Shown here: in pieces, positions 1 to 64,000 of the stretch
How positions within the stretch are numbered: position 1 is the stretch's first letter
Layout of the letters: every line of letters begins with the position of its first letter
Assembly (NCBI RefSeq): GCF_003240565.2
Contig: NZ_CP117256.1
Span: forward strand, 62,001-126,000
DNA: 64,000 nucleotides
DNA from: Rhizobium tumorigenes
GTDB lineage: Bacteria > Pseudomonadota > Alphaproteobacteria > Rhizobiales > Rhizobiaceae
Reading direction: 5' to 3'
Translations under genes and position numbers: made by a program
Notes under the pieces: generated by a model
Database searches by the model: none
The model's input: only the letters and a program-made list of their open reading frames with translations
Told to the model about the DNA's origin: nothing

Positions 1-105
1 GCGAAGAATTGCTCATGTGCGTTGTACCGAATGGGGTTTCTACGCCCCGGGACGATCTTCGTCCTGGTTGAATTCTACCAACGCGTTTCACTTTTGCAAA
101 GAACT

Positions 106-122
106 TTAAGACAATGTCTTAA
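106..122. promoter_or_regulatory. Perfect 8-bp-arm palindrome
   Basis: TTAAGACA-A-TGTCTTAA is a perfect inverted repeat with one central base. The loop is too short for a terminator, so it fits a dimeric repressor or activator site better. It lies about 30 bp beyond the 3' end of the small quorum-sensing ORF. What it would control lies to the left of the window or is the small ORF itself; the regulator is not known. Confidence 0.35.
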
Positions 123-152
123 CACTAACGTAGGAAGCGGAGGAGCGGTCTG

Positions 153-365
153 TTACTGCCGGCTGCGCTTCTTCATTTCCTGCTCAGCTTCGATTACGAG
201 CATTCGCAGGAGATATCGGATGAAATGCAAGTCGGTCGCCGGCGGATAGCGGTGACAGGTTTCATCGGCGATCTTCAGCAAGGCGGATGTCTCCAAGTAA
301 ATCATCTCAACTATAAAGCTGGTGGCATCGGCAGATCCCATCAGCGATTTCTTCGGCCGTACCAC
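153..365 (-). CDS. Small CinS-like protein downstream of AHL synthase
   Basis: This 70-residue ORF starts 12 bp after the AHL synthase stop codon on the same strand. The start is GTG, preceded by a GGAGACGG ribosome site. A second possible start is the ATG eight codons later. The protein is charged and looks helical, with a hydrophobic patch (FIRYLLRMLVIEAEQEM) and a basic C-terminus. In R. leguminosarum a protein of about this size, CinS, is made from the gene directly after cinI and relieves repression by the regulator PraR. Position, size and general character match, but I cannot confirm sequence homology. It is most likely co-transcribed with the synthase, so it would be induced by quorum sensing. 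Confidence 0.55.
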   Translation of the reverse strand: MVRPKKSLMGSADATSFIVEMIYLETSALLKIADETCHRYPPATDLHFIRYLLRMLVIEAEQEMKKRSRQ

Positions 366-377
366 TGCCCGTCTCCG

Positions 378-1004
378 CTATGCCGCCTCAGATTCGCGAC
401 CTACGAGCCGAGATACTGCGTTGCCCCATGTCAAAAGAGGATGGCCAATGCCGGCTTTTTGCCTCTGTCGCGCGAGCAATCCTGCGGGCAGGCGTGAAAA
501 CACCGCCTGTACATCGTCGCCGTTTGCGACCGTGATGTTTGCTATAACGCATGCGGGATAACCTCTTCGCCGCATCATCCTGACGACCGCAGGGTATGTC
601 AGAAAGGTGACGGCGTTCGCACCAATGGCGGTGAGACATTCAAGTACGCCGGTCATCAGGATGTCCCCGGCGCGAAGGCCGGAAAGCAGGGGCAAATCAC
701 GCGCGATGGCGCACCGGCTCCATTCATAGTTGCTCGGTCCGCAACGAGGCGAAACCGAAGCCGGTAAAAGTTCTTTGACCAGGTGAGGGCCCGTCGTCTG
801 CAACAGACGAGAATAACCGATCACTTCATCGTCGTGTTGGAGCACCAGATGAAGAGCCGTCGCGGTATCGAACTGATCGCGCTCGAGATGATCATCCCGG
901 GCCAGTTCCACCCAACCCATTTGTTCGACAAATCGCCGATGCCGGAACGCCCACACGCGCGTCATGAGGCCCGGGTCGTCATTCTCATACATTACCTTCA
1001 GCAT
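378..1004 (-). CDS. Acyl-homoserine-lactone synthase (LuxI family)
   Basis: The 208-residue protein makes N-acyl-homoserine lactones from S-adenosylmethionine and an acyl carrier protein-bound acyl chain, in the cytoplasm. All the family's invariant residues can be placed: R21 and F25 (RHRRF), W31, D43 and D46 (DQFD), R66 (GYSRLL), and E94 and R97 (YEWSR). The start ATG has a GGAG site about 10 bases upstream. It lies 74 bp downstream of the LuxR-type gene on the same strand, and the small CinS-like ORF follows at once, so R-I-S order as in cinRIS is likely. The acyl chain length cannot be read from the sequence. I cannot tell CinI-like from RaiI-like synthases without an alignment. Confidence 0.93.
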   Translation of the reverse strand: MLKVMYENDDPGLMTRVWAFRHRRFVEQMGWVELARDDHLERDQFDTATALHLVLQHDDEVIGYSRLLQTTGPHLVKELLPASVSPRCGPSNYEWSRCAIARDLPLLSGLRAGDILMTGVLECLTAIGANAVTFLTYPAVVRMMRRRGYPACVIANITVANGDDVQAVFSRLPAGLLARQRQKAGIGHPLLTWGNAVSRLVGRESEAA

Positions 1005-1078
1005 ATCTAGATCTCCAGGTGTACTAATGAAGAATGCAACCGAAGATCAGCATTTTCTATTCGTAAAATGTCGTAATT

Positions 1079-1807
1079 TTAATATTGGAGACCGCGGCGA
1101 AAGGCTTCTGCGATCAGCTGAGCGCGGTTGGACACACCGAGCTTCTGCTGAAGATTGTGAAGATGGGCCTGGACAGTCCTTGGCGAGCGATGGGTCATCC
1201 TGCCGATCTCCCTGTCCGTCTTGCCGTCCGCGCACAAGGTCAGGCACTCGCGCTCGCTGCGTGTGACATAGGGGCTGTCAGGTTGTGAACGTCTCGGAGA
1301 GACCAGCTCTCGTAGACGGCGATGGGCGCTTTCGGCGACAATTTGAAGCAGGCTGACCTCTACGGGTCGCATTGGTTCGCGCCGTCCGCCTGCAGAAAAG
1401 AGACCATCCAGACCCAACTTGGAATGCAAGGGTATTGTTACCCCGTCAAGCAGGCCAAATTCGGCAGCTTCGCTCATGACCCGTTTGGACTTTTCTCCGA
1501 GGGCGTGCATCCGGATCGACTTCGACCAAACGATGGGTCGGTCGGACGTCCTGACAAGACGCACGACCGGGTCGCAATGAAAATAATTGGACTTCAGGTA
1601 CCGCTCCCGCCATCCTGGAGGCCAGCGCTCCCCGATGAAAAACCCGTCGAGCGGTTCATGCGCACTGGGAAGATGAGCCATGGCGAAGTGCTCGATGCCA
1701 AGCTGACGACTGACAGCATCCACTGCCGCGACCAGGTGAGCCCTGGTGGTTGACACCTCGCTTGCACGGAAAAAATCGACAAGAATATCTGCGATCAGAT
1801 CATCCAT
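1079..1807 (-). CDS. LuxR-family quorum-sensing regulator
   Basis: This 242-residue transcription factor has an N-terminal autoinducer-binding domain (about residues 20-165; W..RY...YF.CDPVV and the IVWS segment) and a C-terminal LuxR/FixJ helix-turn-helix (about 178-238; SERECLTLCADGKTDREIG, then VQAHLHNLQQKLGVSNR). It presumably binds the AHL made by the next gene and activates that gene. The pair is in tandem on the minus strand with a 74-bp gap. I did not find a convincing TraR-like 18-bp lux box in that gap or upstream of this gene, so the operator may be of a different type. Confidence 0.92.
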   Translation of the reverse strand: MDDLIADILVDFFRASEVSTTRAHLVAAVDAVSRQLGIEHFAMAHLPSAHEPLDGFFIGERWPPGWRERYLKSNYFHCDPVVRLVRTSDRPIVWSKSIRMHALGEKSKRVMSEAAEFGLLDGVTIPLHSKLGLDGLFSAGGRREPMRPVEVSLLQIVAESAHRRLRELVSPRRSQPDSPYVTRSERECLTLCADGKTDREIGRMTHRSPRTVQAHLHNLQQKLGVSNRAQLIAEAFRRGLQY

Positions 1808-1995
1808 TCGCCTTCCCTAAAGCCGTTACATTGCCGATAGCGTCAGCGACGCCCGTGAAAGTCTTATTCCCTCTCCAACTCGACCGACCATAGCCACGCC
1901 AGTTCACAAGGGCGCGAGGAAATTGGGTTGCGGCTGCGCGTGGCCTGGGAATATCTTCCGCCAGTGATCGCGCGCAGGTGCCGGGAAGCTCGCGG

Positions 1996-2895
1996 CTAGG
2001 CCAGCCGCTCTCGGCAAATGCTCAAAACGATATCTTGCAAAACGGTGACCCTTTGCACCACCCATTCAAGCTCGTCATCGGCAATTGCGTATTTGGTGGA
2101 ATAACGAGCCTCGACATAGGCGCGGTCGATGCTGGTAAAGCAGCGTCGCGCGAATTTTGTATCGCGCGGCCAGGCATCGATGAGACGCTCATCGGCCCGC
2201 TCAGCATGCGATCGCAGGACCGAAAGTCGGTGCGACTTCGGGCTGTAGAGGGTGATGACTTGCAGGGCGCAATGATATAGCCGCTCAATCGTTTGGTGGA
2301 GGAAAAACGCTGCCTCGTTGACTGTGCCATCAGAGATCGCAATTTTTGCATGCTTGAAGAAGTGCATTGCACTCGGATACCACTGATCGAAATTCCGCTG
2401 GGCTTCGTCGCGGGCTTCCATTGTGGACAGTTGTCGCGGCGACGTCAGCGGATGGCCCGGCGCATCGTAAAGCGCGATGCCGTCACGGGCTATATCGACA
2501 AAAAACGGGCGACCGCGGGCAAGCTGGTCATTCACCTCATGAAGCGAATGGACGATGAAATTGACGGGCGTTTCGAGATGCCTGGTGATGGTCAGCTCAC
2601 GGACGAAGCGCTCGGAGGCGCTTTCCCAGCAGTCGAAGTTTTCTGCCACCAAATGGGAATTGACGACGATCAGAAGGTCATAGTCCGAGCGGTAGCCGCT
2701 CATGCGGTCCTCGACCCATCCGCCACGGGCATAGGAGCCGAAGAGGATGATCTTCAAGATCTGGGCGGCCTTAAGCTCCCCCTTAAGCTTGAACTGTCGT
2801 GCAGTATCGAATTCCTCAAAAAGGATCCGCGCGACCTCCGCCAGCTCCTCTTGCTTGCGCGGCGGCAGGTGATCGAGACCGTCCATCGTCGTCAT
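1996..2895 (-). CDS. Nucleotidyltransferase-HEPN fusion protein
   Basis: The 299-residue protein has a Pol-beta-type nucleotidyltransferase domain at the N-terminus (about residues 40-150) and a helical HEPN domain at the C-terminus (about 165-295). The NTase signature is clear: GSYARGG, then SDYDLLIVV, giving G-S followed by the D-x-D metal-binding pair. In many bacteria MNT and HEPN occur as separate antitoxin and toxin genes; here they are one chain, as in a known family common in rhizobia. The catalytic R-x4-6-H motif of RNase-type HEPN domains is not obvious, so RNase activity should not be assumed. It stands alone, with no partner gene. Possible roles are self-AMPylated toxin-antitoxin or defence. 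Confidence 0.75.
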   Translation of the reverse strand: MTTMDGLDHLPPRKQEELAEVARILFEEFDTARQFKLKGELKAAQILKIILFGSYARGGWVEDRMSGYRSDYDLLIVVNSHLVAENFDCWESASERFVRELTITRHLETPVNFIVHSLHEVNDQLARGRPFFVDIARDGIALYDAPGHPLTSPRQLSTMEARDEAQRNFDQWYPSAMHFFKHAKIAISDGTVNEAAFFLHQTIERLYHCALQVITLYSPKSHRLSVLRSHAERADERLIDAWPRDTKFARRCFTSIDRAYVEARYSTKYAIADDELEWVVQRVTVLQDIVLSICRERLA

Positions 2896-3010
2896 TCCAT
2901 CTCATCAAGTTTGGCCCACGAACCTGCGGCCTTTATAGCATAAAAAGGTTACGCCACGCTGCACCCATGTTTCGCACAATCCTCACGAGCAATCACTAGG
3001 CGAGTGAGGA

Positions 3011-3027
3011 TATCCACAATATGGATA
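3011..3027. promoter_or_regulatory. Candidate operator TATCCA-N5-TGGATA
   Basis: TATCCACAATATGGATA is a perfect inverted repeat (6-bp arms, 5-bp spacer) that overlaps the start codon of the C45-family gene. Nearly the same sequence (ATCCATAATGTGGA) lies at 10442-10455 between prpD-like and FeS-subunit genes. The shared core is TCCA-YAATR-TGGA. Inference: binding site of one regulator of the catabolic island, the IclR protein encoded at 8172-8957 being the nearest candidate. Confidence 0.55.
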
Positions 3028-4085
3028 GCATGGTTCAACGCTTCGGATTGTTCATGCATACCGACCAGATTCCCGTCATCACCCTGCGTGGTACCGCATC
3101 GGAGCGGGGTCGTCAGCACGGCATGCATCTCCACGGTCCGATCCTGGACGCTTATGCCTCATTACGAGCCTCCACAAATAGCGCCGATTGGGATCGGGCC
3201 TGCATGAGGGCTACACCCGGTTTTCAGGCGCTTTCCGCTGTTTGCGCTGATATGCGCGCCGAGCTCGATGGCATGGCTGCGGCCACCGGCCTGACCGGGC
3301 TCGATGTCTATCTGCTCTCTGCCTTCGAATTTTTTATCGAAGGCAAGACCGGGTGCACGTCCGCCGGGATCGCGCGCGACGAGGGCGTGCTTGTTGCCCA
3401 GAACTGGGATGCGCCTGCAGGCACCGAGCGGCATCTCACCGCCTTCATCCATGAAGGTCCGGATTCTCATATTCTGACAATTGCCTCGCCGGGTACGCTC
3501 GGCTGGGTCGGCATGAATCGCCACGGCCTTGCCTTCGTCAATAATGATCTCCTTCTCGATACCTCGCATGTGGGTCTGCCAAGCCTCGTCATTCGCCGTA
3601 TGATGCTGCATCAGTCGAGCGCTGATGCCGCCATCGCCGTGCTGCGCGCCTATCCCCACATGTCCGGACGCTGCTTCCTGGTTGGCGATGCCAACGGGAC
3701 TTTGCGCGTGGCTGAACTCGGGCCTTCGGTGGGCGTCACCGACCGGGCCGTCCGCTCCGTTGTTCACACGAACCACCCACTTTTTCCCAAGCCTGCGATG
3801 TGGGAAGACATTGAGGCCGGTGCCCGTCATTACCCATCCAGCCGAGCTCGCCTTCGAGCGGCGCGTCAGTTCGCATTGACCGGCGTCCGCGACCTCGAGG
3901 CGTTGCTTCGCGATCGTTCCGGCGCACCAGACGCCATCTCCAAGTCGCCATCGTCGCGCGAGCAAACAGCGACCGCCTTCTCTGCGATCTTCGATTGCGG
4001 TCGGCGCGAGGCGATGATCGCAATCGGTCGCCCTGACCAGGCTGCCTATCGAAGCATCGGCTTGCGGCAGCCCGCTGGCGCCTAA
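3021..4085 (+). CDS. C45-family acyltransferase/amidase (Ntn hydrolase)
   Basis: The 354-residue protein belongs to the acyl-CoA:6-aminopenicillanate acyltransferase (peptidase C45) family. These enzymes cut themselves before a cysteine that then becomes the N-terminal nucleophile. The expected site is G111-C112 in GCTSAGI, followed by the typical VAQNWDA and GWVGMNRHGLAFVNND blocks. Members hydrolyse or transfer N-acyl groups; the substrate here is unknown. Three in-frame ATGs (3021, 3030, 3051) are possible starts. The palindrome at 3011-3027 covers the first one, so a later start or a promoter overlapping the start is possible. It opens the catabolic island and converges on the Rossmann protein gene, whose end is 5 bp away. 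Confidence 0.82.
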   Translation: MDSMVQRFGLFMHTDQIPVITLRGTASERGRQHGMHLHGPILDAYASLRASTNSADWDRACMRATPGFQALSAVCADMRAELDGMAAATGLTGLDVYLLSAFEFFIEGKTGCTSAGIARDEGVLVAQNWDAPAGTERHLTAFIHEGPDSHILTIASPGTLGWVGMNRHGLAFVNNDLLLDTSHVGLPSLVIRRMMLHQSSADAAIAVLRAYPHMSGRCFLVGDANGTLRVAELGPSVGVTDRAVRSVVHTNHPLFPKPAMWEDIEAGARHYPSSRARLRAARQFALTGVRDLEALLRDRSGAPDAISKSPSSREQTATAFSAIFDCGRREAMIAIGRPDQAAYRSIGLRQPAGA

Positions 4086-4090
4086 CAAGC

Positions 4091-5254
4091 TTAGCTAGCC
4101 TTTACCTCGAGCATACCGTTCTGGCGGGAAAATTGGGCAAAACGGGCCGCCAGTTCTACGGCGCGGGCCTCGCATTCCTGTGGAGGATAGGAACGAAGCT
4201 CGAAGCCCAGGACCCCTTTGAGCACATCGGCAGCCACATCCGTAAAGTGCACGGTACCGTCGTCGTCGACCCTCTCTATTCCGTCATAGCGTTGGCATTC
4301 GCGATTGATGGCAATGGCCTCATTGAGCGTCAGGCCAGCTGGAAGATCGACAAGCAGGCCGTCAGCGGAAACGCGGACCGGATACCCGCCGACAAGACCG
4401 AGCGGACCCGGGGCATGCACGACCTCCCCCTTTCTACGTACGAGCGCCAAAAGCATTGCTGTGGCCGACGAGGCGGTGACGGACTGGCCGGCGAGACCTT
4501 TGACGCGCCGAAACCGTCCGGCAACGAGGGAGAAGAGTTTGGCGTGATCGATGGCCTCGCGAGGGACTTCCAGTCCGTCGGCATAGATGCTGAGGTGATA
4601 AGGGGCCCCATCCGTGCCGCCGGTGCTTGGCATCCGATAGCTGAGATAGTGATGTGCGAAGAAGCGGACATCGATAGATACAGGCGGCAGCGCGAGCATG
4701 GAGGCCGCAGCCAGACGAATGCCCGGAACGGCATTGGCGATATTGCCAATACCAACGGCAGGCGCCAGCCCCTCTGCGGCCAATGTGGCGTTCACCACAT
4801 CCGGATAGGACGCATTGACGACGACGGCTTTCGAGTCCGCAAGTCGCACGGCTTTCATCAGCCTGCGGATCAAGACCTGGTGCATCGGGGTCCAGATGCC
4901 ACCACGCCCTTCGTCGAGACGCCTGAATGCATCCGGCGGAAGCTTGGTGATAACCCACCAGCTGTGCATGGTCGCGGCGTTGAAAATGATATCAGGCCTG
5001 ATTTGCGAAAGTCTTTCGGCTGTCGCTTCGATGTTCATGAGGTCGATCGGATAAATCTCGACAGGCGGTGAGAAACCGAGATTCATCGCCGTGTAACGCG
5101 CCAGATTGACGCGATGCAGAGCTTTGTCACCGTTGCGCGCACCGACGGCAATTTCGATGTCTGCACCGCTTTGCAGCAGGAAGTCGAGCACGTCTCCACC
5201 GAGGACCCCCTGGCCAATTATCAAAATTTTCGAGCGGCGTTTCGTTTGAGCCAT
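4091..5254 (-). CDS. Rossmann-fold dehydrogenase-like protein (saccharopine-dehydrogenase type)
   Basis: The 387-residue protein begins with a dinucleotide-binding fold (ILIIGQGVLGGDVLDFLL, about residues 10-30) and reads like the saccharopine dehydrogenase / NAD(P)-binding superfamily. The mid part has PDIIFNAATMHS and VVNASYPDVVNATL, typical of the loop between the cofactor and catalytic halves. It may reduce or oxidise an imino or opine-type bond; the substrate is not known. It is transcribed away from the alanine-racemase-like gene, with a 123-bp palindrome-rich region between them, and ends 5 bp from the C45 gene end. Start ATG has an AGGAGAT ribosome site. Confidence 0.65.
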   Translation of the reverse strand: MAQTKRRSKILIIGQGVLGGDVLDFLLQSGADIEIAVGARNGDKALHRVNLARYTAMNLGFSPPVEIYPIDLMNIEATAERLSQIRPDIIFNAATMHSWWVITKLPPDAFRRLDEGRGGIWTPMHQVLIRRLMKAVRLADSKAVVVNASYPDVVNATLAAEGLAPAVGIGNIANAVPGIRLAAASMLALPPVSIDVRFFAHHYLSYRMPSTGGTDGAPYHLSIYADGLEVPREAIDHAKLFSLVAGRFRRVKGLAGQSVTASSATAMLLALVRRKGEVVHAPGPLGLVGGYPVRVSADGLLVDLPAGLTLNEAIAINRECQRYDGIERVDDDGTVHFTDVAADVLKGVLGFELRSYPPQECEARAVELAARFAQFSRQNGMLEVKAS

Positions 5255-5292
5255 CGCACTATCTCCTAATTGTCAGATTCGGATTCTGCAGC

Positions 5293-5356
5293 GGATATGC
5301 ATCTATGGATTGCAATATGACTCAATGTCACGTATATTGCAACCAGGAATATCCAT
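5293..5356. promoter_or_regulatory. Nested inverted repeats in divergent promoter region
   Basis: Between the two divergent genes lies TTGCAATAT (5310-5318) and its exact inverse ATATTGCAA (5334-5342), 15 bp apart. Outside it sit GGATAT (5293-5298) with ATATCC (5349-5354), and ATGGAT (5305-5310) with ATCCAT (5351-5356). The ATGGAT/ATCCAT half-sites recur in the candidate operators at 3011 and 10442. This is a likely two-way operator. Confidence 0.5.
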
Positions 5357-5377
5357 ATTTCTGAAGGCAGTCTTGGA

Positions 5378-6463
5378 ATGACGATGCGCAACGAACCGGT
5401 CCTTCACGTTGACCTAGCGGCAATCCAGGCGAATTTCGCGGTGATACGGGCGCTCGTCGGGCAGGGCGTCGCCGTCAGCGCAGTGGTCAAAAGCGACGCC
5501 TACGGTCTCGGACTTGAGCCCGTGGCCGGTGCACTTTGGCGTGCCGGCTGCGACAGTTTCTTTGTCGCAAATGTGGAGGAGGGCCTGCGGCTGCGCCGCG
5601 AGCTGACCCAGGCAGATATCTTCATTCTCGAAGGACTGCACATGGAGAGTATTCAGACCTACAGAAGGAACCGCATGACGCCGGTGTGCAACACACTGGC
5701 ACAGGCAAGGGCGGCCGCTTTGGCCATACCTGGCTATGCACTCAATCTAGAGACAGGCTTTGGACGGCTGGGCCTGGGGGTCGATGAGGTGGGCTCGCTT
5801 CTTCACGCGCAGTTGCCATCGCCTGTACTGGCTATGAGCCATCTTGCTTTTGCGGATGACCCGACCAATCCACGAAACGAGCTGCAGCGGCACCGTTTTG
5901 TCGGGATGTGCAGCATGCTTGGACCGGCCGTAGCGCGAAGCTTGGCAGCCTCGGCGGGCGTCTCGCTGGGCGACCGCTACCACTTCGACCGGGTACGCAT
6001 AGGATCAGGATTATTCGGCCTTAACAACGCGGGTCTTAAGCCAAATCCCTTTACGCCGGTCATCCGGCTCAGTGCGCCGCTGATCGATATTCGGACGATC
6101 TACCGCGGCGAACCTGTCGGCTATATGGGGACCTTCGTTGCCAATCGACCGACCCGCCTCGGTGTCGTCTCGCTTGGCTATCGGCACGGCCTTGCCTGGC
6201 AGGTAGCGAACCAAATGTCGGCAGAGATCGATGGCTATCAGGCGCCTCTGGTTGGTCGGGTCTCCATGGAATATTGCGCCCTCGATCTGACGGACATACC
6301 GCTTGTTGCAACTCAGCTAGGCACACGGGTTAATTTCATCAGCGCGACAGCACCGCCGGAAGTCCTGGCGCGTGCAGGGGCCACCGTTGCGCAAGAGGTG
6401 ATGGTCCGCACGGGAGCGTCCTGCACCCGTCTTTACCACATGCCAACCGGAAGAAGCACATGA
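5378..6463 (+). CDS. Alanine racemase-family PLP enzyme
   Basis: The 361-residue protein has the fold-III PLP barrel of alanine racemases. The PLP lysine is K38 in VVKSDAYGLG, and the second catalytic base, a tyrosine, is Y268 in VSLGYRHGL (normally GYADG). The GRVSMEYCALDL segment corresponds to the conserved GRVSMD block. It interconverts L- and D-alanine or a related amino acid. Because it lies in a catabolic island with a flavin amino-acid dehydrogenase, I infer a role in catabolism (like DadX) rather than cell-wall supply, possibly with a different substrate. The next gene starts 4 bp inside its stop codon, so an operon with the EamA and HAD genes is likely. Confidence 0.85.
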   Translation: MTMRNEPVLHVDLAAIQANFAVIRALVGQGVAVSAVVKSDAYGLGLEPVAGALWRAGCDSFFVANVEEGLRLRRELTQADIFILEGLHMESIQTYRRNRMTPVCNTLAQARAAALAIPGYALNLETGFGRLGLGVDEVGSLLHAQLPSPVLAMSHLAFADDPTNPRNELQRHRFVGMCSMLGPAVARSLAASAGVSLGDRYHFDRVRIGSGLFGLNNAGLKPNPFTPVIRLSAPLIDIRTIYRGEPVGYMGTFVANRPTRLGVVSLGYRHGLAWQVANQMSAEIDGYQAPLVGRVSMEYCALDLTDIPLVATQLGTRVNFISATAPPEVLARAGATVAQEVMVRTGASCTRLYHMPTGRST

Positions 6464-7326
6464 GCGCGCGACGGCGTGCACAAATGCAATTGCTGGCCGC
6501 GGCGCTGCTTTTTAGCACGGCGGGGCTGTTCATGGGGGTGGCGCACGCCAGCGTCTGGACGATCATATTCTGGCGCAGTCTGTTCGCACTGCTCTTTACC
6601 CTCATGATCATGGTGAGCCACAACGGGCATGCCCGTTCGAAACTCGATCGTGCAGGCTGTATTGCAGCCATACTTTCCGCGTCAGCAATGCTTGCCTTCA
6701 TTCCGGCTATCCGTATGACATCCGTTGCGAATGTCGCCGTGATCCACGGTTCGCTTCCATTGATGACATCGTTGCTGACGCGGTGGGTGGGCAAAGATCG
6801 TCTGTCGCCGGGCACTCTCGGGTTGGGAGGATTAGCCGGTTTTGGCGCGGCCGTCATCTTCTCCGGTTCGGCATCGTCGGGTTCGCATCTTGCGGGTGAC
6901 TGCCTTGCACTCTTGATGACCTGCCTGATGGCGCTGATGACGATCGCTTTCCATCATTCGAGAACATCGATCTACCTTCTGGTGGCTGTTTCGAATGCGA
7001 TCGCAGCAATTGCGGGCGGTATGCTTTCGCCGTCGCTTTCGATTTCCTTTCAAGAAGGCGTCGTGCTGGCCTGTTTTGCGCTGGTGCAGATGACGCTCGG
7101 TCTGATCTTCTTTGCAGCCGGTTCACGCGCGTCATCGCCGGCTGAGGCGGCCCTCATATCGCTTGCTGAAGTGCCGTTGTCAGCCCTTTGGGTGTTCCTT
7201 GCCTTCGCGCGCACGCCGGCACCTGAAACCCTAGCCGGCGCCGGGATCATCTTGACCGCCGTCCTCATCCATCTGCTGACGCGCCCGGGCGATCGCAATA
7301 ACAAGGAACGACCCGATGCAGCTTGA
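6460..7326 (+). CDS. EamA/DMT-family membrane transporter
   Basis: This 288-residue, very hydrophobic protein has about ten membrane segments in two repeats (about residues 10-140 and 145-280), the normal EamA layout. Such proteins usually export amino acids or other metabolites. It overlaps the racemase gene by 4 bp (ATGA) and the HAD gene by 11 bp, so the three are probably translated together. The substrate cannot be read from the sequence, but linkage suggests the amino acid or its breakdown product handled by the island. Confidence 0.82.
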   Translation: MSARRRAQMQLLAAALLFSTAGLFMGVAHASVWTIIFWRSLFALLFTLMIMVSHNGHARSKLDRAGCIAAILSASAMLAFIPAIRMTSVANVAVIHGSLPLMTSLLTRWVGKDRLSPGTLGLGGLAGFGAAVIFSGSASSGSHLAGDCLALLMTCLMALMTIAFHHSRTSIYLLVAVSNAIAAIAGGMLSPSLSISFQEGVVLACFALVQMTLGLIFFAAGSRASSPAEAALISLAEVPLSALWVFLAFARTPAPETLAGAGIILTAVLIHLLTRPGDRNNKERPDAA

Positions 7327-8191
7327 GAACATGGTCCTGGAGACGACCCTCGCGGAGGTTGCTCAGTCCTTCCGTGGTATTATCCTGGACGTCTTCGGCG
7401 TCCTTCACGATGGTATCGAGCTGTACGAGCCGGTCAGGGATGCTCTGCGGCGAGTGCGAGCGGCTGGCATACGCATATGCCTGCTGTCCAATTCACCAAG
7501 GCGTACGGAGGCCGTTGCATCCCGGCTTGCCGCAATGGGTCTCGGCCGCGAGTTCTATGACGGGCTGATCACGTCCGGGGAACTTGCCTACGCAGCGCTT
7601 GCTTCTCCCATCTGGCCGGCCGCCCGGCACTACCTGCATGTCGGGCCACCTGAACTATCGGATCTTCTCAGTGGGCTCGCGCTCAGGCAGACGACAGACC
7701 TCAATGCGGCGAACTTTGTCCTTGCCACCGGCGATTTTGATGATCGCCCGCCTGTGCTCGAGCATGCGCGGCAGCGAGGCCTGCCTATGGTCTGCGCCAA
7801 TCCCGACCTTGACGTGATGATTGGTGACAAGAGGGTTTTATGCGCTGGATCGGTGGCGGCGTCCTTTGAGGCGCTGGGTGGCACCGTCATCCGCTTTGGA
7901 AAGCCTGGGCTCGGAGCCTATGTCGGCTCCCTTCGGATGCTCGATCTGCAAGCTTCAGACGTGATTGCCATAGGAGACAATCTGGCAACTGACATCCTCG
8001 GTGCCAAACGCGCCGGAATCCGCTCGGCACTCGTCTTGACGGGGGTTCACCACGCCGAAGTCTGGCGTGACGATCACCTCGATCCGGAAGTGCTGGCGGC
8101 GCTGTGCGGAAGGCATAAGGCTGTACCGGACTATTTCCTTCGCCGGTTTGCCTGGGTTGAAACTCATATGCTCAATCCACCAGTGGGTTGA
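7316..8191 (+). CDS. HAD-superfamily IIA hydrolase
   Basis: The 291-residue protein matches the HAD-IIA phosphatase layout. Motif I reads LDVFGVLHDG around D25, motif II is LLSNSPRR, and the last motif is GDNLATDILGAKRAGI near residue 220. The second aspartate of the usual DxD is replaced by F (D-V-F), which is a feature of one HAD-IIA subgroup that carries DxW/F here. It probably dephosphorylates a small metabolite. It is the third gene of the racemase operon (11-bp overlap). Its 3' end overlaps the end of the convergent IclR gene by 20 bp. Confidence 0.8.
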   Translation: MQLENMVLETTLAEVAQSFRGIILDVFGVLHDGIELYEPVRDALRRVRAAGIRICLLSNSPRRTEAVASRLAAMGLGREFYDGLITSGELAYAALASPIWPAARHYLHVGPPELSDLLSGLALRQTTDLNAANFVLATGDFDDRPPVLEHARQRGLPMVCANPDLDVMIGDKRVLCAGSVAASFEALGGTVIRFGKPGLGAYVGSLRMLDLQASDVIAIGDNLATDILGAKRAGIRSALVLTGVHHAEVWRDDHLDPEVLAALCGRHKAVPDYFLRRFAWVETHMLNPPVG

Positions 8192-8957
8192 GCTGTTCTT
8201 CAATTTTGCGCACTTCTCTTGTCAGCAGATCAACAAGCTCTGGAATGCGCTCGGCAGCCATCCTGGGGCTTGTCATATTGATGGCGATCGAGGCGATCGC
8301 ATCCCGGCCAGGCGGCAAGATCGGCACAGCGATCGCGGAAATGCCCGCAACGAGCTCGCCATCGTCCAACGCATAGCCCCGCTCTCGGACTTCAGCAAGC
8401 AAGAGCCTCAGCTTGCGTGACGAGAGACCGCCGAACTTCTTGTAGAGCTCGGCATTCGTCTCGAGTATGACGTCGGCTTCGGTTAATGGCAGGAAGGCAA
8501 GGATTGCCTGGCTTGCCGGCCCGATGCCCATCGGGATCTGGCCGCCGATGTGGCCGGTCAGGCTGTCGATGATATAAGTTCCCTGCTGGCGATCAACGCA
8601 GACCGTATTGAAGCCGGCTCGCGCCATCAGAAACACCGAGTCGTTGGTTGCAGCGGCGATCCTCAACAAGGCCGGTCGGGCGAGCTGGCGAAGTCCAGTG
8701 CCATCGGCAGCCGAAACGCCCATCGCAAAAAGGGCCAATCCCAGCCGGTAACGCTTCGTTTCCCGCTCGCGGTCGACGAGCCCGTGGCGCTCCAGGGCGG
8801 TAACGATCCGATGGACCGTCGGCTGCTTCAGGCCCATTGCCGTTCCGATGGTCGCCATGGATGCGCCGCCCTGGCCGGCATCGCCCAGGAATTTCAGGAT
8901 CGCAACGGCCCTGTCGAGGAGCTGAGTTCCTTTGGCTGCAATGTCGTCGTTGGCCAT
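8172..8957 (-). CDS. IclR-family transcriptional regulator
   Basis: The protein has an N-terminal winged helix-turn-helix (LDRAVAILKFLGD, then GLKQPTVHRIVTALERHGLVDRE) and a C-terminal IclR effector-binding domain (from about residue 75; VFLMARAGFNTVCVDR, IPMGIGPASQAILAFLP, GYALDDGELVAGISAIAVPI). I chose the ATG at 8957, which has GGGAG eight bases upstream, over the upstream ATG at 8999, giving 261 residues. IclR proteins normally bind a small metabolite and control nearby catabolic genes. It is placed in the middle of the island, upstream of prpD on the same strand orientation, and is the best candidate for binding the TCCA-N5-TGGA palindromes. Confidence 0.9.
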   Translation of the reverse strand: MANDDIAAKGTQLLDRAVAILKFLGDAGQGGASMATIGTAMGLKQPTVHRIVTALERHGLVDRERETKRYRLGLALFAMGVSAADGTGLRQLARPALLRIAAATNDSVFLMARAGFNTVCVDRQQGTYIIDSLTGHIGGQIPMGIGPASQAILAFLPLTEADVILETNAELYKKFGGLSSRKLRLLLAEVRERGYALDDGELVAGISAIAVPILPPGRDAIASIAINMTSPRMAAERIPELVDLLTREVRKIEEQLNPLVD

Positions 8958-9019
8958 GCCCGCTCCCAAACGCCGGTTGAGAGGGCATTCCTTATACATC
9001 GCGGGGGCAAAGTAAACGT

Positions 9020-10387
9020 CTAGGTGGGATACCTTAGGGCCGCATAGAGGTGCGCCGAGGACTGACGGGTACCGAGGTCGCGGGCCGCTTCTAGGAGCGC
9101 AAGGCGCTGAGCCTCCCTGGGAAGCGCTGCAGACAACGTCATGAACTTTTCTTGCAGATCTGCCGATGTCAATGGATTGTCAGGCTCGCCTCGGGGCAAA
9201 AGGACCTCGACCGTCCTGCTCCAACCTCCCGCCGTTATCGTCACTCGTGACGGTGTGGCTGCGGGGAAACTGTCACGGTAAATCGGCGAATATTTCAGCT
9301 GGACGCGGCGGGCAAGCCCGGTCACCCGTGGGTCGCTCAAATGTCTGTTTTCCATCGGCAGCAGCGAAGAGGCTCCATGCACCGACGCCAGCGCTACGCA
9401 GAAGGGAATGCTGTACTGCGCGGCTTCTAGCGACTGAGGCTCACTCTGGTTTGGCAGCGACAGCGCGCGTTCGAAGGTCTCTACGAGGACGTGGTCAATC
9501 ATGGCGGGGACGATCCCGCTTCGTTTGAGAAGGATCAGGGCCGCATCGATTGCGGCATGCGCCCAGCGGCAGCAGCTGTAAAGCTTGAAATAGGCCCGTT
9601 CGATCGCCCAGCGCGCGGCGAAGCCGTCGATCAGGCGCCGGCGATCGTAGAGGGAAGGGTCGTCGAATATATCGACTGGCCCCCGATGACCGGCTGCCGC
9701 CAGGGTCAGGGCCTGAAGTCCATTCGCTGTTGCCCAGGGAATGCCTTCCTTCACCGTATGGCCGATCTTGGTCCAGCCCGTGGCAGCCTGCGACGTCGAT
9801 GTGTGTGCGGCGATTGCGATCGCTTCGGCGACCACAGCGCTCGGGGCTTCCTGCAACCACCCGGCGGCCGCAGCGACACCTGGGCCGCACCATAGGCCGG
9901 TGTCGGTCGTGCGCAGAAGGCGGATATCGCGCGCAGCGGCAATACGCACTGCGACCTCGTAGCCCAGGGTCACTGCTGTCAGAAGTCGGCTGGCATCGGC
10001 ACCGATCTGTTCGCCGACGGCGATCACGGCCGGAACGATCGCGGCGGCTGGATGACCCGATGCCTGTCTGTGGCCGTCATCGAGATCCAGCGCCGCAGCA
10101 TAGGTCGCGTTGACGAAAGCCGCGCCGGCCGGTGCCAGCCGCTCCTTCGAAAACCAGACGGTCGCATTGCCAGCGTGCCATATGTCGACCGCCGCCCGTC
10201 TCGACGCATGGCCGGCCTGCGTTGCCGCGCCCGCAGTCGCCACGCCAAGCGTGTCCAGAACCGTGCGCCGCGCCGCGTCGAGGGTGTTGCCCGGCATCTT
10301 TTTGATCCGTTCGCAAGAACCGGCAAGGACAGCGGCCACGGGCTGCAGGTCGGGATCGTTCGGTATGCTCTCTGTGGTAGTATTCAT
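9020..10387 (-). CDS. MmgE/PrpD-family protein
   Basis: This 455-residue protein belongs to the MmgE/PrpD family, which includes 2-methylcitrate dehydratase and cis-aconitate decarboxylase. Typical blocks are ARRTVLDTLGVATAGA near the N-terminus, LDLDDGHRQASGHPAAAIVPAVIA (with the conserved D and H residues), and RWAHAAIDAAL. The ATG at 10387 has GGAGGATG just upstream and was preferred to the longer start at 10447. It is transcribed away from the FeS/FAD genes. In this context it may dehydrate or isomerise a carboxylic acid formed by the dehydrogenase; family members are often misnamed as PrpD, so no exact reaction is claimed. Confidence 0.85.
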   Translation of the reverse strand: MNTTTESIPNDPDLQPVAAVLAGSCERIKKMPGNTLDAARRTVLDTLGVATAGAATQAGHASRRAAVDIWHAGNATVWFSKERLAPAGAAFVNATYAAALDLDDGHRQASGHPAAAIVPAVIAVGEQIGADASRLLTAVTLGYEVAVRIAAARDIRLLRTTDTGLWCGPGVAAAAGWLQEAPSAVVAEAIAIAAHTSTSQAATGWTKIGHTVKEGIPWATANGLQALTLAAAGHRGPVDIFDDPSLYDRRRLIDGFAARWAIERAYFKLYSCCRWAHAAIDAALILLKRSGIVPAMIDHVLVETFERALSLPNQSEPQSLEAAQYSIPFCVALASVHGASSLLPMENRHLSDPRVTGLARRVQLKYSPIYRDSFPAATPSRVTITAGGWSRTVEVLLPRGEPDNPLTSADLQEKFMTLSAALPREAQRLALLEAARDLGTRQSSAHLYAALRYPT

Positions 10388-10415
10388 GTTTCGAACATCC
10401 TCCAAGTGAATCTGA

Positions 10416-10455
10416 TATAATGGATATATTATAGCATTGACATCCATAATGTGGA
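10416..10455. promoter_or_regulatory. Divergent promoter region with operator-like palindromes
   Basis: Two overlapping elements lie between the prpD-like gene and the FeS-subunit gene. TATAAT-GGATAT-ATTATA (10416-10433) is an inverted repeat that also looks like a -10 box on both strands. ATCCATAATGTGGA (10442-10455) matches the TCCA-YAATR-TGGA core found at 3011-3027. ATGGAT at 10420 pairs with ATCCAT at 10442. The layout fits a regulator that blocks both divergent promoters. Confidence 0.55.
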
Positions 10456-10494
10456 AGTCTAGCCTTTTGGAAATTGGTTAGAAAGGAGAGGATA

Positions 10495-10794
10495 ATGGTC
10501 GCTCAAGACGATCCGCGCCGCAGCGCTCACAAGAAGCCTGCAGCGCCCCTGGACTTTTTCCTCGATGGTGGTCGCCTGACGGCACGGCAGGGAGAGACGG
10601 TTCTCAGCGCATTACGCCTGGCTTACGGATCAGCTGACATGTCCTCCCGTTCCAGGCTTCGGCTCGGCTTCTGTCTGATGGGGGCATGCCAGGACTGCTG
10701 GCTGTGGCACTCAGACGGGCGACGTCTGCGCGCCTGTACCAGTCGTCTCGAAGCAGGCATGTCGCTCGTTACCCGCGCGCCGGGGACAATCTGA
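10495..10794 (+). CDS. (2Fe-2S)-binding subunit of three-component dehydrogenase
   Basis: The 99-residue protein carries a plant-ferredoxin-type 2Fe-2S fold with the cluster pattern G-x-C-x4-C-x2-C-x11-C (GFCLMGACQDCWLW ... LRACTSRL). The ATG at 10495 has an AAGGAGAGG ribosome site. Small subunits of this kind partner with two flavoproteins in hydrogen-cyanide synthase (HcnA), opine oxidase and D-hydroxyproline dehydrogenase. It overlaps the next gene by one base (TGATG). It probably passes electrons between the flavin subunits. Confidence 0.83.
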   Translation: MVAQDDPRRSAHKKPAAPLDFFLDGGRLTARQGETVLSALRLAYGSADMSSRSRLRLGFCLMGACQDCWLWHSDGRRLRACTSRLEAGMSLVTRAPGTI

Positions 10795-12164
10795 TGGCCG
10801 CCCCCGTGGTCATCGTCGGTGCGGGACCTGCAGGTATAGCTGCCGCAGGGGTGCTTGCGGCGGCGGGGGTGCGTCCCGTTGTGATTGATGAAGCCCGTAA
10901 TCCCGGTGGCCAGATTTTCCGCCGTCCTGAGCCGGAGTTGATACGATCAACACGTCAGCTTTACGGATTCGATGCACGACGGGCGGCAACGTTCCGTCGA
11001 CGTTCCGACGCGCTCGAACAGGCCGTGGATTATCGGCCGAGAACCCAGGTCTGGGGTGTGTGTGAAGGCGAGCTGCATATCCTGGACGAAGCGGGTGTTG
11101 CGGTCCAGGACTGGTCGCAGCTCATCATCGCGACGGGCGGCATGGACAGGCTCGTGCCAGTCAAGGGATGGACGGGCCGCGGCGTCTACAGTCTCGGCGG
11201 AGCACAAATCGCGCTCAAAGCAGAGGCATCGTTGATTGGTCGCCGCGTCGTCTTTGCGGGCACCGGACCGCTGCTCTATCTCGTTGCCTACCAATATGCG
11301 AAAGCAGGTGCCACGGTGGCTGCCGTCCTTGAGACCAGCGCTCCTTTTCAACAGTTTGCGCTGCTGCCAGCGCTGGCGTCGGGCGGCGCCATCTTCGCAA
11401 AAGGATTGTTCTACGTTGCGGCCCTCCTGGCACGCGGCGTCCCCGTAATGACAGGCGTCCGGCTCCTCGAAGTCCTGCGCGGCACAGACGGTGGTGTCAC
11501 CGGGCTTGCCTACGCTTGGCGCGGCAGCGAGCGCATTGCGGCTTGCGATGCCTTGGCACTCGGCCACGGCCTCAAGGCCGAAACCCAACTGGCCGATCTG
11601 CTCGGCCTTGAGTTTTGGTTTGACCCTGCTCAGAGACAATGGTTGCCGTTTGCCGACCGCGACGGCCGCTCTTCCATGGCGAACATCTATCTCGCCGGTG
11701 ATGGACTGTCGATCCGGGGCAGTGAGATGGCAGAGGCCAGTGGACGGTTGGCAGCAGTTGCTCTGCTTCAAGACAACGGTCACTCCGTCCCGATGAAGAT
11801 CGACCGTGATCGGCATGCGATCGACAAGACCGCGCGCTTTCGAAACGCATTGAACCAGGCTTTTCCCCTGCCGCATAAGATGATCGCCCAGTTGCCCGAC
11901 GATGTCGTCGTCTGCCGGTGCGAGGGGATAACGGCGGGTACGATCCGCAAGACGGTGGCGTCGACCGGTGAAGCAGAGATCAACAGGATCAAGGCCTTCT
12001 GCCGGGTCGGAATGGGACGCTGCCAGGGTCGGATCTGTGGAACAGCCGCCGCCGAACTGATTGCGGCGGCCGGCAGCGCGGAGATAAAGACGGTAGGACG
12101 CTTGCGCGGCCAGGCGCCGATTAAACCGCTGACACTTGGCGACTTGGCACCAGGCTCGCCATGA
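10794..12164 (+). CDS. FAD/NAD(P)-type oxidoreductase subunit with Bfd-like cluster domain
   Basis: This 456-residue protein starts with a Rossmann FAD motif (VVIVGAGPAGIAAAGVL) and PGGQIFRR, and has a second nucleotide-binding half. The C-terminal 80 residues form a BFD-like [2Fe-2S] domain with CRCEGIT and CRVGMGRCQGRIC (cysteines C-x-C, then C-x6-C-x4-C). This is the architecture of the HcnB / opine oxidase subunit A type. The next gene overlaps by 4 bp. Together with the small ferredoxin-like and DAO-type subunits it should form a membrane-linked dehydrogenase of an amino acid, imino acid or opine. Confidence 0.87.
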   Translation: MAAPVVIVGAGPAGIAAAGVLAAAGVRPVVIDEARNPGGQIFRRPEPELIRSTRQLYGFDARRAATFRRRSDALEQAVDYRPRTQVWGVCEGELHILDEAGVAVQDWSQLIIATGGMDRLVPVKGWTGRGVYSLGGAQIALKAEASLIGRRVVFAGTGPLLYLVAYQYAKAGATVAAVLETSAPFQQFALLPALASGGAIFAKGLFYVAALLARGVPVMTGVRLLEVLRGTDGGVTGLAYAWRGSERIAACDALALGHGLKAETQLADLLGLEFWFDPAQRQWLPFADRDGRSSMANIYLAGDGLSIRGSEMAEASGRLAAVALLQDNGHSVPMKIDRDRHAIDKTARFRNALNQAFPLPHKMIAQLPDDVVVCRCEGITAGTIRKTVASTGEAEINRIKAFCRVGMGRCQGRICGTAAAELIAAAGSAEIKTVGRLRGQAPIKPLTLGDLAPGSP

Positions 12165-13297
12165 CAAAACTTTACGATATGGCGATCATCGGCGGCGGGC
12201 TTGCCGGCTGCTCAACCGCTCTGCACGCAAGTCTTCAAGGTGCCTCGGTCATACTGGTCGAGCAGAGCCGTTGCGGGGCCCAGGCAAGCGGTGTTAATTA
12301 TGGCGGAGTTCGCCAGCAAGGGCGTCATCCTGCGGAGATGGCGCTGGCGCGCCGCAGCAGAGCGATCTGGGGCAATCTGCCCAACCTCATTGGCACCGAT
12401 TGCGATTTCGCTGCAACCGGTCACCTGAAACTGGCGCGCAACGACGCAGACCTCGCTGACCTGAGCGCGCATCGATTGCTGCTGGGCGACCACGGTATCC
12501 GCGCCGACCTGTTGGACGCTACCGATCTCAAGCGCCGGTTTCCCTATCTGGCAAAACATTATGTCGGGGGATCCTTTTGCCCAGAGGATGGCCAAGCCAA
12601 TCCGCGGCTGGTTGCCCCGGCATTTGCGCGCGCCGCGCGCTTGATGGGTGCCAACATACTTGAAAATTGCCGGGTGATCAGCGCAGAGACCGGCACAGGC
12701 GGCTTTTTTCTCCGGCTTGACGCTGAGCCGACCCAAATCAGAGCCCGCCGTCTCGTCAATACGGCTGGAGCCTGGGGCGCAGCGGTAGCAGCGCAATTCG
12801 GCGATCACGTTGAAGAAGCAGTCATGGCACCGAACATGTGTGTCACCGAGCCGATCCCGCCCCTGATCGGACCCAATCTCGGGATTTGCGGCGGCAGCAT
12901 CTACATCCGCCAGGCTCCCAATGGCAGCGTCATATTCGGGGCTGGCCTTGGCACCGCTGATCGCGAACATCTTCGTGCAAGGCCGCTCGCCGAAACCACG
13001 ATGGACGCTGCAGTCGCTGCCATCGGCATGGTGCCTCAACTCAGGAACGTCCTGCTGCTCAGAAGCTGGACTGGCATCGAGGGACGTATGCCCGACGGAC
13101 TGCCGGTGGTCGGGCCAAGCCCGGCTGTCGATCGTCTTGTTCATGGGTTCGGATTTTCGGGTCACGGATTCCAGCTTGGCCCTGCCGTCGGCGCCGTGCT
13201 GGCGGAACTCAGCCTCGAGGGCCACACAACGACATCAATTGCGGGCCTCGCCATGACCCGTTTCACACCAGGTCACGCGCTGGGCGCGCGCGCCTGA
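12161..13297 (+). CDS. DAO-type FAD-dependent amine/amino-acid dehydrogenase subunit
   Basis: The 378-residue flavoprotein has the dinucleotide-binding motif AIIGGGLAGCSTALHASLQGASVILVE and the C-terminal FGFSGHGFQLGPAVG block of the D-amino-acid oxidase (DAO) superfamily. It is the catalytic subunit type of HcnC, opine oxidase subunit B and D-hydroxyproline dehydrogenase. The middle segment (GVNYGGVRQQGRHPAEM) is typical of this HcnC-like branch. It is coupled to the preceding subunit gene through ATGA and followed 29 bp later by the transporter. The substrate is presumably the compound brought in by that transporter, but it cannot be named from the sequence. Confidence 0.88.
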   Translation: MTKLYDMAIIGGGLAGCSTALHASLQGASVILVEQSRCGAQASGVNYGGVRQQGRHPAEMALARRSRAIWGNLPNLIGTDCDFAATGHLKLARNDADLADLSAHRLLLGDHGIRADLLDATDLKRRFPYLAKHYVGGSFCPEDGQANPRLVAPAFARAARLMGANILENCRVISAETGTGGFFLRLDAEPTQIRARRLVNTAGAWGAAVAAQFGDHVEEAVMAPNMCVTEPIPPLIGPNLGICGGSIYIRQAPNGSVIFGAGLGTADREHLRARPLAETTMDAAVAAIGMVPQLRNVLLLRSWTGIEGRMPDGLPVVGPSPAVDRLVHGFGFSGHGFQLGPAVGAVLAELSLEGHTTTSIAGLAMTRFTPGHALGARA

Positions 13298-13325
13298 CAT
13301 TTACAAAAAGAGAAAGGGAACCAAC

Positions 13326-14207
13326 ATGCGATTTCTATTTTACAAAGTTCTCCTTGGCGCCGTGGCGCTTACAGCAAGCATTTCATCGCGGCCCGCAGCG
13401 GCTGTCGATCGGCCCTATCATCTCAGTGAGCCGAATGTTCTGTCCGTCGCCATTACCGGTGACATGCCAGGACTGGTGGTTCGCGATGGCAGGCTTGCAG
13501 GCTACGACGGCGATATTCTGCAGATTGCCGCCGACAAGCTCGGCCTGGTGATCAAGCCGGTCCCCATGGAATGGACAGGCGCCATAGCCGCAGTCCAGAC
13601 CGGGCGCGTCGACATTATCGGTGGCAATGTCGCCTGGACGAAGCAGCGCGCCGATACGCTCGCGCTCACCGACCCCACGGGCTATTTTCAAAACGGTGTA
13701 ACGTCGCGCGAGGATGCCGGATGGCACAGGCTCAAGGATCTGGAAAATCGCAAGGTTGGTTCGATGACAGGGTTCTCGTTCCTGCCAGAGCTTCACAAAA
13801 TTTCCGGTCTGGAACTGACGCTCTACGATAGTACGGATGCCGCCCTTCGCGATCTGCACGCTGGACGCATCGAGGCACTGGTTGGCGACCCGCCGGTGAT
13901 CGACTACGCCCTGTCGAAGAATCCTGCCTGGCACCTCGTCAATCTTCCCTTTTCCGACAACGACTTTAACTTTCCCCTGCTGACCGGGCTCGGCCGCCAA
14001 TATGTATTCGGCCTTTCCAAACAGAACGCGGATCTTGCGGCGGACCTAAGCACTCAAATCCGTGCCTTGTGGACATCGTGTGAGGTGAGGACGATCGGCA
14101 AACGCTACGGCAATGTCAGTGAGGCGAACTACACACCCGCTGCAGAAAACTTTCGTGCCGGCGTCGACCGCGCGGCAGACTGGACGCCACCCGTCTGCGG
14201 CCGTTGA
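13326..14207 (+). CDS. Polar amino acid ABC transporter substrate-binding protein
   Basis: This 293-residue protein has an N-terminal signal peptide ending near SSRPAAA and the family-3 solute-binding fold (SBP_bac_3): GYDGDILQIAADKLGL, MEWTGAIAAVQTGRVDIIGGNVAWTKQRAD, then VGSMTGFSFLPEL. It captures the substrate in the periplasm. AGAAAGGG provides the ribosome site. It leads the transporter gene set, with the ATPase and two permeases behind it, and all are likely on the same transcript as the flavin dehydrogenase. Confidence 0.88.
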   Translation: MRFLFYKVLLGAVALTASISSRPAAAVDRPYHLSEPNVLSVAITGDMPGLVVRDGRLAGYDGDILQIAADKLGLVIKPVPMEWTGAIAAVQTGRVDIIGGNVAWTKQRADTLALTDPTGYFQNGVTSREDAGWHRLKDLENRKVGSMTGFSFLPELHKISGLELTLYDSTDAALRDLHAGRIEALVGDPPVIDYALSKNPAWHLVNLPFSDNDFNFPLLTGLGRQYVFGLSKQNADLAADLSTQIRALWTSCEVRTIGKRYGNVSEANYTPAAENFRAGVDRAADWTPPVCGR

Positions 14208-14260
14208 CCGATCCGCATTGCCTGATGGCAAGCCCCTGCACTCCAACGAGAGAGGCCGCG

Positions 14261-15040
14261 ATGGTCACCCCAAAACTTCTCGAGGTTCTCAATCTCGGCA
14301 AATCCTTCGGCCATCTGACAGTGCTCAAGAATATCTCCTTTAGCCTTGCCCGCGGCGAGCGCGTCGCGCTCATCGGTCCGAGCGGCTCCGGCAAGTCGAC
14401 CTGCCTTCGCGCAATCAACTATCTGGAGCCGCCAAGCGAGGGCGAGATACGTCTTGAGGGACAGACGATTGGTCGCAGGCCCAATGGCCAGCGTATGACG
14501 GACCGTGAAATGGCACCGCAACGCGCCCAGATCGGCATGGTGTTCCAGCACTTTCATCTCTGGCCGCATCTATCTGTCCGTGCCAACGTCGCACTGCAGC
14601 CACGCAAGGTCAGAGGCATGAAACGCGATGCAGCCGACAGGCTTGCCGGCGCCCTCTTGGCCAAGGTACATTTGGCCCAGAAGGCGGACGAGATGCCCCA
14701 TCGGCTTTCTGGGGGACAGCAACAACGCGTAGCCATCGCACGCGCGTTGGCACAGCAGCCAAAGCTCCTGCTTTTCGATGAACCGACGTCCGCGCTCGAT
14801 CCGGAATTGGTCGGGGAAGTATTGACCGTCATCAAGGAGCTGGCAGCCGAAGGACTTGCCATGGTGCTTGTGACCCACGAGATCGGCTTTGCCAGAGAGG
14901 TTGCCGATCGCGTCATCTTCATGGATGGCGGGGACATCGTCGAACAGGGTCCTGCGCGAACGGTGCTTGATCAGCCTCAGTCGCCGCGCCTGAAACAATT
15001 TCTTGGATCGCTCCAGGGTCGGGGAGGGGGCAATGGATGA
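14261..15040 (+). CDS. Polar amino acid ABC transporter ATP-binding protein
   Basis: The 259-residue ATPase has Walker A (GPSGSGKST), Q-loop ([13 protein letters not shown]), signature ([16 protein letters not shown]), Walker B ([18 protein letters not shown]) and H-loop (VTHEIGF). It is of the GlnQ/HisP type. I chose the ATG at 14261, with GAGAGG upstream, because it puts the family's usual N-terminus in place; longer starts (14204 TTG, 14225 ATG) would overlap the previous stop. It powers the two permeases that follow. Confidence 0.9.
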
Positions 15041-15683
15041 GGCTCTGCCCGGACTGATCGTCACGGCGCTCCTCAAGGGAGCGCTCGTGACCGTTGAGGT
15101 TACCGTCGGAGCCCTTATCGTCGCGCTGGGGATTGGCCTGACATTGGCGACTATATCCGCCCTGACGAAGTGCCGCCTATTGCAGGCAGGGATCCGCCTC
15201 TATGTCGAATTATTGCGCAACGTGCCGAGCCTGACCTTTCTCTTCCTACTCTACTTCGGCCTTGCATCTCTTGGCGTCCGGCTGTCGTCAATGGGAGCTG
15301 CTGTCTTGGGACTGGGGATGATCGGCGGCGCCGTGACCGTCGACATTTTCCGCTCCGGGTTTCTGTCGGTCGAAGTTGGACAAAGGGAGGCGGCCGCATC
15401 GTCCGGGCTAACCCCCTTTCTCGCCTTCCGACTGATCGTGCTGCCCCAGGGATTGAGACTGGCACTGCCGTCGATCGGAAACTATGCAGTCGCGCTGATC
15501 AAGGACACATCGCTTGTTGCCGCCATTGCGGCGCCGGAGCTGATGTTCAATGCCCGACAACTCGTCAACGAAACCTTCGAGACTGCCGCGATCTATGGGA
15601 GTGCTGCTATGGTCTATCTCGTTCTGACAGGCGTCATGGCGCAGTCCGTGAGCTTCTTCGAGCGCCGACTGGAGAGCCAATGA
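15033..15683 (+). CDS. Polar amino acid ABC transporter permease 1
   Basis: The 216-residue inner-membrane protein belongs to the HisM/GlnP-type permease family. It has about five membrane segments. The EAA-like loop reads GQREAAASSGLTPFLAFRLIVLPQGLRLALPSIGNY, the ATPase-coupling segment. The ATG at 15033 has a GGGAGGGGG site and overlaps the ATPase gene by 8 bp. It forms a heterodimer with the next permease. Confidence 0.88.
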   Translation: MDEALPGLIVTALLKGALVTVEVTVGALIVALGIGLTLATISALTKCRLLQAGIRLYVELLRNVPSLTFLFLLYFGLASLGVRLSSMGAAVLGLGMIGGAVTVDIFRSGFLSVEVGQREAAASSGLTPFLAFRLIVLPQGLRLALPSIGNYAVALIKDTSLVAAIAAPELMFNARQLVNETFETAAIYGSAAMVYLVLTGVMAQSVSFFERRLESQ

Positions 15684-16414
15684 TGTTTCTTCAAGTCATC
15701 GCCGACAACATCGCGGACTGGGGCCCCAGGCTACTCGCCGGACTGCGGGTTACTTTGTCGCTGACCGCAGTTGGGTTCAGCCTTGCCTTCGTGCTGGCAC
15801 TCATGATCGAATATCTGCGCAGTCGCCGAAATATCTGGGTCAGCTGTCTTGCGCGACTTTACATCACAGTTGCTCGCGGCGTGCCGCTTCTGGTCATCCT
15901 CTATCTCCTCTACTTTGCGCTACCGGGCGCCGGCATCATGCTTCCGGCGTTCCTGGCTGGTACAATGGGCCTCGCCTTGGTCTATGCCGCTTATCTCGCC
16001 GAGGTCTTTCGCGCCGGCCTTCGTGCCATTCCATCGGGACAGCGCGAGGCGGCCATGGCGAGTGGCATGACGCCCTTCCAGGCTTTCCGGCATGTGCTCC
16101 TGGCGCAGGCGATCCGGTACACGGTCGCTCCGTTGCTGATCAATATGGTCTCGCTCTTGAAGGACAGTTCCATCTGTGCGTTGATCACGGTTCCAGAACT
16201 GACGCTGGTTTCGCGGGAGCTCATGTCGGAGAGCTTCAGGCCGCTTCACGTGTTTGCGCTGACCGCATTACTTTATTTCGGACTGGCTTGGCCGGCCTCC
16301 CTGGTTGCACGGTGGGTAGAGGGGCGCTTGATAGGTCGCTCTATCCACCGCATCCCGCGTGGTGCACGTCGAGGTGCCGATTGCGGGATTCTGAACCTTC
16401 AGCAACCCCATTAG
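15680..16414 (+). CDS. Polar amino acid ABC transporter permease 2
   Basis: This 244-residue permease is the second half of the channel, with the coupling loop GQREAAMASGMTPFQAFRHVLLAQAIRYTVAPLL. It starts at the ATG at 15680, which overlaps the previous stop codon by 4 bp and has GGAGAG upstream. The reading frame runs past the last membrane segment into a tail of about 25 residues rich in R and H that ends in the region of a transposase fragment. That tail may be foreign sequence added when the native stop was lost; homologues should be shorter. Confidence 0.85.
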   Translation: MMFLQVIADNIADWGPRLLAGLRVTLSLTAVGFSLAFVLALMIEYLRSRRNIWVSCLARLYITVARGVPLLVILYLLYFALPGAGIMLPAFLAGTMGLALVYAAYLAEVFRAGLRAIPSGQREAAMASGMTPFQAFRHVLLAQAIRYTVAPLLINMVSLLKDSSICALITVPELTLVSRELMSESFRPLHVFALTALLYFGLAWPASLVARWVEGRLIGRSIHRIPRGARRGADCGILNLQQPH

Positions 16415-16503
16415 CCTCCCTCGTTGATGGGATCGTCTGCCGCCACCAGGTGATGCAGGCGTTGGCGATCGGCGAGGGTGATCTGCGTGTAGCACCGAGA
16501 CAT
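16411..16503 (-). pseudogene. N-terminal fragment of an IS30-type transposase
   Basis: The 30-codon frame on the minus strand reads MSRCYTQITLADRQRLHHL and then runs into a stop codon. This resembles the N-terminus of IS30-family transposases (R.Y..LTL.DR.RI). Everything after it is missing. It abuts the end of the permease gene, whose last codons overlap it on the other strand, so insertion and later deletion here may have altered the permease tail. The remaining bases to 16745 show no gene. Confidence 0.45.
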
Positions 16504-16747
16504 ACCAAAATCTCCAAAGTAAAACCCTTAAAATCATTGGGATGTCGCACTTGGAAATGGAATGTACCATCCGAGACCCGAAACATACATAACAGGCGGG
16601 TCACTTCTCAGCGGAAATCAACATCCAAGGTCACAAATGCTCTCCCGCGTTCGAAATGCGATCAAAAGGCCTGCACGCGCATATTAAATCGACGTCACCG
16701 GCCGCCGAAGACGGGCGACGTAACAGGGGCAAGTCTGGCCACAGTGT

Positions 16748-17320
16748 GTGGTATCAATCGACAAGCGAAGCATGGGAGAATGCCGGTTGCTACGCGAGAC
16801 ATCGAGTCGTCTTTTCGAAGTTCGTCGTCTTGGGAGACAGGACACGGCGGTCTTTCGCGATATCCGAAGAGAAGCCATCGCGGACAATCAAGACGCCTTG
16901 GGCATGAGTGTTGGCGAGGAGCTCGCGCACGATGAGGCGTGGTATCTAGAAAAGTTGGACGTTGACCATGTTTTTGGCGGGATCGACCAGACGCGCGCTC
17001 TGATGGGCGTTGTTGCTCTGACTAAAAGGCGGATAGAATACCGAAGTGGCGTTGCTGCGTTGTCAGGCATGTATGTCAGGCCGACTGCCCGGGGGACTGG
17101 CCTATCGCGGCATTTGCTCGATGCTGCGGTCTCCGAAGCCTGTCGGGACGGCCGGTCAGTTGTGCTCGCTGTCACAATCACGAACGAGGCGGCGATCAGG
17201 CTCTACTTGTCGGCGGGTTTTCGCGAATGGAAAAGTTGCGAACTGCAGTTGTACTTAGACACATTTTCTCCGCCACAGATGCTGATGATGCTTGACGGAG
17301 CCGAGTTCAGAGCTCTTTGA
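16748..17320 (+). CDS. GNAT-family N-acetyltransferase
   Basis: The protein (190 residues from GTG at 16748; an ATG at 16772 is an equally good start) has the GNAT fold. The acetyl-CoA binding motif A is MYVRPTARGTGLSRHLLDAAV, followed by LAVTITNEAAIRLYLSAGF, the usual motif B. The substrate is unknown. It ends 13 bp before the 3' end of the uvrA2 gene on the other strand, with no other partner. Confidence 0.82.
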   Translation: MVSIDKRSMGECRLLRETSSRLFEVRRLGRQDTAVFRDIRREAIADNQDALGMSVGEELAHDEAWYLEKLDVDHVFGGIDQTRALMGVVALTKRRIEYRSGVAALSGMYVRPTARGTGLSRHLLDAAVSEACRDGRSVVLAVTITNEAAIRLYLSAGFREWKSCELQLYLDTFSPPQMLMMLDGAEFRAL

Positions 17321-17333
17321 CGTCCCTAAGGCA

Positions 17334-19907
17334 TTATAGGGTGACGCCTTCATCAAGTTGGAAAAGACGCTTTAGGTACGGAGCTGTCCGGCTTCCCTTC
17401 GAACTGGCTACTTGTTGGGGCGTGCCTTTGGCGACTATCCTTCCACCCTCGTCACCCGCACCGGGTCCGATATCAATCACCCAGTCGCTGGCTGCTGCCA
17501 CTGTCATATCGTGATCCACGACAACGACAGTATTGCCTGCCTCGACCAGTGCATTGAGCTGGACGACAAGCCGCTCGACATCGGACGGATGCAACCCGGT
17601 TGTCGGCTCGTCCAGCACGTAGAGAACGCCACCCTTCTGGGCTCGCTGAAGTTCGGTCGCAAGTTTGATCCGCTGCGCTTCGCCTCCAGAGAACTCGGTC
17701 GCAGGCTGACCCAGACGCAGGTAGCTCAGTCCAACCTCGCGCAGCACTTTCAGGGACGCCCTGACGCTCGGGGCGTCGTCGAAGAATTCCCAAGCGTCTG
17801 AGACAGTAAGCCCCAGGATTTGCGAGATGTTTTTCCCCCTGTATTCGATCTCGAGCGTGTGCGCATTGTAGCGGGTGCCATGGCAAGTCGGGCAGGGTGC
17901 ATAGACGCTTGGAAGGAAAAGTAGCTCGACCATGACGAAGCCTTCACCCTCGCATCGCGGGCAGCGGCCCTTGGCGACATTGAAGGAGAACCGCCCGGCG
18001 TCATAGCGGCGCTTCCTTGCTTCCGGCGTGGCGGCGAAGAGGGAACGGACATGGTCGAACAGCCCGGTATAAGTCGCGAGGTTCGATCTTGGCGTCCGGC
18101 CGATCGGCTTCTGGTCGACCTGGATGAGGCGTCGGATCCTGTCCAGCCCGCCCTCGATCCTTCCCTGCGTCGGCATGCCTGGCTCCACCTCCAGCGCTGC
18201 CTCGTCCTCCGCGTCGCTTTCCTGACGAACCGGAGCGCCGAGCGCCTCGCCGACGAGTTCGACAAGCGCTTGGCTGACCAGACTTGACTTGCCCGACCCC
18301 GAAATGCCTGTCACTGTCGTCATGACCCCAAGCGGAAACGCGCAGTCGACGTCGCGAAGATTGTTTCGGGTGACACCGGAAAGGCGAAGCCAGCCGTCCG
18401 GTTCTCTCCGCTTTGACGATGGCTCGCTGGCTTTCGCGAACAAATGCTTTGCGGTTTCCGATCGTTCGACATTCCGCATGCCCTCCAGGGGGCCGCTGTA
18501 GAGGATCTCGCCCCCCAGTTCGCCGGCGGCCGGTCCCACGTCGACGATCCAGTCCGCGTGCCGGACGACGTCGAGTTCGTGCTCCACGACGAACAGCGAG
18601 TTTCCAACCGCTTTCAGTCCGTCAAGCGCCCGCAGTAGAGCTTCGGTGTCGGCGGGGTGTAATCCCGCCGACGGCTCGTCCATGACATAGACGACGCCGA
18701 ACAGGTTCGAGACGACCTGGGTGGCCAGGCGAAGTCGCTGGAGTTCGCCGGGAGAAAGAGTGGGCGTGCTCCGCTCGAGGGTAAGGTAGCCGAGACCGAG
18801 ATCGAGAACGACCGCCAGCCGCCTGCAAAGGTCACCTGCGATACGCTGCACCACCATTGCCTTCTCAGGGTGCTTCCGTCGCATGGCTACGAGCTTCTCG
18901 GCACCAGGGTCTGCATAGGGCGCGAAGATTTCCGAGAAACGGGCCATCGCCAGCCTGCTCATCTCGGCATAGTCGAGACCTTCGAATGTGACCGAGAGAG
19001 ATTCCTTTCGCAGCCGCTTTCCTTCGCACAGCGGGCAGGCACTGCTGAGCATGTAGCGGTAAGCCCGCTTCTTCATCATAGCGCTTTGCGTTGTCGCGAA
19101 GCTATGGGTGACGTGGCGGCGCGCGCTTGAGAATGTGCCCATATAAGAGGGCTCGTCCTTCCTCGCGACAGCACGCTTTACCTGCTCATGGCTGAGGCCC
19201 GGATAGACCGGGACGATGGGCTGTTCTTCCGTGAACAGGATCCAATCGCGGGTTTGCTCCGGAAGCTGCCGCCATGGCTTGTCGACGTCGATGCCAAGGG
19301 TGATCAGGATGTCCCTGAGGTTCTGGCCGCCCCATGCCAGTGGCCATGCCGCCACGGCGCGCTCGCGGATTGACAACGACTGATCCGGCACCATCGACGC
19401 TTCGGTCACCTCATGGACACGACCGAGGCCATGGCATTGCGGGCAGGCACCTTCCTGCGTGTTCGATGAGAAGGACTCCGCCTCGAGATGAGGCTGGCCA
19501 GGAGGGTACGTGCCAGTTCGGGAATACAGCATCCGGAGGAGATTCGAGATGGTGGTCACGCTGCCGACCGACGAGCGTGCTGTCGGAGACCCGCGCTGCT
19601 GCTGAAGGGCGACGGCAGGCGGGAGACCCTCGATCTGATCGACGTCCGGAACGCTCATTTGTGTGAAGAGTCGACGGGCATAGGGAGAGACGGATTCCAA
19701 ATATCGGCGTTGAGCCTCGGCATAGAGCGTGCTGAAAGCGAGGGAGGATTTCCCAGATCCGGAGACGCCCGTGAAGACGACAAGGGCGTCCCTTGGCATG
19801 TTCACATCGACGTTCTTCAGATTGTGCTCGCGGGCTCCACGGACTCTGACGAACCCTTCGAGCCTTTCGGCCGGAGGGACTGTACCGTCGCTGTGTCTTT
19901 TCGCCAT
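17334..19907 (-). CDS. UvrA2-type excinuclease ATPase
   Basis: This 857-residue protein is a twin ABC ATPase of the UvrA family. Both Walker A motifs (GVSGSGKSS and GISGSGKSS) and both signatures (LSPGELQRLRLA and FSGGEAQRIKLA) are visible. Zinc-module cysteine pairs appear as CPQC, CPLC, CPRC and CPTC. UvrA proteins are usually 940-970 residues; this one is shorter and lacks the UvrB-binding insertion, as in the UvrA2/DrrC class found with antibiotic resistance and stress genes. It probably binds damaged or drug-adducted DNA without UvrB. No SOS box was seen upstream, and there is no uvrB or uvrC nearby. Confidence 0.88.
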   Translation of the reverse strand: MAKRHSDGTVPPAERLEGFVRVRGAREHNLKNVDVNMPRDALVVFTGVSGSGKSSLAFSTLYAEAQRRYLESVSPYARRLFTQMSVPDVDQIEGLPPAVALQQQRGSPTARSSVGSVTTISNLLRMLYSRTGTYPPGQPHLEAESFSSNTQEGACPQCHGLGRVHEVTEASMVPDQSLSIRERAVAAWPLAWGGQNLRDILITLGIDVDKPWRQLPEQTRDWILFTEEQPIVPVYPGLSHEQVKRAVARKDEPSYMGTFSSARRHVTHSFATTQSAMMKKRAYRYMLSSACPLCEGKRLRKESLSVTFEGLDYAEMSRLAMARFSEIFAPYADPGAEKLVAMRRKHPEKAMVVQRIAGDLCRRLAVVLDLGLGYLTLERSTPTLSPGELQRLRLATQVVSNLFGVVYVMDEPSAGLHPADTEALLRALDGLKAVGNSLFVVEHELDVVRHADWIVDVGPAAGELGGEILYSGPLEGMRNVERSETAKHLFAKASEPSSKRREPDGWLRLSGVTRNNLRDVDCAFPLGVMTTVTGISGSGKSSLVSQALVELVGEALGAPVRQESDAEDEAALEVEPGMPTQGRIEGGLDRIRRLIQVDQKPIGRTPRSNLATYTGLFDHVRSLFAATPEARKRRYDAGRFSFNVAKGRCPRCEGEGFVMVELLFLPSVYAPCPTCHGTRYNAHTLEIEYRGKNISQILGLTVSDAWEFFDDAPSVRASLKVLREVGLSYLRLGQPATEFSGGEAQRIKLATELQRAQKGGVLYVLDEPTTGLHPSDVERLVVQLNALVEAGNTVVVVDHDMTVAAASDWVIDIGPGAGDEGGRIVAKGTPQQVASSKGSRTAPYLKRLFQLDEGVTL

Positions 19908-20163
19908 CTGGGATCTCGAGCGTGACTGTTAAGCGAGGAGATAGCACACTCGTTCCGCCGATCAACGGCGAGCACAGCGCCGGCGGATATTCACGCGCTC
20001 CGTCTCCACTGCCATCTGTCTACCATAATCGATCCGCCTGAGGGTCGAAGGAAGCAACCGGTCGATGCCCTATTCGGAATAAATCCCAACGAGACCTCGT
20101 TGACGCTCCGGACAAAGCCTATCTGTGTAAGGCGCTATCTTTTGTATCATACGACGGGCACCC

Positions 20164-21093
20164 ATGATTACCGAACCAGGCCGCCTCACTCTTGGAATCG
20201 TGCTCCCGTCACAGCCGAGGCAGGCGGCCGACTTCGACTTCGAAACCCAGATAGCGATTGCCCGCAGGGCTGACGAGCTCGGCTTCTCGGCGATCTGGGT
20301 TCGCGACGTCCCCCTTAACGGCGACAGCTATCCGGATCCGACCGGACACTCGGATCCGTGGGTTCTCCTGGGTGCCCTTGCTCTGGCGACGACGCGTATC
20401 AATCTCGTCAGCGGGTCGATCGTCCTCCCGCTGCGGCATCCTCTCCACGTTGCTAAAGCTGCCCTCTCTGTTAACGCGCTGTCGAAAGGGCGCTTCGTGC
20501 TCGGACTTGGATCCGGCGACAGACCATCGGAGTTTTCCGTCTTCGGCGAGGACTTCGAGAACCGCAAGGAGCTTTATCGGCACAACTGGACACGGCTAGC
20601 CGCCGCTCTCGGACAAGATGGTGCAGTTCTTGACGAGCAGAGCGTTGTCAGACCGGAATTTCAGATACGGCCGCGCACAGGATCCGCACCGGTTTCCATG
20701 CTTGCCGTCGGCTCGGCCTCGCAGTCGCTGGAGTGGATTGCCCGCAATGCCGTCGGCTGGGCGACCTACTACCGCCCGTTGTCAGCCCAGGCCGACCGCA
20801 TCGGGCTTTGGAAGATGGCTGTCGGGAAGGTGACGACCGAACACCGTAGCTTCAGCCAGTCCATGTTACTGGATCTTTCCGAAGACACAGATGCGCCGCC
20901 CGAACCCCTCGGTCTTGGCATGCGGGTCGGAAGGAATGCGCTGGTCCGCTATCTTCAGGACATCCATGAGCTGGGCGCGAACCATGTGATGTTCAATCTT
21001 GCTTCGAGGAGCAGGCCGGTCGAACACATCTTGCAGGAAATCTCCGAGGACGTCATGGCTGAAGTCGGTCAGATGACGGAGGCGGGATTCTGA
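20164..21093 (+). CDS. Luciferase-like flavin-dependent monooxygenase (LLM class)
   Basis: The 309-residue protein has the TIM-barrel fold of bacterial luciferase-like monooxygenases: FSAIWVRDVPLN near residue 43, LATTRINLVSGSIVLPLRHPLHVAKA, and RFVLGLGSGDRPSEFSVFGEDFENR. These use reduced flavin (FMNH2 or F420) and oxygen on alkanes, sulfonates or other small molecules. The start is the ATG at 20164. It is a single gene; no flavin reductase lies beside it, so it must use a reductase from elsewhere. The substrate is not known. Confidence 0.82.
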   Translation: MITEPGRLTLGIVLPSQPRQAADFDFETQIAIARRADELGFSAIWVRDVPLNGDSYPDPTGHSDPWVLLGALALATTRINLVSGSIVLPLRHPLHVAKAALSVNALSKGRFVLGLGSGDRPSEFSVFGEDFENRKELYRHNWTRLAAALGQDGAVLDEQSVVRPEFQIRPRTGSAPVSMLAVGSASQSLEWIARNAVGWATYYRPLSAQADRIGLWKMAVGKVTTEHRSFSQSMLLDLSEDTDAPPEPLGLGMRVGRNALVRYLQDIHELGANHVMFNLASRSRPVEHILQEISEDVMAEVGQMTEAGF

Positions 21094-21226
21094 TGGCGAT
21101 CCCGGCTTCTTTCGACCCGGTTTCAGGCGGTGGCAGGTCCGGGGCGACTTCCCGTCAATGCTCGGCGTTGGCGTCTCCACGCTCCTTATGCGGATGCTGC
21201 AACCGCCGGCGCTGGCTGGCGCGCGA

Positions 21227-21655
21227 TCAGCCCTGGCCGTTTTTTCGCATCGGCATTCGATCTATCAGGCCAAACATGGCCTCATCCGTCACGACCTCAG
21301 AACTGCGAAGCTTGACGCCGCCGTCTTTGCCGATGAGCACGGCCTGGAAGGCATTGCCCTCGATGCCGGCTTGCTGCCGAAGCTTCCGGGCATCCACGCC
21401 GGTCGCGTCGCCGTAGACCGGACGCACTTCGTCGCCGATCACCGTGATGACAACCATGTCCCTGCTTGCGAGGTCTTTTTGGTGGCTTTTCAGCATCTCG
21501 ACCTGTCTCGCGAGCTTCTGATTGCCAGATCTGCCGAACAGGACAACGACGCGGTTTTTCCATTCATATTTTGCGAGCTCGTCCATCGTGGCGGACGCCT
21601 GGGATGCCATGACTGAGGCAACAGCGATGGCAGATGCTATGATTACGGTTTTCAT
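21227..21655 (-). CDS. DUF4174-family periplasmic protein
   Basis: The 142-residue protein has a signal peptide (MKTVIIASAIAVASVMASQASA) and the DUF4174 domain: WKNRVVVLFGRSGNQKLARQVEML, VVITVIGDEV, then GNAFQAVLIGKDGGVKLRSSEVV. The fold is thioredoxin-like, and the loop GRSG is in the place of a redox site but carries no cysteine. Such proteins are common in rhizobia and of unknown function. The start has a GGGAG site in the upstream sequence. It stands alone on the minus strand. Confidence 0.78.
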   Translation of the reverse strand: MKTVIIASAIAVASVMASQASATMDELAKYEWKNRVVVLFGRSGNQKLARQVEMLKSHQKDLASRDMVVITVIGDEVRPVYGDATGVDARKLRQQAGIEGNAFQAVLIGKDGGVKLRSSEVVTDEAMFGLIDRMPMRKNGQG

Positions 21656-21832
21656 GTTCCGTCTCCCTTCTTCCAGCCAAACGCACCGGCATGAACAATG
21701 TTCGCTTCAACCCGGTAATCGATTAATCCGAACGGTCAATTGATCAGCGCCCCTTGGAATGGAGAGCCCCGACTCTACCATGTATGTCCGAGTGCCGGTC
21801 GGGACGATCAGACAAAGACACCGGAGGTAGCC

Positions 21833-22093
21833 TTGGATCGCGACGTAGGGCCAGAACTCAGGCCGCTGGACACGCTGAGTGCAGACGAGAGACAGCGGGT
21901 GCTGTCCCAGTTGCATCGCGTCATCGTGGGGCTGATCGACGAACTTGCCAGTATTGGCCGCATCGACTTGATCGGACCACTTCACGATCTGGCGAAACTG
22001 CTGCGGGCGATCTCGGCGGATATCGCCCACTCGGAAGCCTTTCGGGAGGTTGTCGCATCGGTGGCCCAGCTTGTAGGACGGTTAGAAACATAA
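21833..22093 (+). CDS. Small hypothetical protein (TTG start)
   Basis: The frame runs from 21740, but the best ribosome site (GGAGGT, five bases before) marks the TTG at 21833, giving 86 residues. The protein is rich in leucine and charged residues (LSADERQRVLSQLHRVIVGLIDELASIGRIDLIGPLHDLAKLLRAI) and looks fully helical. No domain was recognised. It could be a small partner of an unknown regulator. I am moderately sure it is translated. Confidence 0.45.
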   Translation: MDRDVGPELRPLDTLSADERQRVLSQLHRVIVGLIDELASIGRIDLIGPLHDLAKLLRAISADIAHSEAFREVVASVAQLVGRLET

Positions 22094-22161
22094 CCGGGCA
22101 GAGGCCTACAGCCCGAACATTCCACTGAAAGAGCGAACAGGGCAGACCATTTCCGCGACGG

Positions 22162-23052
22162 CTAATCTTGCGCAGCAAAGGGCACCCGCCGCCGCTCCCA
22201 GAGGATTAAGACAACACTGGAAGCAACGATCAGCGCCGCTCCGGCGAAGACGTTTATGGCCGGCAACTCGGACCAGATGAGGTACCCGTACCCGAATGCC
22301 CAAATGAGGCCGGTGTACTCGATAGGGGCCAGCGCGGAGGCCGGCGCATATCGGAAACCCTCGTAGAGGATGAATTGGCCGATCGTCGCGATGGCTCCCA
22401 AACCCAGCATCAGCACCCAGCCCATCAGATCAGGCGTCTTCCAGATCCAGGGAAACGAGACGGCGCATGCCACCCCGAACAGGAGGCTGGTCGCGTACAT
22501 CTGGGTGAGTGTCGACTCGCTTCGGCTCACGAGACGAACGAGTATTGTGCTCCAGGCCCAGAAGAACCCTGCGACAAGACACATGGCCGTGGGAATGAGA
22601 TCCGGCGTGTGGCTCGGATTCGCGGCCACCGCGACGCCGACGAAACCGACGATGCAAGCGATCCATCGTCCCCCGTCGACTCTCTCCTTGAGTATCCAGA
22701 TCGATAGAAACACGACGATGATCGGCGCGGAGAAGTAGAGCGTGGTGAGCTGGGCAAGCTCGAGGTGGCGCGCGGCGTTGTAGAAAAGTAGCCATGCGAA
22801 GAACATGAGGGCGGCGCGCAGAACGACCGACGAACGATGCGGACTTTTGAAGATCGACGGATGCTTGCGGTATCTAGCCAGAAATCCGCTGACGACCACG
22901 ATGACGAAGCTGCGCATGAAGAGGATTTCGGGCACCTCGTAGTCGGCGACCAGCCATTTGACGATCGCGTCCTGCATCGCGAAGCAGGCGTAGCCGACAC
23001 AGGCAAGTGCTATCCCTGCAAGCGGCCTGGTATCTCGATTTCCGGAATTCAT
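22162..23052 (-). CDS. EamA/DMT-family transporter
   Basis: The protein of 296 residues (ATG at 23052; the frame opens further upstream) has about ten membrane helices in two EamA halves, the first around DAIVKWLVADYEVPEILFMRSFVIVV and the second around VLMLGLGAIATIGQFILYEGFRYAPAS. It is of the general exporter type. The start I chose has GAGATAAG upstream and removes an extra N-terminus that carries no typical features. It is a single gene, and the substrate is unknown. Confidence 0.82.
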   Translation of the reverse strand: MNSGNRDTRPLAGIALACVGYACFAMQDAIVKWLVADYEVPEILFMRSFVIVVVSGFLARYRKHPSIFKSPHRSSVVLRAALMFFAWLLFYNAARHLELAQLTTLYFSAPIIVVFLSIWILKERVDGGRWIACIVGFVGVAVAANPSHTPDLIPTAMCLVAGFFWAWSTILVRLVSRSESTLTQMYATSLLFGVACAVSFPWIWKTPDLMGWVLMLGLGAIATIGQFILYEGFRYAPASALAPIEYTGLIWAFGYGYLIWSELPAINVFAGAALIVASSVVLILWERRRVPFAAQD

Positions 23053-23165
23053 CTTATCTCGCACTGATACTCGGAGGGCGGCAAGCCGCCGGCCGAGGAA
23101 GCAACGAGGCATGGCCTATCGGATTCATTCCGGATGTTCAACTCGACGGAGCTGATCGCAGGGCT

Positions 23166-23525
23166 TCAGAGCAACTGGAGGACGGCCGGGGGCCGTGAAC
23201 TGCTCGCAGCCCCACCAAGCGCACGTTCACGATCTCGTCGTGCCTTCCAGCGGCTCGTCTGTCCTCCGAGCCAGCGCAAGACATCCGCTTCCAGCACCCA
23301 GACCGTCTCGTCGAGGATCGCATCGATCTTCGTGAGATTTTCATCTGCGATCCGGGTGAGAATGTCGGTATATAGCGTGGCTGACCAGATTGGAGTCTTT
23401 CTATCCTGGGTGAGCGTAGCTAACGCTTCGGGCGTCACTTTGACCTTCCAGACAAACTCCTCGTTGGTCGCCAGGAAGTGGGCGTTCTCGCCGATGATGA
23501 CCGGATCAAATACTTGGGTGAGCAT
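23166..23525 (-). CDS. Hypothetical protein following the ku remnant
   Basis: This 119-residue ORF starts 17 bp after the stop of the broken ku gene with a GAGGAGGACG ribosome site. It has a well-mixed amino acid composition (ATNEEFVWKVKVTPEALATLTQ ... ILTRIADENLTKIDAILDE), so it is probably a real gene, but no domain was recognised. Its C-terminal 35 residues, rich in R, S and A, look less natural. It may have been co-transcribed with ku. Confidence 0.5.
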   Translation of the reverse strand: MLTQVFDPVIIGENAHFLATNEEFVWKVKVTPEALATLTQDRKTPIWSATLYTDILTRIADENLTKIDAILDETVWVLEADVLRWLGGQTSRWKARRDRERALGGAASSSRPPAVLQLL

Positions 23526-23542
23526 TTCGTCCTCCTCGCCGT

Positions 23543-24124
23543 TCAGACGTGCTTGTCGGCGTTGGCCTTGATGCTGTTCCGCAGCGCGTCCATGATTCTG
23601 ATGACGTTTCCGGACGAAGGGGTTTGCGTGGCCGCCTTGAGCTTGCTGACTGGCTTCTTGAGGCTCTTCTTCTTTACCGCGATCAGATCGAGAAGCTTGT
23701 CCTAGAAGGGTTCTACGGCCATCTTGCCGTCCCAGTGCTTGGTCTCCTGCTTGATGAGCTGCTGGACCAGCGGCATCATGTCGGGATCGGCGGTCTCGGC
23801 GCCAATTCCCCCGAAGTAAGCGTCCTCATCGCGGATCTCGTCGCCATAACGAAGCGTCCAAAGTACGATGCCCTTGCCGCGGGGCTCCAGCATCACCGCG
23901 CGCTCGCGGCGGGACAAGACAAGTTTAAATATGTCGACCATCTTCTGCGCCGCCATCGCGTCGCGGATCACCGAGAAAGCTTCCTGACCCACGGCGTCCA
24001 GCTCGTCGTCTTCAAGCATGACGAATTCGTTCTCCCCGCGCTCCTATCTTTTCACCTCGTCGCCGCCGGCGACCTCTTTACCGGTCATGGCATCGACGTA
24101 GTGGCTGACGACGCGGTTCTGAAG
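23543..24124 (-). pseudogene. Broken Ku (NHEJ) gene
   Basis: In one continuous frame the minus strand reads NRVVSHYVDAMTGKEV..., then KR, then a stop, then ERGENEFVMLEDDELDAV, then QEAFSVIRDAM..., FKLVLSRRERAVMLEP, TLRYGDEIRDEDAYF, EPF, a stop, then DKLLDLIAVKKK...GNVIRIMDALRNSI. These are Ku segments: the VDAETGE...VMLEDEDL block, the SKRER block and the lysine-rich C-terminus. Two in-frame amber codons interrupt it (24044-24046 and 23702-23704). The N-terminal part and a piece of about 50 residues after LDAV are missing. It once would have joined broken DNA ends with LigD. No ligD is seen. Confidence 0.78.
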
Positions 24125-24192
24125 CACGACGCCAAGGCAGACGAGGGCGACAAGGGCGATCACAACCGCTGACCGGGAAGAGTGCGGACTGA

Positions 24193-24519
24193 TCAGCATC
24201 GCAGCGTGGCCGCCCAGTCTGCATACGGCGTGTTTCTGGCGAGCTTCTGATTATAATCGGGAGCACCGTCAGCCCACCACACAGCGCCGCGCTCGCCGAG
24301 CGCGGTCTTGGCCTCGCCCACCCGCCGCCGGGCGATAGCTTTGGCGTCCGGGTCGTCAATAGCATCTCGAACGGCTCGACGCGCCGACATCAGTTCCGAA
24401 ACGAGTGTCTTTCGGCGATCCTCGTCAAGGGCAGGGTTGCTGCGCCTCCACAGCCGTCCGCGCACCACGAAGTATCGGCCGTCGGGTGTGTCTGGATATG
24501 GGCGCTTTCCGTCCGCCAT
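24193..24519 (-). CDS. Conserved rhizobial hypothetical protein
   Basis: The 108-residue protein starts at the ATG at 24519 (MADGKRPYPDTPDGRYFVVRGRLWRRSNPALDEDRR...), four bases after the stop of the SRAP gene, so the two are probably in one operon. The YFVVRGRLWR segment and the charged helix DRRKTLVSELMSARRAVRDAI are typical of a small family that I know from rhizobia but for which no function is described. Linkage to a DNA-lesion protein hints at a role in DNA maintenance. Confidence 0.6.
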   Translation of the reverse strand: MADGKRPYPDTPDGRYFVVRGRLWRRSNPALDEDRRKTLVSELMSARRAVRDAIDDPDAKAIARRRVGEAKTALGERGAVWWADGAPDYNQKLARNTPYADWAATLRC

Positions 24520-24523
24520 CGTC

Positions 24524-25228
24524 TCAGCCAAACAGGTCCGCGGTCTTGCCCGGGATTCCGCCAAGGCCGCCAACCGCTGTATATCTCGGCAACACCATCA
24601 TGCGGTCCTCGGGCAGCGGACGCTGAAGCTTTTTGGCCTCCAACCATGGGGCGGACAACCAGGTCTCGCATTCCTCTTTGGTCGTCAGCATGACGGGCAT
24701 GGCTTTTGGATGTACCGGCTCGACTAGCTTGTTGGGCTTCGTCGTTAAGAACGCATAGATGTCGTGCTCGCCGTGACGGGGAGCCTTGATCGGTCCTCTG
24801 GCTCCCGTCCACCGCGTGTGGATTCCGGCAAGCGCGAAGACGGGTTGGTCCTCGTCAACGACGAACCAGCGGAGCGGCTTTTTTCCAGTGACGGGATCGG
24901 CGATTTGTTCGTATTCCGAGAATGCCGTCGCCGGAACGAGGCAGCGATTCCCGATGCCCAGCCATTGCTGCCAATGCGGTATCCACGTCTTGCGGACATT
25001 AGTCACGCCCTTGTCGGGCTTATCTTCGAGATGGATTTCCGGCGTCGGCATGCCCCATGTGCTCATGACCAGTTCACGCTCGCCGTTGCCGTCCAGGCGG
25101 ACGATCGGACCAGAGCGGTCGGGGTGGACGTTGAGCGACGGCTCAAGATTGCCCTCGCGGGAATGCGTGACGCTGATGAAGTCGCGGATGGCCTGCTGGT
25201 TGGTGGTAACGTTGTAAAGGTTGCACAT
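24524..25228 (-). CDS. SRAP/YedK (HMCES-like) DNA-protein crosslink protein
   Basis: The start is fixed by the family: the catalytic Cys2 must follow the first Met, and the ATG at 25228 gives M-C-N-L-Y-N. The 234-residue protein forms a covalent bond with abasic sites in single-stranded DNA through Cys2 and protects them. Other conserved residues can be seen: the N in NVRKTW, the E in VPATAFSEYE, and H in VHPKAMPVML. These are the residues of the thiazolidine active site and DNA pocket. It lies next to the broken ku gene and a small conserved protein gene, so this looks like a former DNA-repair group. Confidence 0.88.
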   Translation of the reverse strand: MCNLYNVTTNQQAIRDFISVTHSREGNLEPSLNVHPDRSGPIVRLDGNGERELVMSTWGMPTPEIHLEDKPDKGVTNVRKTWIPHWQQWLGIGNRCLVPATAFSEYEQIADPVTGKKPLRWFVVDEDQPVFALAGIHTRWTGARGPIKAPRHGEHDIYAFLTTKPNKLVEPVHPKAMPVMLTTKEECETWLSAPWLEAKKLQRPLPEDRMMVLPRYTAVGGLGGIPGKTADLFG

Positions 25229-25307
25229 CGCTCTGTTCCCTGTTTGCTTAGGAAATAGCCTGCGACAGTCATCGATCAAGCAGGTGAATGCACGGCATAC
25301 ATCGGCG

Positions 25308-25547
25308 CTATTCGGGTTCGTCCCGGGGTTCCTCGGCTAGATCGTGGAGCGCCTGAGTGTCATCGAGATCGAACTCGGCCGAAAGGATCACGGTCAGAAA
25401 AGCCGCCCGAGCGATTTCCTTCTTGGTCGCCGAAGGATGACGCAGTTTGACGGCTTCAATCAGAGCCCTGGGTCTCATCCCGCGTTTGGCGATCGTCTTT
25501 ATCGTTTCAGCGATCGCTTGGCTCTCCCGGAATTTCTTCTCCTGCAT
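25308..25547 (-). CDS. Small hypothetical protein
   Basis: The 79-residue ORF (MQEKKFRESQAIAETIKTIAKRGMRPRALIEAVKLRHPSA...) is basic at the N-terminus and acidic at the C-terminus and looks helical. It has a plausible ribosome site (GGAGG upstream) and lies 79 bp upstream of the SRAP gene on the same strand. No domain was recognised. It may be part of the SRAP operon. Confidence 0.5.
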   Translation of the reverse strand: MQEKKFRESQAIAETIKTIAKRGMRPRALIEAVKLRHPSATKKEIARAAFLTVILSAEFDLDDTQALHDLAEEPRDEPE

Positions 25548-26090
25548 GGCAACCTCCGCGTCTTGCTCCGCGGCGAAAGTCTCATTCTTCCATGTGTGAT
25601 TTATGTCATGGTGACTGGAATTCCACTGATAAGCGGCCCGATGGAGGACGTCCGTGCATATGGCGCACCATCAAAGGATATTGTCGAGGCCGATCAACTG
25701 AGGTTCGGATGGTGCATTGGTAACATCGGCGGCGCGGGCCTGGGCACCGCCATTGCGATTGGACCGCCCGTTCACCCTACGGGTCACTCCTCTGCTACGG
25801 TCGTTGCTTGACACGGCTTTCGCGGACGATATCGGTGCCGAAAAGTCTGAACTCGTCGCTAAGCTCATGCACCATGAACTCACGGACACGGCGCATGCAC
25901 CCACCTTCCTGCCACTGCCGACCAGCACCATAGGACGGCGTGTTGCCGATTTTGCCTTTCAGGATTACCGGAACTGGTTGGACGCGGCAGGACTCGCGTC
26001 GCAAGCCGCCACGTCCGTGCGGACTACGACCGCTGTTGGCGCATTTCCGGTCATGGCGGTTGTCGGCCCAGCATGTACTCGCCTTCCTCG
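25548..26090. other. No clear gene
   Basis: Several overlapping ORFs exist here but none has a recognisable family, a convincing ribosome site and natural composition. The stretch just upstream of the broken monooxygenase may hold further remnants. I see no RNA gene or array. Confidence 0.4.
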
Positions 26091-26660
26091 TTAGGCTCCG
26101 CCAAACCACTGCGACGTGGCTTGGGTGATCGCCTGAAAGTCTGTGACAGCATTGCCGGCCCAGGCGACGACGCCATCCGGTCTTACCAGCACCGCCGCCA
26201 AACCCAGCGGGTCCTCCGCCTTGCTGGTGATATAGGTGATCCGCGGAGCAAAAAAACGGAGTCGGTCCGGAAACAAAGATCCCTTGGCAAAGTCCAGCAG
26301 CACCCCTTTGCCGTTTCTCAGATGATCGCTGAGCGTTGTTCCATCGGCCAGCGCGAAGTCCGGAGCACTGCTACCAATGAGCGGATGATCGCCGCCGAGA
26401 TTGTAGCGGAGATCGATCCCCCAGACGCGCTCGGCGAAATAGTTTGCTCCGTCCCGCATATGGATGAGGTCCCGGAAGATCGCCTCGAGCGCCCGTGCGC
26501 TGGGGCTGGGTCGCATGATCGCCACCTGAGCACGCGACCATTCAAGAACCTTTGCGCCCGTCGCCAAGGACAATGGTTGCTTCAAAGGGCCCATGCGGAT
26601 TGGGCAGCAGCGCACGGCCGACGTTGAGCACGGCCTGTCCGATGGAAAGCGCTTGGTCAT
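26091..26660 (-). pseudogene. C-terminal remnant of a FAD aromatic monooxygenase
   Basis: From about 26580 to 26091 the minus strand encodes the C-terminal third of an MhpA/PheA-type flavoprotein monooxygenase: AKVLEWSRAQVAIMRPSPSARALEAIF, DGANYFAERVWGIDLRYNLGGDHPLIGSSAPDFALADGTTLSDHL, LLDFAKGSL. These correspond to the region after the FAD domain and to the thioredoxin-like C-terminal domain. The N-terminal FAD-binding half is missing. A neighbouring frame carries another scrap (VLNVGRALLPNPHGPFEATIVLGDG), which suggests a frameshift. It is certainly not a working enzyme. Confidence 0.7.
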
Positions 26661-26787
26661 ACCTTTGAACCGACGAACAGTGCCCTCTACCGATCAGACA
26701 GACGTTGCCAGTTGGAGGCCGGAACATCGAACGTCGGTTTCGGTTTCCAATGAGAAAGCGTTCTTACAAACAAAGGAGGCAGTGCCA

Positions 26788-27405
26788 GTGTTCTATCTTT
26801 CGATAGCCGCCATATGGGCGGTTGCGGCGATAACGCCGGGACCAAATTTTTTCGTCGTCGTGCGCACGGCACTGGAAAGATCGCGAACTGCAGCCTTCGG
26901 GGTGATGGCGGGCGTCATCCTGGGGACGTTCTTTTGGGGAATGGCGGGGTGGCTCGGTATCAGCTCGCTGTTCACGGCTGCACCTGTTGCCTACTTTGTT
27001 TTAAAGTTGGCAGGGGGGCTATATCTGCTTTACCTGGGCGGCAGGCTCCTTTGGCAGAGCTACGCGAGCGGCGGCCATTCGTCCGAGGCGACTTCGAAGA
27101 CCGCTATTTCTCCACGGCAGGCATTCTACTCGGGCCTCGCAACGAACTTGGCGAACCCCAAGTCCGCGTTCTTCGTCGCAAGCCTGTTCGCCGCGGCCTT
27201 GCCGGCCAATTCCTCCTGGCCGGAGGGTATGGCAGCGGTAGCAATCATGGTGGCCATTTCCGCTCTGTGGTACACCTTTGTGCTGACCGTGATGCGGAAC
27301 TCTTCCGTGGTCGCCGCTTACACCCGTGCAAAAAGGGCGATAGACGTCTTTGCGGGAATGGCGTTCGTGGGCTTCGGGGCCAAAATGCTCACATCTGCGA
27401 GGTAG
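26788..27405 (+). CDS. LysE/RhtB-family amino acid exporter
   Basis: The 205-residue membrane protein has the LysE/RhtB features: five to six membrane helices and the N-terminal signature AAITPGPNFFVVVRTAL. Such proteins export lysine, homoserine, threonine or similar amino acids. The best start is GTG at 26788, eight bases after AAAGGAGG; GTG at 26782 is too close to the ribosome site. The reading frame is open far upstream into the monooxygenase remnant, which is not part of the gene. Confidence 0.82.
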   Translation: MFYLSIAAIWAVAAITPGPNFFVVVRTALERSRTAAFGVMAGVILGTFFWGMAGWLGISSLFTAAPVAYFVLKLAGGLYLLYLGGRLLWQSYASGGHSSEATSKTAISPRQAFYSGLATNLANPKSAFFVASLFAAALPANSSWPEGMAAVAIMVAISALWYTFVLTVMRNSSVVAAYTRAKRAIDVFAGMAFVGFGAKMLTSAR

Positions 27406-27616
27406 TGGCACTCGGGCAGCGACGCCTACGCGACGGTCAGAAGTTGTTCATACAAGACTGTCGCAGGCGACGAGTGGAAAGCCAGCGGACGTCAGCTCCC
27501 CCTGAAGACGTACGACTGTGGTCCGGTCGATACGATAGCGGCGACATTCCCGGCCCAAGACAGGCGGCTAGCTTGGGTGTGTTCCACTGTTTCGATAGAC
27601 GCGTCGGACCCCAGCT

Positions 27617-28219
27617 TCAAATGCCGTCAGCCAGAGAACCCCGCAGAAGCAATTCACACAGCGCGTCAGCCCACTGGGAACTAAGAGGTTGGCAAAGAAG
27701 CAGCCGCCAATAGATCGCGCCAACCATTGCGTCCAACATGAGCGAAACATCAAGGTCGGCGCGAAACTCACCATGAGCGATGCCGCGGGCCAGAAGTTGC
27801 CCGCTTTCTTCACGAAGCGGCTCGGAAAACGCCTCCACGAACAAGCGCCGCGTCTCGGGATCGCGCTGCGCTTCGGCGACGACGGACGCCGCGATTCGAC
27901 CAGCAGGTCCATTGAGAGCATTGACGAGCGAATGCACCAGTCTCTTCAAATCCGCCACGACGTCCGATGTCGGGGTGTAAACGAGCTGTGGACGGAAGGC
28001 CTGTAAGAAGCTCTCAATCGCCAGAATGCCTTTGGTGGGCCACCAGCGATAGATCGTCGTTCGTGCGACGCCGGAGCGCTGAGCCACACCGTCGATTGAA
28101 AAAGAGTTGAGTTCGTTCTCCACCAAAATCGAGTAGGCGGCCTTGAGGACAGCCTGGCGAGCAGGCTCGTTTCGCGGACGACCAACGGGGCTAGATTGTT
28201 TCACAGTTATGTCAGGCAT
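27617..28219 (-). CDS. TetR-family transcriptional regulator
   Basis: The 200-residue protein (ATG at 28219, MPDITVKQS...) has an N-terminal TetR helix-turn-helix: AVLKAAYSILVENELNSFSIDGVAQRSGVARTTIYRWWPTKG. The C-terminal part is a helical ligand-binding domain of the TetR_C family (around VAEAQRDPETRRLFVEAFSEPLRE). It is divergent from the alpha/beta hydrolase gene, and a 17-bp palindrome lies between them. It probably represses both its own gene and the hydrolase until a small molecule binds it. Confidence 0.88.
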   Translation of the reverse strand: MPDITVKQSSPVGRPRNEPARQAVLKAAYSILVENELNSFSIDGVAQRSGVARTTIYRWWPTKGILAIESFLQAFRPQLVYTPTSDVVADLKRLVHSLVNALNGPAGRIAASVVAEAQRDPETRRLFVEAFSEPLREESGQLLARGIAHGEFRADLDVSLMLDAMVGAIYWRLLLCQPLSSQWADALCELLLRGSLADGI

Positions 28220-28256
28220 CACGATGCTCTTTGAAGTTGCGGCACGGTCTGTACCC

Positions 28257-28298
28257 TTGCCTTGAACCTGGCTCGAACATACGATACACAGTGTAGCG
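28257..28298 (+). promoter_or_regulatory. Promoter with overlapping TetR operator
   Basis: CGATACACAGTGTAGCG (28282-28298) is a near-perfect palindrome centred on A28290 (arms TACAC/GTGTA and flanking CG/CG). It overlaps a candidate promoter for the hydrolase gene: -35 TTGCCT (28257-28262), 17-bp gap, -10 TACGAT (28280-28285). A TetR dimer bound here would block RNA polymerase. Confidence 0.6.
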
Positions 28299-28347
28299 GA
28301 AATCAGGATCCATTTCAAATGTCCTAAGTCGAGGAGAGAGAGTCGTC

Positions 28348-29157
28348 ATGCCAACCATCGCAATCGACGGCGTATGCGAAGTCAACTTCGTTCGAACAGG
28401 GCCGAGGGGCGGCGTTCCCTTCTTGTTTGTTCACGGGGTAGGGCTGGACCTGACCTGGTGGGGCGCGCAGGTCGAGGATTTCGGACGCGATCGTGACGTC
28501 GTCGCTCTCGATTTGCCAGGCCACGGTCTCTCCGGGGCCATGGTCCGTCCACTCAGCTTCGAAGTGATGACGTCAGTCATCGAACGCGTCATCGTCGAAC
28601 TGGATGGCGGCCCCGTACATCTGGTGGGGATATCGTTCGGCGGAATGATCGCTCAGACACTTGCCCTCCAGCGTCCCGACTTGGTTCGCTCGTTGACCTT
28701 GGTGGCGACACTGTGCACTTTTCCCGAACCCGTCCGCAGCGCGCTGCGCGAGCGAGCGCGGGTCGCCCGCTCCGAGGGAATGTCGAAAATCGCACAGCTT
28801 TCCAATGAACGCTGGTTTCCACCGCACTTCCGCGAGCGAAGGCCGGACTTGCTCGACCGCGCGACAAGGAGCCTGCTGGCGCAGGACCCGGAGTTCCACG
28901 CGTCCATCTGGGAGCTGATAGCCGGGCTTGACTTGGAAGCACAGCTTCCGGCCATCTCTGCCCCGACGCTGGTGATTGTCGGAGCCGAAGACATTAATGC
29001 GCCGCTCTCGGCAGGCAGGCTAATCGCTGATCGGATTGCCGGGGCGGAGTTGCACGAGATGATCGGGCTGGGCCACTTCCCGCCATTTGAGACAGCGGAA
29101 CCCTTTAACGCGCTGTTACGCGATTTCCTGAAAAGGCGGGCCGTCGACCAGATTTGA
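28348..29157 (+). CDS. Alpha/beta hydrolase (3-oxoadipate enol-lactonase-like)
   Basis: The 269-residue protein is an alpha/beta-fold hydrolase. The oxyanion region is LFVHGVGLDLTWW, the nucleophile serine sits in VGISFGGMIAQ, the acid is in VIVGAEDINAP, and the catalytic histidine is in IGLGHFPPFE. The sequence is of the PcaD-like type, which opens lactones in aromatic degradation, but many hydrolases share this profile. The divergent TetR gene and shared operator suggest it is induced by its substrate. The monooxygenase remnant 1.7 kb away is consistent with former aromatic catabolism. Confidence 0.82.
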   Translation: MPTIAIDGVCEVNFVRTGPRGGVPFLFVHGVGLDLTWWGAQVEDFGRDRDVVALDLPGHGLSGAMVRPLSFEVMTSVIERVIVELDGGPVHLVGISFGGMIAQTLALQRPDLVRSLTLVATLCTFPEPVRSALRERARVARSEGMSKIAQLSNERWFPPHFRERRPDLLDRATRSLLAQDPEFHASIWELIAGLDLEAQLPAISAPTLVIVGAEDINAPLSAGRLIADRIAGAELHEMIGLGHFPPFETAEPFNALLRDFLKRRAVDQI

Positions 29158-29510
29158 GGTCTGGTGGAGCGAATGTCTGCGCGTCGGACGCTCCTAGTGG
29201 GCACATCCGCAAACGCCCGATGCAGCGCGGCATCGTCTATTTCGGCAACGGCAGGGACACGATCGCGTGCCTTTGCACAGTGGTTAGGTCAGCCGAAGCC
29301 GATCAACCACAGCCATGACGGGGCGGTTGAACCTCAGCGGCCTCGCAGACGGACCGGGTAGTCAGCTACCTCCTTAGCAGGGGATGGACAACGTTACCTC
29401 AAGCATCGACCTTGTTGGATTGCTTTCGACAAAAGGAAGCAGCCTGACGCATTGGGGAACAAACGGCTGGCAAGCCTGTTTCGATGCGAACAAAGCCGAA
29501 AGGGATAAGC
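29158..29510. other. Intergenic stretch without clear gene
   Basis: There is no convincing ORF. The sequence before 29511 contains the AAAGGGA ribosome site of the next gene. I see no RNA gene. Confidence 0.4.
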
Positions 29511-30575
29511 GTGGCCGCTCATCGATCTATTCCAAAGCATCTGGGGCTCACCGTTCTCGCGCTCGTTGCCGTTGTCGTCGGGGCAGCGTTTTGGGGTGCC
29601 GCCGACAGGCCCGAGGAGCCGCTTCGGAAGCCCGACCATGGTCACCTGGCGGACGTTCCCGAAGCCATCCCGGCAAAGGGGCTTCGCGACGTCTTCTGGC
29701 GCGTGCTTCATGAAGTCTCCGAAGATCGCGTTACGCTCATAGCCGGCGGCGTCACCTTCTACCTGCTGCTGGCCCTTTTTCCAGCACTTGCGGCGCTAGT
29801 ATCATTGTACGGTCTTGTCGCCGACCCGGTCACGATCTCAGAAAATCTGGGGAAACTAGCGGGCATGCTTCCTCCCGGCGCTTTCGACATGTTTGCCGAC
29901 CAGATCAAGAGCCTGGCAGAGAAGCGGGACAGCAGCTTGGGTCTGACCTTCTTCTTCGGGCTTGCCGTGGCGCTCTGGAGCACGCACAACGGGACGCTGG
30001 CCATCTTCGATGCGATGAACATCGCCTATGAAGAGAAAGAGAAGCGCGGCATCATCAAGCTAAACGTGGTCGCCTTCTGCTTCACAATCTGCGGCATGCT
30101 CGCTGCTATAGTGATGATCGGGCTTGTGGCCCTGCTGCCGACAGTGCTCTCCTATATCTGGCTTGATCAATTCAAGGAGAACGCGCTTCTGTTGCTGCGT
30201 TGGCCGATCGTCCTGGTGGTCGTGGCAGCCACGGTTCTGGCTATCTATAGAGTAGGTCCGAGCCGGGAGCCGCCCAAGCTGCGCTGGATGACCTGGGGAG
30301 CCCTGCTGACCATAATCGGCCTTACCGCCATGTCGCTCGGCCTGTCCTACTACCTCTCCCACTTCGCCAACTACAACGCGACCTATGGCACGCTGGGGGC
30401 GCTGATAGGCTTCCTGGTCTGGACCTGGCTCTCAGTCACGGTCCTGATCGTCGGGGGCGAACTCAACGCCGAGCTGGAACACCAGACTGCAAAGGACTCC
30501 ACTACAGGATCGCCAAAGCCGCTTGGACAGCGGGGCGCATATGTGGCGGACAACGTCGCATCGAGTGGCGGGTGA
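29511..30575 (+). CDS. YihY/BrkB-family inner membrane protein
   Basis: The 354-residue protein belongs to the YihY family (once called ribonuclease BN, now known as membrane proteins of unclear role). It has the family block VTLIAGGVTFYLLLALFPALAALVSLYGL, six to seven membrane helices, and a cytoplasmic loop FDAMNIAYEEKEKRG. The start is GTG at 29511 with AAAGGGA five bases upstream; an ATG at 29484 lacks one. An N-terminal hydrophobic segment (HLGLTVLALVAVVVGAAFWGA) is an extra helix ahead of the family domain. It is a single gene. Confidence 0.85.
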   Translation: MAAHRSIPKHLGLTVLALVAVVVGAAFWGAADRPEEPLRKPDHGHLADVPEAIPAKGLRDVFWRVLHEVSEDRVTLIAGGVTFYLLLALFPALAALVSLYGLVADPVTISENLGKLAGMLPPGAFDMFADQIKSLAEKRDSSLGLTFFFGLAVALWSTHNGTLAIFDAMNIAYEEKEKRGIIKLNVVAFCFTICGMLAAIVMIGLVALLPTVLSYIWLDQFKENALLLLRWPIVLVVVAATVLAIYRVGPSREPPKLRWMTWGALLTIIGLTAMSLGLSYYLSHFANYNATYGTLGALIGFLVWTWLSVTVLIVGGELNAELEHQTAKDSTTGSPKPLGQRGAYVADNVASSGG

Positions 30576-30603
30576 GCTATCCGGTGCCAGTTGAACACCG
30601 AGG

Positions 30604-30840
30604 CTACTTGAGGGCAACCCCTTCAGACTTCAGGCCGTCCTTCAGCGCGTCGATCACATCGTAGCGGGTCTCTGACCACTCAGACGTCGTTGCCCAGTAT
30701 TGAAGGGTCGGCACGGTCTTGTCTGCCGTGGCGCAGATACTGTTACGATGCGTGCCGCGGAATGTTGCGAAGACATCTAAGGCTGGGGAAGAACAACCAT
30801 CTATGTGAAACGGCCCGGCTGGGATACTGGGCCATTTCAT
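30604..30840 (-). CDS. Hypothetical protein or gene fragment
   Basis: The 78-residue frame ends with TVPTLQYWATTSEWSETRYDVIDALKDGLKSEGVALK. That tail is a little like the C-terminus of MscS-type channels (tryptophan, aspartate-valine, then a helix ending in EG[IV]), but there are no membrane helices in front. It lies between the YihY gene end and the porin gene end. I regard it as a small protein or a remnant. Confidence 0.3.
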   Translation of the reverse strand: MKWPSIPAGPFHIDGCSSPALDVFATFRGTHRNSICATADKTVPTLQYWATTSEWSETRYDVIDALKDGLKSEGVALK

Positions 30841-30867
30841 TTGATCCGAGGTCAGATCAGCTGGGTA

Positions 30868-31935
30868 TTAGAACGTACGCTGAATGCGCAAAATGCCTGC
30901 CCAGTTGTCGTTGTCGCCAGGTGCGCTGTCGTACTTCGTGTAGCTAACTTCCGGCTGGAAGACGAGATCCTTGACCGGGTAGAATTTCAAATTAGTCGTA
31001 GCGGCAAACGTCTTGTTGTCGTCGTAGGCTACCTGGACGTTAAACTTCAGCTTGTCGTTGATCTGATCACCGATGCCGCCCCAAACCGCCCAATCACCCC
31101 AGCCAATACCGTTGCCGTTGTCGCCAGCGTACTTGTTGAGCTTGTTGCCGTCGGTGTTGTAGCCACCCATGACAAATGCCGAGAAGCCGCCGAACTTGGC
31201 ATCGATACGGGCCTTTAAAGCGCCTTCTTCAACGATCGAGTCATAGCCGCCGACAACGCGGAAGGTGAAGGCACCGGTCTTGTAACCGAGACCGAGAACG
31301 CCGTCCGGAGCGTAGTGGTCCGAACTATTTTCGCCGTTAGCACCAGCGGCATTGCCGTTGTAGCTGTCTTCGATCGAAGCCACTGCCGTGAAGCCGTTGC
31401 CCGCGTCGTAGCTGTAGGTAAGCTGGTTCAGCTCGTCCTGGCCCTTGATTCCGTATTCGATCACGTCGTCGTTTACGACGTCGCCAGCGTAGCCCATCCA
31501 CGCGGAGTAGACCGAGTCGGCCTTACCAACGAGGAAGCCACCGAGGCTGATGTTGGCCCAGAGAAGCTTGTTGGTGTTGTTGCCTTCCTGCGATTCAAAG
31601 CGGAAGACGGTATCCGTCTTCAGAGCGCCATACTCGGTGTCGGTTGCCGTATCGACAGACAGCTCAGCGCGGGTCTTCCAATAGGTGCCGCGAGCAGACG
31701 CGTCTTGACCGACGCGATAAGCGTTGTAAACACCGATGTCTTCGCGAACACGGCCGCCGATTTTCAGGCAGGTTTCCGTGCCTGGGATGTAGAAGTAGCC
31801 AGCGCCATATGCATCACAGATGCGGACGTATTCCAATGGCTCAGGTTCAGCCGCGACAATGGCGTCAGCTGCATGGGCACCGGACACGACCGAGAGGGCA
31901 GCGGCCGAGCCAAGAAGAAGGGTTCTAATGTTCAA
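30868..31935 (-). CDS. Alpha-proteobacterial porin (RopA/Omp2 type)
   Basis: The protein forms trimeric outer-membrane pores. It starts at TTG (31935), set by the signal peptide NIRTLLLGSAAALSVVSGAHA and the mature start ADAIVAAEPEPLEYVRICDAYGAGYFYIPGTETCLKIGGRVR, which is the hallmark of this family; the two cysteines (C in RICDAY and TCLK) are characteristic. A GGAG site lies eight bases upstream. The 355-residue length fits, and the C-terminus ends in F (ILRIQRTF), as required for outer-membrane assembly. Its leader of about 200 bp is open in the same frame, which explains a spuriously long ORF. A second porin fragment is at 37.9 kb. Confidence 0.93.
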   Translation of the reverse strand: MNIRTLLLGSAAALSVVSGAHAADAIVAAEPEPLEYVRICDAYGAGYFYIPGTETCLKIGGRVREDIGVYNAYRVGQDASARGTYWKTRAELSVDTATDTEYGALKTDTVFRFESQEGNNTNKLLWANISLGGFLVGKADSVYSAWMGYAGDVVNDDVIEYGIKGQDELNQLTYSYDAGNGFTAVASIEDSYNGNAAGANGENSSDHYAPDGVLGLGYKTGAFTFRVVGGYDSIVEEGALKARIDAKFGGFSAFVMGGYNTDGNKLNKYAGDNGNGIGWGDWAVWGGIGDQINDKLKFNVQVAYDDNKTFAATTNLKFYPVKDLVFQPEVSYTKYDSAPGDNDNWAGILRIQRTF

Positions 31936-32195
31936 TTTACTCGCTCCAATCGAAGGGTGATGCCGTGGCCGCGTGGGGTTGCGCGTCTTCCCATCACCTA
32001 ATGTTCGTAATCCGCTAGGGCGAACAGAGTGCGTCGACTCTCGTTCTAGGAGCTTCTTAGCAACTAATAGTTTTGGCGCCTTATCAATTGGTGCTCGGGG
32101 GCGAAAATTGAGTTCGGTTTCCAATACTGCGTTGCGCAAAAATCACGTCACAAAATCGTAATAAATACTGCTTCGCACAAACGGCCGAGATGGCA

Positions 32196-32441
32196 TCAGT
32201 GGTCGGGGAGCATCTCTCCGAGATGTTGCCGAGCCCATTTCACCTCTTCCGCTGCCGTACGGCGAAAATGTCGTTTGAAGTCACGGCTGAACTGGGCTGG
32301 ACTGACATAGCCAACAGAAAGGGCGACTTCAGCGATCGTGCGGTCTTGCCGGGCCAAGAGAACCCTCGCCTGATGAAGGCGCATCGCTTTCACATACTGT
32401 ATCGGACTGCTTCCCGTCAGCGGCTCGTTGACCCTGCGGAT
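32196..32441 (-). pseudogene. C-terminal fragment of an AraC-family regulator
   Basis: The minus strand reads VNEPLTGSSPIQYVKAMRLHQARVLLARQDRTIAEVALSVGYVSPAQFSRDFKRHF, the second helix-turn-helix of an AraC regulator, then a short tail and stop. The N-terminal effector domain and the first helix-turn-helix are missing. It joins the cupin fragment across 32428-32442, a stretch readable in both frames. Confidence 0.72.
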
Positions 32442-32577
32442 AGGCCCCGATAATCCAAAAGTCAGCCGAGAAGCGCAATTTCTTGTGGCCGGTTCCCGCA
32501 GGGAGCACCAACGCGTGTCCCGCGGTCATTGTCAGCTCGAGCCCCGCCTCGGCCTCCGATTTACAAGTCGGTTTCAC
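32428..32577 (-). pseudogene. C-terminal fragment of a cupin protein
   Basis: The frame MKPTCKSEAEAGLELTMTAGHALVLPAGTGHKKLRFSADFWIIGAYPQGQ matches the end of small cupin proteins (VLPAGTGH, then DFWVVGAYPPGQ). The start is lost and the frame then runs into the AraC fragment. So the two were fused by a deletion. Confidence 0.6.
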
Positions 32578-32759
32578 CTGTCGCTACTCCAAAGGCTTCA
32601 TGCGCTGTCGTATGGTAGTGGTGGTAGTCGTAGACCCGTTTTTGACAAATAGCCTTTCGAATCCGTTTAAAGATCGGTAGGATCCATCCATGTCTCATTC
32701 CTTGCAAGCGATAAGCCATTGTTATCTATTGCAAGTCGCACTTCATCCTTGAACCCACC

Positions 32760-32772
32760 CCGCTACAAAACA
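32760..32772. repeat. 13-bp direct repeat, left copy
   Basis: CCGCTACAAAACA occurs here and, identical, at 34494-34506, bracketing the IS element. It is the likely target-site duplication. Confidence 0.6.
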
Positions 32773-34493
32773 TGTCAAAGCTGGTTAGAGACGCGACGGT
32801 GTCAGCCATTTAGAAATGCGACACTGGCTCTGCGGGTCAGCCCCCGATCCGCCCGGCTGGTCCGGGTTGCAAGGGCGGAGCGGGGGCGGTGGAGAACACC
32901 GTTTCGGCTTTAGCTTTGAGACGATGTGCGCTTCTGTTCATTCGGCAGCCTCCATCCGCGCCAGCGCCTTCTGCCGCTTTGCAATCACCGCCGGGTCGTT
33001 CATGTAATCTGTCCTCGGCTTGCGACCGCGCTTCTGATAGCCATTGCCCTGGCTGCCGTCGCGAATGCCGAACATGTGATCCGTCTGGCCGGTGCGGCGG
33101 GGACCGCTCTTGCTACGGTGCAGTTCGCGCCCGGCCTGCATCTCGGCGACAACAGACAGCATGTCGTCCAGACGCTTGTTCTCAACGACGTCCGGCCGAT
33201 GGACCGACCGCAGCTTGTCGAACGTTCTGTAGGGCAGGGCAAAGCTCTCGTGCATGATCTCGAGGCGACCGTCGGGATAATCGCAGACAACAACCTTCTT
33301 TCCCGAAAGTGGCCTGGAGAGGTCAGTCGGATCGAGAATGAACAACACCTTGTCGTAGCGCAGCGTCAAAGCTTGCGACAACGTGCGGACTTCCTTCCGG
33401 CACATAGCGCCATCAAGGTTCTCATGATCGGCCAGCGACCGGTGCATGTCCTTCGGATTGCGTGGTGACTTGCCGAAACGACCATTGAAGTCGGCGATAA
33501 ATTCCGGCGCATAGGCATTGGCCGCCGCGATCGTATCGATGCCGTGTAGCCGTAACTCCTTCACCAGCCGATCCTGCAGCGTCTGGTTGGCGCGTTCAAC
33601 CCGGCCCTTGGCTTGCGGGGTGTTGGCGCAGATGATGTCGATGTTCAGCTCATAAAGCGCGCGTCCAAACTGCGTCAGGCCGCTCGTCCGGTCTTTCTCC
33701 GACGCATGGGTCGCCCGAAAGACACCATGCTTGTCGCTGTAGAAAGCCAGCGGTTTGCCCCATTGCTGCAGATAGGCCTTCGTCGCATGCAGGTAGTCGA
33801 ATGTGTTCTCCGATCCGGCAAAGCGCAGATGCAACAGTTTGCCGGTGGCGTCATCAATGTAGACGAGCAGGGCGCATTTGGGGCCGCGGCTTTCGAACCA
33901 CCAGTGATGCGAGCCGTCAATCTGGACGAGTTCACCAAAACAGTCGCGCCGGCCGCGCGGTTGGAACACGCGCTTCTTGCGGGCTCGGCGCGAGGTCCAG
34001 ATACCAGCCTCGGTCATCCATTGGCGCAGCGTCTCCTTGGCCACCGAGATCTGATGAAGCTCGATCAGCTTCTCACGCGCCAGCGTCGGACCGAAATCCA
34101 GATAGCGTTCCCGGATCAGATCCAGCGCCGCATTGCGAAAATCTTCGCTGTGGCGGCGATTGCTGGGTCGTGATCGCTTCTTCGACACGAGGCCGGCCGA
34201 ACCGGCACTGTCATAAGCCTGCAGCAGCCTGTGGACCTGGCTGCGACAGAGATCAAGCAGTTCGGCCGCCTGAACGACACTCAAGCGATGATCCCGGATC
34301 TTCTGGATGACTTCGAGGCGATGCAATTCTTTCTGTGACATGGTGATCAAACAGGACATGACGACTCCGTTCGCTCCTGGTCTCCACCAGGCTGGACGTC
34401 GTCATCCTTGCTCCCAACGTTGATGTTGACCAGTGCATCGAAAGGCGAGACTGTCGCATCTCTAACTGGCCCAACTGTCGCATTACTAAATAG
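32773..34493 (-). mobile_element. IS1202-like (ISNCY) insertion sequence
   Basis: The element of about 1.72 kb carries a single transposase gene. Each end has two copies of a TTAG-N2-ATGCGACA-type motif, about 25 bp apart and in opposite orientation at the two ends: TTAGAGACGCGAC and TTAGAAATGCGACA on the left, and on the reverse strand at the right TTAGTAATGCGACA and TTAGAGATGCGACA. These are probably transposase binding sites. A 13-bp direct repeat flanks it. The exact outer boundary is uncertain by about 10 bp, since the left end has an extra 8 bp between repeat and first motif compared with the right end. Confidence 0.75.
32938..34359 (-). CDS. ISNCY-family transposase
   Basis: The 473-residue transposase has a helix-turn-helix region (KIRDHRLSVVQAAELLDLCRSQVHRLL, then VSKKRSRPSNRRHSEDF) and an integrase-type DDE catalytic core: VQIDGSHHWWF (first D), FYSDKHGVF (second D), NTPQAKGRVERANQTLQDRLVKELRL (E). 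The basic C-terminus (RGRKPRTDYMNDPAVIAKRQKALARM) is typical of this group. The start ATG at 34359 has a GGAGTC site. No frameshift or stop is seen, so the element is probably still active. Confidence 0.9.
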   Translation of the reverse strand: MSCLITMSQKELHRLEVIQKIRDHRLSVVQAAELLDLCRSQVHRLLQAYDSAGSAGLVSKKRSRPSNRRHSEDFRNAALDLIRERYLDFGPTLAREKLIELHQISVAKETLRQWMTEAGIWTSRRARKKRVFQPRGRRDCFGELVQIDGSHHWWFESRGPKCALLVYIDDATGKLLHLRFAGSENTFDYLHATKAYLQQWGKPLAFYSDKHGVFRATHASEKDRTSGLTQFGRALYELNIDIICANTPQAKGRVERANQTLQDRLVKELRLHGIDTIAAANAYAPEFIADFNGRFGKSPRNPKDMHRSLADHENLDGAMCRKEVRTLSQALTLRYDKVLFILDPTDLSRPLSGKKVVVCDYPDGRLEIMHESFALPYRTFDKLRSVHRPDVVENKRLDDMLSVVAEMQAGRELHRSKSGPRRTGQTDHMFGIRDGSQGNGYQKRGRKPRTDYMNDPAVIAKRQKALARMEAAE

Positions 34494-34506
34494 CCGCTAC
34501 AAAACA
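34494..34506. repeat. 13-bp direct repeat, right copy
   Basis: The same CCGCTACAAAACA as at 32760-32772, at the right edge of the IS element. Confidence 0.6.
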
Positions 34507-34859
34507 AAAATGCGTAATGATAGTTATGGAACCTTGATCAACACATTCGATCGGACATTCGGTGGAGGTAAGCGCTGTTCTTACACCACGGTATTTGGGG
34601 CTGACGGGTTTCATTATCACTGTCGGCAGCAAGGCGTTCCGCTTTAGCCATCTCTACCGCTTTGGTTCGAACGGCCCGATATCATGCTCCTCGGTATCGG
34701 GCAGCCATTTCGCCAGGCCACCAGCCGCCGGAGCGGTAGCTGACATTGCTTTGCACCGAGCCAACGTCCTTGGCAAACAACCAGCCGGAATCAATTCCAT
34801 CTTGTTCCCAAGTGATGCTCTTCTCAATCATCACATACCCCGTTGGTGGAGCTACCCAA
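34507..34859. other. No clear gene
   Basis: No ORF with a recognisable family. The minus strand near 34650-34760 has a readable stretch but I cannot place it. Confidence 0.35.
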
Positions 34860-35160
34860 ACATTCTATCTGGGCGATATGACCACGGCAACAACTCATCG
34901 AACTGGCTCTTTGGATGGCCGTTGACAATCCTGGTGATGATGTCAGTTAAATTGGCCATCGGCTCAACGTCGTAAGCTTGGCCGTTTCGACGAGCGAGGC
35001 AATGGTCGCCCAGTATTCCGCCCCGGCGTCAGAGCCCGCAAAGAGCGAATTCTTCCAACTGCGAGCAGTTGTCGCCTTGGATCGAGCAACAGCGTCTCGT
35101 CGGCAAAGAGCTTTGATGATGTCCTCAAAACGTCGAGCCGCCACTGATGAACAGGCCGCA
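34860..35160 (-). pseudogene. IS66-type transposase (TnpC) C-terminal remnant
   Basis: One frame reads SLFAGSDAGAEYWATIASLVETAKL and a shifted frame continues with DVEPMANLTDIITRIVNGHPKSQFDELLPWSY. Both are the well-conserved C-terminal end of IS66 TnpC (LFAGSDGGAEHWA...; YLTDVLTRIVNGHP...LLPWAY). A frameshift near 34975 separates them. Nothing else of the element is left. Confidence 0.75.
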
Positions 35161-35168
35161 GACAATCG

Positions 35169-35286
35169 GCCGGCTTCTCCCGTTTGAAGGTGGTGTTGAA
35201 TATAAATGTTACCTCAAAAGCTTAGGATGTTGCGCCCCTATTTGGGCGTCACTTCCGCATTCAAAGTTTAGGTTAGAAAGGCTCTG
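35169..35286. repeat. Structured intergenic repeat, copy 1 (about 118 bp)
   Basis: This copy shares long blocks with the one at 35422-35540: GCCGGCTTCTCCCGTTTGAA at the start, CCCCTATTTGGG in the middle and TTAGAAAGGCTCT-like sequence at the end. The central hairpin here is CGCCC-CTATTT-GGGCG, and an outer pair TTTGAA/TTCAAA can close the element. It resembles a rhizobial intergenic mosaic type of repeat, but identity is not established. Confidence 0.65.
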
Positions 35287-35421
35287 GCGCCTAGCATTTC
35301 TTGCACTGGTCGAAGGACGGACATCAGAAAGCGTCGTTCACGAAGCGCTCCCCCCCGCCGTCCTTGCAATGTTGAGGCGGTAGAAGTCTTCACGCCATGT
35401 GACCTGTGCGCGAAACAACCT

Positions 35422-35540
35422 GCCGGCTTCTCCCGTTTGAAGGTGGCGTGGAATATGAAGTTTAACTTAAACGGTTAGGAATTTGAGCCCCTATTTGGGG
35501 CGTCGTTTCCGCTTTCAAATCTTAGGCTAGAAAGGCTCTA
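35422..35540. repeat. Structured intergenic repeat, copy 2 (about 119 bp)
   Basis: The second copy lies 135 bp after the first, in the same orientation. Its central hairpin is GCCCC-TATTT-GGGGC, so paired bases differ from copy 1 while pairing is kept. It also has GTTTAA-C-TTAAAC, absent from copy 1. Confidence 0.65.
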
Positions 35541-36144
35541 GTTTCGGCCTATCGAGGCATGTTGTCGCTGTAAGTTGGCGCTGTAACTGGTTTTGGTGTT
35601 GTTTCTTCTCCAACCACTCAGTTGATACAATGTGGTGGCACTTGGCTTTGGGGCGTCCATTCCCTGTCGATTACCATATTGTGGCGGCTTTTATCGGTGC
35701 CAACGTCCCCTTTTTCCGTCCAGTTCGCCCCTCCGTTACTAATTTAGAGTGCAAGTAGAGCCGACGGCCTCACCGAGAATTGGCTCTGCGCCTGTGGGGC
35801 ACCGCACGGCTTACAGGGCCTCTTGGGTCCGTGCCCGTCGGAAGATAGGGCTGAGCGTAAGTAGACGCCCGCCAGGCAAGGTTCACACCGTCGTTGGTTG
35901 CGAACGCGGCTCGGTGTCTGTCCTCTGTGCTCCTGCCGTTGAGACGCTCTGGTCTCCTCTGCGGGCATCCTAGTGTGGCCCCCACATCGCCGCGTAGCTT
36001 GTTCTCGTTTCCTTCACTATTTCAGCAGTTGTAACAGTATCACGATGTCCCGGGGCATCGGGAAGCCGCGGGACTGCCGGCTCCCCATGTGCGGGCCCAT
36101 TGCAGTCTGTTCCCCCTTCCGGTCTCCCGCTTGCTGGAGCTACA
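35541..36144. other. No clear gene
   Basis: About 600 bp without a convincing ORF, RNA gene or array. It precedes the 3' end of the YdcF-family gene. Confidence 0.4.
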
Positions 36145-36939
36145 TCAATTCGCGCCCGGCAAGAACGTCTGCGTCTTGCCGGTGAGGCGATAGGCGGCCA
36201 GACCGAGCCATTCGTGAGCGGCGGTGTCGCTAATATCCAGTCCTTCGGCGATAGTACTGTACGGCAGTTCGAACTCTGCATTTCTAGTGCGGTAGTCAAC
36301 TGGATAGGGAACGGTGGTGAACCCAACCGCTCTGAATGACGCGACCGCACGCGGCATATTATAGGCTGAGGTGACGAGCAGCCAATTGTCGGACGGCTGT
36401 GGTTTGGCTATCGCCATGCTTTGAACGGCATTTTCATAAGTTGTCTGGGAATTGCGCTCAGTTTCAATACGCTCTGAAGCTATCCCAAGGTCCACAAGCA
36501 CGCGCTGGGCAATCTCCGCCTCGGTTTGACTTTCTCCGAGCACGAGATGGCCACCGCCCCCAGAGAGTATAATGCGAGCCTGGGGATATCGGCGTGCAAG
36601 CGCGGCAGTCTGAAAGATCCGCTCGGCATTGTTGTTGAGCGTAAGGCTGTTTCTGCTCGCTGTTATATGGGCTTCTTCAGCCCCACCGAGCATCACGATG
36701 CCGGTCACGTAACCGGGAAGGTCGGAGGCGGTGAACCGGTCCTCTAGAACCGTGAGAGCGGCGGGGCCAACCGGAGACCAGCCTGCGATGCAAAGCAGTA
36801 CGGATGACGTGCCGAGCAACCACAAGGCCGTGCATGTCCTTCTTAGGAGTAACGCTGTGATCCCTAAAAGTCCGAGCAAGGCAACGAAATTCGATGGTAG
36901 AAATACTGACGCAACCAGTTGATAAAATATTAGGAACAT
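36145..36939 (-). CDS. YdcF/ElyC-family (DUF218) membrane protein
   Basis: The 264-residue protein has two N-terminal membrane helices (about residues 3-60) and a DUF218 domain (about 80-240): YVTGIVMLGGAEEA, ARIILSGGGGHLVLGESQTEAEIAQRVLVDLGI, RIETERNSQTTYENAV, WLLVTSAYNMPRAVASFRAVGF. The pattern is that of ElyC, which affects envelope polymer synthesis in E. coli at low temperature. It is likely to work in the inner membrane on envelope carbohydrates. It is a single gene among repeats and remnants. Confidence 0.85.
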   Translation of the reverse strand: MFLIFYQLVASVFLPSNFVALLGLLGITALLLRRTCTALWLLGTSSVLLCIAGWSPVGPAALTVLEDRFTASDLPGYVTGIVMLGGAEEAHITASRNSLTLNNNAERIFQTAALARRYPQARIILSGGGGHLVLGESQTEAEIAQRVLVDLGIASERIETERNSQTTYENAVQSMAIAKPQPSDNWLLVTSAYNMPRAVASFRAVGFTTVPYPVDYRTRNAEFELPYSTIAEGLDISDTAAHEWLGLAAYRLTGKTQTFLPGAN

Positions 36940-37549
36940 TCTGCATCTGCTTTCAGGATAGCGTTGCGCCGGGGACGAGTCTGGAAGCGACCCATCCTGT
37001 AAGTTGCCGTTAATCCCTTAGAGGTTTTGTCAGACTACGCATCATTTAGTTCTGGTTGATGAACAAAATCGGACGACTGTAACTCTCACTTGCCAAGATT
37101 GGCCGAATTCGGGTTTGGTTAGGGTCGCAACTCGACCAACGACAACTCGGCATCCCGTAAAGACGTGACCCAAACGACTTCCTGCTTTAACTGCTGCGGC
37201 TGCGGCCTGTTGAGCCCACGACTGAGCCTCCCCTTCGTCGCATCGGCTTCAGCCTTGCTGGGCCTTGAGGAGCAACCACGCAATCGGAATGCAAAAGAGG
37301 CGCGTCAATCGATGCCCGTCTTGCCCCCCAATGCCCGGTCAATCTTCACCCTATCGACGGGACAGTGCGAAAGCGCACAGACACCTGCCTGGATCCAGCA
37401 TTTGTACACTTCACCCTTCCCTTCCCACTGGACATCCACAGCGATCCCGGCCTCGGCGAATGGATATCTGGCCCGCCTGCAACGCTGGGCCCGTCTACAG
37501 CCGTCTCAACGACGCATAGGCGACGTTGCGATTGGCCCCTGATCAGACC
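36940..37549. other. No clear gene
   Basis: About 600 bp with only short unsupported ORFs. It separates the YdcF gene from the methyltransferase remnant. Confidence 0.4.
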
Positions 37550-37812
37550 GCCCCTTCGAACTTGCCGATATCGTTCGCCGCGTTCGATATTTTTCCACAT
37601 CTCCGACTCCGGCCTTAACAGGAGCGACCAGTTCATAAAGGTCTCCATGTACCCTACGCTGACCTCGTCGGAGAAATTAGCAAACAATAACATCCCACCC
37701 GGCTTCAACATCCCTAAGCAATGGCGGGTCAGTTAACGGCTACACCGTAGGACAGATAATCGTAGAGACCCGCGGCATAGATCAGGTCGAACTGACCGAG
37801 TGTCTTCGTCCG
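37550..37812 (-). pseudogene. Methyltransferase fragment
   Basis: Reading the minus strand: LGQFDLIYAAGLYDYLSYGVAVN, a stop, then in a second frame MLKPGGMLLFANFSDEVSVGYMETFMNWSLLLRPESEMWKN. This is the middle of a class I SAM-dependent methyltransferase (the DLIYAAGLYDYL and LKPGG..L.ANF motifs), broken by stops. It resembles the fatty-acid methyl ester type of enzyme. It is joined to a porin scrap upstream. Confidence 0.6.
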
Positions 37813-37855
37813 GTTAGAATTTCAAGTACCGAACCACCCATAGCCTAGACGAGCT

Positions 37856-37942
37856 TCCGGCGTAACCGATCCACTGTATGTACTGCGAGTCGGTTCCACC
37901 AACGATGAAGCCGCCAGGCCTGATGCTTGCAAACAGAACCTT
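37856..37942 (-). pseudogene. Porin fragment
   Basis: KVLFASIRPGGFIVGGTDSQYIQWIGYAG resembles LLWANISLGGFLVGKADSVYSAWMGYAG in the complete porin at 30868-31935. Only this strand-and-turn piece is left. It leads straight into the methyltransferase remnant. Confidence 0.55.
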
Positions 37943-38303
37943 AGAGCTCCGCTTCCCACATTGCCTGCGATCAGCCGTCGTCGCTGCACAATTTCTGTCG
38001 AACGCTTGATGCTGTTGGAGGTCCTCCAGGTCCAGATCCTTCATCTTTCCGCGACGTCGCGCGGTGGGCCTGCGTGCTTGCCCCTGCCGACTTCGCCTTC
38101 GTCGTTCACTCACTGCGCGTGTGTGAGAGCGGCCTATCCTCGCTTCGATCAAGGACAGTGTCCACCGCCACGGGTGCTCGGCTTAATGTGACTCGCTCCA
38201 TTTGCAGGCACGGTACGGACTTCAGGAGAAAATTTCGTCGTCTTGCTTGTCATAGAGCGTACGTCTGGCGTGCTGGGGCCTGCGGTAAACCCAGGGCGGA
38301 CCG
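37943..38303. other. No clear gene
   Basis: The porin-frame upstream sequence continues here but has no recognisable content. No RNA gene seen. Confidence 0.35.
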
Positions 38304-38879
38304 TCAGCCTCTTTCAAATCGCTTTAGCATCGTCCTCAGCTGCGCGTTTTGCTGTGTCAGGTGCTCTGCCAGCAACTGCTTCAGGCGCCGGTTTTCGGCA
38401 CCGAGCAACGGCAACTCGTCAGAGTGGGGCTCCACACCCTCGACTGTCACCGTAGCTGCAGGCGCTAATTTGCGACCCCCGGCCTTTTCCAACCGACTCG
38501 TCCGATGACGCTTCGGTGTCCCTGTCGTTTTCGGTTTGAGCTTGCCGGCTACCGGCTTCAAAACAGTGTGTTCCGTCCAAGCCCGATCTTGCTGATGCGG
38601 TTGCATATTCACGGACCCGGTCGACGGCATCATACCCAGCTGGATTTCACCAGCTTCACAGATATCGGTAGCATCCTTTTCGGCCTCCGGTCCGAACGGT
38701 TGATCAACACGGGAGACCGGAGCGTTCGAAACGGCGTTCTGCATGAACGGGAGAGTTGTTTCCGCTTCCCGCACAAGCGCCTTGAGATCGGTCTCGCCCC
38801 AGATGGATTTTGGCTTAGTCTTCAATCGCCGGCGCGCCGATTTGATTTCGACGACGAAACTGCGCTGTTGTGGTTTCAT
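38304..38879 (-). CDS. SyrB-like protein, copy 3
   Basis: The 191-residue protein is basic and mostly disordered, with a C-terminal leucine-rich coiled coil (LPLLGAENRRLKQLLAEHLTQQNAQLRTMLKRFERG). That C-terminal block is shared with the two genes before it. S. meliloti SyrB, a regulator of symbiosis genes, has the same coiled-coil end. It starts 31 bp after the stop of the second copy, so the two are in one operon. Both start with M-K-P. The function in this organism is not known. Confidence 0.6.
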   Translation of the reverse strand: MKPQQRSFVVEIKSARRRLKTKPKSIWGETDLKALVREAETTLPFMQNAVSNAPVSRVDQPFGPEAEKDATDICEAGEIQLGMMPSTGSVNMQPHQQDRAWTEHTVLKPVAGKLKPKTTGTPKRHRTSRLEKAGGRKLAPAATVTVEGVEPHSDELPLLGAENRRLKQLLAEHLTQQNAQLRTMLKRFERG

Positions 38880-38910
38880 TGCTTAATTCTCTGGTGATCG
38901 TCTTGCAGAC

Positions 38911-39510
38911 TCAAGAGCGCTCGAAGCGCTCGAGCATTGCTCTCAGCTGGGCATTCTGCAGCCGGAGCTTGTGCGCAAGGAGGTCTCTCAGTTGCTTGAT
39001 GTCCCTGTCGAGATCTATGACGTCGTTGGCAAGGGCGTTCGTTGGAGATGATGGGCCTGCAGCGGCCATCTCAGTGGCGTCGACGGGGTTTTCATATGTT
39101 GGATCGCTGCAGTCTCTCCTTAACCCCTTGTCCCTCGTGTTAAGTGCCTTGAGCGATTGAGCATCAACCTCACCTGCAGGTGACGGGTCTCGCGGATCAG
39201 AAATGGATTGCTCTTGATCCCCAGTCGCCTTGGCCTTCGCTGCTTCCGTGTCGTCCAAGGGAAAGGCAGGTGCTGCGGCGTCGGTTTTACCGTCGGTCGC
39301 CGCCGCCATTGGCACTTGAGCGCCGGCAGCAGGTTGGTCCATATGCGCAGGCCCAAGGGTGCCTTCCGGAGAAGAGAGGAGGATAGTCGGGGCGCGCTGC
39401 AATTCAATCTCGAGATTGTCGGCATTGCCAACGGCACGACTGTCATCATTCTTATCGGACGTCTTTTGCCGGGACATCAGCCGCGCGAGAAATTGCCAAG
39501 GTGGTTTCAT
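38911..39510 (-). CDS. SyrB-like protein, copy 2
   Basis: The 199-residue protein has a long low-complexity acidic and proline-rich middle and a C-terminal coiled coil (DIKQLRDLLAHKLRLQNAQLRAMLERFERS) very similar to the one in copy 3. The N-terminus MKPPWQFLARLMSRQ is hydrophobic and basic. It is placed between the other two related genes on the same strand, with a ribosome site GGAAAGACC. It is a tandem relative rather than a recent copy, since the middle parts differ. Confidence 0.6.
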   Translation of the reverse strand: MKPPWQFLARLMSRQKTSDKNDDSRAVGNADNLEIELQRAPTILLSSPEGTLGPAHMDQPAAGAQVPMAAATDGKTDAAAPAFPLDDTEAAKAKATGDQEQSISDPRDPSPAGEVDAQSLKALNTRDKGLRRDCSDPTYENPVDATEMAAAGPSSPTNALANDVIDLDRDIKQLRDLLAHKLRLQNAQLRAMLERFERS

Positions 39511-39654
39511 GGTAGGTCTTTCCGGGCGGCAGACAATGCGATGATTCTGACAGCCCCAATCCGGCTCACAAGGCGAGCCGGAATATCTTTGATACGAGCC
39601 TCGAAAATACTGGCGGTGGTCGATTGCGCAACCGCAGACAGGTTTCTGCCCAGA

Positions 39655-40050
39655 TCAGACGCCGAGGCGTTTGCGTAAATCGGCATTTTCCGCACGCAGC
39701 TTATCGGCCAGGGCGTGGCGAAGCCGTTGGTTTTCTTCCTCAAGCTGAATGAGATCAGCCATCTCGTCGCTCGCAGCGACGGAGGTGGCGGGCGTCGCTG
39801 GCACAGTGATAGGCTTGGCTTTGACGGCCGTCTTCTTCGAGGCGCCAAGGCCAGGCTTTTCGCCATCCGCTGCAATGGGTTCGGCACGCGGGGTCCGCTT
39901 TTGACGAACCTTCGGTGACCTTGCAGTAGCAGCCTCGATCTCGGCCTTGGACCGTCGTGGGGCACGCTGCTTTTTGGTCACAGGCACCTCTTGCTGCGCC
40001 TCCATTTCTGCAACTTCACCTGGGACGCCTGTTTCGCTTTCGTCTGCCAT
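39655..40050 (-). CDS. SyrB-like regulator
   Basis: The 131-residue protein starts at the ATG at 40050 (GGAGAGAGCA upstream; the frame opens 4 codons earlier). It has a basic, alanine-lysine-rich N-terminal half (KKQRAPRRSKAEIE) and a C-terminal coiled coil DLIQLEEENQRLRHALADKLRAENADLRKRLGV. This is the layout of SyrB, a rhizobial protein that controls syrM and thereby nodulation and exopolysaccharide genes. It leads the three-gene run. Because SyrB-type names are used loosely, I give the symbol no weight. Confidence 0.72.
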   Translation of the reverse strand: MADESETGVPGEVAEMEAQQEVPVTKKQRAPRRSKAEIEAATARSPKVRQKRTPRAEPIAADGEKPGLGASKKTAVKAKPITVPATPATSVAASDEMADLIQLEEENQRLRHALADKLRAENADLRKRLGV

Positions 40051-40631
40051 TGCTCTCTCCATAACGGTATGGATTCTTTTCGACTGCTAGACAGCGGATG
40101 TCAACAGACCGAACCAAATCGTCGGCTGACACCAATTTGCATTCAGTCCGACTTGCGAGTTGGAGTTACAGGCCGCAGGTGCCCGTGGCGCCGCAGCCGC
40201 CGGCGACATCCTTGAATACGGCGGCGATATCGACGTCTCACTGGTGGCGCCAGCAAGCGTGGCGCGTAGTCCTCGCCCGACGATTGGCAAAGGGCCAGGG
40301 AAACCTTCGACTGACTGGGGCTCAAAGCAAGCGTCAAGCGGCGAGGCGACGCACCTCACGCGATGGGGCGGCCTGGGAGGGCTTGCTCGCAGGCAGTTCG
40401 ACAAACATCTTCCGCCATCTGGCGACTCGGCCAGGGCGGGCCGTATCGTCGATGACGATCATTCATGCCACAAGCCAACATAGCAGTCAGTAGGAGAAGG
40501 AAGTCATCAAAGTGGGCGAGATCCCTGAAAGAGTGGAAGGCGAAGCCCGCCAGCTCGCAGAAGAATCGCGGCGCGCCTAGCGATGCAGAGTTTGTAGCGC
40601 TGAGAGACGTTTGCAAAATCAACCGTCGAGC
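40051..40631. other. No clear gene
   Basis: About 580 bp between the first SyrB-like gene and the MucR gene, with no ORF of recognisable type. TTGACA on the minus strand (40099-40104) may be the -35 box of the SyrB operon, but the -10 is poor. Confidence 0.35.
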
Positions 40632-41060
40632 TCAGGCCAAACGCCCCTTTCTTCGGTGCCCTAGGCCCATTTCTGTTGCTAGTTGCGAGCGGGCTCGGGA
40701 GTATGCGGGAGCGACCATGGGGTAGTCAGCAGGCAACGCCCATTTTGCACGATATGCTTCTGGAGAAAGTGCGTGGTTCGTAATGATGTGTCGCTTCAGA
40801 GACTTGAAAGCTTCACCGCATTCCAGGCACGAAATCTGGTCATCTTGCAACGACTTCCTCACTGAGATCGCGGGCTTTTTCTTTTCTGCGACGGGAAGAA
40901 CGGCGCTTCCAGACTTTGTTTTAAGCGCAGATTTGATTGAAATGATCAGATTGGCGATATCGCTGACCGGGACGACATGGTTGCTTAGATAGGCCGCCGT
41001 AATCGCAGCCGCTAACTGAGCCAACTTATCGGCGTCTTTGATATGATTTTCGTTGCTCAT
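40632..41060 (-). CDS. Ros/MucR-family zinc-finger regulator
   Basis: The 142-residue protein has the prokaryotic C2H2 zinc finger of Ros/Muc[60 protein letters not shown], with Cys-x2-Cys-x9-His-x4-His. It binds AT-rich DNA and represses or activates genes for exopolysaccharide, motility or virulence in rhizobia. The N-terminal helices ([30 protein letters not shown]) allow oligomerisation. Its neighbours are the SyrB-like genes, a pairing of regulators that may work together. Confidence 0.92.
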
Positions 41061-41348
41061 TAAATCTCCGCACGCTTAGTGGGTAGCGGTCACTGTCTAA
41101 GATGGCATCCGCTAAAACTCAGTCTTTCTGATAATCTACTCGCAGTGCCGCGGGTAACATTGAGTTGCCCGAAGCAGCCGTTCCCGGGATCAAAATCGAA
41201 TCGCCGATAGCGCTTTTCACAGAAAGGTTCTGGCAGTTACGTAATCGGCACTCAGCTGTTTCCTCTGGTGCTGGTTAATCAACCGTAAATTTCCACAGGT
41301 CGCCGCATCGTATAATCGCCTCCGGACGAGCCTCGGCATGCGGCTTGC

Positions 41349-41660
41349 ATGTTTATCGCTGTATTAATGGTGGAGCTCGTTTCTGGCATGCTGCGACACA
41401 CATCAAATCAGTTTCCAACCCTTAGGCTCATCCTAAAAGGTCGTGAAAAATACAAGAGCATCAGAACGGTGCATGAAGCTGCCGCAACGTTGTTGGGAGA
41501 ATGGCCAACTGACGACGGTGACTGCTACTTTGAGGCAATCATGACTTGCCTTGATGCGCTTTACAAAGCGACGCCGCCAGCGCTTGTCCGTGCAGCTCTG
41601 ATCCGTGCCGCCGACGAGGAAAATATCGGGCATATTTCTTTAGTGTGTACAGCCAATTAA
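41349..41660 (+). CDS. DUF982-family protein
   Basis: The 103-residue protein has the DUF982 pattern: LRLILKGREKYKSIRTVHEAAATLLGEWPTDDGDCYFEAIMTCLDALYKATPPALVRAALIRAADEENI. This family is nearly confined to Rhizobiales, with many copies per genome, and has no known function. Other in-frame ATGs lie downstream of the first. It is a single gene. Confidence 0.75.
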   Translation: MFIAVLMVELVSGMLRHTSNQFPTLRLILKGREKYKSIRTVHEAAATLLGEWPTDDGDCYFEAIMTCLDALYKATPPALVRAALIRAADEENIGHISLVCTAN

Positions 41661-42138
41661 GGTCTCGCCATACGTGTCCCTTTAGTCCGCCGGGTGCACG
41701 GGAGATCCGGAGACAAATACACAAAGGCGGAGTGAGGCGATGGGCGAAACATGCAAAGGAATAATTCACCGCCGTCATCTGCTCCGACATGATTTGATTT
41801 CGAGCGATTGGCCCGCCCCGTCAAACCCAGCCGCCTTGCTAAGATCTGAACCACCGTTCCCCGTAACATGGATCTCCAATGTAGATCGGACGCCCCAAGA
41901 CGTCATTATTTTTCACGAAATTCGCAATGTTCATGCCTTTGCACTCGCCAGTCGCCCGGTCGGCAAGACAGACTGAAGGTCGATGTCGGTAAGCTGACAG
42001 TCTGCTCGGATAGCTGGAAGCAGAAATCCGCGGGACTATGTAATTCACTTTATCTTTAATCCTTAATATTTAAAATCAACATTTACTTAAATAATTTGAA
42101 CCAATGTGCGTAGACGAACGTCGCAACTGGTGATTCAC
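41661..42138. other. No clear gene
   Basis: 478 bp without a convincing ORF. The last 80 bp, before the binding-protein gene, are AT-rich (TTAATATTTAAAATC...ACTTAAATAATTTG), likely the promoter region of the binding-protein/chemoreceptor pair. Confidence 0.4.
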
Positions 42139-43068
42139 ATGCGTAAAATTCCTCTGATCTTATCTGCAGCTTGCCTCTATTACAGTGCAGCCTCGGCTGA
42201 GACCATCGGTGTCTCCATGGCCAATATGGACAAGTTCCAGACTGCGCTTGCTGCTGGCATCACCGATCACGGTGCAAAGATACCCGGGGTCAAGATCACG
42301 ATGGAAAGCGCCGGCGGCGATGCCGCAAAGCAGATGGAAACCGTCAAAAAATTTGTCGCGGACAAGGTCGACGCGTTGATCGTCGGTCCCGCTGACGGTG
42401 ACATGGGTGCCGAACTTTCCAAGATCGCCAGCGATGCAAAAATTCCGCTGGTCTACGTCAACAACGAGCCAGCCAACCTCGCCGAACTCCCGGAGAAGCA
42501 GACCCTCGTCGCCTCGGACGAGAAAGATTCCGGCACGCTCCAGACAAAGGAAGTGTGCCGGCAACTGCATGGCAAGGGCAATGTGGTCATCCTGATGGGG
42601 GAGCTGTTCCATGCGGCTGCTCGCAAGCGGACGGACGATGTAGCCGAAGTGCTGGCGACGGATGACTGCAAGCAGATCCATGTCGTCGAGCGGCAGGCGG
42701 CAAACTGGTCGCCGCAGCTTGCCGAATTTCAAATGCAGGAATGGATGACTGCCGGCGTCAAGTTTGATGCCGTTATCGCCAACAACGACGAGATGGCTCT
42801 GGGAGCAATCAAGGCCTTGAAGAAGGCCAACGTGCCGATGAACAAAGTGGTGGTCGCCGGTGTCGATGCCACAGATGACGCACTGGCCGCCATCGGGCGC
42901 GGTGATCTGGACGTCACGATCCTGCAAAACGCGGCAGGACAGGGTTCAGGATCGGTTGACGCTGCACTGAAACTGATCAAGGGCGAGAGCGTGCCGAAGA
43001 CAATCTACATCCCGTTCGAACTCGTGACTGCCGACAACGTCGCCAAATATCTGCCTAAGAGCCAGTAA
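42139..43068 (+). CDS. Periplasmic sugar-type binding protein (orphan)
   Basis: The protein of 309 residues starts at the ATG at 42139 with a GGTGATT-type site. It has a signal peptide ([18 protein letters not shown]) and the periplasmic binding protein family-4 fold ([68 protein letters not shown]), as in ribose-binding proteins. There is no permease or ATPase gene nearby. The chemoreceptor gene follows after 20 bp, so its job may be to bind an attractant in the periplasm and present it to the receptor. Confidence 0.85.
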
Positions 43069-43088
43069 GAGAGCCAAGGATCAATCAC

Positions 43089-45224
43089 ATGAAAATCTGG
43101 AAAAAATTGGGTATCCGGACCCAAATTACCGTTGGTTTCCTACCTCTTATCCTGCTGATGAGCGTATTGTCGCTGAGCGCGATCAATGGCATGAGTGGTC
43201 TCGCTTCGATGTTTACTTCCTACCGCGCCACCGCTGGACAGAGCGTTGCGGTTTCGGATTACAGCAACAGGCTGCACGACATCCAGCTTGCCGCAGAAAG
43301 CTTCCGTACCAATCCCAGCGCCGACGTCGTCCAATCATTCAAGGAGGGCGTGAAGGCATTTTCGCTTGACGACCCGCGTCTGTCCGGCAACCAGGAACTG
43401 CAGAAGCAGATGGTCGAGATCCGCGCGGAGATCGGCACCTACAGCCACGCTTTTGAAAAGATCGTCGCACTCCACACCAAGCGAGACGTGCTGATCGGCA
43501 AGGTCACCCAGTTCGGACCATGGACGAGCATAGCGCTGAACGACGTGATGCGCAGCGCGTGGAGACAGGGCGACGTCAGCACCCTTCATCTGGCAGGCGA
43601 CGCTCTGGAGGCATTCAACCGAAGCCTCTATTTCTCCGAACGCTTCGTCCACGCCGACGATCTCCAGGCCTATGACAATGCCCAGGCTGCGCTGAAGGAA
43701 GCGGTCGACCGCAATACGGCGCTCGGAAAAATCGCGCCTAACGAATTGCAGCAAAAGCGCATCGCCGGGGCTGCCCGCCTCATGCAAAACTACACCGCCC
43801 GTCTCGGCGACGTGAAGGATGTGCTGCTCGCAAGCAATGCGATCCGGCAAAGCGAGCTCGATGTCCTCGCTCCGAAAATTGCTAGCGGCTTCAAGAGTCT
43901 GCAGTCAACGATCACCAGCTCGCAAACGGCGCTGGACGGATCGGTGGAAAGCACCGTGCAATCCGCCACAACGAAGACGCTGGTCATCAGCGCGATGCTC
44001 ATTCTCGTTGGGTTGGTTCTCTCCTACGCCATCGGCCGCCTCATCTCTGCGGCAGTGCGCAGCATGGCACTTGCCATGGAGAGGCTGGCACGCGGCGACG
44101 ATACGATCGCCGTCGAAGGTACGGAATACCAGCACGAGCTGGGCGCCATGGCGCGATCGCTGAAAATCTTCCAGGAGACCGGCCGCGCCAAGCTGATCGC
44201 GGAAGCAAACGCTGAGCGCAGCCGCATTGCAGCAGAAGACGAGAGGCTCCGTCAGGAATCCGAACGTCTCTCTGACGCACGCTCCATGGAGCACGCTTTC
44301 CAGCAGATTTCGGCCGGGCTCGACGCGCTGTCGCAAGGCGATCTGACCGTCCGCGTCGGCGCAGTGGATGCCCGCTACGAGACGATCCGCGACCATTTCA
44401 ACAACTCCGTCGCATCGCTTGCAGAAGCGATCCAGTCGGTCATCCATGCCGTCAGCACAATCCGCTCCGGACTGATGGAAATCTCCACGGCCTCGAACGA
44501 TCTCGCACGGCGAACGGAGCACCAGGCAGCCTCGCTGGAAGAAACCGTCGCTGCACTCGGTGACGTGACGCGTGGGGTTAACGGAACTGCCGAAGGTGCA
44601 AGCCTCGCACAGACGGCCGTTGCGACCGCCCGTATCAACGCCGAGAAGGGTGGCGAGATCGTCGCAAGTGCCATCGACGCCATGACGGAAATCCAGGCTT
44701 CCTCGTCGAAGATCGGCAATATCATCAGCGTTATCGACGAAATCGCTTTCCAGACCAACCTGCTCGCGCTGAACGCTGGTGTCGAGGCGGCGCGCGCCGG
44801 TGAGGCCGGCAAGGGCTTTGCCGTCGTTGCCCAAGAAGTTCGTGAGCTTGCCCAACGCTCCGCCAGCGCTGCAAAGGAGATCAAGATTTTGATTTCCGCA
44901 TCGTCGACGCAGGTGGCAACTGGTGTCAGTCTCGTCAGCCAGTCCGGCTTTTCGCTGCGGGAAATCGTCCAGCAGGTGGTCGCGATGAGCGGAACTGTGG
45001 GTGAAATTGCAACGAGCGCACGAGAACAGGCCTCCAGCCTCCGCGAAGTTTCTGCGGCGGCGGACCAGATGGACAAGGTCACCCAGCAAAACGCCGCCAT
45101 GGTGGAAGAAACGACCGCTGCAGCTCAAGGCTTGAGCCAGGAAACGGAAAATCTCGCCAATATGATTGGCCGGTTCCGGACCCAGCGTTCACATAGCAAT
45201 CGCGCGTTCGCGTTAGCATCGTAA
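43089..45224 (+). CDS. Methyl-accepting chemotaxis protein
   Basis: The 711-residue receptor has a membrane helix near residues 12-35, a periplasmic domain of about 260 residues, a second membrane helix near 297-317, a HAMP domain ([21 protein letters not shown]), a long helical linker and a signalling domain. The hairpin tip that contacts CheA and CheW is near residues 551-592 ([27 protein letters not shown]). No NWETF-type receptor-modification tail is present. It lies 20 bp after an orphan binding protein gene and probably senses that protein's ligand. Confidence 0.9.
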
Positions 45225-45306
45225 CTACAAGTCAGTGGCTCGAAGCAGTGATGTTTGCGTAAATGGGATGCAGCACTTGCAGCTTGACACCGACCTTTGC
45301 CCACTG

Positions 45307-45814
45307 CCGCGCCACAGAAAAGGATGTCAAGCTTGTGCTGCTGCAACATGCCGACGGCAAGCTCGCCCTGTGGCGTGGCGATGACGCCTGGGCCGGCCTC
45401 GACCCCCTGATGGCATCGGCCGAGGTCGAAGAGGGCGCGAAGCTTTTTTTCCGCAAGCCCCAGAACAATACCTGGGGCGTGCTCAACACCACGGAGACGT
45501 TCGCCGCAGAGCATCCAGATATCGTGAAGCGCGTGATTGCAGTCTACGAGCAGGCACGCCAAAATGCCCTGAAGCACCCTAAAGCGCTCAAGGCGGCGCT
45601 GGTCGAGGCAGCGAAGCTACCGGAAAACGTGATCGACAAGCAACTCGAGCGCACCGACCTCACCAAGCCGACCATCTGTACAGCCCAGAGGGAAACCGTT
45701 ATCGCGGCTGGAAAGACATTGCAGAAGGCCGGCGTCATACAGGCAGGGGCGGATGTCGAGAAGGTGGAAGGTGAACTGATCGATACGGACTTTGCCGTCA
45801 CAGATACTCGGTAG
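45307..45814 (+). pseudogene. Sulfonate/taurine-type binding protein, N-terminal part lost
   Basis: The frame from about 45307 reads DVKLVLLQHADGKLALWRGDDAWAGLDPLMASAEVEEGAKLFF, NTWGVLNTTETFAAEHPDIVKRVIAVYEQAR and on to the stop. This is the C-terminal half of an SsuA/TauA-type binding protein. The signal peptide and first domain are missing; the sequence begins about 80 bp after the chemoreceptor stop. It would have captured organosulfur compounds for the next two genes. Confidence 0.68.
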
Positions 45815-45830
45815 GGTTACGGTTCACTCC

Positions 45831-46677
45831 ATGACGGATGTAGCCGAAGTCAGGCAGACTGTCGATAAGCAAACCGCGAGCGCCCGCAACCGACGGGCGC
45901 TATCGAAGTTTTTCGTGCGCCTTGCCAAGACAATTATCATTCCCGCTGGTCTACTCATTTTCTGGGAAGTGGCTGTCGATCTCGGCTGGATGGGTGGACG
46001 GTTGATGCCGCCGCCGTCGATGGTGATGAATACACTCTGGGCACTGTTGCAGAGTGGCGAGTTGCTGACACATGTGTGGATCACGACGCTTCGCGTTCTG
46101 CTCGGATTCTGTATCGGAACCGTGGCCGGCACCATCGCCGGCGCGCTGACGGGCTATATTCCACTGGCTCGCCAGTTGCTCGATCCGACCCTGCAGGCGT
46201 TAAGGGCCCATCCCCTCAGTCGCTTGAGTGCCCTTGTTCATCCTTTGGCTCGGTATCTTCGAGACATCAAAAATCGCGCTGATTGCCGTCGGCGTGTTCT
46301 TTCCTGTCTATCTCGGCTTTTCCGGCGCGCTGCAGTCGGTCGATCGCAAGATCGTCGAAGTCGGCCGCATCTTTCGGCTGTCAGGTTTTGCGATGGTCCG
46401 GCGCATTTTGCTGCCAGCGGTGTTTCCTGCCTACATCATTGCTTTGCGGGCTGGTCTTGGACTTGGCTGGATGTTCGTTGTCGCCGCAGAGTTCATGGGC
46501 GCTTCCGAAGGACTTGGCTACCTGCTCGTCGACGGCCAGCAATTGGGGAAACCGGCGCAGATCATGGCGGCCATCGTCTGTTTTGCAATTATCGGCAAAG
46601 CAACCGACAGCTTGCTGGTCTTGGCCACCGCCCCTTTGCTTCGCTGGCAGGACACTTTCAACCGGGGGCAGAGCTGA
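45831..46677 (+). pseudogene. SsuC-type ABC permease with frameshift and stop
   Basis: From the ATG at 45831 the frame encodes membrane helices typical of the sulfonate/taurine permease family up to LLDPTLQALRA. There an extra base near 46209 shifts the frame, and the next frame carries a TGA at 46225-46227 in place of the tryptophan of the family motif A-W-V-P-L-F. After it come PLFILWLGIFETSKI, RILLPAVFPAYIIALRAGLGLGWMFVVAAEFMGASEGLGYLL. So two lesions lie within 20 bp. The gene cannot make a full-length permease. Confidence 0.78.
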
Positions 46678-47444
46678 TGTTGTCGTTGCAGGGTCTCTCA
46701 AAAACATTCGCCGGCGGCATGCACGCTCTTGAGGGGGTTTCACTTCGGGTGGGACCCGGCGAGATCGTCGCCGTGATCGGCGGCTCCGGCTGCGGCAAGA
46801 GTACGCTGCTGCGTCTCGTTAGCGGCCTTGATCACCAAAGCCGCGGCCGTGTGATGCTAGGTGCAGAAACCATTTTGGAACCGCACCCACGCATCAATCT
46901 CATTTTCCAGGAGCCGAGGCTGCTGCCGTGGTTGACGGTGGCGGGCAATGTGGGCTTTGGATTGCCGAAACAAACCGCTATCAACCGGGTTGGCCTTGTG
47001 AATGGGGCGCTGGAGAAGGTCGGCCTCTCATCCTATGCGGCGCGGTGGCCGAAGGAGCTTTCGGGTGGTCAAGCGCAACGTGTGGCGATTGCGCGTGCCT
47101 TGGTGACCCGCCCAAAAGTCCTGCTTCTCGATGAGCCGTTTTCGGCCTTGGATGCATTTACCCGTGTAGATCTGCAAGACCATCTTCTCGATCTCTGGGA
47201 TGATACGCGGCCGACGCTGATCCTCGTTACTCACGAGATCGAGAAGGCAGTAGCGTTGGCAGACCGGGTCGTTGTCATGCGCCCACGTCCTGGTCAGATA
47301 CTCGATGAGGTTGCGATCCAGCTGCCAAGAAAGCGAGACAGGACAGCCCCCGCCTTTGAAGCTAAAAGACGCAAAATTCTGGCGCTTCTGAATATGTCGT
47401 TACAATCATCTGCAGCGTGTCAGATGACCGCAAGTCGATCGTGA
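46677..47444 (+). CDS. SsuB/TauB-type ABC transporter ATPase
   Basis: The 255-residue protein has Walker A (GGSGCGKST), Q-loop (LIFQEPRLLPWLTV), signature ([16 protein letters not shown]), Walker B (LLLDEPFSALD) and H-loop (VTHEIEKA). It is the nitrate/sulfonate/taurine ATPase type. It starts at the ATG at 46677, which overlaps the stop of the permease remnant (TGATG). It has no intact permease here, so it is probably unused unless it serves another transporter. No stop or frameshift is visible. Confidence 0.85.
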   Translation: MLSLQGLSKTFAGGMHALEGVSLRVGPGEIVAVIGGSGCGKSTLLRLVSGLDHQSRGRVMLGAETILEPHPRINLIFQEPRLLPWLTVAGNVGFGLPKQTAINRVGLVNGALEKVGLSSYAARWPKELSGGQAQRVAIARALVTRPKVLLLDEPFSALDAFTRVDLQDHLLDLWDDTRPTLILVTHEIEKAVALADRVVVMRPRPGQILDEVAIQLPRKRDRTAPAFEAKRRKILALLNMSLQSSAACQMTASRS

Positions 47445-47475
47445 TCAGTGTGTTACCAGTCAGACGTCGCCGACG

Positions 47476-48057
47476 TCACCGAACCGGGCACATCGGCAGT
47501 TCGGCCACTGACCTGCGACGGCGGGTGCGTGACTTCATACCTTCAAGCAGCTGATAACCGCCGCTCCATCGACCAAAGCCGCTGGCCGTGTTGATGTGTC
47601 CGGCGTTACCGATATTCTTTATCTCTGCTCCCCAGCAACGGGCGACCAGCGTCAGGCAGTCGAGCGACATGTAGCGGTCGCTGAGGCTACCCACGACTTT
47701 AGCGGGAAACGGCAATTGCCCCATCGGCATGTCACCAAAGACGACTTTCCCTGGGTGAAGAGTGTGTGTCGGCTGTAGATCACAGGGCGCGACGAGCAGC
47801 GCGGCCTTGACCTGTCTGGCGGCAGCTGTCCCTGCGAGGTTAGCGGCGAGCAGGCAGCCGAGGCTGTGGGCAACGATATAGGCCTCGCCGACGGCATCGA
47901 GTGTCTCTTCCAAACGCGGCATCCAATCACTGAGCCTTGGATTGTCGAAATCATTCTGAACGACGCATATGCTGTCGGGCTGGTCCCGCAACCAGAACTG
48001 CTGCCAGTGAGCCTCGTCGGATCCGAATAGCCCCGGCAAGATAAGGACCGCGGTCAT
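47476..48057 (-). CDS. RBBP9/YdeN-family serine hydrolase
   Basis: The 193-residue protein is of the small alpha/beta hydrolase RBBP9/YdeN type: VLILPGLFGSDEAHWQQFWLRDQP near the N-terminus, the nucleophile serine in IVAHSLGCLLAANLAG, and the catalytic histidine in NAGHINTASGFGRWSGG. Such enzymes are common as single genes in bacteria, and the substrate is unknown. It is transcribed towards the sulfonate-type ATPase gene, with a 31-bp gap. Confidence 0.85.
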   Translation of the reverse strand: MTAVLILPGLFGSDEAHWQQFWLRDQPDSICVVQNDFDNPRLSDWMPRLEETLDAVGEAYIVAHSLGCLLAANLAGTAAARQVKAALLVAPCDLQPTHTLHPGKVVFGDMPMGQLPFPAKVVGSLSDRYMSLDCLTLVARCWGAEIKNIGNAGHINTASGFGRWSGGYQLLEGMKSRTRRRRSVAELPMCPVR

Positions 48058-48126
48058 GATCTAAGTCCTCCCTCAGGCTGCATCTCGGATGCAAACCATT
48101 CCCGAGTCCGGCTCATTGAGTTTTCC

Positions 48127-48270
48127 TCAGACCAGTCCCGCGACAAATGTGAACAGGAATAGGAATGCGAAGACGACCGTCCCCGCCTCAGCGCAGCGCG
48201 TTAAGCTGTGCATGAGATCGATCGGCCGAAGGAGCTGTAATTCCCCGGAGTATCCAACCGCGTAGCTCAT
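48127..48270 (-). CDS. Small putative membrane protein
   Basis: A 47-residue ORF with GAGAG before its ATG reads MSYAVGYSGELQLLRPIDL..., followed by a C-terminal membrane helix (AGTVVFAFLFLFTFVAGLV). It is too short for the usual length limits. It is on the same strand as the hydrolase, 69 bp upstream of it, and may be part of that transcript. No family recognised. Confidence 0.4.
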   Translation of the reverse strand: MSYAVGYSGELQLLRPIDLMHSLTRCAEAGTVVFAFLFLFTFVAGLV

Positions 48271-48279
48271 CTCTCGGCC

Positions 48280-48450
48280 TTAATACCACGGTGCAGGACT
48301 GAATCCCCAATAGTACATCTCGTATTCACTGGTCGGGAGCTTGCGCTCGTGCTGTCGAAAGACCCCGGGACCGCGCAATTTCTTCTGCTGGCCACCCGCG
48401 AAAAGCGTGCTTAGACGCAATGTCAAATTTCCGAAAAGTGTTGGCTTCAT
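48280..48450 (-). CDS. Small hypothetical protein
   Basis: The 56-residue ORF (MKPTLFGNLTLRLSTLFAGGQ...) ends in EYEMYYWGFSPAPWY. The start could also be nine codons earlier at 48477. The aromatic end is unusual, but no family was recognised, and I cannot tell it from chance. Confidence 0.25.
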   Translation of the reverse strand: MKPTLFGNLTLRLSTLFAGGQQKKLRGPGVFRQHERKLPTSEYEMYYWGFSPAPWY

Positions 48451-48477
48451 GCTGATCTTCATCTGTCTATTGAGCAA

Positions 48478-48979
48478 TTGAACTATTCAAGCGTGGACGA
48501 GATATCGGCGACTTTCCGGGAGTTTGTGAAACACAGCCACCTCAGCGGTCATGTACAAATATTGTAGATCAAAAGAATAGTTTAAAGAAATGGACGCCTA
48601 ACCTTGAACCGCAGCCCGAAAAATTCGCCCGCGGCTACTGTTTTCGGCGCAACCGCTCCGTACGCTGCGGTGGTGAGCAGTACGATGGGCGGTATTCGCC
48701 GATAAAATGTGTTCATCCTCACTCGATTAGATGTCCGAAGCCGACGCTTGACGGGGTAAAGCCGCGCATCAGCCATTCAACCGCTCCGTGTAACCCCAGC
48801 AGAAGCATTCGGGCTACGGGGAGAGCTGCGCGTCTGACGGCGCCAGGAGCGATTACAATCTTGGGAACCGAAGCGTTCCGAATTCGGGTTCACTTTGCTG
48901 GGAATGGAGAGGATTATGAAAAAGCGGTTGCAATATCCCCCATATCGGAGAAACTGACACCTTACATTCATAAACTGAG
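48478..48979. other. No clear gene; promoter region of GntR operon
   Basis: Only short, weak ORFs are present. The last 80 bp before the GntR gene are the likely promoter region, but I see no strong operator palindrome there. Confidence 0.35.
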
Positions 48980-49783
48980 ATGTTAGTTTTAGCCATGCTC
49001 GATACTCAAAGCCCCTTTCTCGGCCACAATGAACCAGACGCGGTCGCCGTTACTGAGGCCAGGTTGCGCTTGGCAATCATATCGGGAGTTCTAGGGCCTG
49101 GCGCCCGGCTTTCCGAAGTAGGCCTTTGCCGGGAGTATGTGACAGGGCGCGGTATCGTTAGAGCCGCGCTCAGCCGACTGGCGCAGGGGGGGTTTGTCCT
49201 CTCGCAGCCGCGCAGCGGCTGGAAAGTGTCCGCTATTTCCGCCGTTGGACTGCGCGAGATCATCCTGGCGAGAGGGCGGTTGGAAAGCCTGCTTGTGGAC
49301 GCACCACTGTCTGCTGCCGATCTTACCGCCATGCGAACGATCTGCGACATGCAGGCGGCACTGCGCTCAGTGCCTACCAGTACGCCTTCAGGCTATGGAT
49401 CGCTGCATCGCAGCTACGATCGGCAAATCCGCGACATGCTGGCGACGAAACTGAAGGCCCCGCTTATCGCCGGCTGGCTCGCAAATCTCTGGGACAGGTC
49501 AGAGCGCTATTTGAATTATTTCGAAAGAACCGGCGCCGGAGCAGCGCCGTGTTTCGACTGGACGCCGTTCATCGAGGCCAAGGCACTGGCGAATGATGAA
49601 GAAGCAGCCGCCAACCTGGAGGAAGCCTGCATGGCGTTCGCCCGATTTTCCCAATCCAGCCTGCTTTCGTCTGAACTGGTTGCACCTGAGGCCGCTCCGC
49701 CCGCACCGAGGGCAGCCCGCGCGAAGACGGCGCTCCTGCCGCAACCCACTCGCCGTGAACGATCTTCTAAGAGGACGACATAA
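48980..49783 (+). CDS. GntR-family transcriptional regulator
   Basis: The 267-residue protein has a GntR winged helix at the N-terminus (AVTEARLRLAIISGVLGPGARLSEVGLCREYVTGRGIVRAALSRLAQGGFVLSQPRSGWKVS) and a C-terminal helical FCD-like ligand domain (ILARGRLESLLVDAPLSAADLTAMRTICDMQAAL). It probably represses or activates the operon that starts at its stop codon (overlap of one base) in response to the imported compound or a breakdown product. The start at 48980 is uncertain, as an ATG at 48995 is also possible. Confidence 0.85.
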   Translation: MLVLAMLDTQSPFLGHNEPDAVAVTEARLRLAIISGVLGPGARLSEVGLCREYVTGRGIVRAALSRLAQGGFVLSQPRSGWKVSAISAVGLREIILARGRLESLLVDAPLSAADLTAMRTICDMQAALRSVPTSTPSGYGSLHRSYDRQIRDMLATKLKAPLIAGWLANLWDRSERYLNYFERTGAGAAPCFDWTPFIEAKALANDEEAAANLEEACMAFARFSQSSLLSSELVAPEAAPPAPRAARAKTALLPQPTRRERSSKRTT

Positions 49784-51279
49784 TGCGTATTCCGATTTCA
49801 TTCGCGTGTTTGTTGCTGTTTGCCACGACCGCCCTGCCCCTCACCGCCGTCGCGAAGGACGGAATTGTCGTCGATCTTGTCAGCGAACCGTCGTCGCTGG
49901 ATCCGCAGAAGCAATGGAACCCCGATAGTTATTTCGTCTACCGCAATATTTTCGATCAACTCGTAACGCGTGACGACGACGGCAAGATCACGCCGTCCAT
50001 CGCAACGGCCTGGAACTACAAATCCGACACCGATATAGCCTTTACCCTTCGGAGCGACGTCACCTTTCAGGACGGCACCCGGCTGACGCCGGAGGATGTG
50101 GCCTTCAGCGTCAACCGGATCATTGACAGGAAATTCGCCAGTCCCCAGCTCAGTCAGTTCAACAAGATAGTCTCGGCCACTGTCACCGGCCCCAACGAAG
50201 TGACACTGAAGACCGACGGCCCCTATCCCGTTTTGCTGGCGCAGCTCGTCAAGCTTTCGATCGTACCGAAACATGTCATCGAAGCTGTCGGGAATGATGC
50301 TTTCAACCTTCAGCCTGTGGGCTCCGGACCTTACAGTTTTGGTGCATGGCAACGCGGCGTCGCTGTCTCACTCGTGCGCAACGACAGCTACTGGGGCAAA
50401 AAGGGATACTTCAAGACAGCGGAATTTCGCGCCGTTCCCGATGCGTCGACACGCGTGGCCAACCTGAAAGCTGGTACCGCCGATCTGGCGGTCACGCTCA
50501 ATCCCGATCTCGCTGCCCAGATCGATCCTTCGAGTGGCGCCAAAGTGCTCACGGCGGTTACCGAGCGCATCGCCTATCTCAAGCTCAATCCTTCGCGGCC
50601 TCCCTTTGACGACGCCAACCTGCGCCGTGCCGTCGCCTACGCGGTCGACAGAAGCTCGCTCATTGAGGGCCTTCTGGGCGGTTTCGACAAGCCGGTGTCG
50701 CAACTTGCCTCACCCGAGTATGCGGGCTATGTCGATGGGATTGTCGGGTTGTCTTTCGACACGGACAAGGCAAAGGCACTGGTTGAGAAGGCAGGCGAAA
50801 AGGCAAAGCAGCCGATAGCCTTTTTGACGTCGCCCACTTTCGACCAGCGTATCGTCGAAGCGCTGGTGCAGCAGCTTGGCGATGTCGGCTTCAACGTCAA
50901 CATTGAGACCGTCGATTTCGCAACCTATCTTCAGCGAATCCAGAGTGACAAGCCGAAGCAGCCGGCAATCTCCTTCGGTCGGTGGTCCTGCGCCTGCCAG
51001 GATGCTGACGGCATATCCTTCCCGCTGCTGCATAGTTCGAGCTCCTTCTCGGCACTGTCGAATCCGCAGATCGACGCGTGGCTGACGGAAGCCCGCAACA
51101 CCCTGGACGCCTCCAAGCGCATCGATGCCTACCGTCATGTGGCAACCTCAGTTGCCAGCGACGTCCCGGTCCTGCCACTTTACCAGGCGGCTGTTCTTTA
51201 CGGTGCCTCCGCCAAACTGAATTGGCAGCCGACTGCCAACGAAAGCTTCTTCCTCAATCGCGCCAGCTGGCGGGATTGA
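49783..51279 (+). CDS. Peptide-type ABC transporter substrate-binding protein 1
   Basis: The 498-residue protein has a signal peptide (ISFACLLLFATTALPLTAVA) and the SBP family-5 fold of Dpp/Opp proteins: DLVSEPSSLDPQKQWNPDSYFVYRNIFDQLVTRD, FTLRSDVTFQDGTRLTPEDVAFSVNRII, LLAQLVKLSIVPKHVIEAV. It is clearly a paralogue of the protein at 58452-59951. Both carry a distinctive CACQDADG motif near residue 405. It binds the compound brought in by this operon, in the periplasm. Confidence 0.9.
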   Translation: MRIPISFACLLLFATTALPLTAVAKDGIVVDLVSEPSSLDPQKQWNPDSYFVYRNIFDQLVTRDDDGKITPSIATAWNYKSDTDIAFTLRSDVTFQDGTRLTPEDVAFSVNRIIDRKFASPQLSQFNKIVSATVTGPNEVTLKTDGPYPVLLAQLVKLSIVPKHVIEAVGNDAFNLQPVGSGPYSFGAWQRGVAVSLVRNDSYWGKKGYFKTAEFRAVPDASTRVANLKAGTADLAVTLNPDLAAQIDPSSGAKVLTAVTERIAYLKLNPSRPPFDDANLRRAVAYAVDRSSLIEGLLGGFDKPVSQLASPEYAGYVDGIVGLSFDTDKAKALVEKAGEKAKQPIAFLTSPTFDQRIVEALVQQLGDVGFNVNIETVDFATYLQRIQSDKPKQPAISFGRWSCACQDADGISFPLLHSSSSFSALSNPQIDAWLTEARNTLDASKRIDAYRHVATSVASDVPVLPLYQAAVLYGASAKLNWQPTANESFFLNRASWRD

Positions 51280-51379
51280 GGCGTCGCTGCTGCGAAGATG
51301 CCGCGCAAAACATAAGTGTTGCTGTTCCCTGCATTAGCCGACCAGAAGCAAAGCCGGTCCACCGGAGAGCGAGGAAAAA

Positions 51380-52309
51380 GTGCCAAGTTTTATTGCCAAG
51401 CGACTTTTCCAAGCGATCATCGCACTGCTTGGCGTCGTGACGCTCATCTTTTTCCTGCAGCGGTTGACAGGCGATCCCGTCCTGCTGCTGGTACCGCAGG
51501 GCGCGACCCAGGCGGATATTGACGTAATGCGCACGGCCCTCGGTTTCGATCAGCCGCTTTATCTGCAGTATCTGCATTTTCTCGGTGGCCTCGCCCGCCT
51601 AGACCTCGGCCGCTCCTATGTCCAGAACCTACCGGTCAACGATATCCTCGCCAGCCGTATTCCCTATACGATGGAACTGGCTGCCGGGGCATTGGCGGTT
51701 GCCGTTGGCCTTGGCGTGCCAATCGGTGTCCTGATCGCCGTCAACCGAACCTCCTTTTTGTCGCGCTGGCTGATGGGCGTCGTCTTGATCGGACAGTCGA
51801 TGCCAACCTTCTGGACGTCGATCCTGTTGATCATGGTATTTGGGGTTTGGTTGCGCTGGCTGCCACCATCGGGCGCCAGCGGTCTCTCGAGCCTGATAAT
51901 GCCCTCCTTTGCGCTCGGTTTCCTGTCGATGGCAACTTTTGCCCGCGTGTCACGCACCGCCGTGCTCGATGAGCTTGGCAAGGACTACATCCGGACCGGT
52001 TATGCCAAGGGCCTGTCGACGGGCCGCATTGTCTTGCACCATATCTTGCGCAATGCGGCGGTGCCAATCGTGACCATCTCGGCCTTGGAGATCGCCAACC
52101 TGCTTACAGGCGCCATCATAATCGAAACGGTCTTCGCCTGGCCGGGCCTGGGACAACTCACCATCCAGGCAGTCAGCGCTCGTGATTTCTCCATCGTGCA
52201 GGGGATCGTGGTGATCGGCGCGGCTGCCGCCATCCTGCTGAACCTTGTCGCGGACTTTCTCTACAGCGTCATCGATCCGCGCATCCGATTGTCCGGGAGA
52301 CGGCCATGA
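51380..52309 (+). CDS. Peptide-type ABC transporter permease (DppB-like)
   Basis: The 309-residue permease has six membrane helices and the family segments LFFLQRLTGDPVLLLVPQGAT and FARVSRTAVLDELGKDYIRTGYAKGLSTGRIVLHHILRNAAVPIVT (the EAA loop). The start is GTG at 51380 with GAGGAAAA upstream. There is a 100-bp gap after the binding-protein gene, wider than elsewhere in the operon. It pairs with the next permease. Confidence 0.9.
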   Translation: MPSFIAKRLFQAIIALLGVVTLIFFLQRLTGDPVLLLVPQGATQADIDVMRTALGFDQPLYLQYLHFLGGLARLDLGRSYVQNLPVNDILASRIPYTMELAAGALAVAVGLGVPIGVLIAVNRTSFLSRWLMGVVLIGQSMPTFWTSILLIMVFGVWLRWLPPSGASGLSSLIMPSFALGFLSMATFARVSRTAVLDELGKDYIRTGYAKGLSTGRIVLHHILRNAAVPIVTISALEIANLLTGAIIIETVFAWPGLGQLTIQAVSARDFSIVQGIVVIGAAAAILLNLVADFLYSVIDPRIRLSGRRP

Positions 52310-53166
52310 GCGTCGCGCTGGTACGGTGGAAGGCCGGCATGGTTGCAGGCGTGCCGGTCGGTGTCCTGCTCTCGGCGGCCGTTTTGCTGTCGATCGTCGC
52401 CGTTGCCGTCTTCGCTCCGCTCATTGCCCCCTACGATCCCTATGCGCAGAACCTGCTCGGGCGATTGAAGCCGCCGGGAACACTGGCCCGCAAGACACTC
52501 TATCTGCTTGGCTCTGACGAGCTCGGCCGTGATACGCTGAGCCGTCTCATCTACGGCGCCCGCGTCTCGCTTCTGGTGGCCATCGCCTCCGTCGTCTTGT
52601 CCGGCATCTTCGGCTGCGCCCTGGGCATGCTGGCGGCCTTCTACCGCGGCTGGACCGAAACCCTGATCATGCGCCTGGTCGATATCGTGCTGTCGGTACC
52701 GGCAATCCTGCTTGCGATTATCACCGTGGCGATCCTCGGGCCGGGACTTTTCAATGTCGTACTCATCCTGGCGCTTACGCGCTGGCCGCGCTACGCCCGT
52801 GTCGCCTATGGCCAGACGCTGTCGATAGTCACGATGCCCTACCTGCGCCTGTCGCGGTTCATGGGGGCAGGCTGGCTGCGCGTGCTTTGGCGGCATGTGC
52901 TGCCGAACATTGCCGGCGCGCTCATCGTTGTCGCTACGCTCGAGTTCGGATTGATGGTGTTGTTCGAGGCCGGGCTGTCCTTTCTCGGCCTTGGAGTGCA
53001 GCCACCGACCGCCAGCTGGGGCGCTATGCTCTCGGTCGGTCGCAACTACGTCGCCAATGCATGGTGGCTGTCGGTCATGCCAGGCTTCGCGCTTTTTCTT
53101 CTCGTCCTGTCTGTCAATTTCATCGGCGATTACCTGAGGGACCGCCTCGATCCACGGAGTCAGTGA
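52306..53166 (+). CDS. Peptide-type ABC transporter permease (DppC-like)
   Basis: The 286-residue permease shows APLIAPYDPYAQNLLGRLKPPG at the N-terminus, the usual DppC extension, then GSDELGRDTLSRLIYGARVSLLVA and a helix-rich core. The FMGAGWLRVLWRHVLPNIAGALIVVATLEFG segment is the ATPase-coupling loop. It overlaps the DppB-like gene by 4 bp and forms the channel with it. Confidence 0.9.
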   Translation: MSVALVRWKAGMVAGVPVGVLLSAAVLLSIVAVAVFAPLIAPYDPYAQNLLGRLKPPGTLARKTLYLLGSDELGRDTLSRLIYGARVSLLVAIASVVLSGIFGCALGMLAAFYRGWTETLIMRLVDIVLSVPAILLAIITVAILGPGLFNVVLILALTRWPRYARVAYGQTLSIVTMPYLRLSRFMGAGWLRVLWRHVLPNIAGALIVVATLEFGLMVLFEAGLSFLGLGVQPPTASWGAMLSVGRNYVANAWWLSVMPGFALFLLVLSVNFIGDYLRDRLDPRSQ

Positions 53167-53170
53167 GCAC

Positions 53171-53962
53171 ATGGTTGATTTTTCGCAAGATTACAAAGGC
53201 AAGCGCGTCATCGTCACCGGTGCGGCCGGCATCTTCGGCGGCTGGATCGCCGAGGCCTTCGCAGCAGCTGGCGCAACGCTGTTGGTCACCGATGCCGATA
53301 CGCCACGGCTGGCCGCTGCGGCTTCGAAGCTGAGCGGCGGACCGCATCTTCAGAAGACGGCCGACCTCACCTCGGACGCAGACCTCAAGGCGCTGCTGGC
53401 TTTCGTTGCCGAGAGCTGGGGGACAGCCGATGTGCTGGTCAACAATGCCGGCATCTACCCATCCGGCTTCTTGCTCGACATTAGTATAGAGGACTGGGAC
53501 CGGGTGTTCGATGTCAATGTCCGCGCGCCTTTCATCCTGTCACAAGGGGTCGCTCGCCAGATGATCGACAACGACGTCAAAGGCTCGATCATTAACATCT
53601 CCTCCGGGGCGTCGCGCAAGATGCGCAAGACCGTCGTGCCCTATTGCACCTCCAAGACGGCGCTCGACCGTCTGAACAAGGGATTTGCCATTGAACTCGC
53701 TGAGTTCGGCATCCGCGTTAACATCGTCGAGCCGGGATTTGCCCCAGGCAGCGATGTCAGCCACCTCACCCAGGAGCATATCGACACCGTGCTCAGCACT
53801 ATTCCCCTCGGCCGTGTCTCGGCGCCAGAAGATGCGGCAACGGCCGTCCTCTATCTCGCCTCGGATGCCGCGAGCTACGTCACCGGCTCAACGCTTACGG
53901 TCGACGGGGGCAATTCGCTCGGATCGCTTGCCGTTTTTCAGACCAAAAAAACGGCACTGTAG
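53171..53962 (+). CDS. SDR-family oxidoreductase
   Basis: The 263-residue protein is a short-chain dehydrogenase: cofactor motif VIVTGAAGIFGGWIAEAF, NNAG in VLVNNAGIYPSGFLL, active-site SSG serine in INISSGASRKM, and Y-C-T-S-K in VVPYCTSKTALDRL. It would oxidise or reduce a hydroxyl or keto group of a metabolite using NAD(P). It lies 4 bp after the permease gene, within the import operon. The substrate is unknown. Confidence 0.88.
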   Translation: MVDFSQDYKGKRVIVTGAAGIFGGWIAEAFAAAGATLLVTDADTPRLAAAASKLSGGPHLQKTADLTSDADLKALLAFVAESWGTADVLVNNAGIYPSGFLLDISIEDWDRVFDVNVRAPFILSQGVARQMIDNDVKGSIINISSGASRKMRKTVVPYCTSKTALDRLNKGFAIELAEFGIRVNIVEPGFAPGSDVSHLTQEHIDTVLSTIPLGRVSAPEDAATAVLYLASDAASYVTGSTLTVDGGNSLGSLAVFQTKKTAL

Positions 53963-53976
53963 ACGGGGACCTGGAC

Positions 53977-54891
53977 ATGACGGAAGACGGTAAAACTGGT
54001 GCCTACGTGCCCTTCCCTCCTTATCAATGGCCTGAGGGCAAGCAGAGCGCGGCTTTGATCAGCGTTGATGTCGATGCCATCGCGCCCTTCCTGTGGGAAC
54101 ATCGCGAGGCAGTGCCGGATCGTCTTTCCCGACTTGAAATCCGCCGCTTCGGATTGCGTACCGGAATTGGCCGTATTCTCGACCTGTTTGCCGGCAAGGG
54201 AATAAGAGCCAGCTTCTTTGTCCCGGCCATTGTTGCCGAATTCGATCCGGACCTGCTGCCAGCGCTGCTCCAGGCCGGCCACGAAATCGGCCTACACGGT
54301 TACTTTCACGAGCTCGTCAAGGATATCGCCGACGACGAGTTCTCCGCAGCGTTGGGTGCCAGCCTCGAGCTGTTCGTCGCCCAGACCGGCAAAAAGCCGC
54401 TAGGCTTTCGCTCGCCAGCCTGGGAGATGACGCCGCATATGCTCGCCGAGGTAAATCGCGCCGGTCTTGCCTATGATTCGTCGCTGATGGGGTTTGACCA
54501 TCCCTACGAGATCGACGGCATCGTCGAAATTCCAGTGCAATGGGCACTCGACGATGCAATCTTCTATAAATTTGAAAACAGCGGCAACGAACGCTGGGCA
54601 CCTACCTCAAGCGCTGCGGTTTTGGCCGACTGGATAGCCGAATGGCAGGGGCTGCACCGTTTCGGCAGCCTATTCACGCTGACAATCCATGACTGGATTT
54701 CCGGCCGCGCGCAGCGCATCGACATGTTGGAGAAGCTGCTTGATACCATCGTGGCCGCGCCGACGGCGTGGATCGCTACCGGCGGGGAAATAGCCAAGCA
54801 TCACGCGGGCTCGGGCAATCTTGGTCGCTTCGCCGTTGATGCCAATATTCCGGCATCGATTGAAACGCGACGCTTTGGACAAACCTCATGA
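53977..54891 (+). CDS. Polysaccharide deacetylase-family protein (NodB domain)
   Basis: The 304-residue protein has the NodB/PuuE fold: metal-binding and catalytic aspartates in ISVDVDAIAPF, and H-x3-H in HEIGLHGYFHE, the second metal site. The FRSPAWEMTPHML segment is the conserved arginine-proline loop. Members cleave N-acetyl groups from chitin or peptidoglycan, or act on allantoin-like cyclic amides. It overlaps the transpeptidase gene by 4 bp, so the two probably act in sequence on one imported compound. Confidence 0.83.
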   Translation: MTEDGKTGAYVPFPPYQWPEGKQSAALISVDVDAIAPFLWEHREAVPDRLSRLEIRRFGLRTGIGRILDLFAGKGIRASFFVPAIVAEFDPDLLPALLQAGHEIGLHGYFHELVKDIADDEFSAALGASLELFVAQTGKKPLGFRSPAWEMTPHMLAEVNRAGLAYDSSLMGFDHPYEIDGIVEIPVQWALDDAIFYKFENSGNERWAPTSSAAVLADWIAEWQGLHRFGSLFTLTIHDWISGRAQRIDMLEKLLDTIVAAPTAWIATGGEIAKHHAGSGNLGRFAVDANIPASIETRRFGQTS

Positions 54892-56429
54892 ATGAAACCT
54901 GGCAGATCGGCAAACGCGAAACGCGCGGCACGGGCGGCATCGTGGCATGCCAGAACTATGTCGCGGCGGAAGCAGGTGCCGCCGTGCTTTCGGCTGGCGG
55001 CAATGCCATCGATGCCGCCATCACCACGGCGCTGGTGCTCAGCGTCGTCGAACCATGGCTGTCCGGCATTGGTGGTGGGGGCTTCCTGTTGCGTGGCGAT
55101 ACAACCGGCGCAATCGATGTGCTCGACTTCAACGTGATCTCGCCTGCAGCCCTCGATCCGAGGGACTACCCGTTGGTAAAGGGCCGCGACGGCGACTGGT
55201 TCGACTGGCCGTCGGTAGAGGGCGACCGCAACCTGATCGGCTACGGCTCGATCTGCGTGCCGGGCGCCATAGCTGGCTTTGCCGAGGCGCTGGAGCGCTT
55301 CGGCACGCTTACCTTTGCAGAGGCACTGGCGCCGGCAATTGACCAGGCGCATCGCGGCTTGAAGCTGGACTGGTATGCCGCTCTTGCGTTGGCAATTGAC
55401 GGCAGCAACCTGGCGCAGTTCGAGGGGGCCGCAGCGCTGTTCTTGCGTGATGGCCGCGCGCCGCGCGTGCCGGAAGGCGGCCGAACGACTTTCTTGCCGA
55501 TGGCAGCCAAGGCGCTCACACTGGAGCGGCTGGCATATTCCGGAGCTACAGACTTCTATGAGGGCGAGATAGCCGACAGGATGGTGAGCGCCCTCAATGC
55601 CGGCGGCTCACCACTTTCCAAGCGGGATCTCCAAGCCTATGCGCCCCGCTGGCTGAGACCCCTGATACAACCTTTCGCCGGCCTTACGGTCAACGCGGTG
55701 CCTGGCCTGTCTGGCGGTCCCACTTTATGCGCAGCATTAGCCGAGCTGAGCGACACGCTGAGTGATGGCGATCCAACCGGCGGTCGGAACGCAGCAGCCT
55801 TCGCGGGCGCTCTGCGGCGGGCGACAGAGTATCGGCTCAGGAATCTGGGGCATGCCAACGGTGAAAGCTGCACCAGCCATATCAGCGTTGTCGACGCCGA
55901 GGGCACCATGGTTTCGCTGACCAACACACTGCTTTCGCGCTTCGGCTCGAAGGTGGTCGTGCCGGAGCTCGGATTTGCGCTCAACAATGGATTGATGTGG
56001 TTCGATCCCCGCCCGGGCCACCCCAATTCGATCGCCGCCGGCAGTCGGCCGCTGGCAAACATGAGCCCGATCATTGGCACGAGGGATGGACGGCCGGAGA
56101 TCGCGCTGGGGGCAGCCGGCGGACGACAAATCGTCCCGGCCGTGACACAGATCCTCGCCTATGTTGCCGCCTTCGGCCTCTCGCTCGAAGAGGCCTTCAG
56201 CGTCACCCGCATCGATACCAGTGGAACGAAGGTGCGCGTCAATAGCGCTGCAGCAGGCGATGTGGCGACCTATCTCGCCAAGAGCTTCGAGGTTGAGATC
56301 ATCGATGACGCACTCTATCCGGTCAACTTCGCAGTGCCGTCCGCTGTTATGCGGAAGAATGGCTTAAACAGCGGCATGGGCCATCCGAAAAACCCCTGGG
56401 CTGCAGCCCGCGAGGGGAGGATGCCATGA
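54888..56429 (+). CDS. Gamma-glutamyltranspeptidase-family Ntn hydrolase
   Basis: The 513-residue protein is of the gamma-glutamyltranspeptidase family, made as one chain and cut into two subunits. The large subunit carries ENYVAAEAGAAVLSAGGNAIDAA-like sequence (here QNYVAAEAGAAV), and the nucleophile threonine follows C in SCTSHISVVDAEG; the TSH pattern is the expected T-x-H. Later LLSRFGSKVVVPELGFALNNGLMWFDPRPGHPNSI and MSPIIGTRDGRPEIALGAAGG are the small-subunit motifs. No signal peptide is evident, so it probably acts in the cytoplasm on an imported gamma-glutamyl or amide compound. Overlaps on both sides are 4 bp. Confidence 0.88.
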   Translation: MNETWQIGKRETRGTGGIVACQNYVAAEAGAAVLSAGGNAIDAAITTALVLSVVEPWLSGIGGGGFLLRGDTTGAIDVLDFNVISPAALDPRDYPLVKGRDGDWFDWPSVEGDRNLIGYGSICVPGAIAGFAEALERFGTLTFAEALAPAIDQAHRGLKLDWYAALALAIDGSNLAQFEGAAALFLRDGRAPRVPEGGRTTFLPMAAKALTLERLAYSGATDFYEGEIADRMVSALNAGGSPLSKRDLQAYAPRWLRPLIQPFAGLTVNAVPGLSGGPTLCAALAELSDTLSDGDPTGGRNAAAFAGALRRATEYRLRNLGHANGESCTSHISVVDAEGTMVSLTNTLLSRFGSKVVVPELGFALNNGLMWFDPRPGHPNSIAAGSRPLANMSPIIGTRDGRPEIALGAAGGRQIVPAVTQILAYVAAFGLSLEEAFSVTRIDTSGTKVRVNSAAAGDVATYLAKSFEVEIIDDALYPVNFAVPSAVMRKNGLNSGMGHPKNPWAAAREGRMP

Positions 56430-57388
56430 CTCCGCCGGTCCTTAGCGTCGATGGGCTGCGTGTTACGATTGACGGCCGTCCCGTGGTCGACGGTGTGGAT
56501 TTCTCGGTCGAGGCGGGGGAGATCGTCACGCTGGTGGGCGAATCCGGTTGCGGCAAGTCAATGACGGCTTTCGCAGTCATGGGTCTTTTGCCGCAAGTGG
56601 CTCGCCAGGAAGGTGGCAACATCTGGCTCGGCGGGGAACCCATCGGGAAAGGGAGGCGCAGTGGTCTACGTGGCACCAACATGGCGATGATTTTCCAAGA
56701 GCCGGTTGCCTCTCTCAATCCTCTGATGCCAATCGGTTGGCAGATCGCCGAATGCCTCATCGTCCACCGCCGCCTCACGCGCCGTGAGGCCAAGCGCCAG
56801 ACGATCGCCATGCTGTCCGATGTCGGCATCCCGGAACCTGAGATCCGCTATAGGCAGTATCCCTTCGAGCTCTCCGGCGGCATGTGCCAGCGTGCCATGA
56901 TTGCCATGGCGCTGATCACGCGCCCCAAGCTGCTGATCGCCGACGAACCAACGACGGCGCTCGATGTAACCATTCAGGCGCAGATCCTTGAATTGATGAA
57001 GCGCCTGCGGGACGAGACCAACACAGCAATCCTGCTCATCACCCATGACATGGGCGTGGTCGCCGACATCGCCGACCAGGTGGCGGTGATGTATGCGGGC
57101 CGCGTCGTCGAAACGGCGCCCGTCGACGACATTTTTGCGTGGCAGGCGCACCCATACACCAAGTTACTGCTTTCGACTATCCCGCGCCTTGATGGTGAGG
57201 CCAAGACATTGCTGCCGACCATTCGCGGCACAGTGCCGCGTATAGGCGACTGGCCGGTGGGCTGCCGATTTTCTACCCGCTGCCCGCTCGCCGATGATGA
57301 CTGTCGAGAGGATCCGCCGCTCGCTCCAGCTGGTCTCGGCCGGCTAGCCGCCTGCTGGCATCAAGATCGAGTAGGAGGGCTGGCATGA
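56426..57388 (+). CDS. Peptide-type ABC ATPase (DppD-like)
   Basis: The 320-residue protein has Walker A ([10 protein letters not shown]), the signature [16 protein letters not shown] (a Cys where Arg is usual), Walker B ([12 protein letters not shown]) and H-loop (LITHDMG). The C-terminal [15 protein letters not shown] motif is the usual oligopeptide ATPase tail with cysteines that may bind an Fe-S cluster. It is coupled to the transpeptidase gene and to the DppF-like gene by 4-bp overlaps. Confidence 0.9.
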
Positions 57389-58455
57389 GCAAAGCACTTC
57401 TGTCAGTCCGCGACCTACATGTGCATTTCCCGCTTGCGGCCGATTGGCTCGGGCGTCCGACAGGCTGGCTGAAGGCGGTCGATGGCGTCGACCTGGATAT
57501 AGCTGAAGGCGAAAGCCTAGCGCTAGTCGGCGAGTCCGGTTGCGGCAAGTCGACACTGGGGGCCGCCATTCTCGGCATGCAGCAGCGCAGCTCCGGCCGG
57601 ATCGTATTTGACGGCAGCGACCTGAACGACGACACAGCGCGCAGGCGTGCCGAGCGCTCTCGCGACATCCAGATCGTCTTTCAAGATCCGGTGTCGGCGC
57701 TCAACCCGCGCATGGCGATCGGCCGCAGCATAGCAGAGCCGCTTGACATTCATGGCATCGGCAGTCCACGCGAGCGGGCCGACCGTGTGTACGAGCTATT
57801 GGAGTTGGTCGGCCTCAACCTGACCGATGCAAAGCGCAAGCCGAATGCTTTTTCCGGCGGCCAGCGGCAGCGTATCGTAATCGCTCGGGCGATCGCGCTG
57901 CAGCCAAAACTGCTGATCCTCGACGAACCGGTGTCGGCGCTCGACGTGTCGATCCGCTCGCAGATCCTCAACCTGCTGCTTGAACTGCAGGGGCGACTGG
58001 GGCTTTCCTACCTGTTCATTTCCCATGATCTGTCAGTGGTCCGGCATTTTGCCGACCGGGTGGCCGTCATGTATCTCGGCCGTATTGCCGAGACAGGCGC
58101 GACACGGGACGTCTTTGCCGAGCCTATTCACCCCTATACCCAGGCGTTGCTGAGCGCCGTGCCACTGCCGGATCCTATTGCCCAACGTCGACGGCAGCGC
58201 GTCCTCCTCCATGGCGATCTACCAAGCCCGGCCAGTCCGCCTAAAGGCTGCCGCTTTTCGACGCGCTGCCCGATTGCAGAGCCCATCTGCCATGCAATTT
58301 CGCCTGGACTCGTGCCGGTGGGCGACAGCGGCCAAACCGCCGCCTGTCACATCAATGCCCCGGCCAAGCAGTTCGCAAGCCATCCATCCAAGGACCAACA
58401 CAATTCGCCATCGGCATATAACGCCAAAAGCGACTTTAACAGGAGCTCGTCATGA
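57385..58455 (+). CDS. Peptide-type ABC ATPase (DppF-like)
   Basis: The 356-residue protein has Walker A (GESGCGKST), signature FSGGQRQRIVIARAI, Walker B (LILDEPVSALD) and H-loop (ISHDLSVV). It begins with LLSVRDLHVHFPLAADWLGRPTGWLKAVDGVDLDIAEG, the DppF type, and ends with [15 protein letters not shown]. It forms a heterodimer with the DppD-like ATPase. A 4-bp overlap joins it to the second binding protein gene. Confidence 0.9.
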   Translation: MSKALLSVRDLHVHFPLAADWLGRPTGWLKAVDGVDLDIAEGESLALVGESGCGKSTLGAAILGMQQRSSGRIVFDGSDLNDDTARRRAERSRDIQIVFQDPVSALNPRMAIGRSIAEPLDIHGIGSPRERADRVYELLELVGLNLTDAKRKPNAFSGGQRQRIVIARAIALQPKLLILDEPVSALDVSIRSQILNLLLELQGRLGLSYLFISHDLSVVRHFADRVAVMYLGRIAETGATRDVFAEPIHPYTQALLSAVPLPDPIAQRRRQRVLLHGDLPSPASPPKGCRFSTRCPIAEPICHAISPGLVPVGDSGQTAACHINAPAKQFASHPSKDQHNSPSAYNAKSDFNRSSS

Positions 58456-59951
58456 CCTTACGCAAACTGCTCGTCGTCGGCGCGAGCCTACTAGTTTTGC
58501 TGCCAGCGGCCAATGCCGCGCGAGCTGTCGACAAGCAGAGGTTCGTCGTCGATCTTGTCAACGAACCGTCGACCCTCGATCCGCAACTGCAGTGGAATCC
58601 TGACAGCTATTTCGTCTATCGCAACATCTTCGACAATCTGGTGACGCGCGACAATGCCGGCGCCATCGTCGGCGAGGTAGCAACCGCGTGGAAGCAGGTT
58701 TCCGACAAGCAGCTCGTCTTTACGCTGCGCGACGGCATCACTTTCCACGACGGCACGCCCCTGACGGCGACCGACGTCGCTTTCAGCGTCAATCGTATCA
58801 TCGACCCAAAACTTGCAAGCCCTCAGATCAGCCAATTCAACAAGATCGCGAAGGCTGAAGCGACCGGTGAGCACGAGGTGACGTTGAGCCTTGCCAGCCC
58901 GTACCCAGCACTCCTGGCGCAGCTGACAAAACTCTCGATCGTCCCGAAGCATGTCGTCGAGGCGATCGGCAACGCTGCCTTTAACTTGGCGCCGGTCGGC
59001 AGCGGTCCCTACAAATTCGTTAAATGGGACCGCGGTGTCGCCGTGACATTGGATCGCAATGACAGCTACTGGGGCACGAAAGCTCCCTTCCCGCAGGCGA
59101 TTTTCCGCGCCGTGCCGGATGCGTCGACCCGGCTCGCAGACCTTCAGTCCGGCACAGTCGATTTCGCGCGCGCCCTGACGTCCGACGAGGCGGCGCAGTT
59201 GGACGGCGCAGCCAATGTGAAGGCGATGCCTGTACTTACTGAGCGCCTCTCCTATATCCGCATCAATTCAGCAAAGCCGCCCTTCGACAATCCAGCGCTG
59301 CGTCAGGCGCTGGTCTATGCCATCGACAAGGACGGCATAACACAAGGTATTCTCGGCGGCCTCGACAAGCCGCTTGCTCAGATGGTGACACCGGCGCATT
59401 TCGGCTGGAGCGATAATGTTAAGGGCCTTGAATACGATCCAGACAAGGGCAAGGCGCTGATCGCCGCGGCCGGCAAACCACCAAAATTCCACCTGACGAC
59501 TGGAGCGTTCTTCGACCAGCGCGTTGCAGAAGCTGTGCTGCAGGAATTGCAGGACGTAGGTTTCGATGTCGATATAGTTCAGGTGGACACCCCCACCTTC
59601 CTGCAGCTTATCCAAAAGGGGCCGGCTGATGGCCCCACCCTTGCCATCAGCACGTCCTCCTGCGCTTGCCAGGACGCCGACGGCGCCCTATCATCATTGT
59701 TCCGCTCCGGCAGCAGCTGGACAATTGCGGCAAAGCCGGAAATCGACAGGCTGCTAGACGAAGCCGGCGCTTCCTCAGACGACAAGCTCCGCCTGGCCGA
59801 TTACCAAAAAGTCTCGGACTGGATCGCCAAGGACATCCCCACTGTGCCGCTTTACCGAATGGTGGCGATCTACGGCGCAGCAAAGCCCTTGAATTTCAAG
59901 CCGACGCCCAACGAAAGCTTCTTTATCAATCGCATGAGTTGGGGTGACTAA
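58452..59951 (+). CDS. Peptide-type ABC transporter substrate-binding protein 2
   Basis: The 499-residue protein has a signal peptide (LLVVGASLLVLLPAANAARA) and the SBP family-5 fold. It is a close paralogue of the first protein in the operon: identical blocks such as WNPDSYFVYRNIFD, SQFNKI, LSIVPKHV and CACQDADG, but with different flanks. It is the last gene of the transcript and is followed by a terminator. Two binding proteins for one transporter suggest related ligands or different affinities. Confidence 0.9.
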   Translation: MTLRKLLVVGASLLVLLPAANAARAVDKQRFVVDLVNEPSTLDPQLQWNPDSYFVYRNIFDNLVTRDNAGAIVGEVATAWKQVSDKQLVFTLRDGITFHDGTPLTATDVAFSVNRIIDPKLASPQISQFNKIAKAEATGEHEVTLSLASPYPALLAQLTKLSIVPKHVVEAIGNAAFNLAPVGSGPYKFVKWDRGVAVTLDRNDSYWGTKAPFPQAIFRAVPDASTRLADLQSGTVDFARALTSDEAAQLDGAANVKAMPVLTERLSYIRINSAKPPFDNPALRQALVYAIDKDGITQGILGGLDKPLAQMVTPAHFGWSDNVKGLEYDPDKGKALIAAAGKPPKFHLTTGAFFDQRVAEAVLQELQDVGFDVDIVQVDTPTFLQLIQKGPADGPTLAISTSSCACQDADGALSSLFRSGSSWTIAAKPEIDRLLDEAGASSDDKLRLADYQKVSDWIAKDIPTVPLYRMVAIYGAAKPLNFKPTPNESFFINRMSWGD

Positions 59952-59982
59952 CTATCTCACCAGAACGCTACCAAATTCGATT

Positions 59983-60001
59983 GGGGCCCAAAGGCCCCTT
60001 T
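59983..60001 (+). terminator. Rho-independent terminator
   Basis: GGGGCC-CAAA-GGCCCC followed by TTTTCC lies 32 bp after the last gene of the operon. The stem has six G-C pairs with a 4-base loop, so it should end transcription. Confidence 0.7.
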
Positions 60002-60456
60002 CCACGCCGATTAGTTGAACGGACGCATTACTATCTAGCTATCAGCACACCCTTAAAGATCTGAGTAGAAATGCAGGCCCTATGACCATATCTATGTCTT
60101 GATTGATATCCGCTTCCAAGACGTTCGTGCTGAAATAGCTGAGACTTGAAGCCGGCTTGTCGCACCATTTCCGATGGTAGCAATTATTGCCTAGTGTTTT
60201 CGCTGGATAGTCGCCCTTTAGACCGGGCGAGCGAACCGTTTGCGTCGGCAATTTGATTTAGTATTAATTGGTCTTGATGGGTTTGAACCGGCGGCCACTC
60301 AGTGTGTGCACGGTTTTTTCCAACAATGTCAGAGGATTGAAGCGTAAGGCTGATTTTTATGGAACCATAAGTTACGGCTCGTATGCAGCGGCTAAATGGA
60401 CATCTCAAATAGATGCGAATCAACTACTCTATCGGTTCAAGGGCTCTGCTATCCAA
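60002..60456. other. No clear gene
   Basis: 455 bp between the terminator and the end of thiD with only weak ORFs. No tRNA, riboswitch or operator identified. Confidence 0.4.
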
Positions 60457-61251
60457 TCAACGGGCATAGAAATGATGGACCGGACCGCGTCCCTTGCCTA
60501 TCCGCAAATCCTGACCTGCCGTCAGAGCCGCGTGCAGGTAGTCTTTTGCCATTCCAACCGAGGTTGGAAGATCAAATCCGTGCGCCAGCTGGGCGGCGAT
60601 CGCTGCCGACAGGGTGCAGCCGGTTCCGTGACTGTTGGGTGTTTCCAGACGCGGTGATTTGAAGGCATGGAATGCCCCGTCAGTGGTCAGCAGCGTGTCG
60701 ACGCATTCGCTACCCTGGCCATGGCCGCCTTTGATCAGCACCGCGCGGGCATTCTCTTTTTGCAGCTGCAGGGCCTGCCGAGAGACCTCTTCAGGGGTTT
60801 CCGCCAGCGGCAGGCCTGTCAGTATGGCGGCCTCGAAAAGGTTCGGGGTGATGAGATCGGCTCTCGGCATCATTGCAAGCTTCAGTGCCGCCACGGCATC
60901 GTCGCGGAGCAACCTGTCACCTGACGTTGCCACCATGACGGGATCGAGCACGACAGGTCCTTCGAAATGCCGCAGGCCTTCAGCGACGGTCCGGATGATG
61001 TCGTAGCTCGCCAGCATGCCGATCTTGATCGCGTTCACCTGAAGGTCGTCCAGCACTGCCTGCATCTGTGCTGCGACCATGGAAACGGAAATATCCTCTA
61101 TCGCAAAAACGCCCAACGTGTTCTGCGCCGTGACGGCGGTCAGTACGCTTGCGCCGTAAACGCCGAGCGCGGAGAATGTCTTGAGGTCCGCCTGGATGCC
61201 GGCGCCGCCGCCGCTGTCCGATCCGGCGATGGTAAGGGCTATCAGTGTCAT
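60457..61251 (-). CDS. thiD: Hydroxymethylpyrimidine/phosphomethylpyrimidine kinase
   Basis: The 264-residue kinase phosphorylates 4-amino-5-hydroxymethyl-2-methylpyrimidine twice with ATP, giving the pyrimidine diphosphate for thiamine. The ribokinase-fold motifs are present: [36 protein letters not shown] near the start, [13 protein letters not shown], and [17 protein letters not shown] with the catalytic aspartate-equivalent near the end. The ATG at 61251 overlaps the stop of thiE by 4 bp. It is the last gene of the thi operon. Confidence 0.93.
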
Positions 61252-61871
61252 TTCTCGATTTCCGCACGTCTCCACAGTGCCGTTGCTGCCAGCCATTGCC
61301 GGGTTCGGCCTTCCGGGTCTTCATGAAGGGTGATGTCGGTAACGACAGCTGCGCACGCCGCCCCCTGCTCCAGCACCAGCGGTCCCCGTTCGGCAGTGAT
61401 GCCGCCGATGGCAACCAGCGGAAGATCGCCGATCCGGCGCTTCCACTCGGCAACCCGCTCGATCCCCTGTGGTTGCCATTTCATCTTCTTGAGGATGGTC
61501 GGCCAGACGGGCCCAAGCGCGACGTAATCCGGTCGAGCGCTAAGCGCCGTCTCGAGTTCGGCGACATCGTGGGTGGAAAGCCCGAGCCTCAAGCCGGCCG
61601 CGCGAATGGCGGCAAGGTCCGCCCCGAAAAGATCCTCCTGTCCGAGATGGACGAAGTCGCATTCCTCGTCGATCGCCAGTTGCCAGTAATCGTTGACGAT
61701 AAGCTGGCATCCGTGAGCTAGGCACAAGATCCTTGCGCGCCGGATTTCCCGCCGCAGCTCGGTCTCAGACTTGTCCTTGACGCGCAACTGCACGAGTTTC
61801 ACGCCGAGCGGCACCAGGCGCTCGATCCAGTCGGCACTGTCGACGAGGAGGTAGAAGGGATCGAACCTCAT
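61248..61871 (-). CDS. thiE: Thiamine-phosphate synthase
   Basis: The 207-residue protein joins hydroxymethylpyrimidine diphosphate and thiazole phosphate to give thiamine phosphate. Family segments are [50 protein letters not shown] and [10 protein letters not shown]. It overlaps thiG by 4 bp and thiD by 4 bp. Confidence 0.94.
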
Positions 61872-62641
61872 TGAAACACCGCCTTGCCGATGACGGGTGT
61901 CGAGGGAACGGCCATGTCACGCGGCTCCAGCATGCCGGACAGATAGGCAAGCCGGCCGGCATCGACGGCTTTCGCAAAAGCCTCGGCCATGACAGGCGGA
62001 TCGCCGGCCATGGCGACGGCGGTGTTGAGCAGAACGGCGTCGTAACCCAGTTCCATGACCACAGCCGCATGCGACGGCCGCCCGAGGCCGGCATCGATGA
62101 TCAGCGGGATCGCGGGGAAGGCCGCCCTGAAGGCAACGAGCGCCGACGCATTGCGCGGACCCGCCGCCGAACCGATCGGCGCGCACCAGGGCATCAGCAC
62201 CTGGCAACCGGAAGCCAGCAGTTTTTCCGCAACGACAAGATCGTCCGTGGTGTAGGGAAAGACGCAAAACCCCTCGCTGCTGAGGATCCGCGCGGCTTCG
62301 ACCAGCTCGAATACGTCAGGCTGCAGACTGTCGTGATTGCCGATGACTTCCAGCTTGATCCAGTCTGTCGCGAAGATCTCCCTTGCCATCCTGGCAGTCA
62401 GAATGGCCTCCGAGGCACTATGGCATCCGGCCGTGTTGGGCAGGACACGCACCCCGAGTTGACGGATGAGTTCGAAAAATGCGCCCCCGGTCCTGCCGCC
62501 GGAGGTCTCGCGGCGAAGCGACACGGTGACGATCTCGGCACCCGACCGCCTGACCGCCTCGCCCAGCACCGCCGGCGACGGGTAACGCGCCGTTCCGAGC
62601 AGCAGGCGCAACGACAGTTCGGTATCGTAAAGTTTCAGCAT
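61868..62641 (-). CDS. thiG: Thiazole synthase
   Basis: The 257-residue enzyme builds the thiazole ring from dehydroglycine, deoxyxylulose phosphate and ThiS thiocarboxylate. Motifs are [12 protein letters not shown], the Schiff-base lysine in [31 protein letters not shown], and [31 protein letters not shown]. It begins 3 bp after the end of thiS. Confidence 0.95.
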
Positions 62642-62644
62642 CGA

Positions 62645-62845
62645 TCAGCCCCCCTGCATGGGCGACAGGATTTCGATCCGATCGCCGTCTTCGAGGCGCC
62701 TGTCTGCCCGATCCTCGCGGTGCACGAGATCGCCATTGACTGCTGTTGCCAGCCACTCGCCTTCGTATTCGAGGACAGCAAGCAGCTCCGCCAGCGTTGC
62801 CGCCTCCAGAGCCTGGGCTTCACCATTGACGATGAGTTGTTTCAT
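62645..62845 (-). CDS. thiS: Sulfur carrier protein
   Basis: The 66-residue ubiquitin-like protein ends in the obligatory G-G (SPMQGG), which is adenylated and then thiocarboxylated. It starts with the beta strand MKQLIVNGEAQ. It is the sulfur donor to ThiG. It overlaps thiO by 4 bp. Confidence 0.94.
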   Translation of the reverse strand: MKQLIVNGEAQALEAATLAELLAVLEYEGEWLATAVNGDLVHREDRADRRLEDGDRIEILSPMQGG

Positions 62846-63828
62846 CGGGAAAACTCCTTCCTGGTGGACATGCCATTGGAAAGGCGTGTTGCGGCCTTCA
62901 CGGCCATGGCGGGTGCCAGCAGAAAACCGTGGCGATGCATGCCGGCAATCGCCAGCCCCTCCCCGGTTTCAACCACGCGCGGGACATTGTCGGCGAAGGC
63001 CGGACGGATACCGACACCGGTTTCCACCAGCCGCGCCTCGCCGAAGGCGGGATGAAGCGCGTAGGCCGCATTGAGCAGCTCCATCAGCGAGCGGGCCGAA
63101 ATCGGCCCGTCATCCTCCGTCTCGATCATCGTTGCACCGACCATGAAGCGGTGGTTGTCGCGCGGGACAACATAGATCGGATGGCGGGGATGCAGCATCC
63201 GCACCGGCCGCGACAAACTGATCTCCCCGGTTTCCAGATGCAGCATTTCGCCCCGTACGCCCCGCAATCCCGTAATGTGGGGGATAGCCGCCGGTCCGGT
63301 GCAATCGATTGTGGAAGTGTAGTGCCGTTCAGGCAGCTGGCTGGCACCGAAGTGAAACCGGCTGCCGCTGCGGACGACAGCTTCGGCCAGGCCGATCAGC
63401 GCCCGCCGCGGATCGAGATGGGCTTCAGACGAAAAGAACAGCCCCTTTTCGAACCGCCCGCCAAGCGATGGCTCGAGCTCGGCGATGGCGTCCCGGTCGA
63501 CCCAGACGTGGCCAGTCGTGCGGGATGCAGACCGGACGAGATCCGGCATGTCGCGCGGCTGCGCCACCACCAGCGTACCGTTGCGGACGACCTCGCCCGG
63601 TACGGCGTCGCTCCACCAATCGGCAGCTCCCCGGCCCAGTGCCAGAACGCTCCCGTCCGACGCCTCTCCTTCGCAATAGGGCGCAAGCATTCCGCCGGCG
63701 AAGAACGAGGCCCCGAGTCCTGCTGCATCCCGGCAATCGACGATATCGACCTCATGGCCGCGCTTGCGCAGTTCATAGGCGACGGTCAGTCCGGCGACAC
63801 CGGCACCCCTGACAAGAAACCCCGCCAT
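62842..63828 (-). CDS. thiO: Glycine oxidase
   Basis: The 328-residue FAD protein oxidises glycine to iminoacetic acid for the thiazole ring. It has the FAD motif RGAGVAGLTVAYELRKRGHEVDIVD at the N-terminus and the C-terminal GMHRHGFLLAPAMA block of the DAO superfamily. The ATG at 63828 (overlapping the thiC stop, TGATG) is preferred to the GTG three bases upstream. Confidence 0.92.
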   Translation of the reverse strand: MAGFLVRGAGVAGLTVAYELRKRGHEVDIVDCRDAAGLGASFFAGGMLAPYCEGEASDGSVLALGRGAADWWSDAVPGEVVRNGTLVVAQPRDMPDLVRSASRTTGHVWVDRDAIAELEPSLGGRFEKGLFFSSEAHLDPRRALIGLAEAVVRSGSRFHFGASQLPERHYTSTIDCTGPAAIPHITGLRGVRGEMLHLETGEISLSRPVRMLHPRHPIYVVPRDNHRFMVGATMIETEDDGPISARSLMELLNAAYALHPAFGEARLVETGVGIRPAFADNVPRVVETGEGLAIAGMHRHGFLLAPAMAVKAATRLSNGMSTRKEFSR

Positions 63829-64000
63829 CACGCTTCACCGGCTATCGTCTTGGCTGGATTTTCCACCGGCATGTAGAGATCTCCGCCGTCACGATATCTG
63901 GCAGCCATCGCCTCCAGCCCCTCCTTCTGCGCTTCGGCACGGATCTCGTGCGAGATCTTCATGGAACAGAATTTGGGTCCGCACATGGAGCAGAAATGCG
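63828..64000 (-). CDS. thiC: Phosphomethylpyrimidine synthase, partial
   Basis: Only the C-terminal 56 codons of ThiC lie in the window, cut by the right edge. ThiC turns aminoimidazole ribotide into the pyrimidine of thiamine by radical SAM chemistry. The cluster motif C-x2-C-x4-C is seen as [20 protein letters not shown], followed by the usual tail. The promoter and a probable TPP riboswitch would lie upstream, beyond the window. Confidence 0.95.

Follow-up and report, generated by a model that had tools for sequence, protein, structure and literature searches.

Results

Gene Content of the Island

Within the window, by which we mean the whole stretch of 64,000 nucleotides of Rhizobium tumorigenes DNA that was analysed, an island of 14 genes occupies positions 3021 to 16414. 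It begins with a C45 autoproteolytic acyltransferase/amide hydrolase (3021 to 4085, forward strand; probable start near 3054, after the annotation of the R. tumorigenes plasmid pRt932), followed on the reverse strand by a Rossmann-fold dehydrogenase-like protein of an unnamed family with a predicted lactate/malate dehydrogenase (LDH/MDH) fold (4091 to 5254). Next on the forward strand are an alanine-racemase family PLP enzyme (Alr; 5378 to 6463, probable start 5384), an EamA/DMT family membrane transporter (6460 to 7326; PF00892; found in 19/19 genomes carrying the island), and a HAD-IIA phosphatase (7316 to 8191) that scored 134.1 bits against the TIGR01459 cut-off of 103.75 and has 6nq4_A as its closest PDB chain. 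Two reverse-strand genes encode an IclR-family regulator (8172 to 8999; probable start near 8957), which reached none of the equivalog cut-offs, and an MmgE/PrpD family protein (9020 to 10447; probable start near 10387) with both Pfam domains. The remaining forward-strand genes encode a 2Fe-2S gamma subunit (10495 to 10794; PF13510, Fer2_4), an FAD/[2Fe-2S] alpha subunit (10794 to 12164; Pyr_redox_2 and Fer2_BFD), an FAD catalytic beta subunit of the DAO family (12161 to 13297), and an importer composed of a family 3 amino-acid type substrate-binding protein (SBP; 13326 to 14207; SBP_bac_3), an ABC ATPase (14261 to 15040), and two ABC permeases (15033 to 15683 and 15680 to 16414), the last three recognised by domain matches. 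Adjoining the island is a reverse-strand pair (378 to 1807) of a LuxI-type gene (378 to 1004; PF00765) and a LuxR-type gene (1079 to 1807; PF03472/PF00196).

Pfam and NCBIfam domain searches, together with the pRt932 annotation, recovered every gene named in an earlier sequence-only reading of this DNA, in the order it gave. The pRt932 annotation lists an identical 14-gene set with later starts for C45, Alr, PrpD, and IclR, and its Rossmann protein is 99.7% identical to that of the window. The small FeS gene corresponds to 10495 to 10794; the open reading frame list had given a different start. In keeping with the earlier statement that no described pathway is known to have this exact set, literature searches limited to open-access PMC brought up no account of it.

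Hydrolase, Racemase, and Flavin Dehydrogenase

The C45 protein contains PF03417 and scored 186.1 bits with NF040521 (cut-off 85). Its Gly111-Cys112 pair and the Asn/Asp of QNWD were identical in 19/19 aligned rows. To our knowledge, few bacterial substrates of C45 amide hydrolases have been established. Alr reached 199.8 bits with TIGR00492 (cut-off 168), and the alignment displayed Lys38 in 20/20 rows and Tyr268 in 19/20, with one gap; we take these residues to be the catalytic Lys and Tyr of a fold type III alanine racemase. A second Alr gene is located on contig C1 of the genome.

The gamma subunit carries the [2Fe-2S] motif Cx4Cx2Cx11-12C as CLMGACQDCWLWHSDGRRLRAC, in its Cx4Cx2Cx12C form. 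In the alpha subunit, we found the FAD motif and the [2Fe-2S] motif CxC...Cx4C with a Cys-pair spacing of 33, using a search that allowed 20 to 40; the five matching reference alpha subunits had a spacing of 32 to 33, and a value of 15 to 20 is given in the available text of Watanabe et al. 2015 (PMC4575208). The beta subunit matched PF01266 with 232 bits and has RxW at residue 301. By these motifs, the predicted FeS/FAD/FAD enzyme resembles the heterotrimeric opine/hydroxyproline dehydrogenases.

As far as that text describes it, OdhABC (nox/oox) is likewise encoded by a three-subunit operon adjoining an ABC importer and has both [2Fe-2S] motifs, the FAD sites, and the beta RxW in common with the island enzyme (PMC4575208). 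The island order C-A-B is the order given there for Burkholderia thailandensis, whose beta subunit is nearer OdhB2, of the type-2 enzyme (PMC4575208). In contrast to OdhABC, the island carries no octopine/nopaline dehydrogenase (domain searches of 3021 to 16414, which likewise found no hydantoinase and no known opine SBP), and its beta subunit shares only 36% identity with the B2 subunits of two opine-type B1-C-A-B2 clusters. Both clusters adjoin octopine/nopaline dehydrogenase genes, and one adjoins traR. The closest beta subunits compared outside the island (45–47%) belong to Burkholderia and Ensifer loci with no assigned substrate. Oxidation by an HcnABC/opine-oxidase-type enzyme, as the sequence-only reading proposed, agrees with these motifs, and the substrate may be of the opine class.

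MmgE/PrpD Protein

Identity as a 2-methylcitrate dehydratase was rejected by an NF042438 score of 40.1 bits against a cut-off of 950. The closest solved structures are those of IDS epimerase (2hp3/2hp0, E 2e-24). Alignment revealed D123, H132, K233, and H297 in 19/19 rows, with His132 corresponding to IDS H99; both Pfam domains, His132, Lys233, and His297 are common to IDS epimerase, cis-aconitate decarboxylase, PrpD, and the island protein. The available part of PMC7347537 describes two bases in IDS epimerase, H99 and Y145. The island protein differs from that family in having no second base, Tyr145 (0/19 rows, against 19/19 for the H99-equivalent His), which rejects a plain IDS epimerase, and the column of the WHP His is Thr in all 19 island rows. 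Since the NCBIfam PrpD cut-off was missed and the second base is absent, the proposal that PrpD removes the carbon skeleton is unproved. Homologues of the protein occur in 103 plasmid records, 81 of them predicted conjugative and 46 from Agrobacterium; the six loci inspected did not all look opine-type, one having importer, SIS, and kinase genes.

Rossmann-Fold Protein

No Pfam or NCBIfam match was obtained for this protein at 1e-3. Modelling suggests that it belongs to an unnamed family with the LDH/MDH fold. The label of saccharopine dehydrogenase, used in some sources, was rejected: the model matches shown were LDH/MDH, with other folds possible. A profile of the family aligned with the malate dehydrogenase of the genome over the nucleotide-binding start only, and its conserved residues form their own set, unlike those of lactate/malate dehydrogenases. 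LDH/MDH enzymes have a substrate Arg and an Asp-His catalytic set; the invariant His202, which follows a strand as their catalytic His does, may be a counterpart of the latter.

The family occurs in alphaproteobacteria, actinobacteria, cyanobacteria, and archaea. In Martelella and Aminobacter, distant members have ABC importers and FAD oxidoreductases as neighbours, in catabolic-looking plasmid loci. A group of Rossmann protein, PLP enzyme, and HAD protein recurs in Dactylosporangium, Labrenzia, Roseibium, and two further distant loci, in all of which an aminotransferase replaces Alr; in Labrenzia, it is followed by a DMT-like membrane protein (by eye, no Pfam match) and an SBP_bac_5 protein.

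Co-Inheritance of the Genes

A thresholded homology search placed the C45, Rossmann, dehydrogenase-beta, and PrpD genes in the same 19 of 148 genus genomes, and at these thresholds none of the remaining 129 passed for more than one of the four (Fisher 2e-24 over 148 genomes, phylogeny ignored). All 14 genes were present in 19/19 island genomes, although the distance between the two halves reaches 44 kb and in some cases they lie on separate contigs. The sequence-only reading depended on homologous loci not always lacking the C45 or the racemase gene, and both genes occur in every island genome. A control gene 20 kb off (20164 to 21093) was found in 36/148 genomes, just 3 of them among the 19. 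The island is therefore real, and its 14 genes are inherited as one unit.

Below the thresholds, two genomes have a 42% homologue each, one of the Rossmann protein and one of PrpD. A third, G030, retains a remnant consisting of importer genes and beta subunit residues 226–368 only; a search of 19 kb around it for the other island genes, C45, PrpD, and Rossmann included, found none. Five C45/PrpD matches contain one in-frame TGA by the count of the tool. Elsewhere, in Mesorhizobium and Sinorhizobium, the enzyme classes recur with substitutes, namely an M24 hydrolase, MR/MLE, and a DadA-like gene (by eye).

A Common Palindromic Operator

The palindrome ATCCAYAWTRTGGAT occurs at two places, one between PrpD and the dehydrogenase operon, the other at the start of C45. 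We defined the motif first at the divergent PrpD/FeS promoter, where the copy ATCCATAATGTGGAA (10442 to 10456) has one mismatch; the copy found afterwards, ATCCACAATATGGAT (3012 to 3026), has none and sits directly upstream of the probable C45 start. Allowing up to two mismatches, the promoter copy was preserved in 18/19 island genomes and the C45 copy in 15 of the 18 other island genomes (13 exact), being not clear in three. Genome-wide, the 19 island genomes contain 23 exact sites, all at one or the other spot, which in one genome sit on different contigs; the reversed pattern, used as a control, gave 0 sites. Since all 23 exact sites are at these two spots, C45, PrpD-IclR, the dehydrogenase, and the importer look like one putative IclR regulon, and we infer that the IclR protein of the island would bind the palindrome.

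No operator with up to two mismatches was found upstream of Rossmann, Alr, SBP, HAD, DAO, or IclR (16–19 rows each). Neither the Rossmann gene nor Alr-EamA-HAD belongs to the regulon, as judged from the regions upstream of Rossmann, Alr, and HAD. A regulator site common to the Rossmann/Alr promoter and the catabolic operon was sought and not found. By eye, a promoter-like element, TTGCAT-17-TAGATT, recurs at the Rossmann/Alr promoter.

Outside the island genomes, the operator appeared in 1/9 more distant C45 loci tested and, with up to two mismatches, in 4/7 distant PrpD loci. Among the 129 island-less genomes, four contain a single exact match each; homologues of island enzymes in the surroundings were limited to general ABC ATPases. 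Co-occurrence, the control gene, and the common operator together rule out a chance neighbourhood.

Comparison with Opine Loci

The SBP resembles nopaline- and octopine-binding proteins weakly (E 1e-4 to 7e-4), compared with 5e-17 for other amino acid binders. In the published portions consulted, the pTiEU6 sac/lec (succinamopine/leucinopine) and pTi932 RIC (rideopine) regions combine, like the island, an importer with a flavin dehydrogenase/FAD oxidoreductase, and the succinamopine region of pTiEU6 ends with mmgE (PMC6733357, PMC10410297). A pTi932 stretch, apparently RIC, has two MmgE/PrpD genes and an IclR gene, families that the island has too. Unlike the island, these regions have between them hydantoinase, deformylase, or asparaginase genes, and the same portions name no C45, Alr-type racemase, EamA, or Rossmann protein. 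The island could be a variant of an opine-type catabolic locus that includes an unnamed dehydrogenase family.

Discussion

The island is probably a plasmid-borne system for the use of an N-substituted amino acid, whether an opine-like imino-acid, an N-acyl, or an amide-linked compound. In the order of steps that we infer, the IclR regulator would bind one palindrome at two places and control a catabolic regulon. The compound would enter through the SBP3-type ABC importer and have an amide bond cleaved by the C45 Ntn-hydrolase; the amine or amino acid released would be oxidised by the heterotrimeric flavin dehydrogenase, and a carboxylate product or isomer would be the substrate of the MmgE/PrpD enzyme. 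Another module, co-inherited but under separate regulation (LDH/MDH-fold dehydrogenase, Alr, EamA, HAD), may adjust stereochemistry or redox state and dispose of a side product. Of the uptake, deacylation, racemisation, and oxidation pathway originally suggested, what stands is a co-inherited unit with an operator common to C45, PrpD, dehydrogenase, and importer, with an opine or N-acyl compound as the presumed substrate; because that operator does not cover the racemase, EamA, HAD, or Rossmann genes, a single linear route via the racemase is unsupported.

In the rhizopine mos/moc system of rhizobial plasmids, genes for synthesis adjoin genes for catabolism. A similar arrangement, in which the Rossmann/racemase/EamA/HAD module makes and exports a compound that the IclR regulon takes back and degrades, seems to us unlikely here. 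The presence of two co-inherited modules with the operator on one only, the distant recurrence of the Rossmann, PLP enzyme, and HAD group, and the usual role of EamA proteins in export are all consistent with it; however, Pfam and NCBIfam searches found no ligase or synthase of a known type in the island, and distant Rossmann relatives adjoin importers and FAD oxidoreductases in loci that look catabolic. The enzyme families also differ from those of mos/moc, and a synthesis role for the island is a proposal. A form of this arrangement in which the LDH-fold dehydrogenase, racemase/aminotransferase, phosphatase, and EamA make and export a new amino-acid derivative as a nutritional mediator, reclaimed by the IclR regulon, is a speculative possibility with a slim chance of being correct. 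If true, it would extend the opine concept to bacteria that are not necessarily tumour-forming, with a quorum-sensing pair within 6 kb in about half of the island genomes and type IV secretion (T4SS) genes near in the two plasmids seen.

Two independent loci merely sharing a plasmid family would explain why luxRI, T4SS, and island genes were observed on one plasmid in two records, why the operator marks one module only, and why G030 keeps part of one module. This reading is already disfavoured and we regard it as doubtful: the control neighbour does not track the island (3/19), both modules are complete in 19/19 genomes despite their separation, and C45, located in the Rossmann/Alr half, bears the operator of the other half. 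Still less probable is degradation of an iminodisuccinate/N-aspartyl-type compound with PrpD as an IDS-epimerase-like enzyme. The closest structures point that way, as does a Burkholderia plasmid stretch with the dehydrogenase, an ArgH-type lyase, and an MmgE/PrpD protein that has Tyr in the Y145 column; against this, the island protein has neither that Tyr nor the WHP His in any row, and the island has no C-N lyase.

The distribution of luxI bears on a further reading. Matches of at least 150 bits occur in 15/148 genomes, all among the 19 island genomes and 0/129 others, and in nine the distance between luxI and the Rossmann gene is about 6 kb or less; weaker matches (94–127 bits) occur in 21 other genomes, and one genome has a 43% partial match. 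Quorum-signal management, with C45 cleaving acyl-homoserine lactones beside luxRI and the rest incidental, would fit this association and is nevertheless very improbable, given that C45 bears the catabolic operator, that three 20 kb loci with C45, Alr, Rossmann, and importer genes contained no detected luxI, and that in 7/19 island genomes luxI is missing, located on a different contig, or 64–143 kb off.

The probable system for an N-substituted amino acid links a C45 amide hydrolase with flavin dehydrogenases of the opine type and with MmgE/PrpD enzymes, the last of which recur in plasmid catabolic loci in a role as yet unproved. With an operator common to its catabolic genes, a compound that releases IclR would reveal the substrate of the whole system.

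Gene Content and Co-Inheritance of the Island

The window (G000:C2:62001-126000, where G000 is its own genome) belongs to a genome of 5.98 Mb in 6 contigs. Every gene named in the sequence-only reading of the island (3021..16414) was found in the same order, and the small FeS gene lies at 10495-10794. The same 14 island genes are annotated in pRt932 of Rhizobium tumorigenes strain 932, isolated from a Rubus aerial tumour, and the two Rossmann proteins are 99.7% identical. In that strain the island is carried by pRt932, not by pTi932. T4SS genes lie nearby both on pRt932 and in Sinorhizobium sp. B11.

The island is co-inherited, comprises two modules and has conserved catalytic motifs. With identity floors of at least 69% for Rossmann, 65% for the DAO (beta) subunit of the dehydrogenase, 42% for C45 and 56% for PrpD, each gene was present in 19 of 148 genus genomes, and the set of 19 was identical for all four. 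Taking the regions from 18 genomes and the window as the nineteenth, all 14 genes occurred in 19/19 (HAD and IclR of G160 were taken from locus L008, apparently the same contig). The two halves of the island are separated by 8-16 kb in 16 of the 19, by 23 kb in G164 and by 44 kb in G029; they lie on separate contigs in G161. A control gene 20 kb off the island occurred in 36/148 genomes, 3 of them within the 19 (Fisher p 0.57).

Two genomes contain a single 42% homologue, of Rossmann (G020) or of PrpD (G069), with no other of the four tested genes above threshold, and weaker DAO homologues (38-40%) occur elsewhere in the genus. Genome G030 holds, below threshold, the four importer genes (71-77%) and beta-subunit residues 226-368, the last part of that subunit (locus L194 6096-9634, G030:C17); neither a further island gene nor an operator was found within 19 kb. 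This stretch is an island remnant; of the 129 other genomes, G030 is the only one in which a clear exception was seen.

A Shared Operator Sequence

C45 and the PrpD/dehydrogenase/importer promoter carry one and the same operator sequence. The palindrome ATCCAYAWTRTGGAT was found with at most 2 mismatches in the divergent PrpD/FeS promoter of 18/19 genomes (shuffles 0.08%). Scanning the window disclosed an exact copy at the C45 start (3012-3026), a one-mismatch copy at 10442-10456 and a third match at 41872 with 3 mismatches. A total of three matches at this tolerance does not exceed what shuffled sequence yields (mean 2.2), so the weight falls on the exact copy and on conservation. Of the other 18 genomes, 15 carry the palindrome within 2 mismatches upstream of C45, 13 of them exactly. 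No such match occurred upstream of Rossmann, Alr, SBP, HAD, DAO or IclR (16-19 rows each, G075 being counted twice in some upstream sets). It was present upstream of luxR in 3/11 rows, where the intergenic stretch is in some cases common to C45, and in more distant loci at PrpD in 4 of 7 tested and at C45 in 1/9.

Genome-wide, the 19 island genomes contain 23 exact copies in 14 genomes, all of them at C45 or PrpD/FeS when matched against gene coordinates; 5/19 have no exact copy. The reversed control pattern gave zero exact sites across the 19, and four of the 129 other genomes have one exact match each, in unrelated surroundings. The island IclR is a putative binder of the palindrome, since its gene sits in the PrpD operon.

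Separately, the Rossmann/Alr promoter (5303-5345) contains a TTGCAATAT/ATATTGCAA inverted repeat, and related TTGCAA elements recur by eye in relatives.

Catalytic Residues and Relatives of the Enzymes

Alignment of island-genome rows revealed that the catalytic residues of C45 and Alr are kept. A second Alr is encoded on another contig of the same genome, so the island copy is not necessarily the one used for the cell wall. An LDH/MDH-like fold is predicted for the Rossmann protein. The island dehydrogenase, with gene order C-A-B (gamma-alpha-beta), has the motifs given by Watanabe et al. (PMC4575208). Compared with two opine-type plasmid clusters, its beta subunit shares 36% identity with the B2 subunit and 26-27% with the B1 subunit. 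Identity rises to 45-47% with homologues from Burkholderia and Ensifer and to 61% with the S. fredii subunit. Among solved structures, 1y56_B is the best relative of the beta subunit.

PrpD retained Asp123, His132, Lys233 and His297 in 19/19 rows, and the second base of IDS epimerase was absent from the 19 rows aligned. Its plasmid homologues comprise 103 records, 81 predicted conjugative. Importer genes adjoin in all six loci examined among the 103, and some of the six also have FAD oxidoreductase, hydantoinase, M24, amidohydrolase or ornithine-cyclodeaminase genes. An mmgE gene ends the succinamopine region (PMC6733357), and a rideopine-type region of pTi932 has been described (PMC10410297), to which the pTi932 stretch with two MmgE/PrpD genes appears to correspond. 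The MmgE/PrpD gene of pTiBo542 (L101 11911-13244) is annotated as two overlapping pieces and looks broken.

Wider Synteny of the Rossmann Family

Of 243 Rossmann matches 80 were listed, and among the first 23 of these loci (L002-L024, 54-83% identity, ~20 kb each) Alr was present in 22, C45 in 19, HAD likewise in 19 and EamA in 18, with some contigs ending early and 12 of the 23 apparently overlapping the 19 island genomes and hence not independent. In distant loci, HAD neighbours the Rossmann gene in L033, L046, L050, L056, L063 and L067, all but L056 also having a class I/II aminotransferase. Dispersed island versions with an M24 hydrolase lie on pMLa of Mesorhizobium and pSF83666a of Sinorhizobium fredii, and the one on pMLa also has an MR/MLE enzyme.

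In the Mesorhizobium version, PEP mutase, class I/II aminotransferase and NTP transferase genes of phosphonate-type biosynthesis adjoin IclR (L022 15667-18679; L035 15650-18709; profile-tested in L022 only). Distant homologues in L034, L036, L055, L072, L073 and L081 have varying sets of transaldolase-like, SDR, methyltransferase and sulfate-activation genes, apparently an unrelated biosynthetic cluster when read by eye. Among the matches listed, the family extends to Bathyarchaeota and Theionarchaea MAGs (L069, L075, L077, L080; 36-40% identity); L080 has an MmgE/PrpD homologue (26%) downstream.

Quorum-Sensing Neighbours

A LuxI/LuxR pair lies at 378-1807. Matches to this LuxI of at least 150 bits occurred in 15/148 genomes, all within the 19. 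Another 21 genomes have matches at 94-127 bits. Because one of these, G013, matches with 43% identity across 143 residues, the two groups cannot be told apart by percentage identity by itself. LuxI lies at most ~6 kb from the Rossmann gene in 9 genomes, and farther away or on another contig in 6. A functional link between quorum sensing and the island is possible. In pRt932, T4SS genes lie beyond the pair. Beside the island, at 1996-2895, lies a nucleotidyltransferase + HEPN protein whose homologues stay near it in several genomes; on pAtK224a (L104), one stands close to a LuxRI pair and to MmgE genes.

Proposed Function

We favour, with moderate confidence, a catabolic role in which the island imports and degrades an N-substituted (opine-like or N-acyl) amino acid. 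The importer would take the compound up, its amide bond would then be cleaved, and the resulting amine or amino acid would be oxidised by the flavin dehydrogenase, with PrpD chemistry on the oxidation product. The operator-less Rossmann/Alr/EamA/HAD module may adjust stereochemistry or redox state, export a side product, or synthesise the compound.
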